Shown here in pieces: positions 1-64,000 of a stretch of 64,000 nt of DNA (positions within the stretch are counted from its first letter, which is position 1; the number at the start of each line of letters is the position of its first letter). The position numbers were made by a program, and so were the translations under genes. The notes beneath the pieces were generated by a model. The model saw only the letters and a list, made by a program, of their open reading frames with translations, did no database searches and was not told the DNA's origin. The stretch comes from Nautilia sp. PV-1 (GTDB lineage: Bacteria; Campylobacterota; Campylobacteria; Campylobacterales; Nautiliaceae): positions 1,354,501 through 1,418,500 of the forward strand of contig NZ_CP026530.1 in NCBI RefSeq assembly GCF_004006315.1, given 5' to 3'.

Positions 1-494
1 GAATACACACTTCTGCCGTTACGGTGGCAGTAATGCCAGAAGTTGACGATGTTGATATAGAACTGGACCCTAAAGATATTAAAATAGAAGTAATGCGTGC
101 CGGAGGAGCCGGAGGACAGCACGTAAACAAAACGGAAAGTGCGGTAAGAATGACTCATATACCGACAGGTATCACTGTATCAATGCAGGATGAAAGAAGT
201 CAGCAGAGAAACAAAGAAAAAGCAATGCAAATATTAAAAGCCAGAGTTTTTGAAAAACTTGAAAACGAAAGACTTGCGGCAATAGGGGAAGCACGTAAAA
301 GCCAGGTGGGAAGCGGTGACAGGAGTGAAAGGATCAGAACATACAACTACCCTCAAAACAGAATAACGGACCACAGAATCGGCCTGACACTGTACAGACT
401 CGAACAAATTATGAGCGAAGGGCTTTTTGATGAAATTATAGATCCTCTTATTGCATATTATCAGGCCGAGGCACTGAAAGAGGCAGGCCTTTAA
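1..494 (+). CDS. prfA: Peptide chain release factor 1, C-terminal part (cut by window start)
   Basis: Class I release factor RF1, which recognises UAA/UAG at the ribosomal A site and triggers peptidyl-tRNA hydrolysis. The reading frame is open from base 3, and the residues before the first GTG (IHTSAVT, then VAVMPEV) match the usual RF1 core, so the GTG at 24 is internal and the gene begins outside the window. The catalytic GGQ motif lies in the stretch [16 protein letters not shown], followed by the conserved THIPTGI and the ITDHRIGLT segment typical of RF1. The stop codon overlaps the 3' end of the convergent gene by 4 bases. Identification is firm; only the N-terminal domains with the anticodon-like loop are missing from view. 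Confidence 0.96.
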
Positions 495-1936
495 TTTTTA
501 GTGTCTTTATTGCTTTCTTTTTCTTCCTGTTTTTCTTTTAATTCTTTTTCTAAAACAATCAGTGCGTTTTTAGGCTGTTCGTATTTAGGATTTAATTCCA
601 GTGCTTTTTCAAAATTTTCTTTAGCCCTTTTGTAATCACCCATTTTATAATACACATAACCGAGCGAATTGTATGCTTCCGCTATTGAAGCGTCTTTTTC
701 AATCACATCCATAAGTATTTTTTCAGCTTCTTCAAATCTGCCCAAATCACCGAGCGATATAGCTATATTAAAAGTTGCTGGAAGGAAATCAGGCTGTATT
801 TTCAGAGCTTTTTTAAATTCTTCAATAGCCTCTTCTTTTTTATTCATGTTATACAATTCGTTACCCTTGTCAAAATGAGGAGCTGCAAGTTCTATTTCAG
901 TCTGGGGCATTTTTACCATGTCCGCATATTCCGGATTAATAAGATAATTCACATGTGAATATTCGTTGTTCGCATCATATATATCAACATGTGCATGCGG
1001 CAGCACGGAAACCGAAAAAATCTCATCCACACCTTCTGTAAATTCAAAAAACGAAATAATTTTTTTGCTCGCAGTATCTACAAGCCATACACCACAGACC
1101 CTTTTTGGCAGTTTTGTTATCGGCAGGCCGCTGAAAGTGGCGCTTTCTCTTACTTTTGAAACACCGATAAAAGCTAAATTACCCAGAAAATGCAGTCCTC
1201 TTGTAAAACCAGGCACTTCAATTACCTTTGTTATTCTTTTACTTTTAAGGTTAATATATGAAAGTGTCCCTTTTCCTGATTCCAAAAACCAAAGTTTTTC
1301 CTGATGCCATCTCGGAGAATGAGGCATGGAAAGACCTTTTGCCAAAACTTTATCGGTTTTGATATCAATTAACAAACCGCCCTTCGCTTTATTTTTCCTC
1401 CATCCCAAAGGTTCGTCACTTGAACCTAATGTAGTTACATATCTCGGTTCTCCGTCTTTTATACACAGCCCGTTTAAATGGCATTTATCGGTAGGCTGTA
1501 AATCGGTGATAAATTTAGGTTTCCAGATCGGTTTGAAACTGCAGGTGGGATCATATTCGCACAGACATGAAAATTTTGTATTTATAAAATAAAGTTTGTT
1601 TTCATACGCTTCCATTTCATGTATGTCTATATCGCCTGTATAATGTATGTTAAGAGGCAGATAACATGCATCATTTTTTGAATATTTTTTTATTTTGTCG
1701 AAATTATGAAATTCCCATATCGAATGACCAAGGCCCGCCCATAGTTTTACACCGTTGCCATACATACCCATCGGACGCGGCAGATTTATGTATTTAATCT
1801 CAAGATCCCCGTCTTTTTCGGAGATCATAATGATTTTACCGGTCTGATAAGTACTAATTACAATAGTTCTTTTTAACTGTTTTAATATATCTATTAAATT
1901 AACTGAATAATTAAAACTGATTTTTCTCTCGTTCAT
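491..1936 (-). CDS. TIGR03032-like (DUF4915-like) propeller protein with C-terminal TPRs
   Basis: 481 residues. Residues about 1-340 resemble the TIGR03032/DUF4915 family of conserved proteins, probably a beta-propeller, with motifs such as LPRPMGM, KLWAGLG and [19 protein letters not shown]. The function of that family is not known to me. Residues about 352-460 hold three TPR units (for example [20 protein letters not shown]), and the protein ends in a lysine/glutamate-rich tail. No signal peptide is visible, so a cytoplasmic location is likely. It is third in a unit with the giant autotransporter and the lipoprotein hydrolase, overlapping the latter by 26 bases, which suggests translational coupling. 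The TPRs point to a protein-binding role, perhaps linked to production of the adhesin; that part is inference. Confidence 0.7.
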
Positions 1937-2762
1937 CTATATCCTTTAAAATTTTTTTCCACTGTTTTACCCAACAGCAGTGATGATTAAAATCTTTAAA
2001 TATTTCATATTTAATGTTTTTTTTATTTTTAAACCTGCTGAGATATGATTCAAATACACTTTTTTGAATAATCCTGTCGTCTCCGCCGATTAAATGAAAC
2101 TGTTTTACATATTGAAGCTTATCAGAAAAATCAGCCGGATTCAAGGACCCCCTTAACGGTGTGATATACTCGTTTTCAGCCCATTTTTTAATATCCAAAT
2201 TACCACAAACGGTTACAAGCAGTGAAATATCCTTTCTTTTTACCGCAAGTAAAGCCGCAACCGCGCCTCCTCCTGAATATCCGAACAAACGGTATCCATG
2301 AAGTTTATATTTGGATTTTATACTCTCAAGAGCCCTGTTGAAACTTGCAATAACCTCAGGTGAAAACCTGTAACCAGTCCAGTATTTCACACTGCATTTC
2401 GGATCATCTGTATACTGACACGGACGGGCCATGTAAATTTTACATTTGTGGTAATCCTGCAAAAAAAGTTTAAACGCGGTAGGATTTATGGGTGTGGGGT
2501 TCGGTGAGACGGTATCTGAAGTAATCCAAGAAAGACCATCTCCTTCAATATACACATCCGCTTTTTTACCTGCGCATGCGCTAAGATCACTGCTTACTGT
2601 AAAAATTTTAAATATACCTGTTGAATAAACCTTTTTTGTAAGGTGCTGTGAAGAGGAAAGCCTGTTAAGGGTTTCTTTCCTTTGTTCAACACTGGGAATA
2701 TTGTAACCGCATCCTATTAAAAAAAGCGCAAAAAATATACTTGATAATATATTTTTCCGCAT
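1911..2762 (-). CDS. Lipoprotein alpha/beta hydrolase
   Basis: 283 residues with a lipoprotein signal peptide ending in the lipobox LIGC (Cys18), so the mature protein should be lipid-anchored on the periplasmic side. The alpha/beta-hydrolase fold is indicated by the nucleophile elbow GYSGGG (Ser163), followed by a helix of small residues. An aspartate in GGDD (228/229) and a late histidine in FNHH (260/261) complete a plausible Ser-Asp-His triad. The substrate is unknown; esterase or acyl-transfer activity fits the fold. Its start lies 2 bases from the stop of the giant autotransporter gene, so the two are almost certainly co-translated. A role in processing or anchoring the adhesin is possible but is inferred from position only. 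Confidence 0.75.
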   Translation of the reverse strand: MRKNILSSIFFALFLIGCGYNIPSVEQRKETLNRLSSSQHLTKKVYSTGIFKIFTVSSDLSACAGKKADVYIEGDGLSWITSDTVSPNPTPINPTAFKLFLQDYHKCKIYMARPCQYTDDPKCSVKYWTGYRFSPEVIASFNRALESIKSKYKLHGYRLFGYSGGGAVAALLAVKRKDISLLVTVCGNLDIKKWAENEYITPLRGSLNPADFSDKLQYVKQFHLIGGDDRIIQKSVFESYLSRFKNKKNIKYEIFKDFNHHCCWVKQWKKILKDIDEREKNQF

Positions 2763-2764
2763 TC

Positions 2765-5700
2765 CTAAAACTTCCAGTCAAATTTCGCAGTTACACTTTG
2801 ATTTAACAGGCTGTTCATATTTTTGTTTACATTATAGTATAAATCGAATGTGAAATTGTTTTTAAAGTGTTTAATCATTCCGACATTCAATCCTACTCCG
2901 AGTGTGCTGTTATCAATTCCTGTTGTATAGAATACGCTGCTCGGATCACCTTGGAAATATGCATTTAATCCGTTTTTATTATTGTCGTAAACATAATTTA
3001 TACCTATATTTGAAGTAAATTTCAATGAATCGTCATGTCTGTAATTGAAGTTGCTTGAAAGTGACAACACTTCTTGTGAATGATTGGCGCTTTCAACTGT
3101 CAAATTATATAAATCGGCACCTGTTTCGGTATAACCTGGTGTTTTTGCATATCTAAACGTTCCGCTTATAATCGGAACAGCTGAGAGTTTGTCGCTTAAT
3201 TTGTAAACTCTTGACAATGATCCCTGAACATAGAAACTTTTGGATACATAATCAGCAGTAGCTGTTTTTCCTATTACGGAAACATAACGTTCTGAATGAT
3301 TTTTCTGTAAACCGATTCCTACCTGATAATTAAACATTGATCTGTAATCAATCACAGGTTTGCTTCCGTATGCGACAAAGTCATAACCTGAAACTTCGTT
3401 GCTCTGATCCACATTGTTTACATCGACTTTGGTATGGGAATAGAAAAATGCAAGTCCGGCGAATTTGTTCATGTCATATTCACCGTCCACACCCATACCG
3501 AATCCGTAAGTATTTGCGCTGTAACCGTTTTTACCGTCTGTGTCAGACTGTTTTGTGTTCATTCCGAACGGTTTAAACCAAAGGTATTTGTCTGTAAATA
3601 CTTTATCACCTGAGTTCAAACCTTTTGCATTGTTTTCCCTGTTTATAATCAGATTACTAATTATATTCATAAACTGTAAACTGAACGATGTGCTTGAAAG
3701 TGCTGAACCAGGTGTGTATTCAGGCGTATAATGTTTTTCCATAACAGTTTCAAGACTCAAAGCTGTTCCGTTGGCGTCTAAAACTGCTTTAAAGTTAACT
3801 ACAGGTGAATTGTCCACGATTTTAATGTCTTTAACGTTTACGCTCATGTTGTTGTCGGCGATTAAAATGTCTGTAATTTTTCCTTTTTCATCATAAAACT
3901 GACGTGCCACACTGTTGTTGTTCCCTGTAAACCAGATACTTACAGTGCTGCCTTTTGACATTGTTATACTATTTGCAGCATGCACTATAGGGGTTACAGC
4001 TTTAATTTTACCGTCATTTTTAATCAGTTTTGTATCAAGTTTCAATACACCGCTGCCTAAAAGTTTGAAATCGTTAACTTCCACCTGTCTTTGTGAATTT
4101 GCGGCTGTCTGTGCGTTTGCAAGATGTAAATACAGCATTCCGCTGTTTTCAAACAATGATTTAGGCGTATTGATCATTGTTGTTTCAATATATTTGGTAT
4201 TATTAATTACAGCCTGATTATCAGGCACATCAAATGCGGTATAAGCTTTTATAATTCCCGCATTTGTTAAGGAAATATTTCCGTCTGCGGTATATGCTTT
4301 TATAGCTGTGACTGTTTTGTTCTCGTCAATGTTATAACCGTAAATCACACCTTTGTTGGTTATGTTAATGTCTCCGCTTTCGGTATTTGCCACGATACCG
4401 TAAGAATTTTCGGCATTTGCATTGATTATTCCGATATCCGCATTATTGAATACATTAACATTCCCGCTGTGATGTGCTTCGGCAAATATCAATGTTGATG
4501 CATTGTTGTCTTTAAGCGTAATGTTTCCGGTATTGTTTATGTCTATATTTCCGTTTCTAAATTTGGTATATGCGTAAATTGCAGTTGCATCACCGTTGTT
4601 ATAAATATTTAACGAAGCGGTATTGGTAATGTTAAGATCAGCTTCTACAAAAGCACGTATACCGAATGTTTTTGTATTGTTAAATTCATTAATATTACCG
4701 CTGTTTATTATACTTGTATTCATTTCATATGCGTTAATGTCTATTCCGTAAGAAGCTGTTCCTTTATTTCCGTAAGCGGTAAGTATACCTGAGTTGTTTA
4801 CATCAATATTTCCTGCACGGGCAAAATTATTTACTGCGATATTTGCGGCATATTCACTAGTATTTGATTCAGACAGATTTCCGGTATTGTATATGGAAAC
4901 ATCACCGGCGGTCTGTGCCCCGATATTAATTCCAATTTTTGCTCCGCTGATGTTTATGTCCGCATTGTTATTGTTGATTGTTAAATTACCATATGTTGAA
5001 CTGGCCAACAATCCCATTACTGCACTGTCTGTTCCGTTCAAATCAATATTTGAGATATTGATTGTGTTTGAGTTTTGTATTGTTATATTTCCTTCATCGG
5101 ATTTTGCGTTTATTGCGGCCAGTGTCATATTGTCTTGAGCGCTTTTAACATCGGTAATACTGATTCTTCCTGAGTTAATGATATTTACAATTCCATTTCC
5201 GTCTTTAATATAAGCGTTTATTGCTGACGCTTTTCCGGTTATATTGTTTTCATTAATGTTTCCAGTGTTTGTAAGGGTAATATTGCCTTCATACGCAGTA
5301 AGTTTAAATGCATTTGCACTGCCGTTAATGTCTGTAATATCCACTAATGCGCTGTTTGCTACGTTTATATTTCCGTAATCTGTAATATTTGCATTTAATC
5401 CCGATGCGTCCCCGTTGATATCGTTTTCATTTATTATATTCTGACTGCTAATATTTATGCTTCCGTTGGTTTCCACATTTGCAACTATTCCGTTTGCATC
5501 TGAACTGATATTGCTCTCGTTTATTGATCCGATGCTTATGTTTATATCCCCTTTATGAACAGTGCCTGATATTCCGGTTGCTTCTGAGCCGATATTTTTC
5601 TGAATCACAGAACCGATACTTATATTTAAATCCGCATCACCCGTATCTGCAATTATTCCGTTTGCTTCTTCACTTACATTGTTTTCACTTATCAGTGTGC

Positions 5701-8700
5701 CGTTTATACTTATATTCCCTCCTGAAAAAGCAAGTATTCCTGCTGCCCTGTTCTCTATATTATTCTGTGTGATAGAACCGATACTGATATTTACATCCAC
5801 ATTATCTGTTTTTGTCCTAATTCCTGTAGCGTCATCGCTGATATTGTTTTCACTTATCAAACTGCTGCTGATGTAAATACTTCCATTCTTTTCATCAGCT
5901 GTTATACCGCTAACTTCGCCTTTTACATTGTTTTGTATTATTGAACTGTTTGTTATGTTTATGTCTCCGACATGTGTAAAAGCCATTATTCCGCTTGCAC
6001 CATGGCTGATATTGTTTTCATATATCGAACCGCTGCTTATATTTACATTTCCGTTATCTTCCCTTGCCATTATTCCGTAAGCTCTACCGCCCACATCTTT
6101 TTGCGTTATTGAACTGTTTGATATATTTGTATCTCCAAAATTGGAATAAGATATTATTCCTGATGCATCTTTACTGATATTGGTCTCATTTATAGAGCCG
6201 GTATGAATATTTACATCGCCGTTACCGTTTATATATGTAAAAATACCGTATGTATACCCCTGTATACCTGAAAGAGTCATGTTTTGACTGTTTGTTACTG
6301 TTACACTGCCGTTACCTTCTGTCAACGTATGAACACCTGCAATATAATTGTAGCCATTGTATGAAGTCACATCGGTTATATTTACAATGTCAGAATTTGA
6401 AATTGTCACATTACCGTTATTATTTATGTTGGCCTCTATCGCCACTATATTTATATGAGGAGTTAACGATACGTTATCAACATTTATAGATTTGGAATTT
6501 GACACTGTTATATTTCCGTCTTTTTCTATATTTGTTCTTATACCGTATACATAACCGTTAATATATTTTGCTGTAATATTGGCATCGTTTCTGATATTAA
6601 TATTTCCGTTTGTGAGATTTGCATCAATTGAAACAGAGCCTAATTTTTCATTTCCTGATGATGAAGTGTCTACCAGTTGCATACCTTCTCCGCCTGTTAT
6701 ATGCTCTGTATCCAACTCTCCTGTGTTTACAACGGATATATTGCCTTCATAGGCATTCGCAAATATATTTTTGCTTAAATATGTCACATTGTTATCTGAA
6801 ATTTGTCCTTTATTTACAATATTGATATTACCTTCCAAAATTGCTGAATATATTCCGGTAAAATTACCGTCAATATTTTGTGTTCTCAAGGTGCCGCTGT
6901 TAATAACGGTGATATTGCCGGCATTGCTGGAAGAATCCAATATATGTTTGGTTGAATTTGCATCAATGGCTACCACGTTACCTATATTTGAAACATCAAC
7001 AATGTTTCCTGTATTGTTAATATCAACATTCCTTCTTGAACCGCTGTAGGTAAAAATATTTCTTGTAATTCCTACACTGTTATTTAATTCCATATTTCCG
7101 CTGTTTGTAATATTGATGTCACCTATGTCAGTTTCCGCTTTAATTCCGGAAATATTATATTGACTGTCCGAACCGCTGTTGATGTAATCCATATTTATAT
7201 TTTTGGAATTGGAAATTGTTATATTTCCTTCCTGCACATTTGCCCGTATACCATAAGTATAACCACTGATGAGTTTATTGGTAATGTTGTTTTCATTAAT
7301 AATATTCACATTACCTGTAACCACATCCGCATCTATTGAAACGGATCCTTGTATTGCATTACCTGACGTTCCAAGAATTAAACCGCCTGTTTCTCCTATA
7401 TATTCTGCATTGAGGGCTGCTTTATTAACAATTGTAACATTTCCTTCATCAACTGTGGCAAAAATCTGTTTATTTAGATTTGTTATATTGGTATCTGAAA
7501 TTTCACCTTTATTCGTAATACTGATATTACCATCATGAAGCTTTGAAAAAATTCCGTAAGAATAACCGTCAATATTCTGATTAACAATATTTCCACTGTT
7601 TAACACTGTTACATTTCCTCTATAAACAGTTGCATTAATATCAATCAAATTACCATTATTTACATTATTTGAAATATTTCCGTCATTGTTAATGTACGCA
7701 TTTATACTTGAAGCTGAACTGTGAAGCCCTACAACATAAATATTTGATGTCGTACCGTTATTGTCTTTAAACACCATGTTTCCGAAATTATTTATATTAA
7801 TATCACCGTTAACTGAAACAGCCCCTATTCCAAGAGTTTTTTTCTGACATTTTTCAATTGTTAAAATTCCTGTGTTTTTAATGTTAACATTATTTTCTCT
7901 TAAAGTGGAAATTACAAAAATAGATCCTGCGTGAGATCCGTTGTTTTCACTTAAGTTGCCTTCATTGTCGATATTAATGTCACCTTTACCAAACGCTAAG
8001 ATATTTGTAGCGTATCCATTAATATTTGATCCTGACAAATCGCCGGTATTATGAATGTTTATATTTCCTGCAATACCGGCATCGGCATAAATATTTGCGC
8101 CGTATACACTTTCATTTTCCTGATCCAAAGATCCTGTATTTGTAATAGTAATGTTTCCGTTTTTTGTATTAGCGAATATAGAATAATTATTTGTTCCGTT
8201 TATGTCTTTTATGTTACCGTTATTTACAATTGTTATATTACCGTCTTTTTGAATTTTTGCACTTACAGCTTTGTTTGTTCCGCCGATATTGTAACTGTTT
8301 ATATCAGCAGTGTTTGTTAGATAAATATTACCATTTGATATATTAACATCTAAAGAACTGGCTTTCCCTGTAATGTTATTAAGTGTAATATTACCTTCAT
8401 TTAATAAATTAACATTACCCTGATTATAAGAAACTGCAGAAACAGCTTTAAACTGTGAGGAATTAATGTCTGTTATTGAAGCTGTGTTTTTAATACTTAT
8501 ATTTCCGTATTGGCTTGATGCGACTATTCCACTGTTATAAGTGCCGTTTAAATCACTCATCTTAATAATACCGTTGTTGGTAATATTAATATCCGCACTG
8601 TTGCTGTTTACATCGATACCCGCTGTGTTATTGCTGTCCGCACCGCTGATTGTTCCGCTGTTTTTTATGGTCAAATTACCGTATTGGGCATATGCATTGA

Positions 8701-11700
8701 TTCCTGATGCGTTTTTATGTATTTCGCTCAGTGTAATATTTCCGTCGTTTTGAATATTCAAATTACCCCTATAAACGCCGCCGTATATACCTCTGGCGCT
8801 GCTTATATTCATTTCATTAATCGCTGCTTCATTTTTGATTTCAACATTTACATTTGATGTTTCTGAATTGCCATATGCATATATTGCCGTATCGGATTTT
8901 TTCCCGTTTGCCAATGTAATAATACCGGAGTTGTGAATACTGACATTACTATCGGAATATGCACTGATTCCTTCCGTGAAACCTGATGTTCCGGAAATAG
9001 TAATGTTTCCGGAATTGTTTATATAGGCTTTATTGGAACCGTTTGCATAAAGCCCAGTGCTTCTTTCAGCTGTTATGTTTGTTTCATTTATTGCACTTTT
9101 GTTGATTATATTTGCATATGTTGCATATTTGCTTACAATTCCGTAAACACCTTCATGCTCATGATCGCTACTGCTAATATTAATGTCACTGATGTTTATG
9201 ATGTTCGAATTCGTTACTGTAATGTTTCCACCGTATGTCTGTGTGTTGATGGCGTCTACAAACGCTTTGTCATAATTATATCCTGTAACATTGCTGATAT
9301 TTATGGTATTTGAATTTGTAATGTTTATAGAACCGTTATAATCGGTATTTGCGTTTATTCCGTAAACACTGTTGCCTGCCGTGGAAATTTTTATGCTTCC
9401 GCTGTTTGTAACATTGATATCTTTTCCGTTTTCAATATTGACGTTTATTCCCGTTACTTTATCTGAAACATTGTTTTCTGTTATTGAAGTGGAATTTACT
9501 ACACTTATGTTTCCTTCAGATGTGTTTGCACTGATGCCGTATGCTTTCCCTGCAATATTTTCACCAGTAATATCACCGTTGGTGTTTATTATTATATTGC
9601 CGCTGGTGTTTACATCAGCCTTTATAGCATATACGTCACCGTTTATATCAACAGAACTTACAGAACCTCCGCTTATGTTTATATCCCCTTTATTCACATA
9701 CGCATCAATTCCTGTTGCTGATTTTAACACCCCGCTTTGCTGTATGGATCCCGTATCTGTAATAGTAATGTTTCCGCTTGATGTATTTGCCTCGATACCT
9801 AAAGATTTGCCGAGTATATTCTGGGCATAAATATCACCGGAATTGACAATGTTTATATTGCCTCCGTTTTTAATATATGCATTTAAAGCTGTCACATTGT
9901 TTTCAATATTTACTGCACTGATCAAACCTGAGTTGTTTATATCGAGATTTGCCTGTAATGTTTTGGCATTTATGCCGTTGCTGTAACCTGATACATTATT
10001 ATCAGATATTGAACCGCTGTTTGTAATCTGAATATTCCCGTAAAGAGTGTTTGCCTGTATTGAATTAACATTACCTATCACATTATTGTTTGAAATGTTG
10101 CCGCTGTTGTTTATACTGATATTTCCGTCTTCATTAGTATTAGCGGAAATATCATATGCACCGTATACATTATTCATATCCATATCACCGGAATTGACAA
10201 TGTTAATATTTCCGGCATTAGCGCTTACAGCTTTTATTCCGTTCATACTTCCGGATATGTTCGTATCTGTAAAAGAAGCATTGTTTTCAACATTAATGTT
10301 TCTGTTGTTTACCGTTGCGTATATATTACTGCTATCTCCCGATGCTCCCAGAACATTGCTGATATTAATTGTACCTGAATTTTTCACGATCACGTTACCG
10401 GTTTCTGAAGATTTGGCAATAATTGCATTTACATATGTAGATACGTTGGAATCGGATATTGAAGCACTGTTTTGTATACTTATATTACCGTCTGTGACAG
10501 TAGCATGAATATTTCCGGCGTAATTGACATTTTCAATTTTCATTGTTCCGGAATTGGTTATTGTTAAATTTCCGTTTGTCGTAGAGGTTTTAATATTATA
10601 GGCATTATTGTTGTTTGTGTTTATTATTTCAGCATCGGTGCTGCTTGAAATATTTATGCTTCCGTTATTTTCAACATCTGCTTTAATACCGTATGCAGTT
10701 CCGTTTACATCGGTTATTTTTATCGTATTTCCAGTATTTTTTATAGTTAAATTACCGTTTTGCGTATATGCGTTTATACCTTTTGCGGCATTTGAAATAT
10801 TGTTTTCTGTAATCGAACCGGAATTGATTATATTTATATTCCCGCCTGTTGTGTTAAATTCTACGGCATATGCGCTTCCGGCGATATTTTCAAGTGATAT
10901 GTCGCCTGTACTGTTTAAGTCAAGGTTACCTCCGTTGTCGGTTTTTGCAAATATTGCATTAACCTCAGAAGAATTTATATCCGTAATAGAACCTGTGTTT
11001 TTAATATACACATCACCTTCACCCACATGCGCTTTAATACTGTAAACACTGTTATTTATATCTGTAGTGTTTATGCTACCACTGCTGATTATATTTATAT
11101 TACCATTGACAGCATAAACATCTATACCTTTGGCAGTATCGGAAATATTGTTTTCGGTTATATCGCTTGAACTGTTAACGGTAATATCCCCGTCTCTTAA
11201 ATTCGATGCTTCAATTGCATATGATTTTCCATCAATGTTTTTAATATTGATACTGTTTGAAGTAATTATATTTATATTTCCTGAAGTGTTTACATCCGCT
11301 TTTATTGCGTATACATCAGATCCTATATCGGAAAAACTCATACTTCCGCTGTTTGTAATACCGATATTTCCGCTTAAAACGTTTGCATTTATTCCTCTTG
11401 CCGCATTAGAAATATTACTTTCATTTATATCGCTTCCGCTGTTAATTAATATATTCCCGATTTTTGAATATGATTCAATAGCAAAAGCTTTTCCAGCTGC
11501 TTCATTAGTGGTCAAATCCCCTTTTGTGGTAATATTAATATCACCTGAGGAAGAAACTGTTTTAATTGAATATACATTACCACCGTTTGAAGAATTAATA
11601 ATATTTGCACTGTTGTCTATACTTATTTTGCCACTTCCTGTAGAAGCAGCGTTTATTCCTATCGCATTACTATCGGTAATACTGTTTTTTATCACTCCGG

Positions 11701-12373
11701 AGCTGTCAATGTTGATATTTCCGTTTCCTTCCGCTAAAGCATCAATCCCGTAAGAGTAACCTGTAACATCTTGGTTGTTAATACTTCCATCCGATTTAAT
11801 ACTAATATTTCCGTCTTTTAGAGACTCACTTTTAATACCCACTGCATTGGCGTCTATTATTAAATTTTCAATGGAACCGCTGTTAACAATATTCGAATTA
11901 CCCGTATCAGTATCCAAAAGAGCCTTAATTCCTGTGCTATTTCCTTCATTGTTTCGGTTAGATATCGTTCCACCAGTATTTTCAACATTTACCGTCCCGT
12001 TTTGCGAACTTACAGAAATACCCACACTCGTTTTTGAATTATTGTCTTCCAGTAATAGATTTGTGTTAAGGATATTAATATCACTGTTGACATCAGTGTT
12101 GGTATAAATTCCGATAAAACCTTCTGAATTATTCTCACCTTCGATAATACCATCATTTCTAATATAACCGCTACTATTAGAATCGACAGCCTTTACCAAA
12201 GAAGTGTTATTATCAGAAATGATGATACTACCATTTCTTTCAACTAACAAACTGTCACTACCTGTTAAAACTACACCTGTTGTATTTGTGTCATCTATGA
12301 CGATTGTCTGAGCATAACTGGCGCTTATTATCAAAGAGGCAGCTACGCAGCTAAAGAAGATTTTTTTATTCAT
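2765..12373 (-). CDS. Giant autotransporter adhesin (type Va secretion)
   Basis: 3202 residues, about 15 percent of the window. Residues 1-21 form a Sec signal peptide (MNKKIFFSCVAASL, cleavage near SYA-Q). The passenger, about 25-2700, is built from roughly 30-35-residue imperfect units of the pattern G-N/D-I-x-I-x-N-S-G-x-I followed by N-x-x-G-x-A-x-G-I-x-A. This Asn/Ser/Gly/Ile-rich pattern is typical of a right-handed beta-helix. The passenger carries only one cysteine (TIEKCQKK) and few basic residues. The last 280 or so residues form the autotransporter beta-barrel, starting near YLWFKPFG and ending with the aromatic-terminal signature KFDWKF expected for BAM insertion. A TATAAT box and an AAGGAT ribosome site precede the start. 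A surface adhesin role is the family expectation; the ligand is unknown. Many long minus-strand-shadow frames exist on the plus strand because the repeat is codon-regular. Confidence 0.93.
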   Translation of the reverse strand: MNKKIFFSCVAASLIISASYAQTIVIDDTNTTGVVLTGSDSLLVERNGSIIISDNNTSLVKAVDSNSSGYIRNDGIIEGENNSEGFIGIYTNTDVNSDINILNTNLLLEDNNSKTSVGISVSSQNGTVNVENTGGTISNRNNEGNSTGIKALLDTDTGNSNIVNSGSIENLIIDANAVGIKSESLKDGNISIKSDGSINNQDVTGYSYGIDALAEGNGNINIDSSGVIKNSITDSNAIGINAASTGSGKISIDNSANIINSSNGGNVYSIKTVSSSGDINITTKGDLTTNEAAGKAFAIESYSKIGNILINSGSDINESNISNAARGINANVLSGNIGITNSGSMSFSDIGSDVYAIKADVNTSGNINIITSNSINIKNIDGKSYAIEASNLRDGDITVNSSSDITENNISDTAKGIDVYAVNGNINIISSGSINTTDINNSVYSIKAHVGEGDVYIKNTGSITDINSSEVNAIFAKTDNGGNLDLNSTGDISLENIAGSAYAVEFNTTGGNINIINSGSITENNISNAAKGINAYTQNGNLTIKNTGNTIKITDVNGTAYGIKADVENNGSINISSSTDAEIINTNNNNAYNIKTSTTNGNLTITNSGTMKIENVNYAGNIHATVTDGNISIQNSASISDSNVSTYVNAIIAKSSETGNVIVKNSGTINISNVLGASGDSSNIYATVNNRNINVENNASFTDTNISGSMNGIKAVSANAGNINIVNSGDMDMNNVYGAYDISANTNEDGNISINNSGNISNNNVIGNVNSIQANTLYGNIQITNSGSISDNNVSGYSNGINAKTLQANLDINNSGLISAVNIENNVTALNAYIKNGGNINIVNSGDIYAQNILGKSLGIEANTSSGNITITDTGSIQQSGVLKSATGIDAYVNKGDINISGGSVSSVDINGDVYAIKADVNTSGNIIINTNGDITGENIAGKAYGISANTSEGNISVVNSTSITENNVSDKVTGINVNIENGKDINVTNSGSIKISTAGNSVYGINANTDYNGSINITNSNTINISNVTGYNYDKAFVDAINTQTYGGNITVTNSNIINISDINISSSDHEHEGVYGIVSKYATYANIINKSAINETNITAERSTGLYANGSNKAYINNSGNITISGTSGFTEGISAYSDSNVSIHNSGIITLANGKKSDTAIYAYGNSETSNVNVEIKNEAAINEMNISSARGIYGGVYRGNLNIQNDGNITLSEIHKNASGINAYAQYGNLTIKNSGTISGADSNNTAGIDVNSNSADINITNNGIIKMSDLNGTYNSGIVASSQYGNISIKNTASITDINSSQFKAVSAVSYNQGNVNLLNEGNITLNNITGKASSLDVNISNGNIYLTNTADINSYNIGGTNKAVSAKIQKDGNITIVNNGNIKDINGTNNYSIFANTKNGNITITNTGSLDQENESVYGANIYADAGIAGNINIHNTGDLSGSNINGYATNILAFGKGDINIDNEGNLSENNGSHAGSIFVISTLRENNVNIKNTGILTIEKCQKKTLGIGAVSVNGDININNFGNMVFKDNNGTTSNIYVVGLHSSASSINAYINNDGNISNNVNNGNLIDINATVYRGNVTVLNSGNIVNQNIDGYSYGIFSKLHDGNISITNKGEISDTNITNLNKQIFATVDEGNVTIVNKAALNAEYIGETGGLILGTSGNAIQGSVSIDADVVTGNVNIINENNITNKLISGYTYGIRANVQEGNITISNSKNINMDYINSGSDSQYNISGIKAETDIGDINITNSGNMELNNSVGITRNIFTYSGSRRNVDINNTGNIVDVSNIGNVVAIDANSTKHILDSSSNAGNITVINSGTLRTQNIDGNFTGIYSAILEGNINIVNKGQISDNNVTYLSKNIFANAYEGNISVVNTGELDTEHITGGEGMQLVDTSSSGNEKLGSVSIDANLTNGNINIRNDANITAKYINGYVYGIRTNIEKDGNITVSNSKSINVDNVSLTPHINIVAIEANINNNGNVTISNSDIVNITDVTSYNGYNYIAGVHTLTEGNGSVTVTNSQNMTLSGIQGYTYGIFTYINGNGDVNIHTGSINETNISKDASGIISYSNFGDTNISNSSITQKDVGGRAYGIMAREDNGNVNISSGSIYENNISHGASGIMAFTHVGDINITNSSIIQNNVKGEVSGITADEKNGSIYISSSLISENNISDDATGIRTKTDNVDVNISIGSITQNNIENRAAGILAFSGGNISINGTLISENNVSEEANGIIADTGDADLNISIGSVIQKNIGSEATGISGTVHKGDINISIGSINESNISSDANGIVANVETNGSINISSQNIINENDINGDASGLNANITDYGNINVANSALVDITDINGSANAFKLTAYEGNITLTNTGNINENNITGKASAINAYIKDGNGIVNIINSGRISITDVKSAQDNMTLAAINAKSDEGNITIQNSNTINISNIDLNGTDSAVMGLLASSTYGNLTINNNNADINISGAKIGINIGAQTAGDVSIYNTGNLSESNTSEYAANIAVNNFARAGNIDVNNSGILTAYGNKGTASYGIDINAYEMNTSIINSGNINEFNNTKTFGIRAFVEADLNITNTASLNIYNNGDATAIYAYTKFRNGNIDINNTGNITLKDNNASTLIFAEAHHSGNVNVFNNADIGIINANAENSYGIVANTESGDINITNKGVIYGYNIDENKTVTAIKAYTADGNISLTNAGIIKAYTAFDVPDNQAVINNTKYIETTMINTPKSLFENSGMLYLHLANAQTAANSQRQVEVNDFKLLGSGVLKLDTKLIKNDGKIKAVTPIVHAANSITMSKGSTVSIWFTGNNNSVARQFYDEKGKITDILIADNNMSVNVKDIKIVDNSPVVNFKAVLDANGTALSLETVMEKHYTPEYTPGSALSSTSFSLQFMNIISNLIINRENNAKGLNSGDKVFTDKYLWFKPFGMNTKQSDTDGKNGYSANTYGFGMGVDGEYDMNKFAGLAFFYSHTKVDVNNVDQSNEVSGYDFVAYGSKPVIDYRSMFNYQVGIGLQKNHSERYVSVIGKTATADYVSKSFYVQGSLSRVYKLSDKLSAVPIISGTFRYAKTPGYTETGADLYNLTVESANHSQEVLSLSSNFNYRHDDSLKFTSNIGINYVYDNNKNGLNAYFQGDPSSVFYTTGIDNSTLGVGLNVGMIKHFKNNFTFDLYYNVNKNMNSLLNQSVTAKFDWKF

Positions 12374-12400
12374 AACAATATCCTTATATTAGATAAGAAC

Positions 12401-12406
12401 ATTATA
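12401..12406 (-). promoter_or_regulatory. -10 box of the giant autotransporter gene
   Basis: The minus strand reads TATAAT 28 bases before the ATG at 12373, in an AT-rich leader with an AAGGAT ribosome site 7 bases before the start. No good -35 box is visible, which is usual for sigma70 promoters in epsilonproteobacteria. Confidence 0.6.
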
Positions 12407-12452
12407 ACACTTTTTACTTAAAAAAAGAAAATTTAATATAATTTTAAGTTAT

Positions 12453-12857
12453 TTAAGTTATAAACTTTATTAATATATCCGCATGGTCAAAAACAAGTTT
12501 ATCCCAGGGAAGTTCCTCAAGTTTGACCACAAATGCCTCTTTTGCATCATCCCCGGCTTCGGGAAGGTCTTCTGCCCTGCATATAAAAACACAGCTTGCG
12601 GTATGAAGCCTGGGGTCTCTTTTCGGATCGGAAAAAACACCTAAAAGTTTTTCAATTTTTACATCAAGACCTATTTCTTCTTTCATTTCCCTGATCAAAG
12701 CATCTTCAACACTTTCCCCTCTGTCCACAAACCCTCCCGGTAATGCGTATCCTAAAGGCGGATTTTTTCTTTTTATAAGCACTATTCCCTCAAATTTGGG
12801 ATTAAATATTTTAACTATACCGTCTACTGTTAAATATGGAGTTTCAGGAGGCCACAT
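12453..12857 (-). CDS. Nudix hydrolase (ADP-ribose pyrophosphatase type)
   Basis: 134 residues, a single Nudix domain. The Nudix box G-x5-E-x7-RE-x2-EE-x-G-L is complete: Gly42, Glu48, Arg56-Glu57, Glu60-Glu61, Gly63. The preceding [11 protein letters not shown] and following [13 protein letters not shown] resemble small ADP-ribose or 8-oxo-dGTP pyrophosphatases. Such enzymes hydrolyse nucleoside diphosphates linked to another group, using Mg2+ held by the Nudix glutamates, in the cytoplasm. Substrate cannot be fixed from sequence. It follows the chemoreceptor gene on the same strand with a gap of about 65 bases that contains a TATAAT at 12923-12928 on the minus strand, so it may have its own promoter. 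Confidence 0.88.
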
Positions 12858-12923
12858 ATTTTTCCTTTTTTCAAGTCACAGAGTCTGGCATATTTACTTC
12901 AATTAATACAACCCAAAAAGGGA

Positions 12924-14909
12924 TTATATTTTAAACTGGCTGATTTCTTTAAGAAGTTTATCCGCAAGCTCTGCAATTGTTTGAATATTTTGATTATTTT
13001 CGAGAACGCTTTTTTTATTTTCATTTGACATTTTTTTAATATTCTCCATTTTTTCAATAAATTCCTGCATTATTTTTACAATAGCTTCAACTTTGTCCAC
13101 ATTATGCTGTACTTTTTCCACAACAACTTCCATTTCATTTGAAACATCGCCTATTTTAGCCTGAACTTCCTGAGTTTGATTAGTTACTAAATTTACATTT
13201 TCAATATTTTGATGCATTTCATCGTTTGCAGTATTGATAGACTGTACTATTACATTTATGGTCGCGTCAATTTCACCTAAACTTTTCTGTGTTCTTTCCG
13301 CAAGTTTTCTCACTTCATCCGCAACAACTGCAAACCCTCTTCCGTGTTCTCCGGCTCTGGCGGCTTCTATTGCGGCATTTAACGCAAGTAAATTAGTCTG
13401 GTCGGCTATTTCACTAATAACAGTCAATACATTTTTAACCTGTTCTGCATCCTGGGAAAGCTGCTGCAGTTTTAAAGCAAGATCGTTTTCGTTTTGAGCA
13501 TTCTGCTGAATATTTTCCATTGTTGAATCTATCAACTGCATAGCTTCTTTTAAACTTTCGTTTGCTATTAATATATTATTTTTGACTTCATTAGAAGTCT
13601 GCGATTCTTCTAAAAGATTATCTTTAAGTTCATCAGCTGTTTTAGCCGCTTCTGTTACGATTTCAGCTTCTTTTTGGATGTTTTCGTTTATTTTTCTAAA
13701 CGCATTTTTTAAATTGGTTGCAAATTTTTTATTTTCGTTTGAACTCATATAAGCGCTTGTCATTACATCGTGAAGTATTCCAAGGAACTCTTTAAGAGCC
13801 ATTCTGATTGTTCCGAATTCGTCTTTTTCATATATTCTGACTTCTAAAGATAGATCTTTATCTTTTGCGATTGTTAAAATAAGCCCTTTTAAACTTCTTA
13901 ACTGCATTTCAAGTTTTTTAACGCTCATATAACCGAATATGATCATAATGATGTTTATAAGTACTCCAATAACAGTCTGAAGTATATAATGGTCTTTTAT
14001 ATTGTTTAAATCTCTTAAAATAATATCGGAAATTCTGTCATCAATCTTTTTCAAAATATTTATTTTTTTTGTTATGGTTTTAAACCAGTACTCAGGGTCA
14101 ATATTAAAATGTCCTTCTTGAGCTTTTTGTAAAGCTATACTTCTCATTCGATCTACCTCTTTAAAAGAAGGATCCTTTATAAGCTGATAATACATTTTTT
14201 TCATTTCAGGTGAAGCGAATGTTAAAAAGTCGTCCAAATACGCATCCTGTTCTGAAATCAGTCTTATAAACTTCACAAACATTCCAGGTTTAAACTTATC
14301 AGCACTAAATGTGGCGCTAAGTATCGCTCTTTCTATACCAGATCTTTCTTTAGCTTTTAAAAAGCTGACATATGCGGCAAGATCCATTGCTATTCTTTCA
14401 TTCGGAGCAAGTCTGGAAGTTAAGCCTATAATTTTAAGAATAGTGGCGTTCATTTGCGTATACCATTTTACTTCGTCTTTCAGACTTATACTTAGAGTAT
14501 CAACTTTCTGTCTTATTTCAGGCAGCTGGCTTAAATACTGATTTAATTTGTTTACCTCTCTTTCTAGTTCACCGTCATATTTTTTAATATCTACGGTTTT
14601 CAATACTTTTTTATACTCTCTTATTTTTTCATCTGTAAGCTGTCTTTGTTTAGGTAATATTGTTTTGAATTTTTTACCTCTGCTTCCGATATAACCTGCA
14701 CTGGCCCCCCTTTCTTTTTGAGTTTCGTGAATAAGGGCGCTTAATGATTTACTAAGCATTACCAGTTCTCTCAATGCCGTTTTTTCTTTTTCTATCTGCA
14801 TTGAAGTCATTAAATCCCTAATATTGTAATAAGAAATCACCATTGTAGCCAATGCTATGATAATAATCATAGTGTTTCTTAAAGAAAGAGAGTAAAAAAT
14901 CTTCTTCAT
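12924..14909 (-). CDS. Methyl-accepting chemotaxis protein with NIT sensor domain
   Basis: 661 residues from the ATG at 14909. A GTG six bases earlier is in frame, but it sits inside the AAGGGTG ribosome site. An N-terminal membrane helix (about 10-28) is followed by a periplasmic region (about 45-300) with the [17 protein letters not shown] signature of the NIT (nitrate/nitrite-sensing) helical domain. A second membrane helix lies at about 310-330, then a HAMP-like linker and the MCP signalling domain. The hairpin tip is intact ([20 protein letters not shown], then [17 protein letters not shown]). It should relay ligand state to CheA/CheW and steer flagellar motility. Nitrate or nitrite as ligand is the family expectation and is attractive because Nautiliales respire nitrate, but it is not shown here. 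Confidence 0.92.
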
Positions 14910-14929
14910 CTTCACCCTTTTTTTTCTTT

Positions 14930-14935
14930 ATTATA
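14930..14935 (-). promoter_or_regulatory. -10 box of the NIT chemoreceptor gene
   Basis: The minus strand reads TATAAT 21 bases before the ATG at 14909. It lies in the divergent promoter region shared with the peroxiredoxin gene. No convincing -35 box accompanies it. Confidence 0.5.
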
Positions 14936-14974
14936 TCACTTAAATGTCACTTTTTAAAAGCTATGACGTTTTTT

Positions 14975-15003
14975 TTGACAAATTTATAAAATATCACTAA
15001 AAT
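14975..15003 (+). promoter_or_regulatory. Sigma70 promoter of the peroxiredoxin gene
   Basis: A perfect -35 TTGACA at 14975-14980, a 17-base spacer and TAAAAT at 14998-15003 form a near-consensus promoter. The ATG follows at 15032 after an AAAAGGAG ribosome site. A full -35 box is uncommon among the other promoters of this window. Confidence 0.65.
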
Positions 15004-15031
15004 AAAGTAAAATTAATGTAAAAGGAGCATA

Positions 15032-15487
15032 ATGAAAGCATATGAGTTTTGTTTACCCAATCAGGACAACGTTGAAATATGTCTTAGGGATCTAAAAGGA
15101 AAATGGATAGTTTTATATTTTTATCCAAAAGACAATACACCAGGTTGTACAACTGAAGCAAAAGAATTCAGCGAACTTTTGGACGAATTTGAAAAACTTG
15201 GCGCAATTGTAATAGGAATAAGCCCGGACAGTCCGAAAAGACACTGTAACTTTATCGAAAAACACAACCTAAGCATTACGCTTTTATGCGATGAGGATAA
15301 AGAAGTATTAAAAGCCTACGGAGCATGGGGCAAAAAGAAAATGTACGGAAAAGAATATGAAGGAGTTATCAGATCGACTTTTATCATAAACCCTGAAGGA
15401 GAAATTGTAAAAGAATATAAAAAAGTAAAAGCCAAAGGTCACGCGGCAAAAGTTTTGGAAGATTTAAAAGAGCTTATTAACGCTTAA
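15032..15487 (+). CDS. bcp: Bcp/PrxQ-type thioredoxin-dependent peroxiredoxin
   Basis: 151 residues, the usual length of bacterioferritin-comigratory-protein peroxiredoxins, which reduce hydrogen peroxide and organic peroxides in the cytoplasm. The peroxidatic cysteine is Cys39 in DNTPGCTTEAKEF, with the fold's FYPKDNTPG loop upstream. The resolving cysteine found five residues later in E. coli Bcp is Lys44 here. Other cysteines are Cys7, Cys17, Cys72 and Cys86. Cys72 is 33 residues after the peroxidatic one, close to the alpha3 position used by some PrxQ proteins, so it is the best candidate resolver. It is monocistronic with a strong promoter, transcribed away from the chemoreceptor. Confidence 0.92.
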   Translation: MKAYEFCLPNQDNVEICLRDLKGKWIVLYFYPKDNTPGCTTEAKEFSELLDEFEKLGAIVIGISPDSPKRHCNFIEKHNLSITLLCDEDKEVLKAYGAWGKKKMYGKEYEGVIRSTFIINPEGEIVKEYKKVKAKGHAAKVLEDLKELINA

Positions 15488-15647
15488 ACTCCCTCTTCCA
15501 ACTTAGTCAACCCAAATTAATCTTAACTAATTTCAAACTTTAATAACTTAACCATTAATAACTAATATACTAATATACCAATATACAAATAACTAATTAA
15601 CCTTATCCCTCACAACTTCACTACTTATCAACTTCACAGCTAATTTT
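15488..15647. other. AT-rich convergent intergenic region
   Basis: This 160-base gap between the peroxiredoxin and smpB 3' ends holds no ORF or RNA gene that I can see. It is rich in ACTAAT/AACTTA words and contains a short 8-base tandem repeat. Similar low-complexity text occurs at 18002-18060 and 22990-23035. Confidence 0.6.
15561..15592. repeat. 8-base tandem repeat, about four units
   Basis: Units ACTAATAT, ACTAATAT, ACCAATAT and ACAAATAA follow each other without gaps between the convergent peroxiredoxin and smpB genes. The first two are identical. It is noncoding and could vary in copy number by slippage. Confidence 0.6.
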
Positions 15648-16103
15648 TTAAAACCCGTATCTCTTCATAGCGCTTGCGGCTTCTTTTTTAAGTTCTTTTT
15701 CTTTCATTACTCTGCGTTTATCATGAAGCTTTCTACCCTTGGCCACTGCAATTTCAAGCTTGGCGCGGTTACGGTTATTAAAATATATTCTTAAAGGTAC
15801 AAGGGTATAGCCTTTTTCGCTGGTATATCCTGCAAGCTTAGCTATTTCGCTTTTATGAAGCAGAAGTTTTCTCGGTCTTTTTTCGTCATGTCTGTAAGCT
15901 TTATATGTGGTGTCAAGATTGCTTATATGCCCCTGAAGCCACCAGACTTCACCGTCTTTTATTCTTACGTATGAATCCTTAAGATTTACCCTGCCCTGGC
16001 GGAGAGCCTTAACTTCGCTTCCTTTTAGTTCTATTCCGGCTTCGTATTTATCATATATATCATAATCATGATAAGCTTTTCTGTTTGTAGCAACGACCTT
16101 CAT
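15648..16103 (-). CDS. smpB: SsrA-binding protein
   Basis: 151 residues, the standard SmpB length. The protein binds tmRNA and guides it to stalled ribosomes in trans-translation. Recognisable stretches are the N-terminal [20 protein letters not shown], the [21 protein letters not shown] core and the C-terminal tail [20 protein letters not shown] that enters the mRNA path. It lies 31 bases downstream of proB on the same strand and is probably the last gene of the rplU-rpmA-obg-proB-smpB unit. Confidence 0.97.
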
Positions 16104-16134
16104 ACAATACCTCCCAACTTTACACTTTTAATTT

Positions 16135-16893
16135 TTACTTTTCTCCCATAAAGAGCGTTCCGCCTTTATGTTCACCTTTAATAAACGATTTTACATCGTC
16201 TAAATTAAATCCGCTTGCAAGAAACATAGATTTTCCTCTGTCCATTAAAAATTTCGCGGCTTTTAGTTTGGTAACTATTCCGCCGGTTGCAAATTTATCA
16301 TTTGGATTACATTCCTGTTTAAGCCACTCGTCTTTTATTTCTTTTACAACTTTTAAAGGCTTCGCGCTTTTGTTCGTTTTCGGATTATCGGTATAAAAGG
16401 CGTCTATATCGCTTAAGATAAAAAGCATATCAGCATTAAAATAATAAGTAACATAAGCGCTCAGTTGGTCATTGTCTCCGAATAATATCTCCTCAACGGA
16501 AACTGAATCGTTTTCATTTATAATCGGAATCACTTTATTTTCAAGTAAAACATTGATCATTTTTTTAGCATTCTCTGTTCTTTTCCTGCTGTCAAAATCG
16601 GCAGCCGTAACCAAAACCTGAGCAACAGTCACATCGTATTTGTGAAATCTTTCTTTATACTCTTTCATTAAAAGCGGCTGTCCGATTGCTGCAAGGGCCT
16701 GTTTGTTTTCCAGTTTACTTTTATCAAGCGGACACCTGGTATATCCGGCTCCTACCGCCCCGCTGCTTACCAGCAAAACTTCATATTTTTTATTAAGTTC
16801 ACTTAAAAGCTCTACGATTTCATCTATTCTTTTACTTAAATGCCCGTCTTCGTATAATGTAGCCGTTCCGACTTTAAAAACCAGTCTCTTCAT
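16135..16893 (-). CDS. proB: Glutamate 5-kinase without PUA domain
   Basis: About 252 residues from the internal ATG at 16893 ([14 protein letters not shown]). That start has a purine-rich AAAAGAAAAG stretch before it, whereas the longer ATG at 16926 has no ribosome site and would overlap obg by 53 bases. The enzyme phosphorylates L-glutamate with ATP, the first step of proline synthesis. Amino-acid-kinase motifs are visible: KVGTA at the N-terminus, [33 protein letters not shown] and [14 protein letters not shown]. coli ProB is about 367 residues with a C-terminal PUA domain; that domain is absent here, as in other epsilonproteobacteria. The gene overlaps the 3' end of obg. Confidence 0.93.
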
Positions 16894-17947
16894 TTTCTTT
16901 TCTTTTACTTTTTTCAATAAGATCATATAAAGCGAATTTAAGCGCCTCTATGTTAATATTTGCGACTGAACTGATAGGTAAAACAAATGTTTTATCATCA
17001 AAATGGCAAGGATATTCCGGATTTGCTTTATACTTAGGTTCGCTTTTTTCAATACCGAGTTTGTCAAAAAACTCTTCTATTTTTTCAGTATCCACACTGT
17101 CACATTTAGTAAGAGCAATGGCATAATCCCTGCTTGCCAATTTTTCACTGTATTCTTTAAGCTCTTTTTGCAATGTTTTAAATTGATATACTGGATCTCT
17201 GAATGAAGCCATATCTATCATATAAAGAATTGTCGAAGTTCTTTCTATATGTTTTAAAAACTCTATTCCAAGACCTTTTCCTTCATGAGCACCCTCAATA
17301 ATTCCGGGAATATCTGCCATTACAAAACTTCTGTATTCATCAACTCTTACTACGCCCAGTTTAGGTGTTAATGTTGTAAATTCATAATTTGCAATTTCAG
17401 GTTTTGCATTGCTAAGAATACTTATCAAAGTTGATTTTCCGGCATTAGGAAATCCTACAAGCCCTACATCGGCTATTAGCTTAAGTTCCAGTACAATTTC
17501 CAGTTCTTTACCCTCTTCTCCTGGCTGAGCGTATCTTGGAGTCTGGTTTCTCGGACCTCTAAAATGCCAGTTTCCAAGTCCTCCCCTGCCACCTTCAAGT
17601 AAAATTTTTCTTTCACCGTGTTCTTTCATATCCAAAAGCACTTCGCCTGTCTCTGCGTCTTTAATAAGTGTTCCTGGCGGTACTTTAAGTACTAAATCTT
17701 CACCGTTTGCACCGTGTTTTTTTCTTCCCTCTCCAGGTCTTCCGTTTTTAGCTTTTAAAAGCTTTCTTCCTTTATAATGAGAAAGAGTATGGGTGTTATT
17801 GTCACATTCAATAATAACATCTCCGCCTTTTCCGCCGTCTCCGCCGTCAGGTCCGCCTTTTACTACAAACTTCTCACGTCTGAAACTTACACAGCCCTGA
17901 CCGCCTTTGCCTGATTTTACTTTTAGTTTAATATTATCTACAAACAT
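16874..17947 (-). CDS. obg: Obg/CgtA ribosome-assembly GTPase
   Basis: 357 residues. The N-terminal glycine-rich Obg fold is clear ([29 protein letters not shown]). The GTPase domain has G1 GFPNAGKST, the switch region [11 protein letters not shown]3 [10 protein letters not shown] and G4 TKCD. A C-terminal extension of about 60 residues follows. The protein acts in late assembly of the 50S subunit and in stress control. It lies downstream of rplU-rpmA, a classic arrangement, separated by 141 bases of AT-rich sequence, and it overlaps proB. Confidence 0.97.
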
Positions 17948-18088
17948 TTATTTCCTTTTACAATGGATAATAGGTAATGATTATTAATATACACTGTATA
18001 TTTTCAACTGCTAATAATTAACTACTAGCCATTAACTAATTATGAATTTTATCAAATTATGAATTAAAATGAGGGGAAAAAGAGAGAA

Positions 18089-18352
18089 TTAGTTGTTTTC
18101 GATCGGATATACTGAAACTTTTTTTCTTTGTTTGTCTTTAATTTCGAATTTTACGTATCCGTCAATTAAAGCATATATAGTATGATCTTTTCCTAGTCCA
18201 ACGTTATTACCAGGGTGAACTTTTGTTCCTCTTTGTCTGATAATAATATTACCTGCTCTTACGAACTCTCCTCCGAATTTTTTAACGCCAAGTCTTCTAC
18301 CAGCAGAATCTCTGTTGTTCTGAGTTGACCCTTGTCCTTTTTTATGTGCCAT
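18089..18352 (-). CDS. rpmA: Ribosomal protein L27
   Basis: 87 residues, beginning [19 protein letters not shown], which matches the L27 N-terminus that reaches the peptidyl transferase centre. This start has no extra N-terminal extension requiring protease removal, unlike the Firmicutes form. The core [20 protein letters not shown] is conserved. It follows rplU with a 14-base gap and a GGAG ribosome site. Confidence 0.98.
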
Positions 18353-18366
18353 GGAATCTCCTTAAA

Positions 18367-18678
18367 TTAAGCTACGATTTCTTTAATTACTACTCTAGTG
18401 AAGTCTCTTCTGAAACCTCTTTTTCTTCTAGAATCTTTTCTTCTTCTTTTTTTGAAAATAATAACTTTTTTTCCTCTTCCGTTATTAATTACTTCAGCTA
18501 CTACTTTAGCACCTTCTACAAGAGGCGCACCGATTTTAGTATCATCACCTTTTACTAATAAAACTTCATTTAATTCTATACTTGATTTAGGCTCAGCACC
18601 TTCAATTCTATCAAGTTCTAATACGTCTCCAACGCTTACTTTATATTGTTTTCCGCCATGTTTAATAACTGCATACAT
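18367..18678 (-). CDS. rplU: Ribosomal protein L21
   Basis: 103 residues, the standard L21 length, starting [18 protein letters not shown] and containing the [13 protein letters not shown] basic stretch that binds 23S rRNA. It heads the rplU-rpmA-obg-proB-smpB cluster. The 84-base leader between ridA and rplU holds a TATAGT box (minus strand, 18718-18723) and an inverted repeat that is echoed in front of rplM. Confidence 0.98.
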
Positions 18679-18735
18679 TTCTTTAACCCTTTATTGGTTT
18701 TTTAGGATGAAATATTAACTATATTTCCTTAAACT

Positions 18736-18763
18736 AAACTTAAATTAAGAAAAGTTTAAGTTT
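18736..18763. repeat. Inverted repeat between ridA and rplU
   Basis: AAACTTAAA at 18736-18744 pairs with TTTAAGTTT at 18755-18763, with a 10-base loop containing TTAAG. It sits just after the ridA stop and 58-85 bases before rplU. A close relative lies before rplM. It could be a weak terminator or a leader element; the tract after the stem is not a clean T-run. Confidence 0.5.
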
Positions 18764-19134
18764 TATTCCACGAATGCAACGCATTCAATTTCAACTTTAG
18801 CACCTTTTGGCAACTCTTTTACAGCAACGGTGCTTCTTGCAGGTTTGTGAGTGAAATATTCTCCGTAAACTTCGTTAACAGCCGTAAAATTATTAATATC
18901 GTCTAAAAATATTGTTGTTTTTACTACATTTTCCAGTTTTGCACCGGCAGCTTCCAAAACAGCTTTTAAATTTTCACACACCTGTTTCGTCTGTGTTTTA
19001 ACATCAACATCCAAAAAATCGCCTTGAGGAGTCAGAGCAATCTGTCCGGATGTATAAATAAAATTGCCTACTTTAATAGCTTGTGAATACGGCCCGATTG
19101 CTTCAGGAGCGTTTTTAGTAAATATTTTTTGCAT
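18763..19134 (-). CDS. ridA: RidA family enamine/imine deaminase
   Basis: 123 residues, a complete YjgF/YER057c/UK114 family protein. Conserved stretches include [35 protein letters not shown] and the active-site arginine in KPARSTVAV. The family hydrolyses reactive enamines and imines made by PLP enzymes such as threonine dehydratase, protecting PLP-dependent metabolism. It has an AGGAGAAG ribosome site and its own TATAAT box just upstream. Confidence 0.94.
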
Positions 19135-19153
19135 GTCTTCTCCTTTTTGCGAA

Positions 19154-19159
19154 ATTATA
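19154..19159 (-). promoter_or_regulatory. -10 box of ridA
   Basis: The minus strand reads TATAAT 20 bases before the ridA ATG, within the 41-base gap after the patatin gene. This implies a very short leader. Confidence 0.5.
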
Positions 19160-19175
19160 ACAAAATGAAACTGAG

Positions 19176-20012
19176 TTATTTGTGTTTATCCTGCTTTCTC
19201 ATTTTTTCTTTTATTAAAACTTCCCTTGTATATTCCCTGCCTATTTCTATAAGCTCAATCGCTCTGTGGAATTCGTACCAGTTTGCTATATTTGACGGAA
19301 ATTTAATTTCCAGATCGGGAATATATTCCGCTCTTCTGTATCTAAAGATCACTTTCATCATAAGTTCAATAGACATGCTTGTCGGATCGTCTTTTTCTTC
19401 AAATATTTTATCCCACATTTCATGAAGAATATTAATTTTCTTTTTTGTTTCTTTCTTGTACCTTACCTTGATTTCCTTATCTTCTTCCCCATATAAATTA
19501 ACGGCAATTATCAAATCGCTTATATCGCTCATTACAGGCGCCACCGGCATTAAATTAAGCACACCGCCGTCAACAAGCGTCATATTATGAAGATGTACTG
19601 GCTCAAACACGCCAGGTATAGCTGCAGATGCTTTTACAGCCTCCCACAAAGGACCTTTTTGAAACCATACCTCCTTGCCTTTTTTTAAATCCGTTGCAAC
19701 AGCTGTAAATTTTATAGGCAGATCTTCAATATAATATTCTCCGACAAGCTCTTTGATTTTATTGAAAATTTTATCACCGTTTAACTTAAAAGGAGGTTTA
19801 ATAAATTTGAGTATGTCAATAAGTTCTAATGATTCAACCCAGTTTTTATATATATCAAGTTTGCCGCATGCTTCTAAAGCACCGATAAGCGCTCCCATAG
19901 AAGTACCACTAATTGAAACGATTTCATATCCTTGAGCTTTTAACTCTTCAATAACACCGATATGTATATATCCCCTTGCACCTCCGCCGCTTAAAACTAA
20001 AGATATTTTCAT
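19176..20012 (-). CDS. Patatin-like phospholipase (RssA type)
   Basis: 278 residues. The patatin catalytic elements are all present: oxyanion loop SGGGARG (residues 8-14), nucleophile elbow GTSMG with Ser38, and the aspartate of [10 protein letters not shown], giving a Ser-Asp dyad. The protein lacks a signal peptide and membrane helix, so it is probably cytoplasmic or peripheral. RssA-like members are small bacterial lipid acyl hydrolases of unknown substrate. A clear AAGGAG ribosome site precedes the ATG. The C-terminus is lysine-rich and unremarkable. Confidence 0.9.
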
Positions 20013-20246
20013 TCATCTCCTTTTGTCTGTTATTTTATATTTTATCAAAACTTCTATATTTATATATTAAAAGTGATTAAATACTTATTAAAATATAAAG
20101 TTTTGATTTGAAAATTTTTTTTATATTTTTCTATTAGTAAAATTTAACATACTAAATTTAATATAGATATATAGTAGTAATGAAACAACAAACAAGATAG
20201 TGACAGACACTCTTTTGGGTAGTAAAAAAGAAAAAAAGATAAAAAC
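20013..20246. other. Intergenic region between rpsI and the patatin gene
   Basis: 234 AT-rich bases with no ORF or RNA gene that I can support. Next to rpsI it contains a terminator hairpin. Near the patatin gene it contains several TATAAA/TAAAAT-like boxes on the minus strand and the AAGGAG ribosome site, so it is probably a terminator plus a new promoter. Confidence 0.55.
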
Positions 20247-20256
20247 TTATCTTTTT
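20221..20256 (-). terminator. Intrinsic terminator after rpsI
   Basis: On the minus strand a 10-base stem (AAAAAGATAA pairing with TTATCTTTTT, 20233-20242 and 20247-20256) with a 4-base loop is followed by TTCTTTTTTACT. The stem includes the rpsI stop codon. The stem is AT-rich but the T-run is long. Confidence 0.65.
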
Positions 20257-20645
20257 GAGAATTGTGGAGATTTTCTCGCTTTCTTTTTCCCGTATTTTTT
20301 TCTTTCTACTCTTCTTGCATCTCTTGTCAATAAACCTGCAGGTTTAAGAATAGTTCTGAATTCAGGAGCATATTCTACAAGCGCTTTAGATATACCGTGT
20401 TTTACAGCATCAGCTTGAGCCGCAAACCCGCCTCCGAATACTTTTACATCGATATCTACGGCATTTTCTTGTTTAGTAAGCATTAACGGCCATCTTACTC
20501 TAAGTTTAAGCGCTTCTCTACCACCTAAAAACTCGTCTAAAGGTTTACCATTAACAGTAATATTACCGCTTCCGGCTTTTAGCCATACTTTTGCTACTGC
20601 TTCTTTTCTTTTTCCTGTTGCGTAAATTCTTCCGTGCATTTTCAT
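20247..20645 (-). CDS. rpsI: Ribosomal protein S9
   Basis: 132 residues with the S9 hallmarks: [18 protein letters not shown] at the N-terminus, the LPLMLT-like core and the basic C-terminal tail ending RKSPQFSKR, which contacts tRNA in the P site. The ATG at 20645 shares one base with the rplM stop codon (TAATG), so the two are translationally coupled; an in-frame ATG two codons later is also possible. The rplM-rpsI pair is conserved across bacteria. Confidence 0.97.
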
Positions 20646-21067
20646 TAGTTACCCTTTACTTGAGCTGTATGAGGATGATTTTCACCTGCGTATACTTTTA
20701 ATTTTTTAAGCATTTTTCTTCCAAGTTTAGTTTTTGGAAGCATTCCTCTTGTCGCAAGTTTAAATAATTTTTCTGGATTGTTTGTAAGAAGTTTTTCTAC
20801 TGTTTCTTCTTTTAGGTTTCCAAAATAACCTGTATGTTTATAGTATTTGTCTTCTAATTTTTTTGATGTAGAAAATTTAACTTTATCTGCATTAATAACA
20901 ACTACATAATCACCACAGTCTACGTGAGGAGTAAAATATGGTTTATGTTTACCTCTAAGAATTGTTGCGATTTCAGTGATTACTCTACCGAATATTTTAT
21001 CTTTTGCATCTATTAAAATCCAATCTCTTTTAACATCTTCTTCTCTAATTGATTTAGTAAATTTCAT
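20645..21067 (-). CDS. rplM: Ribosomal protein L13
   Basis: 140 residues from the ATG at 21067 ([16 protein letters not shown]). A GTG two codons earlier lies within the AAAGGTG ribosome site and is less likely. Conserved parts are [32 protein letters not shown] and [26 protein letters not shown]. It is an early-binding 50S assembly protein. Upstream lies a long inverted repeat similar to that before rplU. Confidence 0.97.
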
Positions 21068-21113
21068 TATCACACCTTTTGTGAATTTTTTAGGTATGGA
21101 ATTTTAGTTTAGA

Positions 21114-21154
21114 AAACTTAAAAAAACCTTAATTTAAGTAAACTTTAAGTTTTA
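21114..21154. repeat. Inverted repeat in the rplM leader
   Basis: AAAACTTAAA at 21114-21123 pairs perfectly with TTTAAGTTTT at 21145-21154. The 21-base loop contains CTTAATTTAAG, itself nearly palindromic. It lies 47-87 bases before the rplM ATG, in the same relative position as the similar element before rplU. Confidence 0.5.
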
Positions 21155-21176
21155 AAACTCTTTTTTATTCTTTTTT

Positions 21177-21641
21177 CTATAAACTTTGAAATTTTATAAC
21201 CAGTTCAACCTCACCTGCAGGTATCCTCAATTCTCTGCTTATATCTTCAATGGAGTAACCGTTTTTATACAAATTGATTATTTTCTGTTCGTCTGTTTTA
21301 TTGATATTTGAAAAATCCACCATCTTACTTTTAACAGAATGCTCAACGCTGAAAAGTTTATTTTCAAGTTCTTTAATATACTTAATGTTTTTTTCTTCCA
21401 TTTTTTTTACATTAATTATAAGTTTTTCTATTACACTTTCCATCTCTTCCAGAGTTTTCTGCGTATTATTGTTTTTTAAATCTTTTTTTATTTTAAACAG
21501 TTCCTGATTCAAATCTTCCAACGCAAGTTCTAACGCCGCCATTTTACTGTCTACGACTTTGTCCCTTTTTAACATATAAAAAAACAAAAAAAGTATAAAC
21601 CCGCTAAGGCCTAAAAACATAATTATTTCAATTTTACCCAT
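21177..21641 (-). CDS. Membrane-anchored coiled-coil protein with HTH-like C-terminus
   Basis: 154 residues, not assigned to a named family with certainty (DUF6115-like proteins of epsilonproteobacteria look similar). An N-terminal membrane helix (about 5-22) is followed by a long heptad-patterned coiled coil (about 30-105). The C-terminus (EQKIINLYKNGYSIEDISRELRI) reads like a resolvase-type helix-turn-helix. The HTH would face the cytoplasm if the helix is a simple N-out anchor. It overlaps the preceding gene by 8 bases. Its position between mqnP and rplM gives no functional hint. Confidence 0.75.
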   Translation of the reverse strand: MGKIEIIMFLGLSGFILFLFFYMLKRDKVVDSKMAALELALEDLNQELFKIKKDLKNNNTQKTLEEMESVIEKLIINVKKMEEKNIKYIKELENKLFSVEHSVKSKMVDFSNINKTDEQKIINLYKNGYSIEDISRELRIPAGEVELVIKFQSL

Positions 21642-22143
21642 TAGTACCCTTCATTTCCCTGATTATTGCCCTTTCTCTAGCCATAATAAATGCGTTGTAA
21701 TCTTTCAGGTCTCGTTCGTGCATCAGTAAAATTTTACCCAATTTTTCATTTTCCGCTTCAAATATAATAGGTACTGTTCTTGGAGGAAATACCGGAAGAG
21801 ACATTCTGCCGTAATATTTTACGCCCTTTTTAAAAAGCGGCTCTTTTATTTCAAAATAGTCAAAACCGATCTTTTCTATTTCGGTTTTTTCGTTAAGTTT
21901 TAAAAGCTCTTTTTTTTCATTTTTTATATAAGCGCTCAGTTCGTCTATTTTCCTGTGAAGCGCTATTAGGAGTTCCAGTAAAACGGGATCTGTCTCTTTT
22001 GTTTCGCCTCTTGCTTTTGCAAGCTTTATATACTGCCCTATCGGATCGTCGCTTTCGCTTCCGAGTTTATCATACTCCTCTTTTAACACTTCATTATATT
22101 CGTTAAATTCAAATTCGATAAACGCAGGAATTAATCTAGGCAT
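21634..22143 (-). CDS. Conserved hypothetical protein, epsilon type
   Basis: 169 residues with no signal peptide. The N-terminal half is acidic and helical (FEFNEYNEVLKEEYDKLG, ALHRKIDELSAYIKNEKKE). The C-terminal half looks beta-rich (GVKYYGRMSLPVFPPRTVPIIF) and ends in a helix (DYNAFIMARERAIIREMKG). The C-terminal part could be a PilZ-like barrel, but the RxxxR and DxSxxG motifs needed for c-di-GMP binding are not evident, so I do not assign it. It begins 2 bases after the prenyltransferase stop and overlaps the next gene, so it is co-translated with both. Confidence 0.7.
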   Translation of the reverse strand: MPRLIPAFIEFEFNEYNEVLKEEYDKLGSESDDPIGQYIKLAKARGETKETDPVLLELLIALHRKIDELSAYIKNEKKELLKLNEKTEIEKIGFDYFEIKEPLFKKGVKYYGRMSLPVFPPRTVPIIFEAENEKLGKILLMHERDLKDYNAFIMARERAIIREMKGTNG

Positions 22144-22145
22144 TT

Positions 22146-22982
22146 TTACACCTTGTCAAGAATAATTAATATTAAAAACGCTATTCCGAGATATCCGTTT
22201 ACATCAAAAAATGCTTTTGGAATATTTTTAAAATCTCTTCTTACAAGTTTCTGCTCATAATAAAGCATTACCGCAGCAAGAACCACCGCAAGCCAGCCAA
22301 AAAATCCAAGATTTGCATAAGCGGCGAAAAGAGCCCAGAATATTACGCTGAACACATGAAACATGCTTGAGATAAAAATAGCGCCTTTTTCTCCAACAAG
22401 CACCGGAATGGAATGCAGCCCCTCATTTTTATCAAACTCCATATCCTGAAGCGAATATAAAATATCAAAGCCTGCCACCCAGAACATCACTCCGAGAGCC
22501 AAAAACACAGACCAGCAAGGTATTGATGCACTTATTGCAATTGCTCCCGCAATCGGCGCAAGTCCAAGTGATATTCCAAGTATTAAATGCGCAAATTCGC
22601 TAAATCTTTTAAAATAACTGTAACCGCCCAAAACAATAAGAATCGGAATTGAAAGTTTAAATGCCAATGAGTTGATTAAATATGCGGTCCCTATAAAAAT
22701 AAGAGCATTGGCTAAAATAAAGAGCTTTATTTGAGATTCACTTATTTCTCCTGTTACAGAAGGTCTGTTTTGCGTTCTGGGATTTTTAGCGTCAATATCC
22801 CTGTCAACCAGCCTGTTTACGGCCATTGCAAAATTTCTGGCGCTTACTGCTGCAAGCAGACCCAAAAACAGCAGCTTCCAACCAAACCATCCGTCTGCCG
22901 CTACAACCATAGCTATCAAAATAAAAGGTATACTGAATATAGTATGTGAGAATTTAACCAGATCCATATATTTTTTTAACAT
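22146..22982 (-). CDS. mqnP: UbiA-family prenyltransferase, probably MqnP of menaquinone synthesis
   Basis: 278 residues with about eight or nine membrane helices. The first polyprenyl-diphosphate/Mg motif is NRLVDRDID (residues 56-64) followed by NPRTQNRPS. The second aspartate-rich motif is in DILYSLQDMEFD. Members attach a polyprenyl tail to an aromatic ring in the inner membrane. Campylobacterota make menaquinone through futalosine, so the MqnP assignment is more likely than 4-hydroxybenzoate prenylation, but the two cannot be separated from sequence alone. It heads a coupled unit with two hypothetical genes and is divergent from miaA. Confidence 0.85.
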   Translation of the reverse strand: MLKKYMDLVKFSHTIFSIPFILIAMVVAADGWFGWKLLFLGLLAAVSARNFAMAVNRLVDRDIDAKNPRTQNRPSVTGEISESQIKLFILANALIFIGTAYLINSLAFKLSIPILIVLGGYSYFKRFSEFAHLILGISLGLAPIAGAIAISASIPCWSVFLALGVMFWVAGFDILYSLQDMEFDKNEGLHSIPVLVGEKGAIFISSMFHVFSVIFWALFAAYANLGFFGWLAVVLAAVMLYYEQKLVRRDFKNIPKAFFDVNGYLGIAFLILIILDKV

Positions 22983-23059
22983 TATTCTTTCTCCTTAACT
23001 GCTTCACAACTTATCAACTTAATAACTTATTTTGTATAATTGTATCAAAAAAGGTCTTT

Positions 23060-23917
23060 ATGTTTGCAATTATAGGTCCTACGGCTAGCGGAAAAAGCGA
23101 TTTGGCAATAAATCTCGCATTAAAACTCGGATATGAAATACTTTCTCTAGACTCGCTGAGTATTTATAAAGAAATAGATATAGCATCAGCCAAACCTTCT
23201 CCTAAAGAGCTCTCACTCGTAAAACATTACGGTATAAACGAAATTTATCCAAATCAAAAATTCGACGTAGCGAAATTTATTGAAATTTACAGACAGATTC
23301 CGCATAAAAAGCTTATAATAGTTGGGGGAACCGGATTTTACCTTAAAGCTATGACCGAAGGAATATCACAAATGCCTGAAATTACTGAAGAAATTAAAAA
23401 AGAGGCAAAAAAAAGAGATTATAAATTTTTAAAATCAATAGATAAAAACTACGCAGAAAAAATTTCTCCCAATGACACATACAGAATACAAAAAGGAATA
23501 GAAATATACTTGGCTTCAAACACTCCTCCAAGTGATTATTTCCGTTTAAATCCTCCCAAACCGGCAATAAAAGACATCCCTATTTTCGAAATTGACGTAA
23601 ACAGGGAATTGCTTAGAGAAAGAATAAGAAAAAGAACCGAAAAAATGTTTAAAAACGGACTTATAGACGAAGTGGCATATCTTGAAAAAAAATATCTGGA
23701 CAGAAGACTGCCGGCACTAAAAGCAATAGGAATTAAAGAAGTCTTGGATTATTTCAACGGTTTATACACTTACAATAAACTAAAAGAAAAAATTATTACC
23801 AACACTGCAAGACTTGCAAAAAGACAGCAGACATTCAACAGAACACAGTTCAAACAAAAAATATCGGCACCGCTTGATAAACTGGAAGAAATTATATTAA
23901 AAGAAATCCGGAAATAA
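23060..23917 (+). CDS. miaA: tRNA dimethylallyltransferase
   Basis: 285 residues. The P-loop GPTASGKSDLA, the DSLSIYKEIDIASAKPS substrate segment and IVGGTGFYLKA are diagnostic of MiaA, which adds a dimethylallyl group to A37 of tRNAs reading codons that start with U. The swappable insertion domain is short. The C-terminal stretch KRQQTFNR is conserved. It has its own short upstream region, and its stop codon lies inside an inverted repeat shared with the convergent aro gene. Confidence 0.96.
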   Translation: MFAIIGPTASGKSDLAINLALKLGYEILSLDSLSIYKEIDIASAKPSPKELSLVKHYGINEIYPNQKFDVAKFIEIYRQIPHKKLIIVGGTGFYLKAMTEGISQMPEITEEIKKEAKKRDYKFLKSIDKNYAEKISPNDTYRIQKGIEIYLASNTPPSDYFRLNPPKPAIKDIPIFEIDVNRELLRERIRKRTEKMFKNGLIDEVAYLEKKYLDRRLPALKAIGIKEVLDYFNGLYTYNKLKEKIITNTARLAKRQQTFNRTQFKQKISAPLDKLEEIILKEIRK

Positions 23918-23930
23918 ATCCTTCCGGATT
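23905..23930. terminator. Hairpin between convergent miaA and DAHP synthase genes
   Basis: AATCCGGAA (23905-23913) pairs perfectly with TTCCGGATT (23922-23930) around an 8-base loop. On the minus strand the stem is followed by TCTTTTAAT, so it fits an intrinsic terminator for the DAHP synthase gene; in the plus direction the T-run is poor. Confidence 0.65.
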
Positions 23931-25290
23931 AAATTTGAGGATTTTTGTTAATTGCCTGTTTTAAAAGATCCGCAATTAAGAATGAAAGCTCTAATGCCTG
24001 CGTAGCGTTTAATCTAGGATCGCAGTGAGTCTCATAGCATCTTTCCAGATCGCATTCTTTAATTTCTTGAGAACCGCCGACGCATTCTGTAACTTCCCTA
24101 CCGGTCATTTCCAAATGAACTCCTCCAGGGAATGTTCCCATTTCTTCATGTACTTTGAAGTAGCCTTTTACTTCTCTTAAAACTTCGTTAAAATCTCTTG
24201 TTTTATACCCGTTCGGGGTTTTTACAGTATTTCCGTGCATCGGATCGATGCTCCATACAACGTTTTTACCTGCATCTTTTACTGCTTTTAATAATTTAGG
24301 AAATTCATTTTCAATTTTATCAGCACCCATTCTCACGATTATATTGATTCTTCCCGGTTCATTTTCAGGATTCAGTTTTTCAATTATTTCCAAAAGACCT
24401 TCCGGAGTCATAGTCGGCCCTGCTTTAACGCCTACAGGATTTTTAACTCCCCTTAAAAATTCAACATGTGCTTCATTAGGATCTCTCGTTCTGTCTCCGA
24501 TCCACAGCATGTGTGCAGAACAGTCATACCATTCTTCCGTAAGAGAATCCTGTCTTGTAAGGGCTTCTTCATAATTCAGTAAAAGCGCTTCATGTGACGT
24601 ATAAAGAGTTGTTTCTCTTAATTTTGGAGTGTTTTCAGGATTTATTCCCACAGCTTCCATAAATTTGAGACTTTCCGTAATTCTGTCTGCAAGCTCTTCA
24701 AATTTATGTGCCTGCGGTGATTCTTTAACGAAATCAAGTGTCCATTTGTGTATTTTTCTAAGATCCGCAAGACCGCCCCTCGCAAAAGCTCTTAAAAGGT
24801 TCATTGTGGCCGCTGACTGGTTATATGCTTTAAGCATTCTTTCCGGATCAGCTTTTCTTGCTTCAGGAGTAAATTCGATAGAATTTATTATATCTCCTCT
24901 GTAACTAGGTAATTTAACTCCGTTTTTCTCCTCATAATCACTGCTTCTAGGTTTCGCAAACTGACCGGCTATTCTGCCTATTTTTACTACAGGAAGTCCT
25001 CCTGCAAAAGTAAGTACTACAGCCATCTGCATCATAACTTTAAACATATCTCTTATATTATTTGCATCAAATTCCGCAAAACTTTCCGCACAGTCCCCAC
25101 CCTGAAGCAAAAAAGCTTTTCCTTCGCATACTTTTGCCAAATCTTTTTTTAAACTTCTAACTTCCCCGGCAAATACAAGCGGAGGATATTTACTTAACTC
25201 TTTTTCAACCTGTTTTAATTTCTCTTGATCTTCATATACCGGCTGCTGTTTTATTGGTTTATTTCTCCAGCTGTTTTTTGTCCAATCCAT
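23929..25290 (-). CDS. aroF: Class II 3-deoxy-7-phosphoheptulonate (DAHP) synthase
   Basis: 453 residues, the plant/mycobacterial type II form, condensing phosphoenolpyruvate with erythrose 4-phosphate as the first step of the shikimate pathway. Signature segments are [11 protein letters not shown] near residue 82, [45 protein letters not shown] and the C-terminal [18 protein letters not shown]. Class II enzymes are standard in Campylobacterota. The symbol is by analogy; the family is certain. It is monocistronic between miaA and pflA. Confidence 0.95.
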
Positions 25291-25395
25291 TATATTCCTT
25301 TTTAGATAATTATCGGAATATTATTAAAATTTTTCTTAAATTTCAAATATTCACGCAGATATAAGCTAATAAAATACTTCCGTTAATATTTTTTA

Positions 25396-27660
25396 TTAAA
25401 AAAGATTTAAAGCGTCTTTGCAAAGACCTTTCCAAAGTTTCGAATTTTTGACTTTAATACACTGATTAAGATAAGTTTTCTTTCCTGTCAGATTAGCCAG
25501 CATATAAAGCGCCCTGGCCTTGTCTTCGCCGCTAACTCTCGGAAGGAGATCTTTAAGAACTTTTATCGCTTCTTTTTTATTTTTAGTATATTTAGCATAC
25601 GTAAATTCTACAAAAGGCGAATATGGATACGCTTTAAACATATTTTGCAGATCTATAATTTTTTTGGCATAAACGGCGGCCGTCAAACCGTCACCGTTTT
25701 CCAAAGACCAGTTTACAATCTTAATAAACGCATCACAGTTTCTTATATCTTTCGTTTTATCAAGCTGTTTAGCTACTTCAAGCGCTTCTTTATATCTTTT
25801 AAGTTTCCATAAAGCAAAGAATTTTTTTAATTCATATTTATAACATTTAACTTTTTTTACCCTGCATAAATCATCTATTGCAGTTACTACGCTTTTATAG
25901 TCTCCCATTCCTTCTAGTGCTTTTATCTTTCTTTCCATCCATTTAATAAAAACTTTATCATTCGGAGAATCCAGATATTTATTGCATATTACCGATGCCA
26001 GATCAAAATTTCTTGCATCTATCGCACATTTATACAGCCGGTCATCATATTTTTTATCAAGAGCCAGTCTGTATTCTTTAATAATTTTAACGGCTTCTAA
26101 ACAATTGTTTTCTTTTAACAGCTTCACTGCATATTCTTTAGCAACCTTTTGAATAAACTCTTTTTTGTTTTTCATAAGAGTATCGTCTATATTCATAATC
26201 TGTTTTTTCATTTTTAATATATCGCCATATTTTTTTAATTTATATAAAAGCATTACTTTTTTATATAAAGCTTTTTGTGCTATAGGCTGGCCCTTGTATT
26301 TTTTTATAATTTCATCGATTTTTTGAAGCTGTTCGGTTACGTTTCCGTCGTTTACCTCAAAAAGAACCTTATCTCTTAACGCCTGCAGCTGATCGCTATA
26401 ATCACCATAAGGAAATTCGTTTAAATATTTATTAATCCAATACGCGGCTTTATCATAATTGCCTGCTTCATAAGACCATACCGCCAAATGGTATTCAAGC
26501 GGCTCATATAGATTATCCAGTTTTTTCAGTCTTTTAAGAAGATCTTCGCCTATTTCTATAGCAAGCGAATATAACTGGTGCGAAGCAAGTGTTTTTGCAA
26601 GTTCATATGCTTTTTGTTTATCCTTTAAAATAAAATTCTTATTCGCCTGATAAACTCTCTTATAATATTCAAACGCTGTTTTTATATCGCCTTTATCCAT
26701 ATATCTCTGTGCCAGTCTCATTGCTGCAAGCGATGCAATGTTTATGTCTTTTGTTGAATATAAAGCTTTTTTATACAGTTCGAAAGCTTTTTTGCTTTCA
26801 CCGGTTATATACATCTGGTCAGCCCAGTATATCATTGCAAGGTATGCTTCTTTTGTATTAGGATATTCATTTATAATTCTTTGATAAAAATAACTAGCGT
26901 CTGTCATAAAACCGAGCTTTGTATAGTTTTTAGCCATTATAAGCAACACTTTTGGAAGATTCTCATTATAAGCAAATTTTTTTAACCACTCTTTCGCAAG
27001 TTTAATAACTTCGTCAGATTTATTTTCCTGATCCAATATTTTTATTTTTAAAAACTCTACATCCGGCAGAAAAACGGAATTTGGGTAATCTTTTATAAAC
27101 TGGTTGATTTCATCAAGTACGTCCCTTCCTTTTTCATATGCTTTTTTGATTTCAAAATATTTAATTATATCTTTCGCCTGATTGTTAATATTAATAGGAT
27201 TTCCGTTTTCATCGATAGTGCCTATATAAGGCTTGGGAGAATTATGAAAATAAAAATTTAATCCCGTATTTTTAGAATTGTCTATAAAAGGTATAATTTT
27301 CGAAGCTATAACAACCCATTTTTTTGCTTTTTTTAAATCGGCTCCTATAACAGGATTGTTATACTGATTGTCTTCAAAAGATTTAAGAATAAAATTACCT
27401 TTGATATTAAAAATAATAAAAAATTTGCCGTTTTTAAACACCGGTGTGATTTTAAAAAATATTGTATCTGTTTTAAATACCGGAGTTGAAGGAGTTTTGT
27501 CAAAAACGCACTCTGCCGAGTGCTCTTTTTTTATACATGAAAAAGGCTGTTTGTTATATAACGTCATTATTTCATAAGGATACTTTTCTTTTGAATAATC
27601 TACATTAATATTTAAAGCAAATAAATTTAAAAAAGAAAATAAAAGAAGAAGAAATTTCAA
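25396..27660 (-). CDS. pflA: TPR-rich periplasmic protein, probable flagellar motor component PflA
   Basis: 754 residues, starting at a TTG (27660) that preserves the signal peptide MKFLLLLFSFLNLFALN. An N-terminal beta-rich region (about 20-170) contains QPFSCIKKEHSAECVF. The remainder is a long array of TPR-like helical hairpins (for example DKGDIKTAFEYYKRVYQANK). In Campylobacter and Helicobacter, PflA is a periplasmic TPR protein of about 750-800 residues that, with PflB, forms the medial disk of the high-torque flagellar motor. Length, signal peptide and domain order fit. TPR proteins are alike, so another periplasmic scaffold is possible. It lies just downstream of the nuo operon but has its own promoter. 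Confidence 0.65.
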   Translation of the reverse strand: MKFLLLLFSFLNLFALNINVDYSKEKYPYEIMTLYNKQPFSCIKKEHSAECVFDKTPSTPVFKTDTIFFKITPVFKNGKFFIIFNIKGNFILKSFEDNQYNNPVIGADLKKAKKWVVIASKIIPFIDNSKNTGLNFYFHNSPKPYIGTIDENGNPININNQAKDIIKYFEIKKAYEKGRDVLDEINQFIKDYPNSVFLPDVEFLKIKILDQENKSDEVIKLAKEWLKKFAYNENLPKVLLIMAKNYTKLGFMTDASYFYQRIINEYPNTKEAYLAMIYWADQMYITGESKKAFELYKKALYSTKDINIASLAAMRLAQRYMDKGDIKTAFEYYKRVYQANKNFILKDKQKAYELAKTLASHQLYSLAIEIGEDLLKRLKKLDNLYEPLEYHLAVWSYEAGNYDKAAYWINKYLNEFPYGDYSDQLQALRDKVLFEVNDGNVTEQLQKIDEIIKKYKGQPIAQKALYKKVMLLYKLKKYGDILKMKKQIMNIDDTLMKNKKEFIQKVAKEYAVKLLKENNCLEAVKIIKEYRLALDKKYDDRLYKCAIDARNFDLASVICNKYLDSPNDKVFIKWMERKIKALEGMGDYKSVVTAIDDLCRVKKVKCYKYELKKFFALWKLKRYKEALEVAKQLDKTKDIRNCDAFIKIVNWSLENGDGLTAAVYAKKIIDLQNMFKAYPYSPFVEFTYAKYTKNKKEAIKVLKDLLPRVSGEDKARALYMLANLTGKKTYLNQCIKVKNSKLWKGLCKDALNLF

Positions 27661-27669
27661 CTCTAGCCT

Positions 27670-27689
27670 TTTTGCTAATTATAGCAAAA
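27670..27689 (-). promoter_or_regulatory. Palindromic extended -10 promoter of the pflA-like gene
   Basis: TTTTGCTA (27670-27677) pairs with TAGCAAAA (27682-27689). The centre of this palindrome on the minus strand is TGCTATAAT, an extended -10 box, 18 bases before the TTG start. No T-run follows, so it is a better promoter than a nuo terminator. Confidence 0.5.
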
Positions 27690-27691
27690 GA

Positions 27692-29029
27692 CTACATTGA
27701 AATTGTAGTGTTAAATACTTGAGCTGCTACTATACCGAAGTAAATAGTTCCGATTAACAGTATAAGCTGCCCTATAAGACTTCCGCTTGAAATTGTTATT
27801 TTTTTAATAGTTCCTTCAACAGGCTTGTCAAAATAAATATGTTTAACTATCCATGCGTAATATGCAACCGCTAGGGCTGAATTTAACAACGCAATTAAAA
27901 CAATCGGCCATAATCCAGCATCTATACCTGCATAAAACGCAACCGCTTTAGATAAAAATCCTGCCAATAGAGGAATACCCGCAAGTGAAAACAGCTGAAT
28001 GGTAAAGAATAAAGCATGTACAGGAGCTTTTGCGCCAAGTCCTTTAATATCTTCTAAATATTTTACACCTGATTCTCTTCTCAAGTCATTTAAAATTAAA
28101 AATACGCTTGTCTGCATAAATATATATGCAATCGCATAATAAAGTACACCCGTATATGAATATACACTTGCGGCAGCCGCAAACGGAATTAATGCATAAC
28201 CGCTGTGTGCGATTGATGAATATGCAAGTATTTTAGATATTCTTTTTTGCCATAAGGCCATGAAGTTTGCTAATGTCATAGTCAAAATCGCAAAAAAACT
28301 GAAAATTAAAACTGTTGAAGTAGGATATGCGATTAAAAACTTGTAAAATGCTTTAAATACGGCTACTAACATTACACTTTTAATAACACCGCTCAGTATC
28401 GCAGCGGCAGCGTGGTTGACCTGAGAATATGCATCCGCTGCCCAACCGTGCATTGGTACAACTGTAAGTTTGTAAAAAATACCCGCAAGCATAATAGCTA
28501 CGGCAATTAAGGTAAATTTACCGTGAACGTTCATTTCCGCATAAGTAAAACTGTCTGTTACAAAACTGAACAAAGCAAAACCAAGCAAAATAATACCGCT
28601 GGCTACCGCACCCGCGATAAATGCTTTTATTGCACCCTCAGCATTGTAAAAGTTTCTGATATTTGCAACTAAAACATATGAAATAATTGCAATCACTTCA
28701 AATAAAACTATAAATAAAAAGAAATTGTCAGTCTCTAAAATTGCAATACTCGCACCTGCTACAAAAAGCATCTGCGCAATCAGAGGTCTTTCAAAACCTG
28801 TTAACGAAAGTGTAACCGCGGCTAATGTCGCCAACAGTACATATTCCATCAACTGAGTTGAACTGTCCAACACAAAAAACGGAAATACGTCATTTAAACT
28901 CATTCCGTTGTAAATCATTACCGCACTAGCAATAAAAGCGACAATTGCAATAAGTTTTGCAATAAAAATGTTGCTTTTATAAAAAACCGGTACAAGTAAT
29001 CCCGCTGCTATTAATATTATAAAACTCAT
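27692..29029 (-). CDS. nuoN: Complex I subunit N
   Basis: 445 residues, about 14 membrane helices, one of the three Mrp-antiporter-like proton-pumping subunits. The conserved lysine/histidine-bearing segments of the proton channel are present (FYKLTVVPMHGWAADAYSQV, KISKILAYSSIAHSGYAL). It is the last gene of the operon. Its start codon shares one base with the nuoM stop. Length is slightly below the E. coli subunit (485), as usual in epsilonproteobacteria. Confidence 0.95.
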   Translation of the reverse strand: MSFIILIAAGLLVPVFYKSNIFIAKLIAIVAFIASAVMIYNGMSLNDVFPFFVLDSSTQLMEYVLLATLAAVTLSLTGFERPLIAQMLFVAGASIAILETDNFFLFIVLFEVIAIISYVLVANIRNFYNAEGAIKAFIAGAVASGIILLGFALFSFVTDSFTYAEMNVHGKFTLIAVAIMLAGIFYKLTVVPMHGWAADAYSQVNHAAAAILSGVIKSVMLVAVFKAFYKFLIAYPTSTVLIFSFFAILTMTLANFMALWQKRISKILAYSSIAHSGYALIPFAAAASVYSYTGVLYYAIAYIFMQTSVFLILNDLRRESGVKYLEDIKGLGAKAPVHALFFTIQLFSLAGIPLLAGFLSKAVAFYAGIDAGLWPIVLIALLNSALAVAYYAWIVKHIYFDKPVEGTIKKITISSGSLIGQLILLIGTIYFGIVAAQVFNTTISM

Positions 29030-30459
29030 TACATACCTCCAAGAAAGCTAAATGCTTTATTTGCTAAATCAAATATCGGCTGTGGTTGAATACCGAAATA
29101 AACAATCAACAACGCAAAAATTGCCAATGCAGCTTTTTCAGGAAAACTCATAGTAAATTCTACTTTTTGTACAAGCGGTGACATTTCACCGTGAATAGAT
29201 CTTCTTACAGCCCAGATAATATATCCGGCACTGATTAGTGAAGCTATTGCTATCACAGCTATCCACCATCCGAATGATTTAATAGCCGATACTATAATAG
29301 TAAGTTCACCTACAAATCCCATTGTGCCAGGCAGACCCAATGCAGCCATACCTGCTAATATAAATATAGCACTCGCATAAGGAGCTTTTTTCATAATTCC
29401 GCCCATTTCATCCATATACCATGTATGCGTTTTATGATGCATCCATCCCGCAATTAAAAATAACGGAGAAATAACAAGAGCGTGCCCGATCATTTCATAA
29501 AGAGCTGCGCTTAAACCGTCATAACTCATTGTAGCAATGGCAACCACTACAAGTCCCATATGCGAAATCGAGCTGTAAGCAACCATTCTTTTGATATGTC
29601 TTTCGTAAATAGCCAGCATTCCGGCAAACAAGGTAGTATTAAGACCGATTATAAGCATCCATTTTGCAAATTCCTGAGTAGTTATCGGCATTAACTCTAC
29701 AGTAAATCTTATTAAACCGTAAGCGCCCATTTTAAGTAAAACACCCGCAAGCAATACTGAAATACTGCTAGGCGCTTCAACGTGTGCGTCAGGCAGCCAT
29801 GTATGGAATGGAAATGCAGGAAGTTTTGCCGCAAACCCTATAAACATAAACCACCATATTAATGCAGGAGTCGCTAAAGCGGTTTCTCTTATTAGTGTTA
29901 AATCCCAGTATCCTGTCTGTTTAAACAGAAGATAAAAACCGACAAACATAAACATACTTGCAACGTGTGTATACAAGAAGAATTTAACCGCCGCATAAAT
30001 TCTTCTCTCTCCGCCCCAAAAACCTACAAGGAAAAACATCGGTACTAATGTAAGTTCCCAGAACATAAAGAACCATAAAACGTTTGTTGTCATAAATACG
30101 CCAAAAATTGGTCCGCTGAATAGTACAAGCAGACTGAAATACGCTGCCTGGTTTTTTTCTTCCCATGAAGTAAATACAACCAAAATCAACAATGCGGCCG
30201 TAAGCAGTAACATTGCGACACTAAGCGCATCGACTCTCAGCGTCAAATCAAATCCGAACTGCGGAACGCTCAAATATGTTCCAAGTTCCAAAAAGCCTTC
30301 TTGAGGAAGAGCATTGTACCAACTGAATGCGATAAAAAACTGTACTATAAACCAGCCGAGAGCTATATATTTAGCAAGCTCCTGATTGTTTCTCGTTAAA
30401 AAATAGAGTAATACCGATAAAAAGATCGGTGCAAATATAATATCTACAGCCACCATCAT
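29029..30459 (-). CDS. nuoM: Complex I subunit M
   Basis: 476 residues, antiporter-like membrane subunit. Key stretches are FMFWELTLVPMFFLVGFWGG with the conserved glutamate, FHTWLPDAHVEAPSSISVLLAGVLLKMGAYGL, and RHIKRMVAYSSISHMGLV. These lie around the ionisable residues that move protons. The start overlaps the nuoL stop by 4 bases. Confidence 0.96.
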   Translation of the reverse strand: MMVAVDIIFAPIFLSVLLYFLTRNNQELAKYIALGWFIVQFFIAFSWYNALPQEGFLELGTYLSVPQFGFDLTLRVDALSVAMLLLTAALLILVVFTSWEEKNQAAYFSLLVLFSGPIFGVFMTTNVLWFFMFWELTLVPMFFLVGFWGGERRIYAAVKFFLYTHVASMFMFVGFYLLFKQTGYWDLTLIRETALATPALIWWFMFIGFAAKLPAFPFHTWLPDAHVEAPSSISVLLAGVLLKMGAYGLIRFTVELMPITTQEFAKWMLIIGLNTTLFAGMLAIYERHIKRMVAYSSISHMGLVVVAIATMSYDGLSAALYEMIGHALVISPLFLIAGWMHHKTHTWYMDEMGGIMKKAPYASAIFILAGMAALGLPGTMGFVGELTIIVSAIKSFGWWIAVIAIASLISAGYIIWAVRRSIHGEMSPLVQKVEFTMSFPEKAALAIFALLIVYFGIQPQPIFDLANKAFSFLGGM

Positions 30460-32309
30460 AGACCCTTTACAATTATTAAGATTGCAATAACGATTATCGC
30501 AACACCGATAACGAATTGACCCATATAAGTACCGATTTTACCGCTGTGTCCGGCTCTTAATACTTTATATACGCCCTGCGAAGCCGGCACTGTCGCGTTT
30601 ACAAGATAATCTATTACATTTGTATCAAACCATCTTGCTGCCTTAGCCACAGCGTTTACAACTATGGTTTTTGATATCCATGTAATCATTTTTTCAACAT
30701 AATATCCGTTGAATAAAATCTGATGGATTGTCTGTACAAAATGATGAGATGCAATTTTATATAAAAGATTGAGGCCTTTTACATAAAGCCCAACAACAAT
30801 TAAGAAAATAATCATCATACCTGTAAGCATAAATGCGGTAAGACCTGCAATATGCGGTTCTACCATTTCTTTACCGTTTAATATAAAGCTTACAATATCG
30901 CTTTGCCAGATTGATATAAACAGAGTGACAAACGCCAATATTCCGAGAGGCAGTCTTATCCAAAGATTGCTAGGCGTATGTACACTACCCGCTATATCTT
31001 CATTTCTAGGTTCGCCTAAGAAAATAAGTACCCAAAGTCTTGTAATGTATCCGATTGACAACAGCGCAGCAATTGTAACGAACACTTTTGTAAATTCATT
31101 TCCATGAGCCCATGCTGAAGCAATTACCGCTTCTTTAGAAAAGAAACCGCTAAACGGCGGAACACCTGCAAGTGAAAGTGATCCCATTGCCATAAACAAC
31201 GCAACAAACGGAGCGGTTTTAATTAAACCTCCCAGTTTCCATGCGTCTTTTGTATGGTGTGCTATATATATAACGGCACCAGCACTTAAGAATAAAAGTG
31301 CTTTAAAAATAGCATGATTTACCAAATGAAGCATTCCTGCAGCTAAACTGCCGACACCTAATCCTACGAATGCTATAGACAAATGCGACATTGTTGAATA
31401 CGCAAGTATTTTTTTGATCTCTTTTTGTACAAGCGCACTTGTCGCTCCTATAAACGCTGAAAGTGCAGCAACGTTAGCCACAATAAATAACGCATCAGTA
31501 TAATGGAAGAAGTCAAATAATCTAGCAACAATATATATACCTGAGTTAACCATTGTCGCACCGTGGATTAACGCCGATACTGTTGTCGGACCTTCCATAG
31601 CGTTCATAAGCCACGGATAAAGAGGAAACTGACCTGATTTACCGATAGCACCCATAAATATAAACAGTGCTACAACCAATGCAACATTTTTAGAAATTTC
31701 ACCTGCATTTGCCATTTCATTCAGCTCAACCAAATTAACAGTACCTGTATAATAAACAAGCAAACCTATAGCCGCTAAAATGAATATATCACCGAATCTC
31801 GTATATAAAAACGCCTGCATACCCGCATCGGCTGCAGAATTTTTATAATACCAGAAACTAATCAGTGCATAAGACGCAAGCCCCATGAATTCCCAGCCTA
31901 CGAAGGCACCGATTAAATCTTTTGTAATTACGAGTAAAATCATACCTCCAATAAAAAATAAAACTTTTGCATAGTATCTAGGCTGATCAGGATCATCACC
32001 CATATAATCATGCGCAAAGTGTATATCAGCAAAGCCTAAACCTGTTGCAATCAGTAACATCACTATACTTAAATGATCAATATAAATACCAAACGGCAGT
32101 TTTAAATCCCCGTACGATATCCATGTATAATCAATATTTATCGGAGTATCACTGTAATTAATAAAAATCACAATACTGGCCAAAAACAGCATTGCACCTA
32201 CTATTTCAGCTACCCAAAACGCTAAATTTATTTTAATTTTTCCTAAAATGTAAGCTAACACCGCACCTAAAAACGGTGCGCACAATAATATTAATACTGC
32301 ATTATTCAT
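30456..32309 (-). CDS. nuoL: Complex I subunit L
   Basis: 617 residues, the largest antiporter-like subunit, with a C-terminal extension that forms the lateral helix along the membrane arm. Diagnostic segments are GWEFMGLASYALISFWY, FPLYPWLMNAMEGPTTVSALIHGATMV and KEIKKILAYSTMSHL. The start overlaps nuoK by 8 bases. The presence of L, M and N together means a full proton-pumping arm, unlike short energy-converting hydrogenases that carry one or two such subunits. Confidence 0.96.
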   Translation of the reverse strand: MNNAVLILLCAPFLGAVLAYILGKIKINLAFWVAEIVGAMLFLASIVIFINYSDTPINIDYTWISYGDLKLPFGIYIDHLSIVMLLIATGLGFADIHFAHDYMGDDPDQPRYYAKVLFFIGGMILLVITKDLIGAFVGWEFMGLASYALISFWYYKNSAADAGMQAFLYTRFGDIFILAAIGLLVYYTGTVNLVELNEMANAGEISKNVALVVALFIFMGAIGKSGQFPLYPWLMNAMEGPTTVSALIHGATMVNSGIYIVARLFDFFHYTDALFIVANVAALSAFIGATSALVQKEIKKILAYSTMSHLSIAFVGLGVGSLAAGMLHLVNHAIFKALLFLSAGAVIYIAHHTKDAWKLGGLIKTAPFVALFMAMGSLSLAGVPPFSGFFSKEAVIASAWAHGNEFTKVFVTIAALLSIGYITRLWVLIFLGEPRNEDIAGSVHTPSNLWIRLPLGILAFVTLFISIWQSDIVSFILNGKEMVEPHIAGLTAFMLTGMMIIFLIVVGLYVKGLNLLYKIASHHFVQTIHQILFNGYYVEKMITWISKTIVVNAVAKAARWFDTNVIDYLVNATVPASQGVYKVLRAGHSGKIGTYMGQFVIGVAIIVIAILIIVKGL

Positions 32310-32610
32310 CGCTCACCGCCTTATCTAGTTTATCTGGAATAATTTCGCCGGTAATTCTATAGCTTAATAAGAAAATAAGCACTCCGGCAGCCGCTTCAAG
32401 TGTTGCGATCACTATAATTACGTATGCAACCGCCAGTCCTCTTGTAAGACCGAAATGATATGCCGCACTAGCTAAAAACAGAATTACTGCATTTAGCAGT
32501 ATTTCAAGTGAAAAGAAAATCTTTAAAAAATCGCTTTTACTTGTAACTCCGTACAAACCTACTCCGAACAGTATAATTGCAAATATTGCATCTATATAAA
32601 AATTAACCAT
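32302..32610 (-). CDS. nuoK: Complex I subunit K
   Basis: 102 residues, three membrane helices, standard length. The two buried glutamates of the E-channel are seen in FFSLEILLNAVILF and VIIVIATLEAAAGV. It overlaps nuoL and starts 2 bases after nuoJ. Confidence 0.95.
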   Translation of the reverse strand: MVNFYIDAIFAIILFGVGLYGVTSKSDFLKIFFSLEILLNAVILFLASAAYHFGLTRGLAVAYVIIVIATLEAAAGVLIFLLSYRITGEIIPDKLDKAVSDE

Positions 32611-32612
32611 TT

Positions 32613-33080
32613 TTATTCCTTTTCATGTTTTAGTGTATGCAGCATTCTAATACTACCGTACAATACGCTAGCAGCTACAACACCCATAAAAATTGCTATT
32701 TCAGCATAAAAATCAGTAAATACCTTAACCTGGTCTTTTAAAGGAATAGCTTTCCCTTCATACGGAATAGGAGGTAAAATAAACGGAATTATCAATAAAC
32801 CGATTACTACAACCGTTACAATAGCAACAGCCCAAGGTCTGATTTCAAATTTAGGAAATTTCGCACCGATAACAGTTACACCGAAAAGCGTCAATACAAC
32901 AATACCTCCGGTATATACAAATATTTGAAATAAACCTAAAAGTTTTTCATCCATTAAAATATAGTAAATACCCAGCAAAAACATCATCAGCACAAAAGCA
33001 AGCACGGCAGGAACCGTGTTTTTTTGTGTTAACGACATTACTGCAAGAATTACCGCCAATGCAAGTATTAATACACTCAT
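32613..33080 (-). CDS. nuoJ: Complex I subunit J
   Basis: 155 residues with about five membrane helices. The conserved stretch FQIFVYTGGIVVLTLFGVTV corresponds to the helix 3 segment with the pi-bulge that links the E-channel to quinone chemistry. The start shares one base with the nuoI stop. Length is a little under E. coli NuoJ (184). Confidence 0.94.
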   Translation of the reverse strand: MSVLILALAVILAVMSLTQKNTVPAVLAFVLMMFLLGIYYILMDEKLLGLFQIFVYTGGIVVLTLFGVTVIGAKFPKFEIRPWAVAIVTVVVIGLLIIPFILPPIPYEGKAIPLKDQVKVFTDFYAEIAIFMGVVAASVLYGSIRMLHTLKHEKE

Positions 33081-33649
33081 TATGCATCTCCTTTAGAAGC
33101 TTCAGTATTTTCAGCAGACTTCTCAGCTTCTTCTTTTGCTTTTGCTTCTGCTTCAGCCTTTTTCTTAGCTTCGGCTTCCGCTTTTTTCTTAGCAAGCATT
33201 TCAGCTTTTTTTCTAGCTTTTTCTTCTTCTTCTTTTTTCTTTTGTTCTATCCATTCAGCCGGAACTTCCGGTTTAACCCAGTAATTCTTAATATCATCAT
33301 CGGTACCTCCGGTAATCATTTCGAACGTACCGCCGCTTAGTTTGATGGCTTTTTCCGGTTTTGTCGGACACACGTCTTCACAAAGTCCGCAGAATATACA
33401 TATACCCAAATTAACTTCAGGCAAAGCTTTAGGTCTTTTAATCGGCAGAGGCTCCATTATAATCGCATCAACCGGACAGATTTTTGCACAGGCTTCACAT
33501 CCTGTACAGATATCATATCTGATTTCATGTTTACCCCTAAAAACAGGAGATTGATGCATTGTTTCATGAGTAACGTCTTTAGTAGCAACTCTCGGCTCTT
33601 TAAAAGCTTTTGTAACCCTTATTATTTTTTCTACAACATTAAAAAACAT
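33080..33649 (-). CDS. nuoI: Complex I subunit I (2x[4Fe-4S] ferredoxin-like) with charged tail
   Basis: 189 residues. Two [4Fe-4S] motifs carry clusters N6a and N6b: CTGCEACAKICP (Cys48 onward) and CIFCGLCEDVCP (Cys84 onward). From about residue 136 to the end, the protein is a run of lysine, glutamate and alanine predicted to be a single charged helix, not part of the core fold. In this operon NuoI would be the outermost iron-sulfur subunit, because NuoE, F and G are missing; the tail may therefore matter for docking an electron donor. That role is inferred. Confidence 0.94.
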   Translation of the reverse strand: MFFNVVEKIIRVTKAFKEPRVATKDVTHETMHQSPVFRGKHEIRYDICTGCEACAKICPVDAIIMEPLPIKRPKALPEVNLGICIFCGLCEDVCPTKPEKAIKLSGGTFEMITGGTDDDIKNYWVKPEVPAEWIEQKKKEEEEKARKKAEMLAKKKAEAEAKKKAEAEAKAKEEAEKSAENTEASKGDA

Positions 33650-33650
33650 C

Positions 33651-34622
33651 TTATGCTCCTAAAATATATATTTTCGCAAAAATTATCCAAACTAAGTTTA
33701 GAATTGCCAAAGGAGTCAGCCAGCTCCAACAGAACTTAAGCATTTGGTCAAGTCTTAATCTCGGGTTACTTGCCCTAATTGCAACCATTACCACTGCTAA
33801 AAGAGCTATTTTCAAAAACAGCCACCAGAAACTGTCAAAAAACAGCCCTCTGTATCCTCCGAAAAACAATACTACAGCTGCAGCTGAAACAACAAGCATT
33901 TCTGTAAATTCAGCAAATTTTAAAAGTACGTAGTTTGTACCGGCATATTCCGTATAAAAACCGTATACAATTTCCTGTTCAGCATCAGGAATATGAAACG
34001 GAGGCTGTTCAAGAATACCTAGCATGGCAATAATGAATATAATTGCCCCTGGCAATAAAATCAGTGTAGTAAGCCAAGTATTCATTGACTGAATTTCATA
34101 TAAATTCATTGTTCCGAACAGCAAAGCAGGAGCTAATGCCGAAAGGAAAAACGGCGCTTCCATCGAAAGCATCTGAGCCAAAATCCTCATACCGCCAAGA
34201 AATGAGTATTTATTGTTTGAACCGAAACCTGTAAGGAATAATAAAAACGGCTCAACACCGATTAATACAACAAGTCCCAAAACACCGTAATTTGTATCTA
34301 AAATACCGTGCCCGTTATTAATCAGAGGCGTCCAAGGTATAAGTATAACCGGAAGCGCGGCAACCAAAGGCGTAATTATTGGAATGATATTAAATAGATA
34401 AGGGTCCGCACTCTTAGGAGTGATAGATTCTTTAGTCAATAATTTAAATACGTCAAATACTGTCTGCAGCGTTCCTGCAGGACCATTAAAATGCGGACCA
34501 ACCCTTTTATGTATATAAGCGAGCGTTTTTCTTGCGAAATAAAATACGAAAAACGTCCATGCTAATAAAAACAGAAGACCCGGAAATACCAAAATGTAAA
34601 ATAACATTGCTCCAACACTCAT
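33651..34622 (-). CDS. nuoH: Complex I subunit H
   Basis: 323 residues, about eight membrane helices; it forms the quinone chamber and joins the peripheral and membrane arms. Conserved stretches are RVGPHFNGPAGTLQTVFDVFKLLTKE and DAEQEIVYGFYTEYAGTNYVLLKFAEF, which bear the acidic residues of the proposed proton path. It starts 9 bases after nuoCD. Confidence 0.96.
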   Translation of the reverse strand: MSVGAMLFYILVFPGLLFLLAWTFFVFYFARKTLAYIHKRVGPHFNGPAGTLQTVFDVFKLLTKESITPKSADPYLFNIIPIITPLVAALPVILIPWTPLINNGHGILDTNYGVLGLVVLIGVEPFLLFLTGFGSNNKYSFLGGMRILAQMLSMEAPFFLSALAPALLFGTMNLYEIQSMNTWLTTLILLPGAIIFIIAMLGILEQPPFHIPDAEQEIVYGFYTEYAGTNYVLLKFAEFTEMLVVSAAAVVLFFGGYRGLFFDSFWWLFLKIALLAVVMVAIRASNPRLRLDQMLKFCWSWLTPLAILNLVWIIFAKIYILGA

Positions 34623-34631
34623 TTTCTCTCC

Positions 34632-36281
34632 TTATCTATCCAGGTCACCCTGACAGATATGCATACTTCCGTACAGTAACGGAATATCTGAAAGGGTTTT
34701 ACCTTTTAATAGTTTGTTTAGCATCATCGTATGGTTTACGCTAGGCGCTTTAATTTTAAGTCTGTAAGGACTTGTTGATTTATCCTGTGTAACAAGATGC
34801 ATTAATATTTCGCCCCTAGCCCATTCAATTCTTGAAACGGCTTCGCCTGCCGGCATTCTTCTAGGCATTTTTACAAGATGGTCTTTTTTAGGATCCATTT
34901 CACCTGCTTCAATACCTTCTTCTATTTTTGCCATTGCCTGCTTGATAAGATCCATTGCCTGTTCTAATTCTTTGAATATAATTAAAAGTCTGTCTCTGGC
35001 ATCACCTGTATCACAATTTACATAATCCATTTCCAATTTGTCATACGCTGCATAAGGTTCGTCGATTCTCACATCTATTTTTGCACCGCTGGCTCTGGCA
35101 ATAGGCCCAGCCAGATAATATTCCGCAACATCTTCAAGAGTGAATATACCGTTACCTTTAGCCCTTGTATTCATTAGAGGGTTTTTCATAAAAATATCAG
35201 TAATATCCGCTTTTGTGTCTTCAAATTTTTTAATGGCCTTATTTATTCCTTCAAACCATGCTTTATAATCGTTTAGCGGGTATCTCACTCCTCCCGGTTC
35301 TACACATGCAGTGGCGATTCTTGCGCCGGAATAATCTTCCAATACATCCAAGAAATATTCTCTTATGTCAAGACACCACATCATAAACGTATGAAGCCCC
35401 ATTGTACCGAAGAAGCCTCCCATTGAAATCAAGTGGGAAGCTATTCTTCCGGTTTCTCCTAAAATCACTCTCATGTATTTAGCGAAATCGGTAATTTCTT
35501 TTCCTGCTATTTCCTCAACAGCCTGTGAATAGCAAATCATTGGATTTGGATTATCCATAAAACAGATTCTCTCAACCGCTACAATAGTTCCTATAAAATC
35601 TTTTCTTTCCGCCAAATGTTCAAGAGCACGCCATACGTAACCGATATCCGGCTCTACTCTTTCAATATTTTCACCGTTTACATATACTTTTAATCTTATA
35701 GGTCCGCTGGCAGGATGCGTAGGTCCCCAGTTAAGAACCGTTCTGCTTCCTTCATGCCCGAGATTTTCTTCATTTTCATCATATTCTTCAAAATATTCTT
35801 CTGTAATATCGTTGATATTTTGGATCAGATGCTCTTCATGCGCTTTCCAGTCAAAATCTTTTCTAAACGGAAATTTACCGTAATAGTCACGGCTGATTAA
35901 GAAATATCTTAAATTCGGATGGCCTTTAAATTTAACCCCGAAAGTAGAATATGCCTCTAGCTCATGCCAGTCTGCGCTAGGCATTAAAGGAGTAATCGAA
36001 TCGATTTCACATTTATCAAGATCTCTTTCAACGTCAACTTTCAGCCAAACATTCTTTTTGTTAAAAAGATCTTCTAAAAAGTAATTTACTTCTATTTTGT
36101 TCTCATCAATAAAATCGGTTGGTGAAACAGTTGAACATGTTTTTACACCCGCTTCTTTTAAAGCTTCTACAACTTCTAACAAATCTTCTTTGTTTTTAAG
36201 TTTAGCTTTAACCCATGTAGGTTTATAATCTTCAACATATTCCATGTCGAATTTATTTAAAATATTTTTAATATTCTCCAT
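34632..36281 (-). CDS. nuoCD: Fused complex I subunits C and D, divergent quinone site
   Basis: 549 residues from the ATG at 36281 with an AAGGG ribosome site; the in-frame TTG two codons earlier is too close to that site. The NuoC part (about 1-165) ends with the 30-kDa signature WHELEAYSTFGVKFKGHPNLRYFL-like segment. The NuoD part starts near LNWGPTHPASGPIRL. In ordinary NuoD the segment reads HPxxHG, whose second His binds the quinone head group, and a Tyr follows in RMDY. Here the His is missing (HPASG) and the Tyr aligns with Phe in ERICFMD. The GYVWRALEHLAER text is closer to group 4 hydrogenase large subunits, but no CxxC nickel ligands occur at either end. Campylobacter has separate nuoC and nuoD, so the fusion is notable. 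Confidence 0.9.
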   Translation of the reverse strand: MENIKNILNKFDMEYVEDYKPTWVKAKLKNKEDLLEVVEALKEAGVKTCSTVSPTDFIDENKIEVNYFLEDLFNKKNVWLKVDVERDLDKCEIDSITPLMPSADWHELEAYSTFGVKFKGHPNLRYFLISRDYYGKFPFRKDFDWKAHEEHLIQNINDITEEYFEEYDENEENLGHEGSRTVLNWGPTHPASGPIRLKVYVNGENIERVEPDIGYVWRALEHLAERKDFIGTIVAVERICFMDNPNPMICYSQAVEEIAGKEITDFAKYMRVILGETGRIASHLISMGGFFGTMGLHTFMMWCLDIREYFLDVLEDYSGARIATACVEPGGVRYPLNDYKAWFEGINKAIKKFEDTKADITDIFMKNPLMNTRAKGNGIFTLEDVAEYYLAGPIARASGAKIDVRIDEPYAAYDKLEMDYVNCDTGDARDRLLIIFKELEQAMDLIKQAMAKIEEGIEAGEMDPKKDHLVKMPRRMPAGEAVSRIEWARGEILMHLVTQDKSTSPYRLKIKAPSVNHTMMLNKLLKGKTLSDIPLLYGSMHICQGDLDR

Positions 36282-36290
36282 CGCCAACCC

Positions 36291-36764
36291 TTAAAATTTC
36301 ATTTGTTTCCAGAGTCCGCCCTGGCTTGACGCGCTGGGCTCTCCTCTTTTGATTTTTTCTTTAAGTTCCTCCAGCCCTGCGATAATAGCTTCAGGTCTTG
36401 GCGGACAGCCGGCTACAAACACATCTGCCGGAAGAATTTCCGTCATGTTTTTAATAACGGAAACCGAATCGTTGTAAGGACCTCCGTCATATGCGCAAGC
36501 TCCGATCGCAACCACATATCTAGGTTCAGGCATCTGTTCATATGTTCTAAGAAGCGCCGGAAGTATTTTTTTACTTACCAGCCCCGTAATAAACATAATA
36601 TCCGCCTGTCTCGGCGTCGGGGTCATTATGTATCCGTATCTTTCCCAGTCATATCTAGGCCCCATAGCCGCAAGCATTTCCAGCGAACAGCATCCGCTAC
36701 AAAAATGTACAATCCAAGGAGATTTACTCCTTGCATAATTAAAAAAATCAAGAACTTTTAGCAT
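36291..36764 (-). CDS. nuoB: Complex I subunit B (cluster N2)
   Basis: 157 residues. The N2 [4Fe-4S] ligands are Cys25-Cys26 in FCSGCCSLEM, Cys90 in IGACAYDGGPY and Cys120 in AGCPPRPE. An extra Cys22 gives a CxxCC arrangement, which combines the tandem cysteines of NuoB with the CxxC spacing of hydrogenase small subunits. The gene overlaps nuoA by 17 bases. Together with the divergent NuoD, this suggests a lineage between classical Nuo and hydrogenase-related complexes. Confidence 0.95.
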   Translation of the reverse strand: MLKVLDFFNYARSKSPWIVHFCSGCCSLEMLAAMGPRYDWERYGYIMTPTPRQADIMFITGLVSKKILPALLRTYEQMPEPRYVVAIGACAYDGGPYNDSVSVIKNMTEILPADVFVAGCPPRPEAIIAGLEELKEKIKRGEPSASSQGGLWKQMKF

Positions 36765-37086
36765 TTCTATACTCCTTCATACTAATCGTAATAGCCGCGA
36801 ACAGCAAAATCCCAAATACCATTGCCCAGTTAAGCGCATCAGTAGAATCTGCAAAAACAAAAAGACTGAAAAACAGTCCTGCCATATCGAATACGATAAA
36901 AGCTATTGCAAAAATAAAATATCCGAAATTTGCTTTCATCGGTACTTCTGAACTCGGCGGAAGACCGCACTCAAAGTGATCGTTTTTTATTTCGCTCGGA
37001 TTCAGAGGCGCCACCGCTATACCTATCAGGTACAGTAAAATCACGCCTAATAAAATTCCGGCCGCAAAAAATAGAATTGTTCCCAT
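36748..37086 (-). CDS. nuoA: Complex I subunit A
   Basis: 112 residues, three membrane helices. The loop FECGLPPSSEVPMKANFGYFIFAIAFIVFDMAGLFF matches NuoA, including the conserved ECG motif and the acidic residue in helix 2. First gene of the operon, preceded by an AAAGGAG ribosome site and a TATAAT box. No nuoE, nuoF or nuoG occurs upstream, downstream or inside the operon. Confidence 0.95.
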   Translation of the reverse strand: MGTILFFAAGILLGVILLYLIGIAVAPLNPSEIKNDHFECGLPPSSEVPMKANFGYFIFAIAFIVFDMAGLFFSLFVFADSTDALNWAMVFGILLFAAITISMKEYRNAKSS

Positions 37087-37144
37087 TTACTCTCCTTTTT
37101 GGAAATATTATCAAAATGAACCTATTACTAATTCAATTTATCAA

Positions 37145-37150
37145 ATTATA
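37145..37150 (-). promoter_or_regulatory. -10 box of the nuo operon
   Basis: The minus strand reads TATAAT 59 bases before nuoA. Further upstream, 37203-37215 is the 13-base palindrome TTACTTTAAGTAA, which could be a regulator site, although AT-rich palindromes of that length arise by chance. Confidence 0.5.
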
Positions 37151-37245
37151 AGTGAAAATTATTAATTACACAAATTTTATCTTAACGCTATTTTAACTTT
37201 CGTTACTTTAAGTAATAAATGAACATTCAGTTATCTTACCATATT

Positions 37246-38958
37246 TCACACTTTTATGAACCCTAACTCTTTGTCACTGTCAAAAGCATTGCCTTTTTCT
37301 GTTTTTATCTGTTCGATAAAATCATCGGTTTTAAATACTGGTTTTTTTCTCATTGCGACTTTCAGGGCGGTATTTTTAATTATCACTTCTATCTGCGCTC
37401 CGGTTAATTCGAATTCTGCAAGCCTGTCTATATTAAAATCAGTTTCATATTCGGCATTTTTAGGAAGTTTGATTTTCCATAGTTTTTTCCGTTCTTTAAA
37501 AGAAGGCTTTTCAAACTTTATTTTATATTCGAATCTTCTGGAAAAAGCACTGTCAATTGTTTCTAAAAGATTGGTAGTGGCAATTAACAATCCGTCAAAT
37601 TTTTCCAGCTGCTCTAAAAATATATTCTGCATCTGATTATGCATTTTATCTGCACTGCTCAGCGCCGAAGTAGTACGCGAACTTAAAAACTGATCAGCCT
37701 CGTTAAGCAGTAAGATAGGTTTAGTTTTCAGTTTTTCGCAAATCGAATAATATTCGTCAAACATCTTTCTGACGTTTTTTTCACTCTCCCCCACATACAT
37801 TGATAAAATTTTACTGGAATCCAGACTTAAAACTGGTTTTTCCAGCTCTTTAGCTATAGAATGCGCCGTAAGGGTTTTACCTGTACCCGGAGGCCCGTAA
37901 AAAATAATTTTTGCCTCCATATCGTTGCTTTCTTTAATACCCCATTCTTTTAACAGTCTAAGAACTTTTTTATCTATCTGTTTTAAAAGCGTATTTATCA
38001 TTTCTTTGGTTTTTGCGGGCAGTATTACCTCATCAAGCCCTTTTTTAGGCTCTATAAAATCAAAAATCGTTTCTCTTACAATATGTTCGATTTTATGTTT
38101 TTTCTTTGGATGAATAAGTCCGTTTAAAATATCCTCATTTAAAAAGTATATTTTGCTGTATCCGCCAAATGCCCCTATCAGTTCGTCATATTCAAATATA
38201 CCTTCGCTTAAAAGTTTGGAGTTGTCGTCTAAGAGCGTTCTGTTTTTTATTCTTTCTATTTCATCGTTGCTGATTAAACTCAAAAGATAATTCTGTTCCC
38301 TCGCGTTTTCGTTGCTGGAAGTATATTCTTCTTTTAACAGAGCCAAAAAAAGTATTTCTTCTTTTTCGTTTAATTCGTTCTCTTCAATGAAATTTTGAAC
38401 CGGAAGTTCTATTTTCGTTTTTTTAATTTTTTCTTTAATCGTATTTTCAATTAGTTTAAGTTTGCTCTGAAGCCTTTTGATGCTGGCCGTCTCTTTATTA
38501 GAATTTGATTTTATTCCGCTTAGCTGCTCATACAGTTCAATCCTCAAAAACTGATCATGCAGATATTCCAAATGATCTTTATAAGGCGTTTTTTCAGGAA
38601 TAACCAAATCAAGGCTTCCCTGTTCTATCAGTTTTAAAAACGCTACCGAAAGTGAAACTGAAGAATTGAATATCTCAAGCACTGAAAGATCGTTATTTTT
38701 AATCTGGCTAAGACTGCTTACAACAATCCAGCCCTCTTCCAAAAGATTTTTTATCAACGCGACTTTTTCCAACGCTGTAATTTTATCTTCCCCGAAAAGC
38801 TCTTTTAACAGATTTCTGACTCTTACATCTTCGTTGCCGTCTATGTATTCGGAAAGAAGTTTTTTTAATATCTGCAGTTCTTCATCGTTTACATTCAAAA
38901 TATCAATAATTTTGCTTTTTTTTGGTTCGTTTAAAAAAAGCTTTATATTTTCGATCAT
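37246..38958 (-). CDS. AAA-family ATPase of unknown role
   Basis: 570 residues. The first 300 or so residues are helical with no recognised domain. A classical AAA module follows: Walker A FYGPPGTGKT (353-362), Walker B region ILLLNEAD (415-422), sensor 1 ATTN (460-463), arginine-finger-like SRRF (473-476), then a small helical lid. The first acidic residue of Walker B is Asn (NE instead of DE); the catalytic Glu420 is kept. The MYVGESEKNVRKMF segment resembles Cdc48/FtsH-like AAA proteins. No membrane helix or protease domain is present. It is transcribed divergently from rsmE; no context suggests a substrate. Confidence 0.8.
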   Translation of the reverse strand: MIENIKLFLNEPKKSKIIDILNVNDEELQILKKLLSEYIDGNEDVRVRNLLKELFGEDKITALEKVALIKNLLEEGWIVVSSLSQIKNNDLSVLEIFNSSVSLSVAFLKLIEQGSLDLVIPEKTPYKDHLEYLHDQFLRIELYEQLSGIKSNSNKETASIKRLQSKLKLIENTIKEKIKKTKIELPVQNFIEENELNEKEEILFLALLKEEYTSSNENAREQNYLLSLISNDEIERIKNRTLLDDNSKLLSEGIFEYDELIGAFGGYSKIYFLNEDILNGLIHPKKKHKIEHIVRETIFDFIEPKKGLDEVILPAKTKEMINTLLKQIDKKVLRLLKEWGIKESNDMEAKIIFYGPPGTGKTLTAHSIAKELEKPVLSLDSSKILSMYVGESEKNVRKMFDEYYSICEKLKTKPILLLNEADQFLSSRTTSALSSADKMHNQMQNIFLEQLEKFDGLLIATTNLLETIDSAFSRRFEYKIKFEKPSFKERKKLWKIKLPKNAEYETDFNIDRLAEFELTGAQIEVIIKNTALKVAMRKKPVFKTDDFIEQIKTEKGNAFDSDKELGFIKV

Positions 38959-39009
38959 ACAGTCCCTTTATATAAAATATATTATAATTTTATCAAAAAA
39001 AGGCCATTT

Positions 39010-39669
39010 ATGCAGTTTATATATCTGCCAAACCCTCAACCGCAGATAACACTGAGCGGTGAAGCCCATAAATATCTTTTTAAAGTCAGACGTATAAAAA
39101 AAGACGAATTTGTAAAAGTAAGAAACTTAAAAGACGACTATCTTTATATTTACAAAATAGAAAACATCAACAAAAAAGAAGCCCTGCTTTCACTCACAGA
39201 AAAAAAACTGCAGCCGAACAGACCGAAAAAATATTTTCATATAGCCTGGTGCGTAATAGACCCTAAAAACATAGAAAAAGCCCTTCCGTCACTAAACGAA
39301 ATAGGAGTCGGCAAAATAAGTTTTATATACTGCGACCGTTCTCAAAAAAATTTCAGACTTAAACTTGAAAGACTGGAAAAAATACTTATAAACTCCTGCC
39401 AGCAGTGCGGCAGAAGCTCCTTAATGGAAATTGAAACAATAAAGTCTTCAAAAGAGTTTTTTGACAAATACGGCAGTTTTTACGCACTTGATTTTGACGG
39501 AGAAAAACTGAAAGAAAATATTGAATGCAATTATCCTTTTCTAATAGGTCCGGAAGGCGGTTTCAGTGATGAAGAAAGAAACCATTTTAAAGAAAAATTT
39601 AAACTTGAAAGTTTTATTTTAAGAAGTGAAACGGCTGCAATCGGAATAAGCTCTAAAATATTGTTATAA
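39010..39669 (+). CDS. rsmE: 16S rRNA m3U1498 methyltransferase
   Basis: 219 residues, slightly shorter than E. coli RsmE (243). A PUA-like N-terminus (ITLSGEAHKYLFKVRRIKKDEFVKV) precedes a SPOUT knot domain with LIGPEGGFSDEE and the C-terminal LRSETAAIGISS, the SAM-binding knot. It methylates N3 of U1498 in the small-subunit decoding region. It is followed by a T-rich promoter region for the two-component/polysaccharide operon. Confidence 0.95.
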   Translation: MQFIYLPNPQPQITLSGEAHKYLFKVRRIKKDEFVKVRNLKDDYLYIYKIENINKKEALLSLTEKKLQPNRPKKYFHIAWCVIDPKNIEKALPSLNEIGVGKISFIYCDRSQKNFRLKLERLEKILINSCQQCGRSSLMEIETIKSSKEFFDKYGSFYALDFDGEKLKENIECNYPFLIGPEGGFSDEERNHFKEKFKLESFILRSETAAIGISSKILL

Positions 39670-39818
39670 ATATTACATTAATTTTACACAAAAAAACTCT
39701 TTTTTTCTATTTTTTGTCTTTTTCACGACAAACTTCTGCAAAACGGTTGTTTTTTTCGTTATTTTCTGTTTTTTCTTCTGTTTTTTTTATTATAATTGTT
39801 AAAAACGGAAGGATTTAC
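39670..39818 (+). promoter_or_regulatory. T-tract-phased promoter region of the polysaccharide operon
   Basis: A -10 TATAAT lies at 39791-39796, 23 bases before the ATG at 39819, which has a GGAAGG ribosome site. Upstream, T-runs are centred near 39703, 39712, 39721, then 39753, 39763, 39772 and 39785, that is about every helical turn. Phased T-runs in place of a -35 box are known from Campylobacter and Helicobacter sigma70 promoters and imply curved DNA. Confidence 0.6.
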
Positions 39819-40457
39819 ATGAAAATAATCGTAATTGAAGATGAAGAAACTCTTAACGACGCATTAACCATGTTTCTGGAAAGTGAAGGTTATGAAGTCC
39901 ATTCTTATTACAATTTAAAAGATTTTTTTTCATCTATTTATGATTATTTGGATGCCGAGCTTATTATCGCCGACATTTCCCTTCCGGATGGAAATTTCTT
40001 AGAAGAAATGAAAAAACATCCGAATATTGCAAAAAAAACAAAGACAATTATAATCTCAGGACAGACTGAAATTGAAAATATAAAAAAAGCTTTCAACCGA
40101 GGTGCGGAAGATTTTATAAAAAAACCTTTCGATTATGAAGAAATATTACTAAGAATCAACAAAATATTTAATCAAAAAAACTATAAAATCAATGATGAAG
40201 TCAGCTATGACGCGGATGCGAAATGTTTGATAAAAAACGACGAAAAAATTATGCTTTCCAAAAAAGAGTCGGCAACTCTTGAACTCTTCTTAAAAAACAG
40301 GGGGAAAATCCTATCACCCGAACAGATAATGCAGGAAGTCTGGGGTGAACAGGTAGAAAACAACACTTTAACCGTAATGATAAAAAGAGTAAGGGAAAAA
40401 ATCGGAGATAAAAGAGCTATAGTCTCTAAAAGGGATCTCGGCTATATCATGTTCTAA
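39819..40457 (+). CDS. OmpR-family response regulator of the polysaccharide locus
   Basis: 212 residues from the ATG at 39819; a longer frame from 39714 would translate the T-rich promoter and lacks a ribosome site. Receiver domain 1-120 with acidic pocket EDE (7-9), phosphoacceptor Asp52 in IIADISLPDG, Ser in IISGQ and Lys in IKKPFDY. The C-terminal winged helix (about 130-212, SKKESATLELFLKNRG, TLTVMIKRVREKIG) binds DNA. It is first in the operon, followed after 63 bases by the histidine kinase, so it is presumably the kinase's partner and may control this operon itself. Confidence 0.92.
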   Translation: MKIIVIEDEETLNDALTMFLESEGYEVHSYYNLKDFFSSIYDYLDAELIIADISLPDGNFLEEMKKHPNIAKKTKTIIISGQTEIENIKKAFNRGAEDFIKKPFDYEEILLRINKIFNQKNYKINDEVSYDADAKCLIKNDEKIMLSKKESATLELFLKNRGKILSPEQIMQEVWGEQVENNTLTVMIKRVREKIGDKRAIVSKRDLGYIMF

Positions 40458-40520
40458 AAACAGTCATTTTAATATCATTTACTTTAAATATTATTTCATA
40501 ATAACTAAACTGGGGTGAAA

Positions 40521-42386
40521 ATGTTCAAATTTAACAAAACGCCGTTTGCGCATGTTTTTTTTCACGATATCAAAAACAAACTGGGCAGTATTAAATTCAG
40601 TATATCTATGCTTAAAAATCCGAAAATTGCCCAGTCTCAAAGAGAAAAACTAATAAACTCCCTGCTCTCTACCATAGAAAAAACTATAGACATGCTCCAA
40701 GACTTTATAGAAATGGAACGATTTAAAAAAACCAAATTTTTAAAAAACGAGAAGTTTCATCTAAAAGAAATAATCGATGAAATCGTAAAAGAACTGGAAA
40801 TAGACATAGAAAGAAAAAACATAACCTTATACGTAAACACTGATGAAGCCGAATATATAAAAACAAATAAAGAATGGCTGAAAAAAGCGCTTTTTAACAT
40901 AATTCACAACAGCATTAAATACAATAAAGAAAACGGAGAGCTTTTTATAAGTATAAATAAAGAAAAAAAAGGTTATATGCTTATAATAAAAGACACCGGT
41001 ATAGGAATGAGCGAAGAAGAAAAGAAAAATATTTTTAAAAAATACTATACTTCCGGAAAAGATCACGGAACCGGAATCGGGCTGAACATGTCAAGGGCGG
41101 TGATAGAATCGATAGGCGGTGCAATCGCCATAGAAAGTGAAAAAGACAAAGGAAGCAAGTTTTTTATATATCTTCCGAAAACCGCCAAACAGATAAGAAT
41201 CAGACAGCTAGCAACTGCATTGTCCGGAATCGCCCTGTTTTTATTTATAAGTATAGATTATTTTTACTGTTTAATCCCTCAAAGAATAATTACCGAATCC
41301 TCCAACAACAGTGTAATTTACAAACTTCAAAACAATGTGGTCGCCAGAGCCGATAAAAACGATAAATTACAAATAATCGCATACAGAAACATATTCAATA
41401 CAAAATCCAGAACAAAGTTTATTCTGAAAAAAGCCGATGTTGCAATCAATACGGCTTCTAACCCTATTGAAGTAATCGCAAACGGAGAGGTTATTAAAAA
41501 CCACGGAACGGAATTTGAAACAGTGGCTAACACGAACAAACTCGCAACAAGTGTTTACAAAGGAAGTATTCAGGCGGGAGACACCAATGTTATGAAAAAC
41601 GAAGGACTTATTTACAAAAAAAACAGACTTGTAAAAGAAAATTTACCGGCTGAAGTAACAAACATTGTCATAACTACAGACAGAAATTACAATACCGACG
41701 TTTCATGGGACAGTCCTTATAAAAACTTTGTAATAACTTTATCAAGAGACAAAAATTTTGCCAATATTCCTCTTATAAAATTAAACACCGCAAAAAAATA
41801 CCTTTCTTTCGATATGCTTGAAGACGGAAAATGGTATATTGCCGTTCAAAGCGAAAAAGAATCCCTGTTTTCAATTCCAGCGGTTAAATCCTTCTTATCT
41901 CTGAAAAATTATGAAAAAGCGCTTCAGGCCTTTAACCAGGGAGATTTAAGCCTGGCAAACACACTTCTGAACATAAGTTTGTCAACCATAAGAAACGATT
42001 CGTATAAACCTTACCTGTTAAAAGCAAAAATTTTATTAAAACTGGGCAGCGGTTCACAGGCTTTGGATTATGCAAAAAAAGCTTATGAAATCAGCAAAAA
42101 CGACCAGACCAAATACGAACTGGCTCTTATATATTATAAAAACGCTTATTACAACAAAAGTATAAATCTGTTAAAAAACATCAAAAACAAAGACGTCAGC
42201 AAACTACTTGCTTTTAATTACTATAAATTAGGAGATTATAAAAATGCCAAAAAATACCTATATAAAACATTAGAAGCCGATCCTAAAAATATAGAAGCAT
42301 TAAAATATATGATAAACATTCAGGAAAAAGAACACAATAAATTTTTATTACAGTATTTTAAAGAACAATTAAAGGAACTTAAATGA
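40521..42386 (+). CDS. Inside-out histidine kinase: HisKA-HATPase, membrane helix, FecR-like domain, TPRs
   Basis: 621 residues from the ATG at 40521 behind TGGGGTGA; the GTG at 40515 is part of that ribosome site. The catalytic module is N-terminal: H-box FFHDIKNKLGSIKF (His15), N-box NIIHNSIKYN, G1 DTGIGMS, G2 GTGIGL, complete by about residue 220. One membrane helix follows (about 229-250). The rest should be periplasmic: a FecR-like domain (about 265-375, GTEFETVANTNKLATSVYKGSIQAG), a short beta segment and about four TPRs (460-621). Usual kinases have the sensor first; here it is last. FecR/TPR parts suggest sensing of a cell-envelope or polysaccharide state. It overlaps the next gene by 4 bases. 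Confidence 0.88.
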   Translation: MFKFNKTPFAHVFFHDIKNKLGSIKFSISMLKNPKIAQSQREKLINSLLSTIEKTIDMLQDFIEMERFKKTKFLKNEKFHLKEIIDEIVKELEIDIERKNITLYVNTDEAEYIKTNKEWLKKALFNIIHNSIKYNKENGELFISINKEKKGYMLIIKDTGIGMSEEEKKNIFKKYYTSGKDHGTGIGLNMSRAVIESIGGAIAIESEKDKGSKFFIYLPKTAKQIRIRQLATALSGIALFLFISIDYFYCLIPQRIITESSNNSVIYKLQNNVVARADKNDKLQIIAYRNIFNTKSRTKFILKKADVAINTASNPIEVIANGEVIKNHGTEFETVANTNKLATSVYKGSIQAGDTNVMKNEGLIYKKNRLVKENLPAEVTNIVITTDRNYNTDVSWDSPYKNFVITLSRDKNFANIPLIKLNTAKKYLSFDMLEDGKWYIAVQSEKESLFSIPAVKSFLSLKNYEKALQAFNQGDLSLANTLLNISLSTIRNDSYKPYLLKAKILLKLGSGSQALDYAKKAYEISKNDQTKYELALIYYKNAYYNKSINLLKNIKNKDVSKLLAFNYYKLGDYKNAKKYLYKTLEADPKNIEALKYMINIQEKEHNKFLLQYFKEQLKELK

Positions 42387-43714
42387 ACTTTGACGAAATA
42401 GTTCAAAAATCCGAAATAATTTTAATCGAAGGCGGTAAAAAACAGGGAAAACTGAGTTTAGCCCTTTACAAGTGCGAAAATGAAAAAACAGTTATTTTTT
42501 CCGCTTACAACAAACCTATATTTTTAAAAAGACTTAGTGCTATTTCTAACCTGAAAGACGATAAAATTCAAAATGTGCTGAGTAAACTTAAATTTTTTAC
42601 CCTTAAAGAAGACTGGCTGGAGTATAAAATCAAATACGGGTATGATTTTCTGCTAGAAGACATAAAAAGAATAATAAAAGAATATAATCCGAAAAATGTC
42701 ATATTTCACAGGCTTGATATGATATTCGGGTCGCATATAAACGACAACACTTCTATCTTTATGGAAAAACTTATCTCTTTAAAAGAAAATTTTGACTGTA
42801 AGTTTTTTATAACCGTTATTCCAAACGAGGAATATGAAACGATAATAGAAACAATAGAAGATTTCAGCGACTTAAATATTGAGATAAAAAAAGAAAATGA
42901 AAGAATTATTTATATAAAAAACTCTATTTTTCCGGTAACACCGGATAAATACTTTTTTAAATACGAAAACGACAAAATAAAAATATATCCTGTGGAAACA
43001 CAGATAAAATCATCAAAAAACATCCACATTTTACTTATTACGGATAAAAAAGAACTGATAGAACTTCATCAATATATATTTGGGAAAAAAGGCTTTTTTA
43101 TAGACATTGCAACCAGCATGTCAGATACGATAAACAAAATTTTAAGCGGTCCGGACATAATAATTTACAATCCAAAAGACGAAAAACTGGATTTAAGCGT
43201 ATGCAACACTATCAAACAGCAAAAAATACCTTCAAAACTTATTTATATCACTCAATCCGAATATGTAAGGATGGAAGATAAAATGAAAGCCATCGAATCC
43301 GGATGCTATGAAATGTTTCCTTTGAATTTCACGCTTGGCGAATATATTCTTGAAATTGAAAAAATGATAGGCACCAATTTTTATACGAATATTCTAAACA
43401 AACTTTTAACCAACAAAATAGTAAACAATATAAAACATTTTTGCGATGTTATTGATTCTATGTATGAAGAAAGAGTTTATTTTACCGTTCTAAAATTCAA
43501 ATCCGACCATAATCCTGAAAACATAAGAAAAAAACTAAGAAGCACCGATATTATATATTATGATGCAAAAACGAAACAGTATATATTATGTCTAATAAAC
43601 ATAAGAAAAATGAATATAGACCCGGTTTTAAACAAACTGTTTGAAACAAAACCGGATATTTTGATTATAGAATCGACACAGTGGAATGAAAAAAAAGAGG
43701 AGATATGTAAATGA
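42383..43714 (+). CDS. BcsE/PelD-like putative c-di-GMP receptor with three degenerate domains
   Basis: 443 residues, no membrane helix or signal peptide. Residues about 1-200 look like a RecA/KaiC-type NTPase whose P-loop is degenerate (GGKKQGKL, 17-24, Leu in place of Ser/Thr). Residues about 212-340 read as a receiver domain with the phospho-Asp position replaced (IIIYNPKDE) and the conserved Lys lost (GCYEMFPLNF). Residues about 355-443 resemble a GGDEF domain: the I-site RSTD (386-389) is followed after five residues by AKTKQ instead of GGDEF. RxxD-x5-GGDEF spacing is exactly that of the c-di-GMP inhibitory site. This order matches published BcsE architecture. It is embedded in the operon with 4-base overlaps on both sides. 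Confidence 0.65.
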   Translation: MNFDEIVQKSEIILIEGGKKQGKLSLALYKCENEKTVIFSAYNKPIFLKRLSAISNLKDDKIQNVLSKLKFFTLKEDWLEYKIKYGYDFLLEDIKRIIKEYNPKNVIFHRLDMIFGSHINDNTSIFMEKLISLKENFDCKFFITVIPNEEYETIIETIEDFSDLNIEIKKENERIIYIKNSIFPVTPDKYFFKYENDKIKIYPVETQIKSSKNIHILLITDKKELIELHQYIFGKKGFFIDIATSMSDTINKILSGPDIIIYNPKDEKLDLSVCNTIKQQKIPSKLIYITQSEYVRMEDKMKAIESGCYEMFPLNFTLGEYILEIEKMIGTNFYTNILNKLLTNKIVNNIKHFCDVIDSMYEERVYFTVLKFKSDHNPENIRKKLRSTDIIYYDAKTKQYILCLINIRKMNIDPVLNKLFETKPDILIIESTQWNEKKEEICK

Positions 43715-46700
43715 AAAAGCTTATAATACTGCTTTTATGTGTAATTGCATGGAGTCTTAATATTGACATACATTCGCTTGAAAACGAGCTGCAAAAACAT
43801 CCAGAAGATATCAAAAACCGTTTGGTAGCGGCCAGTTATTATATCGAACACAATAATTATGCCAAAGCTCAAAAATACTTAACGGAAGTTTTAAAAAAAG
43901 AGCCTAAAAACAAATATGCCTTAAAACTGAAACAAAAAATTGAAGCCGTTTATTTATATGAAAAGGTCCTAAAGAAATACAAAGATATAAATACCGCTTT
44001 TAACGATTTATATGAAAAGCAAAAATACAAAGAACTATTACATCTGTATAATGCTTTAAAAACTCTCTCAAAAACCTCTCAAATAAATGAAAACAACAAA
44101 TTAAATATTGCCAGAGTCGCAATGTGGGAAGGGAAATATGATCTTTCTTTAAACATTCTTTCCAGATTAAAAAACAAAAAAACGCTTGATTATTACGAAA
44201 TAAAAGCTTACGACCTTTACTATAAAGGCGATTACAAAAACGCTAAACGGTATTTTCAGACACTGTTTCAAACTACCGGAAAAACAGAATATGCAAAAAA
44301 ACTCCTTGATATATACTTTTATTTAGGAGAAACCGATTCGGCACAAAAATTACTTCTTTCATTAAAAAGAACTCATCCAAAAATTGCAAAAGAATACGAA
44401 CAAAAAATAACACAGATAAAGCAAAAAAGATTAAAAACCCTTGAAAAACAGTATGAAAAAAACCCTAACTTTTCAAATCTGCAGCAACTGGCTTACGCAC
44501 TTTTTGAAACATCTCACAAAAAAGCAATTGATTTGGTTAAGGACTATATTAAACAAAAACCTAATGACAAAAACGCAAAAATATTTTTGGCACAGCTTTT
44601 AAGCTGGAGCGGCAACAACGAAGAAGCTTTAAAATATTTAAAAGAATTTCAAAACTCAAACGATATGAAAGCCAAGCTTTTATTTGGAAAAATATTGGCA
44701 TGGCAGGGAGAATACGACAAAGCGCTGCTGTTTTTAAGCGATGTTTACGAACACGGCAGCCCTTCTCAAAAATACGAGGCAAAAAAAATGCTGGGCTTTA
44801 TCGCCATGTGGCAGAATCAAAACTCAAAAGCCAAAAAAATATTTACATCTTTACTAAAACAAAATCCCAAAGATGAAGATGTCATAGAAGCTTTAATGGT
44901 TTTAAACCATAATATTAAACCTTTAATTGCCAAATATGAAAAACTGCTGAAAAAAGATCCAGGTAACGAAGAATATATATTAAAACTGGCAGATTATAAT
45001 TATATGCTTAACAATTATGAAAAAGCCGCATATTATTATGAAAAATACTTAAAAATACATCCGGAAAAACTGGAAATTTATAAAACGCTTGGAGATATTT
45101 ACCTAAAACTGAAAAACTTCTATAAAGGATTCGGAGACCTAGAATACTACGCCAGCTATAAAAACACAAAAGAAGCCTATCTTGATCTTGCAAAAAGATA
45201 TTACTGGAACGGATTTAACAAAGAAGCCCTTAAAGTGCTGGATGAACTATTGAAAAAATATCCTAATTATCAGGACGCCCTCATTTTAAAAGCCAAAATT
45301 TTGAAAATAAATCCTAGATTCGTAAATTCAAGCAGTGCCGCAACTATAGACGAATATTATGCTAAAAGAAGCGAAAAAATACTGGCACTGGGTGACAGGG
45401 CTTATTTTGCAAATTTATATAAAAGCGCATCAGACTATTATAAAGAATATCTTTTCTTAAAACCTAACGATTACGACGTAAGAGAAAAATACGCTTACGC
45501 GCTTGAAGCATCAAAAGAGTATGCAAAAGCCGCCGGAGAATTTTATCTATTAATGTGGTATAAAAAAACACCTCTTATAGAATACCACTACGCCTACAAC
45601 CTTCAAAAAGCGGGCAAAATCCAACAAGCTAAAAAAATATACGAAAAGCTTCTTAAAGAAGTGCCAAAACCTCTTCCTGGTTTTTTGAAAACGTTTATAA
45701 ACGACTGGAAAAACGCATGGGAGAGTATGAACTTTAATAAGTATGCTTCCTTTTACGACAAATCCATTTCTCAAAAACTGTACTGGCGACTTAAAAAACA
45801 GTCAATATTCAAAAGAGCCTCTTTTATAAGCGTAGGTATATATGACCCTATACTTTTATCCAAAAAAGGAAATATTTATACAGTAAGATTTTTTCAGGTA
45901 TACGCCTCTAAAATAAAAAAAGACAAAGGATATAAAACGCTTGAGATAAAATGCGACAATCAACAACAGTGTAAAATAATCAAAGAAAGCTGGACTCCGG
46001 GAACATACACTCCTTACAATCCTGACAACTCTTTGGAAAAATATATTAAAGACAATCTCAATGAAATAAACAGCACAAAAAAAACGGAAATAAAACTCAC
46101 GAACAAAACCTTTCCTAAAAACGGTAAAAACTATACTCCAAAAACCCAAACGGCCCAGCAGACCAACACCGACGACATAAAAAAACAGGACATCGTCCTT
46201 GCGTCAGATCTTACACTGCATCCCCAAAGCGAAAAACTGGCTTTGGATTACACTTATTTGAAAAAAGAAAAAGCCACGGTTAAAAACATTATCCAGCAGG
46301 ATTTGAAAGCGTCAAACAATAAAGCATACAATTGGGAACTTTACGGATATATAAACTATTTCAAAGACAATCAAAACACTGATATGTTTACAAGGTATAT
46401 ACGGCTTTCGCATTTTGTTAAAGGATATTATCCTTTTTTGTTTTATAAAAACTACAACCTCTCAGAAGCATCAGATAAGAAAGGGTTTTTATACGGTTTC
46501 GGCGTAAAAAAAAATCCTTTCTTATTTGATGTTTTTATAGACAGAAGCGGTGTAAATGCTCTAGGGTGGGATTTTGAATATTCTCCGTTTTATCTAAGAG
46601 GTATTACGTTTAGACTAAACAGACACAATATGGTTTATTCCAGAAAAACCGTATGCAGTGCGCAGCATATGAAAATAAAATCGGAAATCACCGGTTACAA

Positions 46701-47148
46701 AGTTATTCAAAAACCGAGAGAGCTGTGGTGGTCAATAGCTTATGAAAAAGTAGACGACGGCAACAATGTTTTAACACCCCAGCTTGAATACGATATTAAA
46801 AGTTTTTCTTTTAAAAACATACCTGCAGTATTGTATTTTTCAGGATGGTATCAGTTTAACACCAAACAGACGGACTGTTACTATTCTCCTGATAAAACGG
46901 ACACTAATATTATCGGTCTAAAAGTTTTTAAAGAATTCCGGTATGTCCGCTTAAAACTTAAAGGCGGGCTCGGTTACAGCTTTTTTGACAACACTTATGT
47001 ATATAATTACGGTTTTTGGTTTTTTTCAAAAAACATCAAAAACTTTGAAGCAAAAGCCGGATGTCAGTTTAGCAACACATCGGGCATAAGCAGCCCTTCA
47101 AATTACAAAAGTATGGAATGTGAAATTTCAGCAAGGAAAATCTGGTGA
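43711..47148 (+). CDS. Outer-membrane TPR/beta-barrel polysaccharide export porin with NTF2-like insert
   Basis: 1145 residues. A signal peptide (MKKLIILLLCVIAWS) leads into a long TPR superhelix (about 25-650; for example LFGKILAWQGEYDKALLF). Residues about 660-765 form an NTF2-like domain (NDWKNAWESMNFNKYASFYDK) resembling the C-terminal domain of the Csd6-like protein at 53250-54218. A Thr/Lys/Asn-rich linker follows, then a C-terminal beta-barrel (about 870-1145) of alternating polar/aromatic strands that ends in ISARKIW, an outer-membrane-type terminus. TPR plus barrel is the plan of PgaA, BcsC and the AlgK/AlgE pair. It overlaps its neighbours by 4 bases each way. Confidence 0.85.
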   Translation: MKKLIILLLCVIAWSLNIDIHSLENELQKHPEDIKNRLVAASYYIEHNNYAKAQKYLTEVLKKEPKNKYALKLKQKIEAVYLYEKVLKKYKDINTAFNDLYEKQKYKELLHLYNALKTLSKTSQINENNKLNIARVAMWEGKYDLSLNILSRLKNKKTLDYYEIKAYDLYYKGDYKNAKRYFQTLFQTTGKTEYAKKLLDIYFYLGETDSAQKLLLSLKRTHPKIAKEYEQKITQIKQKRLKTLEKQYEKNPNFSNLQQLAYALFETSHKKAIDLVKDYIKQKPNDKNAKIFLAQLLSWSGNNEEALKYLKEFQNSNDMKAKLLFGKILAWQGEYDKALLFLSDVYEHGSPSQKYEAKKMLGFIAMWQNQNSKAKKIFTSLLKQNPKDEDVIEALMVLNHNIKPLIAKYEKLLKKDPGNEEYILKLADYNYMLNNYEKAAYYYEKYLKIHPEKLEIYKTLGDIYLKLKNFYKGFGDLEYYASYKNTKEAYLDLAKRYYWNGFNKEALKVLDELLKKYPNYQDALILKAKILKINPRFVNSSSAATIDEYYAKRSEKILALGDRAYFANLYKSASDYYKEYLFLKPNDYDVREKYAYALEASKEYAKAAGEFYLLMWYKKTPLIEYHYAYNLQKAGKIQQAKKIYEKLLKEVPKPLPGFLKTFINDWKNAWESMNFNKYASFYDKSISQKLYWRLKKQSIFKRASFISVGIYDPILLSKKGNIYTVRFFQVYASKIKKDKGYKTLEIKCDNQQQCKIIKESWTPGTYTPYNPDNSLEKYIKDNLNEINSTKKTEIKLTNKTFPKNGKNYTPKTQTAQQTNTDDIKKQDIVLASDLTLHPQSEKLALDYTYLKKEKATVKNIIQQDLKASNNKAYNWELYGYINYFKDNQNTDMFTRYIRLSHFVKGYYPFLFYKNYNLSEASDKKGFLYGFGVKKNPFLFDVFIDRSGVNALGWDFEYSPFYLRGITFRLNRHNMVYSRKTVCSAQHMKIKSEITGYKVIQKPRELWWSIAYEKVDDGNNVLTPQLEYDIKSFSFKNIPAVLYFSGWYQFNTKQTDCYYSPDKTDTNIIGLKVFKEFRYVRLKLKGGLGYSFFDNTYVYNYGFWFFSKNIKNFEAKAGCQFSNTSGISSPSNYKSMECEISARKIW

Positions 47149-48455
47149 AAACTTTTTTTCTTATAACCGTCAGTCTGATACTTATAGGGCTTTTAGGATT
47201 CGTACTTTATAATTTTTACAATGATTTTTTTGATATAGAAAATATGTTTGTAAAAATAGGCTCGGCGCTTATACTGTTTTTTACTACAATAATAATATTA
47301 AGATATATGTTTTTGCTGTTTTTTTCAATTCTTAAACTTATCTTTAAGTCACAAAGAAACATTAGTCTAAAACAGATATCAACAAACAAAAAAGTAACGA
47401 TTATAGTTCCGGCATACAATGAAGAAGTGGTAATAGAAACATCCATAAAATCTCTTCTGGAACAGACCTATCCGAATCTTGAAATACTTATAATAGACGA
47501 CGGTTCTAAAGATCAGACATTTATCAGGGCGAAACAGTACGAATTCGACAGCGGCGACAGAAGTTTAAGAGTGCTTTCAAAAGAAAACGGAGGAAAGGCA
47601 AAAGCCATAAACTACGGCATTTTAAATTCCAAAGGGTCTCTTATAATGGTAGTAGACGCCGATTCAAAACTGGATAAAAACGCTGTTATATTAATGAGCA
47701 GATATTTTGAAGATGAAGAAATAGCCGCAGTAGCCGGATCTGTATACGTCAGCAATCAGCATAATATTTGGACTAAACTCCAGGCTCTTGAATATATTGA
47801 AGGTCTTAATATGGTAAGAAACGGCCAGGCTTTTTTAAAACTCGTAAATATAATACCGGGACCTATAGGAATGTTCAGAAAACAGGCTTTGTATGACGTT
47901 GGGCTTTATGACAGCGATACTTTTGCCGAAGACTGCGACGTAACGCTTAAACTGATTTCCAAAGGCTATAAAATAGATTTCGAACCGGAAGCGGTAGCTT
48001 ATACCGAAGCGCCTGACAATCTTCTTGATTTGATAAAGCAGCGTTACAGATGGACAAGAGGCATTCTGCAGGCAATAAAAAAACATAAAGCGCTGCTGTG
48101 GCATTTCAAAATAAATCCAGCAGCGTCGTTTACAATGTGGTATATGCTGTTTGAATCGGTATTTTGGCCGTTTATGGATTTATGGACAAATATGTTTATC
48201 GTCTATGTATCTATCGTATCTGGATTTAGCGTTTTAATCTTTTACTGGTGGAGCATGTTTACTATACTCGATATTACTGGCGCATTATATTGTGTACTTG
48301 TAACGGGAGAGAGAATTTCGTTAATATTTTACGCAATATACTACAGACTTTTTTTTATAGAAATAATAAACATTGCAAAAATTTTATCCACATTCGAAGA
48401 ATGGTTCGGTATAGAAATGAGCTGGGGAAAACTTGAAAGGAAAGGACAGTTATGA
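47145..48455 (+). CDS. Processive family 2 glycosyltransferase, PgaC-like polysaccharide synthase
   Basis: 436 residues, starting at a GTG that overlaps the porin stop; length is close to PgaC (441). Two N-terminal membrane helices (about 3-65), a GT-A domain (83-310) and further helices at the C-terminus. Catalytic and substrate motifs are intact: IIDDGS (Asp119), DAD (171-173), AED (261-263, general base) and QRYRW (299-303), the processivity motif of cellulose, hyaluronan and poly-GlcNAc synthases. GPIGMFRK precedes the acceptor site. It has no PilZ domain, so c-di-GMP control, if any, must come from a partner. The sugar added is not known; GlcNAc is likely given the deacetylase neighbour. 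Confidence 0.9.
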   Translation: MKTFFLITVSLILIGLLGFVLYNFYNDFFDIENMFVKIGSALILFFTTIIILRYMFLLFFSILKLIFKSQRNISLKQISTNKKVTIIVPAYNEEVVIETSIKSLLEQTYPNLEILIIDDGSKDQTFIRAKQYEFDSGDRSLRVLSKENGGKAKAINYGILNSKGSLIMVVDADSKLDKNAVILMSRYFEDEEIAAVAGSVYVSNQHNIWTKLQALEYIEGLNMVRNGQAFLKLVNIIPGPIGMFRKQALYDVGLYDSDTFAEDCDVTLKLISKGYKIDFEPEAVAYTEAPDNLLDLIKQRYRWTRGILQAIKKHKALLWHFKINPAASFTMWYMLFESVFWPFMDLWTNMFIVYVSIVSGFSVLIFYWWSMFTILDITGALYCVLVTGERISLIFYAIYYRLFFIEIINIAKILSTFEEWFGIEMSWGKLERKGQL

Positions 48456-48637
48456 ATATTTTATCGTTTCTTGCAATGCTGATTCTAGTTATTACCATAA
48501 TAACTTTGGTATTCGGTCTTATTGCATATTTTCTGTATAAAAGCAGAGAATCCCAAAAAAACAAATATGACAAAAAATTACATTATGAAGAGGTGCTGAA
48601 TGAGACAGGCGATAAATACATATTCTTCGAAGAATAG
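48452..48637 (+). CDS. Small single-helix membrane protein, possible synthase subunit
   Basis: 61 residues. One membrane helix (about 4-28, LSFLAMLILVITIITLVFGLIAYFL) followed by a basic patch and an acidic tail ending YIFFEE. Its ATG overlaps the synthase stop (ATGA) behind a GGAAAGGACAG ribosome site, and its end overlaps the deacetylase gene by 38 bases. PgaD, which pairs with PgaC to bind c-di-GMP, has two helices and is about twice as long, so this is at most an analogue. Its conserved slot between synthase and deacetylase supports a real gene. Confidence 0.7.
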   Translation: MNILSFLAMLILVITIITLVFGLIAYFLYKSRESQKNKYDKKLHYEEVLNETGDKYIFFEE

Positions 48638-50426
48638 CATACATATATTCCCGATATTATTTTCTTTCTTTTTAATTATACTGATAGCCGGTTATCTTTC
48701 TTATCAGTTTATTCCGAAAAAAGAAAATTCATTTTTTTATTTTTCAAAAACTAAAAAAACGGTTTACTTTTTACAGTCACAGGAAAATGAAATTTATTTA
48801 AACAAAATAGGAGCTTCTGTTGATGCTTATGAAGACAAAATAAACCAGTTTATAAAAAAACTTTCTTCCGACAAAATCAATTCAAAAATTATTAACGAAT
48901 CAAATATTGCAGATTTAAAAAATGGAGACACACTGATTGTACTTGATGATTATTATATTTCTGACAAAACAATGAGCAATATTAAAAACTTTTTAAAAAA
49001 AGGCGGAAATCTCCTTTTTAATTATCATTTCGGATATATAAGCGACAGAGGTTTTATAAAAGCGAAAAGCATTGAAAAAATTACAGGTTTAAAATATTTA
49101 AGCGAGTCCGTATCTCGCGCATCGTCTAATTTTTATGTATCTAAAATACTTTCTCCTTTGAATTTAGGCGAAAACTCATACAGACACGACCTTGTTCTTT
49201 ACGCTAACGACACAGTACCTCTGTTTCATTCTAAATATACACCTGATGCCATATTAACCAATTGGGAAATAACTTCGACTCCTATATTAAATAAAAAAAT
49301 GCTGCCCGTAAAAGATTCCGGCATAATATGGCATGGATTTTACGGTAAAGGCAAATGGTTTTATTTTTCTTTCCCGAGTTATGTATTTCTGGATATGCCG
49401 AAAAACACTTTCGACAAATTTTTTAATAACATTTCATCTTATATGAACAATACATTCAGTATTGCAAAATATCCTTTTTTGGATTCCAAAAACGCAATTT
49501 TCATTTCAGAAGACACGGAATACAAATATACCAATATGATTCATTTTGCCAAACTGGCACATAAATACAATATTCCTGTAACTCTCTTCTGCGTGGCCGA
49601 ACTTGCCCAAAAATATCCGCAAATTACAAAAGAAGCGGCTGAGCTTTCGAATGTGGAAATAGGTTCTCACAGTTACAGCCATACCAAAATCCAGGGCGCA
49701 CCGCTTAAAAAAGTTATAAAAGAAATTTTGGGTTCAAAAGAAATTTTAGAAAAAATAACAGGAAAACCCGTATTTGGATTCAGACCTCCCAGGGAAGAAA
49801 TCGATAAAACAATGGAAAACGAATTAAGAAAAGCCGGATATAAATATGTAATGGAAAAAACAAAGCCGTATCTGCTTCCGGAAGAAGAATATGACAAACT
49901 GATAACCATCCCTAGACACGGAACCGATGATTATATCTATCTTATAAATTTAAACTGGGATAAAGCACAGATACTGAAAAAGATAATTCAGGAAACAAAT
50001 ATGCTAACTTCCATTAATGCCGTTTACACCTTAAGCGTTCATACCCATCTTTTAAGCTATAAATCAAATCTAGATGTCTCAGAAAAATATTTTAATTATT
50101 TGATAAAACACAAAAATCTGCATCCTTTCAAAGGGATTGAAATTACAAACAGAATTAAAATGAATAAAAAAATCACCCTTTCCATACAGCCTATGAACGA
50201 CAAAACGTTTTTATATATCCATAACAAAAACGCTGCACAGATTAAAAATTTTTCTTTAAGAATTTATTGGCCGAATTCTAAAAACATAAAAATAATACCG
50301 GAACTGTCAAATGTTAAAATAAAAACACTTGAACAAAACATTCAAAGAAAATACACGGATATTAAAATTGATTTATTGAGACCAAAATCAACAATATCCC
50401 TGATTCTGGAAGAAAACAATGAATAA
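48600..50426 (+). CDS. Membrane-anchored polysaccharide deacetylase with N-terminal Rossmann-like domain
   Basis: 608 residues; the ATG at 48600 has GAGG 7 bases upstream. A membrane anchor (about 15-37) is followed by a Rossmann/GATase-like region (50-290; NGDTLIVLDDYYISD, FLKKGGNLLFNYHFG). The NodB-type deacetylase domain (about 295-500) has ISED at motif 1 (Glu304-Asp305), the metal-binding HSYSH (357-361), RPPRE (395-399) at motif 3 and SVHTH (479-483) at motif 5. Motif 1 is ED rather than the usual DD. A beta-rich tail follows. By position it should deacetylate the polymer in the periplasm, as PgaB does, but it lacks the PgaB hydrolase half, which may be the next gene. Confidence 0.82.
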   Translation: MRQAINTYSSKNSIHIFPILFSFFLIILIAGYLSYQFIPKKENSFFYFSKTKKTVYFLQSQENEIYLNKIGASVDAYEDKINQFIKKLSSDKINSKIINESNIADLKNGDTLIVLDDYYISDKTMSNIKNFLKKGGNLLFNYHFGYISDRGFIKAKSIEKITGLKYLSESVSRASSNFYVSKILSPLNLGENSYRHDLVLYANDTVPLFHSKYTPDAILTNWEITSTPILNKKMLPVKDSGIIWHGFYGKGKWFYFSFPSYVFLDMPKNTFDKFFNNISSYMNNTFSIAKYPFLDSKNAIFISEDTEYKYTNMIHFAKLAHKYNIPVTLFCVAELAQKYPQITKEAAELSNVEIGSHSYSHTKIQGAPLKKVIKEILGSKEILEKITGKPVFGFRPPREEIDKTMENELRKAGYKYVMEKTKPYLLPEEEYDKLITIPRHGTDDYIYLINLNWDKAQILKKIIQETNMLTSINAVYTLSVHTHLLSYKSNLDVSEKYFNYLIKHKNLHPFKGIEITNRIKMNKKITLSIQPMNDKTFLYIHNKNAAQIKNFSLRIYWPNSKNIKIIPELSNVKIKTLEQNIQRKYTDIKIDLLRPKSTISLILEENNE

Positions 50427-51396
50427 AATTATTTTTCTTTTAATTTCCGCATTATACATGTTCGCATCTTCCTTTTATATAGGTGTAGGCGGATTCAGTG
50501 CCTGCGCATCTAAAAACGGCAGCAGTTATTATAAAAACTGCCCTTATGAAAAACAGCAGCCGCTTTATAAATTTTTAAAAAATGAAACTCCTAACGTTAA
50601 CGCCGTTTCAATATGGATAACAAAAGGATGGAAAAAAAACTGGTATCCTGCCAAAACTGTAAATAACTTCATTAAGAAGGGATATACACCCATATTTATT
50701 TTCTACTGGTTTGCAGATGATATATCTCCTAAATACGTATCTGAACATAAAAAAGAATATTTTAAATCTCTTAAAAATTTTTCCAAATATCTGCAAGAAA
50801 TAAACGGAACAAAAATTGTAATTTTAAATCCCGAATATAACGAAAACGGAATGTCAGATTCAAAAAACTTCGATATCCTCCAGGCAAAATCCATTTTAAT
50901 ACTTAAAGAAACAAACAATACCCTCGTAGGTATCTGCCCAGGAGATTTCGGAGATTACAGTAAAATATGGGATGATTACAACTGGGATCTTTTCGCTCCT
51001 TCTATGAAACTCAGTTCAAAACTGGCTGATTTTATAGCTTTTCAGGAGATGAGGGCTCTTACAAAAAACAGTATAAAAGAAATACTCGACACACCGTTTA
51101 GAGCATTGGCTTTTGCAACATATCTGCATCAAAAATACCATAAACCGACATTTCTGGCTTATCTAGCCGTTTCAAGCTATAAAAACGAAAAACTGCAGGC
51201 AATGGTTTTTAAAAATTTCTCCAAAATGCTTCCTATTTTCAGACACACCGCAGACCTGATGGGAATAAATATTTTTCATTATATAGATGTCCCGGGACAT
51301 AAAGGATATTTCGCAAAAGCGGAAAAATATTTCGGAATAAAAAAATCTGACGGGAAAGAAAAACCGTCATTTAAAGAGTTTTTAAAATTTAAATAG
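50419..51396 (+). CDS. Secreted glycosidase-like (TIM-barrel) protein of the polysaccharide locus
   Basis: 325 residues with a signal peptide ([18 protein letters not shown]). The pattern of alternating strands and helices ([52 protein letters not shown]) suggests a TIM-barrel glycoside hydrolase, with Glu139 of NPEYNENG in the position of an acid/base residue at the end of strand 4. A second catalytic carboxylate is not obvious, so activity is uncertain. In Pga, Pel and alginate loci a periplasmic hydrolase trims the polymer; here it would be separate from the deacetylase. It is the last gene of the operon and overlaps the convergent rdgB by 8 bases. Confidence 0.65.
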
Positions 51397-51970
51397 TTTT
51401 TATAATTATTTTAGCCAGCTCAAGAGCTTTGCTTCTGTGAGATATATTTTTTTTAATATCTTCGTCAAGTTCGCCCAATGTTTTTTCATAACCTTGAGGA
51501 ATAAACATAGGATCATATCCAAAACCTTTATCACCCCTCGCCTCATCTATTACATTACCTCTCATAAAACCGTGGGTTGTAAAGACACCGTATGGCGTCG
51601 CAAGGGCTATAGCGGCAGTATAATACGCCGGCGTTTTTTTAATATCTCTTTTTTTTAATTCGTCAATCAGCTTATAAAGATTGTCTTTATCTGTAGCATT
51701 CTCACCGGCAAATCTGGCGGAATATATTCCCGGTATATTTCCCAAAGCAGGAACGCTAATACCGCTGTCATCAGCCAAAACGATATTTCCCGGAAGTTTT
51801 TCATAAATCGTAACGGCTTTTATAACGGCGTTTTCTTTGAATGTTTTGCCGTTTTCCTCTATTTCAAACAGTTCTAATAATTCCGAATAAGGCACAACTT
51901 CAAAATCGCTAAAATATTTTTTAATTTCCTTTATTTTACCTTTATTTGAGCTTGCCACAATAATTTTCAT
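51389..51970 (-). CDS. rdgB: dITP/XTP pyrophosphatase (RdgB/HAM1)
   Basis: 193 residues. The N-terminal [16 protein letters not shown] motif, the [11 protein letters not shown] and [25 protein letters not shown] segments and the C-terminal SHRSKAL identify the family, which removes deaminated purine triphosphates from the nucleotide pool. The start overlaps the stop of the csd4-like gene by 4 bases, so it is co-translated with the two peptidoglycan peptidases although its function is unrelated. Confidence 0.95.
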
Positions 51971-53250
51971 TTTTTCCCTTTAAATCTTACTAAAAACATT
52001 CCGCAAAAACTTTTTTTATCATAAATCTCAACTCTGTAAATATTACCGTTTTTATCAACGGCATATCTTCTGATAAGCTTATTTTTACTTATTTCAATAT
52101 TTGCTTCATTCCCTTTTGAACTGTATCCGATAATATTAATTCTTTTTTTACCGCCCAAAACTCTAAAACTTTTATATACATTGACAATACTTGGTATTTT
52201 AACATTTTTCACGCTTCCGTCAATTTCAACTTTTATACTTTTTATTCGACAAAAATTCTTAAAATACTGAGGATACAAAACAGCCAGTCTGTGATAAGCC
52301 TCGTATAAAACATAATGGTTTCCTTCTTTTACAACTGCAACCAAAGGGTTATCGCTTTTATATTTAATCGTTTTTTCCGTAACAGGGAAATAATTTATAA
52401 CTTTATCAAGGCCGTTAAGAGGAAGTATGGCATTTCCGTTTATAACAACATAGTCTTCTTTTTTTAAAAGTTTTTTGATTTCAGGTATATTCAGTTTAAA
52501 TGCTCTTGTATATTTAATTCCGACAATTTTCATAAACTCTTCAATTGCTCTTAACTGATAATATATTTTTGTGGGCAGATCTTTTATATTTTTACTTGTT
52601 TCAATGGCAAAAGCAGGTTTATTATGAGTTATGGCAAAATATGTAAGAGAAAGACGCATCTGTTCGTCTTTAAATTTGGTTTTAGTATTTTTAACATTAA
52701 AAAAATGATAGTTTTTTTGAAGGTTTTGATTTAAAGTTTTTGCAACTTTTCTGGCTATCTCACCTAAATTTCCAAACTTGGGCGTTTTTATTTTTTCCTG
52801 GTCTATTATACACGTCTGCCCCCAGGCAGCCGGGTTAAAAATAGAGTTTTGCCATGAATTTCTGTAAAACCCATGTCCGTCGTGAAGATTTAATATAAGA
52901 TCCACTTTCGGATTAAGTATGATTTTTTTTATATCTTTTACTATACGGTAATCTTTATCCTTTTTGGAGACATATGCAAATTTTCTGTTCATATCTCCGT
53001 ATACGCCTCTTCTAAATCTTATAATAGAATCAAAATTAAGATTCGGAACCACCCACAACGAACCTTTTATAATTTTATAATACCTGATTAAAAATGAAGG
53101 AGCATAATACCCTCCTGGTTCGTTACCGTGAATTCCACCTATAACCAAAAGTGTATTTCCGGGGATTTCACCGTTTTTTTTATATAAATGAAAATGTAAA
53201 TTAGCACTGAAAAGACAGACACCAAACAGTAAAAACAGTAACTTTTTCAT
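51967..53250 (-). CDS. csd4: Csd4/Pgp1-like peptidoglycan D,L-carboxypeptidase (M14)
   Basis: 427 residues with a signal peptide ([16 protein letters not shown]). The M14 zinc site is recognisable: [11 protein letters not shown] (His41, Glu44), a third His in [11 protein letters not shown], and the catalytic Glu217 in FAIETSK. H. pylori Csd4 is reported to use Gln in place of the first His; this protein keeps His. Csd4/Pgp1 trims muramyl tripeptides to dipeptides in the periplasm and sets helical cell shape in Helicobacter and Campylobacter. A beta-rich C-terminal region (about 255-427) matches the three-domain plan. It shares one base with the csd6-like stop. Confidence 0.85.
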
Positions 53251-54218
53251 TATTTTTCCGCAATTATTTTTAAACCGTCAGGCATAAACTGCACATAAAG
53301 CTCTTTTTTGCCTTTAAATTTATAACTGTTTGATAAGTATTTTTCATACATATCTATCCTGAATATTTTTTTATTTTCGATATTCTGATAAGGTATAATA
53401 TTTATATCGCTGAAATAGATTTCGACTTTTTGATGTTTTTTATTTTTAAACACTCTTTTTTTATAATCTAAAAACTCTTTTAAATCCTCACCGTTGGATT
53501 TTCTGAAATTTTTTGAATAAAACGTTTTATATTTGTCAAAATCATTTTCTCTCCATGCTTTTCTCCATTTATATATAAACGCCAAAATATCTGCGATTTC
53601 TTTTTTTGTTGCAGTCAAAGGAGTGTTTTCGCTGATAAGCAGATATGTTTTTTGGTAATTTATCTCTTTTTTCAAATTCTCAAGCATTTTATTATTCATA
53701 ACAATACAGCCTTTTGTATTGTTATTGTCTCTTTTAGCGTGGATTGGCATTCCGTGTATCCATATTCCGTGTCCGTCTTTATCTTCTATCCTGTCCATCA
53801 TATTAGGATAACTGGTCACAAAAGCAAAAGGTCCGTAAAAACTATCTACATTATTAATTAAGGCTTTTAATGTATATACGCCTATAGGTGTTCTTAAATC
53901 TCCCTCTTTTTCTTTTTCCCCGTCAAGACCCGTCAACACATCTATTTTATCCAGCAGTTCAAAACTGCCGTTTTGTTTTTTTAAAACATCTAAAATTTTC
54001 TTGGATTTAATGCATACCAGAAGATCTTCAGCAGATTCGTAATATCCCCATTTTACATTTTCGTTATTTAATCTTTTAAGCCAGTAATCTTCGCTGCAAA
54101 GCAGTTTTTCCATCTGTTTCGCTGCGGCGTCAGAACCTTTAAATCTATATAAATCAATAATTTTTGAAAAATTTGAAGAATATAACAAAGTAGCCAGTAA
54201 AATTATTAAAAACCTCAA
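53250..54218 (-). CDS. csd6: Csd6/Pgp2-like YkuD-fold L,D-carboxypeptidase with NTF2-like domain
   Basis: 322 residues starting at a TTG (54218), the only start that keeps the signal peptide MRFLIILLATLLYSS; AAGGCGGG lies upstream. The YkuD/L,D-transpeptidase fold is marked by RTPIGVYTL, IWIHGMP (His155) and TKGCIVM (Cys171). Residues about 212-322 are an NTF2-like domain (YKWRKAWRENDFDKYKTFYSK), as in Csd6. Csd6/Pgp2 removes the terminal D-Ala from tetrapeptides, making the substrate of Csd4/Pgp1. Here both genes are adjacent and coupled, whereas they are unlinked in H. pylori and C. jejuni as far as I recall. Confidence 0.85.
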   Translation of the reverse strand: MRFLIILLATLLYSSNFSKIIDLYRFKGSDAAAKQMEKLLCSEDYWLKRLNNENVKWGYYESAEDLLVCIKSKKILDVLKKQNGSFELLDKIDVLTGLDGEKEKEGDLRTPIGVYTLKALINNVDSFYGPFAFVTSYPNMMDRIEDKDGHGIWIHGMPIHAKRDNNNTKGCIVMNNKMLENLKKEINYQKTYLLISENTPLTATKKEIADILAFIYKWRKAWRENDFDKYKTFYSKNFRKSNGEDLKEFLDYKKRVFKNKKHQKVEIYFSDINIIPYQNIENKKIFRIDMYEKYLSNSYKFKGKKELYVQFMPDGLKIIAEK

Positions 54219-54239
54219 ATCCCGCCTTTTTTAAGCGAA

Positions 54240-54245
54240 ATTATA
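54240..54245 (-). promoter_or_regulatory. -10 box of the csd6-csd4-rdgB unit
   Basis: The minus strand reads TATAAT 22 bases before the TTG start of the csd6-like gene and directly after the stop codon of the upstream GGDEF-EAL gene. It implies an independent transcript with a short leader. Confidence 0.5.
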
Positions 54246-56159
54246 TCAAATAATCTCTGAGGGTTTTGAAAAATAAAATCCCTGTGAACAATCTACTCCA
54301 AGCTCTTTTACTTTTTCAAAAATCTCTTTGGATTCTACATACTCAGCAACAATCCTCATGCCGCCTTTTTTAGCAAAAGCAACCATAGTTTCCACAATCA
54401 TCTGAGATTTTTTATCCGTTAAAATATTTTTAATAAGACTGCCGTCTATTTTAAATCCGTTTACTTCAAAATTAAACAGATAACTGAAATTCGAATATCC
54501 GCTTCCAAAATCGTCTATGAAAATTTTAACTCCCATAGATTTTAAATATTTCATAAATTCGATTGACACTTCAGACTGTGTAATATCTTCACTTTCTAAA
54601 AGCTCTATTGTTATTCTTTCAGGCTCAGGAAACTGATTAATTATATTTTTTACAAATTCCCTGAGCTTTTCGTTTTCAAAATCTTCAAGGTCCAAATTCA
54701 GAGAAATAATTTCTTTTCTGTCTTTAAACGTATCCAAAGCTTTTTTAAACACTCTTTTTGTAATTTCAGGATAAAGATTGGCACTTTTTGCAATATCTAA
54801 AAAACTGCTAGGCAGATATATTTTCCCTTCTTCATCCTCTATTCTTACAAGAGCTTCATATTTAACTACTTTTAACGATTTATTGTCAACTATTCCCTGA
54901 TAATAAACTTTCACCCTGTCATGTTTAATCGCTTTGACCAGGATACTAAGCATCTGAAGGTTTTTTTCAAACACTTTAAGAGTATCTTTTATATCACAGA
55001 AACAGAGACATTTCACTTTCTTTCTTTTTGCGTATTCCAAAGCGATATCAGCAGTAGTCAAAAGGTTTTCTTTCGTTTTGCTCATACCACATCTGAACGT
55101 TAAAATAATCTCTTTATCGTAAATTTTATACGGTTTTTCAAGTTCTTCTATAATGTTATGGACGAATTCGAAATTTTTTTCTTTAACTCCGTAAGGAAGA
55201 GGCATTGCAAATTCGTCTATATTTATATGATAAACCCTGTCTGAGAGGTTTTTAAGCCTTTCTCCTATCAGTCTGATAAGCTTATCTCCTATATCCTGTC
55301 CGAAATAGTCGTTTATTTCCCTGAAATTGTTTATGTTCAGTATCGCTAAATTAAACTGCTCTTTTTTCAAATCCTCAAGAAGCTTCATTCTGTTAGGAAG
55401 TTTTGTCAAATCATTTACCAGATAACTTTTAATCAGTTCATTTCTGAAATACACTATAGAGTTGACTGCGTTGTTAATCTCTTTTTTGAGTTTTTCAAAC
55501 TCTACATACTGCATTTTTGCTCTCAAAGGCTCATACAGCCCTCTTTCTATTTTATTTCTGAAATAATAAAGAATAGTGCCTATGTCGGTTTTAATGGTTT
55601 TCATATAATCGTAAAAATAATACAAAGTAAAAATAAGCGCAATTCCGAGTATCGCAAATATCCATAAAAATGTATGATTATATTTGCACAGCTGTTCTTT
55701 TATAGGGAGTTTTGCCTCTAATACCCCTATAAACTCTCCTAATTTAAATCCGGTATATCTGTTTCTTTTAATTCCACCGTGACACCTCACACACTCGGCC
55801 TCGACTCTTAGAGGCCTGTAATAAATAAGATTGTCGTTTTCGATTTTATAAAATTGATTGTTTTTTAAAATATTGTTTATAAATTTTTTATCAAACGGCA
55901 TATTTCCGAATACAGGATATATATTAAACTTGATATCGGTTCTTTTGCTATAAATTTTTATTATGTCTTTAAATGTATTATTATGAAGCATTTGAGAGTA
56001 TTTCATTACTATAATCGAATCGGTAGCGGTTTTTGCTTTATCTATCTGATCGGTTATAAGCAGTTTATAAATAATAAAATAAAGTATAACCAAAGCTGTA
56101 CTCGCCACTAATAATGACAAAACTATAATTCTTGCCATTTTTATAAAAAGATTTGTCAT
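54246..56159 (-). CDS. Heme-type periplasmic sensor with degenerate GGDEF and intact EAL domains
   Basis: 637 residues. Membrane helices at about 11-32 and 164-184 bracket a periplasmic DUF3365/Tll0287-like sensor. This sensor has a c-type heme motif CVRCH (123-127) in the text RPLRVEAECVRCHGG. The GGDEF domain (about 245-395) has NIDEF at 313-317 in place of GGDEF, so cyclase activity is unlikely. The EAL domain (about 405-637) keeps YEALVRI, the glutamate of IELLESE, IDDFGSGYS (549-555), KIDGSLI and QGFYFSKP, so c-di-GMP phosphodiesterase activity is likely. Redox or gas sensing through heme would adjust c-di-GMP. It has its own promoter with a palindromic operator and lies near the c-di-GMP-linked polysaccharide locus. 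Confidence 0.87.
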   Translation of the reverse strand: MTNLFIKMARIIVLSLLVASTALVILYFIIYKLLITDQIDKAKTATDSIIVMKYSQMLHNNTFKDIIKIYSKRTDIKFNIYPVFGNMPFDKKFINNILKNNQFYKIENDNLIYYRPLRVEAECVRCHGGIKRNRYTGFKLGEFIGVLEAKLPIKEQLCKYNHTFLWIFAILGIALIFTLYYFYDYMKTIKTDIGTILYYFRNKIERGLYEPLRAKMQYVEFEKLKKEINNAVNSIVYFRNELIKSYLVNDLTKLPNRMKLLEDLKKEQFNLAILNINNFREINDYFGQDIGDKLIRLIGERLKNLSDRVYHINIDEFAMPLPYGVKEKNFEFVHNIIEELEKPYKIYDKEIILTFRCGMSKTKENLLTTADIALEYAKRKKVKCLCFCDIKDTLKVFEKNLQMLSILVKAIKHDRVKVYYQGIVDNKSLKVVKYEALVRIEDEEGKIYLPSSFLDIAKSANLYPEITKRVFKKALDTFKDRKEIISLNLDLEDFENEKLREFVKNIINQFPEPERITIELLESEDITQSEVSIEFMKYLKSMGVKIFIDDFGSGYSNFSYLFNFEVNGFKIDGSLIKNILTDKKSQMIVETMVAFAKKGGMRIVAEYVESKEIFEKVKELGVDCSQGFYFSKPSEII

Positions 56160-56172
56160 AACGTTCCCTTGA

Positions 56173-56186
56173 TGAACATTTGTTCA
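56173..56186. promoter_or_regulatory. Palindromic operator at the GGDEF-EAL promoter
   Basis: TGAACATTTGTTCA is a perfect 6-2-6 inverted repeat, flanked by CCC and GGG that extend the symmetry with a small bulge. It sits exactly where transcription would begin from the TATAAT at 56194-56199 (minus strand), a classic repressor position. The regulator is not identified. Confidence 0.55.
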
Positions 56187-56193
56187 GGGAGTA

Positions 56194-56199
56194 ATTATA
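56194..56199 (-). promoter_or_regulatory. -10 box of the GGDEF-EAL gene
   Basis: The minus strand reads TATAAT 35 bases before the ATG at 56159, next to the palindromic operator. Confidence 0.5.
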
Positions 56200-56236
56200 A
56201 CAAAAAGAAAAAAAAAGAAAAGGATATAACTTTAAT

Positions 56237-59200
56237 TTATACCTCTTCTAAGCCGTAGTGTACGTGTTTTTCTTTTTTATGTTTAGAAATCAGATATCTC
56301 CAGTAAAGTACCGGAACTACGACAACTGAAAGAAGTGTAGAAGCTAATACACCAAAAATAAGTGCAACAGCCAGACCCTGCCATACAGGATCAAGTACGA
56401 TTACCATTGATGCAAGTATAATCGCAAGAGCTGTTAAGATAATAGGTCTGAATCTTGTAGCAGCCGCTTCTATTACCGCTTCATTTATAGATCTTCCCTG
56501 TTTAAGCAGATCATTGGTAAAGTCAATAAGCAACAGCGAGTTCCTTACAACTATACCTGCTAGGGCAATAAACCCGATCATACTCGTCGCCGTAAAATAA
56601 GTTTTAGAATGCCAGAATGCTAATGTAATCCAGTTCATAATGGCATGTCCCGGAAGCACCCCTATAAATGTAAGAGGCACAGCCGCAAGAACGATTCTCG
56701 GTACTCTGAAGTTTTTATAATATGCAACCATCAATAAATAAATTAGAATTACCGCAACACCGAATGCGCTTCCGAGGTCTCTGAACACGTCAAATGTAAG
56801 TTCCCATTCTCCGCCCCAGATCAAATCGTATGTCTCGCCGGTTTTTAAATCGGTCGCTTTTAGATTAAGTCTAGGATTTCCGTCATATGTTATTTTATAA
56901 CCAGGTATTCCTTTATCTTTAAGCTCGCTGAATACGTCAAGCAGTGCATATAAACTACCCCTTTTATCCATTTCACCGGTAACCATTACCATCGGTCTTA
57001 AATCTTTAGAGGTAATCATACCGTCATATGCCACAGGAACGACTTTTACCACCTCTTTTAAAGGAACAAGTCTGTGTGTCGTCATTGACATAAGTTTTAT
57101 CTTATCAAGTGCTTCAATGGAATTTCTGGCATTTTTAGCAAATCTTACAAAAATTCCAACCTGATCTTTTTCGCTAGGAATATGCGCAACGCTTACAACC
57201 GCACCTCTAAGTCCCATTCCTAAAATTTTAGCAATCTGATCCGTACTTATTCCGAGAAGCGCAGCTTTTTCCCTGTCAGGAATAATTTTATATTTTACAA
57301 TTTCCCTGTCTCTCATTACATCTATATCAACAACTCTTTTAGTATGTTTGTAAATTTTTTCTATATCTTCCGCAAGTTTGACTCTTCCGTTTTCATCACC
57401 GCCGAATACCTGCATTAACAGCGTAGCGATTACAGGCGGTCCCGGAGGGTCTTCTACAAGTTTGATATTTGCGTTATGAAAACTGCACTGTTTTTGAATT
57501 ATAGGTCTTAAGCGCGAAACCATATCGATTGAGCTCTCTTTTCTTCCTTCTTCCTTAGGATAAAGGTTGACTCTGATTTCACCTATGTTTTCACCTCTTT
57601 TCATTGAACTTCCTCTAAGAAGTCCGTTAAAGTCAACTACCCCTGTGATCCCTATAAACTGTTCAAAATCTTTAATCTCTTTTTGCTGGGCCAAAATAGA
57701 AGCCACACAGTCGCTGACTTCTTTGGTTGAATCGATAGAGCTTCCTTTTGGCAGGTCTATTGTAATGTTAAATGTGTTTTTATTAGCTGAAGGCAGCATT
57801 TTAAAAAGCACTATTTTAAATGCAGGAAGCGCCATAGAACCGAGCAGCAATACGATAAGCCCCGTAAAGAATACAATTCTTTTAGGAGTTGATGTTAATA
57901 GAGGGTTTAAGATTTTATAGAAAATTTTATATGTTTTTGTTTTTCTTATGTCAAACGGTTCATGATGCTCGTCTTTTTTGTGTTCAGGCAGGAATTTAAC
58001 AGATGCCCAAGGCGTAAAAATATACGCTATAACAAGTGAGGCAATCATAGCAATCGGAACGTTAAAAGGAATAGGCTGCATATAAGGCCCCATCATTCCC
58101 GTAACGAAAAACATCGGCACGAATGCAAGAATAATGGCCAACGTTGCAATATTTGTAGGGTTACCTATTTCATTTGTCGCATAAATAGCCGCATATTCTC
58201 TTGGTTTGTCACCGATTTCAAAATGTCTGTGTATATTTTCGATAACAATAATAGCACTGTCGACCAAAAGCCCAAGTGACAAAATAAGCGCAAACAGAGT
58301 AATTCTGTTGATAGTCTGTCCGGCAAGCATACCTATAAACAGCGTAATGGATAAAATAAGCGGAACCGTAAAGGCTACGATCAGCGCTTCTCTCCATCCG
58401 AGCATAATAATAAGAAGTATTACGATAATACCCAGTGAAATCAATAAATGGTAAATCAGCTCGTTAACGGCATGGTTGGCTTTTTTACCGTTGTTTCTGG
58501 TAATGTAAATATTTACATCTTTTGGAAGGGATTTTTTAAGCTCTTCTGCTTTTTTAATTACATCGTGAGCTACAAATACCGCGTTAGTTCCTCTTTTTTT
58601 ACCTATGAATATAGTTACCTGGTTTTGTCTTACTCCTACAGGAAATTTATTATCAGCTTTTCCTGTAATTTTAGGATCTTCATAGTAAGCCTGCCCGGCT
58701 TCGTAATATGTCTGATGTTTATGCTGGAAATCAACACCGTCAACAACTTTTGCTATATCTTTAATATAAATAGGTCTTCCCATATAATTCGCCACTACTA
58801 AATTCGCAACGTCTTTAGGTGATTTTATAAATCCGTCGAATTCCACAGGAATAGAATATTTTTTATTATCAACACCGCCTAAAGGATAATCAACGTTTCC
58901 GGCTTTTAAAGCCATTGCGATCTGACCTAAAGAAAGATGGTAAGCAGCCAGTTTCTCAGGATTTATAATAATATTAAACTGTCTTTTATGTCCGCCTTTT
59001 ATACCTATAATACTTACATTTTTAACTTCGGCTAAAGGTGAAAGCAGTCTTTGAGCCATTCTGTATAACTGGGCATCATTATATTTGGTACTTGATAGAG
59101 CCAATGTAACAATCGGAACTTCGTCAATGTCTATCGGTTTAATAAGCGGAGGCATAACGCCTTTTGGCATTTTATCCATATTCTGCATAACTCTGTCATA

Positions 59201-59713
59201 AAGTTTTGAAATACTTCTGACTTTATCCTGACCGATCTTAAATCTGACAGTTACGATACCGACACTGTTCATAGCCATACCGTATACATGTTTAACGCCG
59301 GTCATCGCTTTTAGAGTTCTCTCAAGAGGCTCGACAATAATATTCTGCACTTCCTTGCTGCTGGCCCCCGGATATACAACCATTACGTTAGCCGCCGGTA
59401 CGTCTATTTGAGGGTTTTCTTCACGAGGCGTAAAAAATACCGCTATAAGCCCCATTAATATAAGTGTTATTGCAATTACAGGAGTCAGCGGGTTTTTTAA
59501 AAATGCTCTTGCCAGTTTTCCGGCAATATTTAATGAAAGCTCTTCTTCAATAGCTTCTAATTCTTTTTCTTTTTTTACGACCTCTTCTTCCAAAGCTTTC
59601 AGTTCGGCTTCGGTTTCTTTGAGCTCTTCAATGCTGCAAGAAGAGCCTTTTTTTTCTTCAAGCTCTTTTCTTTTAGCGTCGATTTTAGCTTTTAAAGTTT
59701 TTAATTCATCCAT
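56237..59713 (-). CDS. RND efflux pump inner-membrane subunit with N-terminal coiled-coil extension
   Basis: 1158 residues, about 100 longer than typical RND pumps. The first 62 or so residues are a charged coiled coil (ELKALEEEVVKKEKELEAIE) before the first membrane helix near residue 75; usually that helix starts around residue 10. The adaptor stop lies only 8 bases upstream and no other ATG is available, so the extension is genuine. RND features include GASSKEVQNIIVEPLERTL in the porter domain and GLLVDSAIIVIENI in helix 4. The second Asp of the AcrB DD pair is Ser, as in several non-AcrB branches. Substrates are unknown. It forms a tripartite pump with the adaptor and the TolC-like channel. 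Confidence 0.93.
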   Translation of the reverse strand: MDELKTLKAKIDAKRKELEEKKGSSCSIEELKETEAELKALEEEVVKKEKELEAIEEELSLNIAGKLARAFLKNPLTPVIAITLILMGLIAVFFTPREENPQIDVPAANVMVVYPGASSKEVQNIIVEPLERTLKAMTGVKHVYGMAMNSVGIVTVRFKIGQDKVRSISKLYDRVMQNMDKMPKGVMPPLIKPIDIDEVPIVTLALSSTKYNDAQLYRMAQRLLSPLAEVKNVSIIGIKGGHKRQFNIIINPEKLAAYHLSLGQIAMALKAGNVDYPLGGVDNKKYSIPVEFDGFIKSPKDVANLVVANYMGRPIYIKDIAKVVDGVDFQHKHQTYYEAGQAYYEDPKITGKADNKFPVGVRQNQVTIFIGKKRGTNAVFVAHDVIKKAEELKKSLPKDVNIYITRNNGKKANHAVNELIYHLLISLGIIVILLIIMLGWREALIVAFTVPLILSITLFIGMLAGQTINRITLFALILSLGLLVDSAIIVIENIHRHFEIGDKPREYAAIYATNEIGNPTNIATLAIILAFVPMFFVTGMMGPYMQPIPFNVPIAMIASLVIAYIFTPWASVKFLPEHKKDEHHEPFDIRKTKTYKIFYKILNPLLTSTPKRIVFFTGLIVLLLGSMALPAFKIVLFKMLPSANKNTFNITIDLPKGSSIDSTKEVSDCVASILAQQKEIKDFEQFIGITGVVDFNGLLRGSSMKRGENIGEIRVNLYPKEEGRKESSIDMVSRLRPIIQKQCSFHNANIKLVEDPPGPPVIATLLMQVFGGDENGRVKLAEDIEKIYKHTKRVVDIDVMRDREIVKYKIIPDREKAALLGISTDQIAKILGMGLRGAVVSVAHIPSEKDQVGIFVRFAKNARNSIEALDKIKLMSMTTHRLVPLKEVVKVVPVAYDGMITSKDLRPMVMVTGEMDKRGSLYALLDVFSELKDKGIPGYKITYDGNPRLNLKATDLKTGETYDLIWGGEWELTFDVFRDLGSAFGVAVILIYLLMVAYYKNFRVPRIVLAAVPLTFIGVLPGHAIMNWITLAFWHSKTYFTATSMIGFIALAGIVVRNSLLLIDFTNDLLKQGRSINEAVIEAAATRFRPIILTALAIILASMVIVLDPVWQGLAVALIFGVLASTLLSVVVVPVLYWRYLISKHKKEKHVHYGLEEV

Positions 59714-59721
59714 CGCTTCTC

Positions 59722-60756
59722 CTATAATTTTTGTCCGTCACTTAAATTTGCAGGCGGATAAAGTATAACTTTTTCTCCTCCGTTTAATCCTTTTACGGCA
59801 ATTTTATCTTTCACCTGACCTATCTGAGTAACAGGCACAAATCTTGCAATATCTCCGTTTACAACAAACACTCCTACAATACCGCTTCTTGATGTTAAAG
59901 CGCTGAAAGGAACAAGTACCGCTTCTTTTTTAGCTATAGTAACTTCTGCTTTCGCATACATTCCTGGAAGCAGGCCTTTTGTAGTTTCAAAAGTATATTT
60001 AACTATGTATGAATGTGTGGCAGGATCCGCACTAGGAATAATTGTTGAAACTTTTGCTTTAAATTCTTTTTTGATTGCCGGAACTTTGATAATTACAGGC
60101 ATTCCAATTTTAAATTTGTCAATATCTTCTTCTTTTACGAAACTTTTTGCTTTAAGGTTATGTATATCGCTAAGAACAAGCACCGGATAACCCGGAAGAG
60201 CCATTTCGGCTACTTTTTTCATTTTCATTGTAACAACACCGTCGATAGGTGATTTAACTTTTGCATATTTAAGCTGGTTTCTTGCCATAGCAAGACCCGC
60301 TTTTGCCTGTTTAAGCATACCTTTTGCCATATCTACCTGTTTTTTTCTAATATTCATATTTAATGTCATTTTTTCAAAATCTCTTTTACTTACCGCACCG
60401 TGCTCGTATAAATTTTTGAATCTTTCATAATCTTTTTTTGCATCGGCATATGCCATCTCAGCCATAAGCACACCGCTTTGTGCCTGGAGCAGCGCCCCTC
60501 TTGCCTGATTCAGCATTGAATAAATATCACTCGGATCTACAACAAACAGCTCTTCGCCTTTTTTTACTACATCACCCTCTTCTACATTGATTTTTTTTAT
60601 ATAACCCATTACTCTTGTTGCAACCATAACCTGTGAAGGCGAATATATATTTGCAACATATTCTTTTTTAATATTAATATCTTTTTTTACCGCCGTTGCC
60701 GTTTCAAACGCAAACAGTGCAGCAACTAAACCGCTCAAAAGTGCTATTTTTTTCAT
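59722..60756 (-). CDS. RND periplasmic adaptor (membrane fusion protein)
   Basis: 344 residues with a signal peptide (MKKIALLSGLVAALFAFETATA). It has the usual lipoyl halves (GYIKKINVEEGDVVKKGEELFVV and YAKVKSPIDGVVTMKM) around a helical hairpin (about 75-140) that docks the outer-membrane channel. Beta-barrel and membrane-proximal domains follow (KAKVSTIIPSADPATHSYIVKYTF). No lipobox is present. It overlaps the tolC-like gene by 4 bases and precedes the pump by 8. Confidence 0.93.
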   Translation of the reverse strand: MKKIALLSGLVAALFAFETATAVKKDINIKKEYVANIYSPSQVMVATRVMGYIKKINVEEGDVVKKGEELFVVDPSDIYSMLNQARGALLQAQSGVLMAEMAYADAKKDYERFKNLYEHGAVSKRDFEKMTLNMNIRKKQVDMAKGMLKQAKAGLAMARNQLKYAKVKSPIDGVVTMKMKKVAEMALPGYPVLVLSDIHNLKAKSFVKEEDIDKFKIGMPVIIKVPAIKKEFKAKVSTIIPSADPATHSYIVKYTFETTKGLLPGMYAKAEVTIAKKEAVLVPFSALTSRSGIVGVFVVNGDIARFVPVTQIGQVKDKIAVKGLNGGEKVILYPPANLSDGQKL

Positions 60757-62135
60757 TTACTCTCCTTTACTAAATCTCCTAATGCCGCTTTTAATTCAGC
60801 CGCAGCAAGCGCTTCATCATATTTAGCCTTAATAAGCTCCGCTCTGGCTTTTCTGGCATCCGCCTCTTTCATTAAAAGAATTGTCATATTAATCATTCCC
60901 TGTTTATACATATATTCGTATTTTTTAAGTATTTCTTCCGCTAAATCTCTGTTAATAATTTTATTTTTAAGTACAGCCGCTTTTGCTCTCAGGTCTAAAT
61001 ATTTCTGTTCAACCTGAAGTTTTACGCCTTTTTTCATATATTTGTAATAATAAGCAGTCTGAAGCGCTTCGATTTTACTTTTTTCTATTTTGGCTTTTTC
61101 GCTGTTATCGAAAATATTATAATTAAGCCCTACAGCCGCCACATAATAATCTTTGTCCGCACTGATGTTATTAAGCTGATTGTCATTCCAGCCGTATTCA
61201 AGGTGCGCACCTATTGTAGGATATTTTACAGAAGAATCCATTTTTACTTTTTTCTGCATTGTTTCAACGTTTTTCTGCATCCATTTTAAATCGTTTCTGT
61301 TCTGGAGCGCAAGTTTTTCAAGCTCTTTTAAATCCGCATTAGGCGAAACAATCACCTTAAAGTCGCCTACATTGCTTATACTGTCATCCCCGCTTAAAAA
61401 TCTGAGATAAGAAAGAGCAAGAGCATATTTATTTTTTGCTTCCACAAGCATTGCCGCTACTTCGCTGTCTCTTTTTTTTGCCTGAAGAAGATCAGTATCC
61501 GTTGCCATTCCGACTTTCTTAAATTCGGTAATCATTTTTACAAAGCTGCTGGTTGTCTGTTTGGCTTTTTGAAGAGCTTTAATAAAATATTTAGCCGCTA
61601 CGGCACCGTTATATGCCTTTAACACTTCTATTGCCAGTTTGTTTTTGTCATGAGCATATTTGAATTTATTTGCAAGAACCTGCAGTTTTGCCATTTCTTT
61701 GGCATATTTTAATTTAAATCCTGTAAAAATAGGAACTTCATAAACAAATTTTGTTTTGAAATTGCTTCTGCTGCCAGGATAATTCAAATCCTTAGGCTGA
61801 ATAGCCAAAAGCTGATCAGGAGTCGCTCCGCTCCCCCATGCACTTAAAAAATCTGCAAAACCGAAATCCCTAAAAGTAGCTTCCCTGCTTTCAAGCTTCA
61901 TGCCGAAAACATACATTGCGTTATTGCTTCTGCTAATCTCTTCGCTGAAAACAAGTTTACCCCAGTCATATCCCTTGGCTGTTTTTAAATCAGCTTTAGC
62001 TTTGTCAATGTTAAGCTTTTTAGCCTTTAGCTCCAAGTTGTTATTTAAACTTTCTTTAAGCACGGTATCGAAATTAACCGTTTTAGCTAAAAGCAGACTT
62101 GACAAAGCGGCTGAAATAAACAAGAATTTTTTCAT
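60753..62135 (-). CDS. TolC-family outer-membrane efflux channel
   Basis: 460 residues with a signal peptide (MKKFLFISAALSSLLLA). The sequence shows the internal duplication of TolC proteins, with long amphipathic helices (LNIDKAKADLKTAKG; YLDLRAKAAVLKNKIINRDLAEEI) and strand segments such as KYPTIGAHLEYGW. It is first in the three-gene efflux operon, which is the reverse of the common adaptor-pump-channel order. The promoter upstream bears a 16-base operator-like palindrome. Confidence 0.92.
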   Translation of the reverse strand: MKKFLFISAALSSLLLAKTVNFDTVLKESLNNNLELKAKKLNIDKAKADLKTAKGYDWGKLVFSEEISRSNNAMYVFGMKLESREATFRDFGFADFLSAWGSGATPDQLLAIQPKDLNYPGSRSNFKTKFVYEVPIFTGFKLKYAKEMAKLQVLANKFKYAHDKNKLAIEVLKAYNGAVAAKYFIKALQKAKQTTSSFVKMITEFKKVGMATDTDLLQAKKRDSEVAAMLVEAKNKYALALSYLRFLSGDDSISNVGDFKVIVSPNADLKELEKLALQNRNDLKWMQKNVETMQKKVKMDSSVKYPTIGAHLEYGWNDNQLNNISADKDYYVAAVGLNYNIFDNSEKAKIEKSKIEALQTAYYYKYMKKGVKLQVEQKYLDLRAKAAVLKNKIINRDLAEEILKKYEYMYKQGMINMTILLMKEADARKARAELIKAKYDEALAAAELKAALGDLVKESK

Positions 62136-62203
62136 ACCGCTCCTTTAATAATTTTGTCGAATTTTATCAAATTAAGAATGAATTACTTATGTTATAAGAA
62201 TAA

Positions 62204-62209
62204 ATTATA
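62204..62209 (-). promoter_or_regulatory. -10 box of the efflux operon
   Basis: The minus strand reads TATAAT 69 bases before the tolC-like ATG. A second TTATAA-like box lies at 62191-62197. The palindrome at 62236-62251 lies just above where a -35 box would be. Confidence 0.45.
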
Positions 62210-62235
62210 AGATTTTTTTTATCTTAATTTTAAAA

Positions 62236-62251
62236 GTGTAAAAATTTACAC
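62236..62251. promoter_or_regulatory. 16-base palindromic operator of the efflux operon
   Basis: GTGTAAAAATTTACAC is a perfect 7-2-7 inverted repeat. Its size and symmetry match the operator of CmeR, the TetR-family repressor of the Campylobacter cmeABC pump (a 16-base inverted repeat as I recall), although the bases differ. No regulator gene lies nearby in this window. Confidence 0.55.
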
Positions 62252-62315
62252 ATTTTACAATGCAAAACATGTATTTATTTTATGTGTCTGACACTTATAA
62301 AAGGAAATAAAGAAA

Positions 62316-62359
62316 TAAGAAAAAGAATTATTTTTTATTTTTTGACATTCTTTTTCTTA
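62316..62359 (-). terminator. Possible terminator at the end of typA
   Basis: TAAGAAAAAGAAT (62316-62328) pairs perfectly over 13 bases with ATTCTTTTTCTTA (62347-62359) around an 18-base loop that spans the stop codon. On the minus strand the stem is followed by TTTCTTTATTTCCTTTT. The stem is AT-rich, so strength is uncertain. Confidence 0.45.
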
Positions 62360-64000
62360 CTGAAGGATCAAGGTATTTTTTTCTAACACGGATAGACTGA
62401 GGAGTAACTTCCACAAGCTCATCGTCTTCTATCCACTCAAGCGCTCTTTCAAGCGTCATTTCAACAGGAGGAACAAGTTTGATAGCTTCATCACTGCCGC
62501 TGGCTCTCACGTTTGTAAGGTTTTTACCTTTAATAGGATTAACTTCAAGGTCGTTGCTTCTGCTGTGTTCTCCCACTATCATACCGTTATACACTTTATC
62601 ACCAGGTTTTATAAACATTCTTCCTCTCTCTTGCAGGTTGAATATCGCATAACCTACGGCAACCCCGTTTTCCATAGAAATAAGCGCACCGTTTTTTCTT
62701 GTATAAGGTTTTGTAGTCGCAGGTCTGAAATCTAAAAATGAGCTGTTAAGAACACCCTCACCTTTAGTATCTGTCATAAATTCACCTCTGTATCCGATAA
62801 GCCCGCGTGCAGGCATTTCGAATTCGATTCTTGTAGAACCGTCGCTTAAAGGCATCATGTTTTTCATAATTCCGCCACGGGTTCCGAGTTTTTCGATTAC
62901 CGCACCGCTGTACTCTTCAGGAACGTCAACCACTACGTATTCATACGGCTCTAACTTAACACCGTTTTCTTCTTTGATAATTACTTCCGGACGTGAAAGT
63001 GAAAACTCAAAATCTTCTCTTCTTAAGTTTTCAGCAAGGATGGCTATCTGAAGCTCACCTCTTCCTGATACTTTAAATTTACCTTCGCCTAGCTCTTCAA
63101 TTTTCATTGCGATATTTGTTTCCATCTCTTTAAAAAGTCTGTCTCTAAGCTTAGGAGCGGTTACGTTTTTACCTTCTGTTCCTGCAAGAGGAGAATCGTT
63201 AACGCTCATAATTACGCTGATTGTAGGCTCTTCGATATGTAGAGGGTCAAGACCTACAGGATTGTCTTTGTCTGCAATAGTATCTCCGACATCAAGTGCA
63301 CTGAACCCAGCAATAGCAACAATATCCCCCGCACTTGCTTTATCAATCTCAACCCTGTCAAGTCCAAGAAAACCTAACAGTTTGGTAATTCTGCCGTTTA
63401 TTTTTTCTCCACTAGCTTTAACCAGCGTTACGCTTTCACCTTTACTTACACTCCCGTTGAAAATTCTTGCAATACCTATTCTACCTACGAAATTATCGTA
63501 ATCAAGTGTAAATACCTGCATTTGAAGAGGTTTATCCTCTTCACCGGTAGGTGCAGGAATATGTTCCACTATAGCTTCGAATATCGGAGTCATATTTTCA
63601 TTGTCGTCTTCAAGCTCCCATTTTGCTATACCGTTTTTAGCTGCAGCATAAATAATAGGAAACTCAAGCTGGTCTTCACTCGCACCCATACTTACAAAAA
63701 GGTCAAAAACCTCATCCACGACTCTGTCCGGCTCTGCAGCTGGTTTATCTATTTTATTTACTACTAAAATAGGTTTTAATCCCAGTGAAAGAGCTTTTTT
63801 TACAACGAATTTAGTCTGAGGCATAACCCCTTCTTGTGCGTCAACAAGAAGCAGAACGCCGTCAACCATTTTTAAAACCCTCTCAACTTCTCCTCCGAAA
63901 TCGCTGTGTCCCGGCGTATCGATAATATTAATTTTGTAATCGTTCCATTTTATTGCGGTATTCTTACTTAAAATAGTAATACCTCTTTCTTTTTCCAGGT
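62328..64000 (-). CDS. typA: Translational GTPase TypA/BipA (N-terminus beyond window end)
   Basis: The frame stays open to the end of the window, so the ATG at 63869 is internal. The upstream text encodes [15 protein letters not shown] and [22 protein letters not shown], the switch I and DxxG region of Typ[14 protein letters not shown] (G4) follows. Later domains match BipA, ending in [18 protein letters not shown]. About 557 of roughly 600 residues are present; the P-loop is outside. The protein is a ribosome-binding GTPase involved in stress responses and 50S assembly. Confidence 0.96.

Follow-up and report, generated by a model that had tools for sequence, protein, structure and literature searches.

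Organization of the operon

The window analyzed here is a stretch of 64,000 nucleotides from Nautilia sp. PV-1, a bacterium of deep-sea vents (GCF_004006315.1, NZ_CP026530.1, positions 1,354,501 to 1,418,500), whose genome is a single 1.79 Mb contig. An operon of ten genes on the minus strand has the order nuoA-B-CD-H-I-J-K-L-M-N (Table 1) and, with C and D fused, encodes NuoA, B, C, D, H, I, J, K, L, M, and N together, the 11 subunits of a complex I-like enzyme. The genes of the NADH module, nuoE, nuoF, and nuoG, are absent from the operon. The AF2 model of the fused NuoCD has a pLDDT of 87.3 and a pTM of 0.88. Over the same interval the plus strand is full of stops; where relatives of the protein are named, they belong to Nautiliaceae, and a second genome of the genus encodes a NuoCD that is 94% identical. 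A wrong strand, a wrong frame, or a pseudogene was ruled out by the open frame and these homologues. Across the loci of the NuoCD family that were examined, which span several taxonomic families, the gene order was constant where the stretch was long enough. NuoCD scored below the NCBIfam cut-offs for NuoD equivalogs (NF004739, 314.2 of 360; TIGR01962, 251.5 of 459.35 bits) and for FpoD of the F420H2/methanophenazine enzyme Fpo (234.9 of 600 bits).

Directly upstream of nuoA, an AAA ATPase (37246-38958, minus strand) weakly matches the anti-phage ATPase IteA; it has a 72% identical neighbor at another locus (L013), and at two more (L094, L096) homologues are located close to ordinary nuo genes. 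Elsewhere in the window (2765-12373, minus strand), a highly repetitive protein of 3202 residues has an autotransporter-like C-terminal part. In one other genome (G300, L064 17572-18942), a CoA-disulfide-reductase-like flavoprotein gene directly follows nuoN; it was rejected as a sulfur link, as it is not adjacent in the other operon loci looked at.

Table 1. Genes of the operon and acceptor-site and cluster motifs, in window coordinates
Feature	Position	Strand	Basis or remark
nuoA	36748..37086	minus	PF00507
nuoB, 157 aa, proximal [4Fe-4S] subunit	36291..36764	minus	above NCBIfam NuoB subfamily cut-offs; best PDB match MbsJ when trimmed
NuoB C22-x-x-C25-C26 motif	36687..36701	minus	family-wide alignment
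nuoCD, fused large subunit, 549 aa	34632..36281	minus	D domain from about residue 180
S192-G193, deletion site of Nqo4 His38 (HPAS-GP)	35703..35708	minus	alignment
C240-F241-M242-D243: first Ni Cys kept, Tyr87 to Phe, second Ni Cys to Asp	35553..35564	minus	alignment
T293, position of Nqo4 Asp139	35403..35405	minus	alignment
C543-Q-G-D546, C-terminal hydrogenase CxxC as CxxD	34644..34655	minus	alignment
nuoH, groups with complex I NuoH	33651..34622	minus	PF00146; tree 97/93; charged loop residues conserved
nuoI, two [4Fe-4S] ferredoxin-type motifs, charged C-terminal tail	33080..33649	minus	profile matches
nuoJ	32613..33080	minus	profile match weak but specific
nuoK	32302..32610	minus	profile match; listed as missing in N. 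profundicola in PMC2628731
nuoL, antiporter-like pump subunit	30456..32309	minus	TIGR01974, 425 bits (cut-off 407.5)
nuoM, antiporter-like pump subunit	29029..30459	minus	TIGR01972, 403 bits (cut-off 263.8)
nuoN, antiporter-like pump subunit	27692..29029	minus	TIGR01770, 208.9 bits (under cut-off 332.6)

The membrane arm

Judged by its sequences, the membrane arm is of the complex I type. NuoL and NuoM exceed their NCBIfam subfamily cut-offs, three antiporter subunits and NuoA are present, and the family has the charged residues of ordinary complex I in NuoL, NuoM, and NuoH. In the NuoH tree the family groups with ordinary complex I (97/93), and a position as sister to MBS was rejected (p 0.012). 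The NuoH loop before the conserved PF reads LEQPPF, closer to hydrogenases than the NRxPF of ordinary complex I. The Mrp-type membrane arm of MBS was not found in the operon. Operons of the MBS type with Mrp-like genes do occur in Campylobacterota (L088 2336-11567, in G037, and L090, in G094); MbsL-like proteins with RICVPEPD and ICPPE[IM]ER were found in 5 of 397 sampled genomes, and the operon layout was seen in two. Bacterial MBS has already been reported from other phyla.

Loss of the quinone headgroup ligands in NuoD

We aligned 33 sequences of the NuoCD family with 25 ordinary NuoD/NuoCD, seven MBS-type, and eleven group 4 hydrogenase sequences. The ordinary set consisted of 21 NuoD/NuoCD sequences from Campylobacterota together with Thermus Nqo4 (2fug), mouse NDUFS2, Aquifex, and E. 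coli, the latter four taken from solved structures. All family members are from the Campylobacterota genomes sampled; five rows are duplicates, leaving 28 distinct D domains with a lowest pairwise identity of 53%.

NuoCD contains GPTHPASGP and ERICFMDN, and the initial annotation had concluded from the HPASG and ERICF segments that the usual quinone-binding His and Tyr are absent. The alignment confirmed this throughout the family: the Nqo4 His38 column is a gap and the Tyr87 column a Phe in 33 of 33 sequences, whereas the ordinary sequences have His and Tyr in 25 of 25. The column of Asp139, the partner of His38 according to complex I work, is occupied by Thr (26), Asn (6), or Ser (1) in the family and by Asp in all 25 ordinary sequences. 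A displaced His or Tyr, the alternative that the annotation itself had raised, was ruled out by the alignment, as the nearest remaining His (H189) corresponds to Nqo4 H34, conserved in ordinary sequences too, and the Tyr nearest to F241 is Y251, ten residues further along. Because they extend over 28 distinct D domains and down to 53% identity, these losses are a conserved trait. His38, Tyr87, and Asp139 are all missing from MBS as well, the first two also from the group 4 hydrogenases.

Two retained nickel-site cysteines

The hydrogenase-like text that had been noticed in NuoD, without nickel CxxC pairs, was likewise borne out by the alignment, but two retained cysteines had been overlooked. 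Each of the two nickel CxxC motifs still begins with Cys in 33 of 33 family sequences (C240 and C543) and ends in Asp instead of the second Cys, again in 33 of 33 (D243 and D546); F241 and M242, between C240 and D243, are equally invariant. This first nickel Cys is present in hydrogenases and MBS and in none of the ordinary complex I sequences of the set. In the columns of C543 and D546, hydrogenases have Cys and Cys, MBS has Cys and Asp/Glu, and ordinary complex I has Ile/Val and Glu/Asp; the second nickel positions of MBS are Glu and Glu/Asp. D243, N244, N246, and Q544 are each found in all 33 family members; the corresponding MBS residues are Glu, Pro, Pro/Val, and Pro.

With group 4 [NiFe] hydrogenases (Mbh, Ech, Coo, HycE), the family shares the first Cys of each nickel motif and the ERxC context. 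It differs in having C-x-x-D at both places instead of two nickel CxxC motifs, and a hidden NiFe hydrogenase was ruled out by this incompleteness of both; with the second nickel Cys of each motif and the equivalent of MbhL E21 missing, no NiFe site is expected. The window's genome also encodes a HycE-like large subunit (L093 8673-10037; C1, about 700.7-702.0 kb) that has lost all four nickel cysteines. If the 'hyc' operon of N. profundicola, listed as a hydrogenase, encodes its counterpart, that operon may specify a hydrogenase-related complex without NiFe.

The cluster motif of NuoB

The CSGCC of NuoB had been described as mixing the spacing of both families, a description that the relatives uphold. 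All family NuoB sequences read HFC[ST]GCCSLEM, whereas ordinary NuoB of the same phylum reads FGTACC, and the CxxCC spacing is invariant among NuoB relatives. MbsJ reads FCTGCGG in ungapped register with the family; the extra Cys is in register with MbsJ C25, and C26 of the family lies opposite an MbsJ Gly. CxxCC is a combination of the hydrogenase/MBS CxxC with the tandem CC that complex I uses for its N2-type cluster, here C25-C26 with C22 in addition. Since the tandem pair occurs in every family NuoB, the predicted cluster could be fully Cys-ligated. In MBS only three Cys residues bind the cluster, so that one iron stays open for sulfur chemistry; with the fourth NuoB Cys in place, such a mechanism would not be simply transferable. 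A true MBS was ruled out by the cluster motif and the membrane arm.

Phylogenetic placement

The NuoD tree, rooted with hydrogenases as outgroup, resolved four clean groups: hydrogenases, the NuoCD family, MBS, and ordinary complex I. The ordinary NuoD clade is monophyletic (100/98), with the NuoCD family outside it and outside the group 4 hydrogenases too (100/99). The family falls outside a grouping of MBS with complex I (95/91), on a long stem for which long-branch attraction is possible, and approximately unbiased (AU) tests gave p 0.07 for a position as sister to complex I and p 0.21 for sister to MBS. Neither NuoD nor NuoB nor the concatenation fixes whether the family joins MBS, complex I, or a deeper branch. 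Both the NuoD and the NuoB tree agree with the proposal that the complex is an intermediate branch; the AU values leave room for either sister placement, and NuoH sides with complex I. We read the trees as setting the family apart from both MBS and complex I, with NuoH favoring complex I.

The best-scoring solved relative of the D domain is MbsL (6u8y_L, 8.7e-49), with complex I almost as close, and that of trimmed NuoB is MbsJ (6u8y_J, 4.1e-42). In Foldseek and VIA-align comparisons the NuoCD model fell beside 49 kDa subunits of complex I (Z about 44-45); the absence of MBS from the matches listed excludes nothing. We are highly confident that the complex represents a distinct, deeply separated subfamily of complex I.

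Distribution

At E below 1e-80 the family was found in 14 of 397 sampled Campylobacterota genomes, nine from the taxonomic family of the window's genome (that genome included) and five from other families; an earlier draw of 100 genomes contained further carriers. Several carriers outside the window's family and outside Nautiliales also have an ordinary NuoD. In the window's own genome, no other complex I large subunit was found, the other matches being group 4 hydrogenases and one Cys-less relative. A plasmid search gave no match of at least 60% identity; the rows listed were 29-32% identical and, where annotated, ordinary NuoC/D. For Thermovibrio ammonificans, PMC5441870 describes a second nuo cluster without EFG and calls it conserved in Caminibacter.

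The partial complex I of Nautilia profundicola is very probably the same enzyme; as far as the available text of PMC2628731 goes, it is described as lacking nuoE, F, G, and K, reverse electron flow is proposed, and its acceptor site is not discussed. An 11-subunit enzyme of Desulfitobacterium has the same subunit set and gene order and likewise no N-module. It is described in PMC11238625 as keeping the features that quinone reduction requires, whereas here the three headgroup positions are lost and two nickel-site cysteines are kept. Within the open-licence literature available, we found no description of such a site in an 11-subunit complex I.

Proposed mechanism and electron acceptor

The acceptor chemistry of this enzyme is probably non-canonical. 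As a tentative working model, we propose a ferredoxin-linked, reversible proton pump that may use menaquinone as its acceptor through a rebuilt site. Because the N-module is missing, electrons would enter through NuoI from a cytoplasmic carrier, probably ferredoxin or flavodoxin, and would then pass over the two NuoI clusters and the NuoB cluster into the chamber between NuoB, NuoD, and NuoH. The coupling loops of this region would drive NuoL, NuoM, and NuoN, presumably with proton pumping, and the enzyme could also run backward, the pmf driving electrons to ferredoxin in these H2-dependent autotrophs. Menaquinone would be held and protonated by D243, N244, N246, Q544, and the two cysteines in place of the usual ligands; this polar chamber end, compared with the prolines of MBS, would suit proton-coupled chemistry.

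We favor menaquinone because the complex I arm is complete, with NuoA and three pumps, because NuoB has the tandem cysteines, and because menaquinone genes are present while a separate PsrC-type route for sulfur is probable. The genome has MqnP and MqnA/D-type matches, as in the ordinary futalosine route; these lend no support to methionaquinone, an acceptor suggested in the initial annotation. A different quinone would in any case not be a sufficient reason for the changed site, since ordinary NuoD of this menaquinone-using phylum keeps its His and Tyr. PF14589 was found in 17 of 21 Nautiliaceae, and a PsrC-like subunit for sulfur respiration is probably available separately. The lack of any other complex I large subunit among the matches in the window's genome also counts for menaquinone. 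Against it, all quinone-reducing members compared keep His38, Tyr87, and Asp139; MBS and the group 4 hydrogenases, without the His38 and Tyr87 ligands, do not use quinone; and the occurrence of the complex beside ordinary NuoD in several non-Nautiliales genomes would make it partly redundant.

The main rival, which was absent from the initial annotation, follows from the closest match of the acceptor site, MBS, an enzyme that reduces polysulfide. The complex would then be driven by ferredoxin, reduce sulfane sulfur (polysulfide or disulfide), and pump protons through its complex I-type membrane arm. Among solved structures, MBS scores best against NuoB and, by a narrow lead over complex I, against the D domain, and the MBS of Pyrococcus furiosus (6u8y) resembles the family in lacking His38, Tyr87, and Asp139, in having C-x-x-acid twice, and in the extra CxxC Cys; several genomes, moreover, have the complex beside an ordinary complex I, and Nautilia is a sulfur reducer (PMC2628731). 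We nevertheless consider this reading unlikely. MBS combines an Mrp-type arm with a three-Cys cluster, whereas the NuoCD complex combines a complex I arm with CxxCC, and the mechanism needs the three-Cys cluster, while C26 offers an available fourth ligand in every relative. MbsJ C25 and MbsL C85/C385 are themselves dispensable for MBS catalysis, and most Nautiliaceae probably already have a PsrC-like subunit. The energetics are tight as well: at textbook potentials and 180 mV, a three-pump arm moving about 4 H+ per 2 e- needs ~0.36 V, which transfer from ferredoxin to menaquinone supplies and transfer from ferredoxin to sulfur does not.

The equivalents of C240 and C543 share one nickel in hydrogenases; in the NuoCD family the pair might make up a redox-active disulfide, or a catalytic metal site completed by D243 and D546. 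All four are invariant (33/33), but the equivalent MBS cysteines are dispensable and the D546 position is acidic in ordinary complex I too, which makes such a role very unlikely. Still less probable is neutral drift of the site in an otherwise ordinary, quinone-reducing complex I, with Cys and Asp residues that reflect ancestry only. Retention of the complex I architecture and of the CC motif would fit this, but substitutions that are invariant over 28 sequences as divergent as these look constrained.

Evolutionary implications

A published proposal derives complex I from hydrogenases whose four nickel cysteines were lost in successive steps, with two still kept in MBS and none in complex I (PMC7684303). 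The NuoCD family has a complex I membrane arm yet keeps the same two cysteines as MBS, and its NuoB CxxCC contains the ancestral and the derived spacing. It is conceivable, though we regard it as somewhat doubtful, that the family is a stem branch in which the complex I membrane arm was complete before the quinone ligands appeared, and whose acceptor lies outside canonical quinone chemistry. The acceptor site would then still be in the hydrogenase/MBS state, with two nickel cysteines and a CxxC becoming CC, and the membrane arm would predate the quinone site. The family also offers a natural test of whether quinone can be reduced in the absence of His38, Tyr87, and Asp139, and this in an organism whose genome yielded no second complex I. 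This complex I variant may thus preserve a step in the evolution of complex I, or it may use its electron acceptor in an unusual way.
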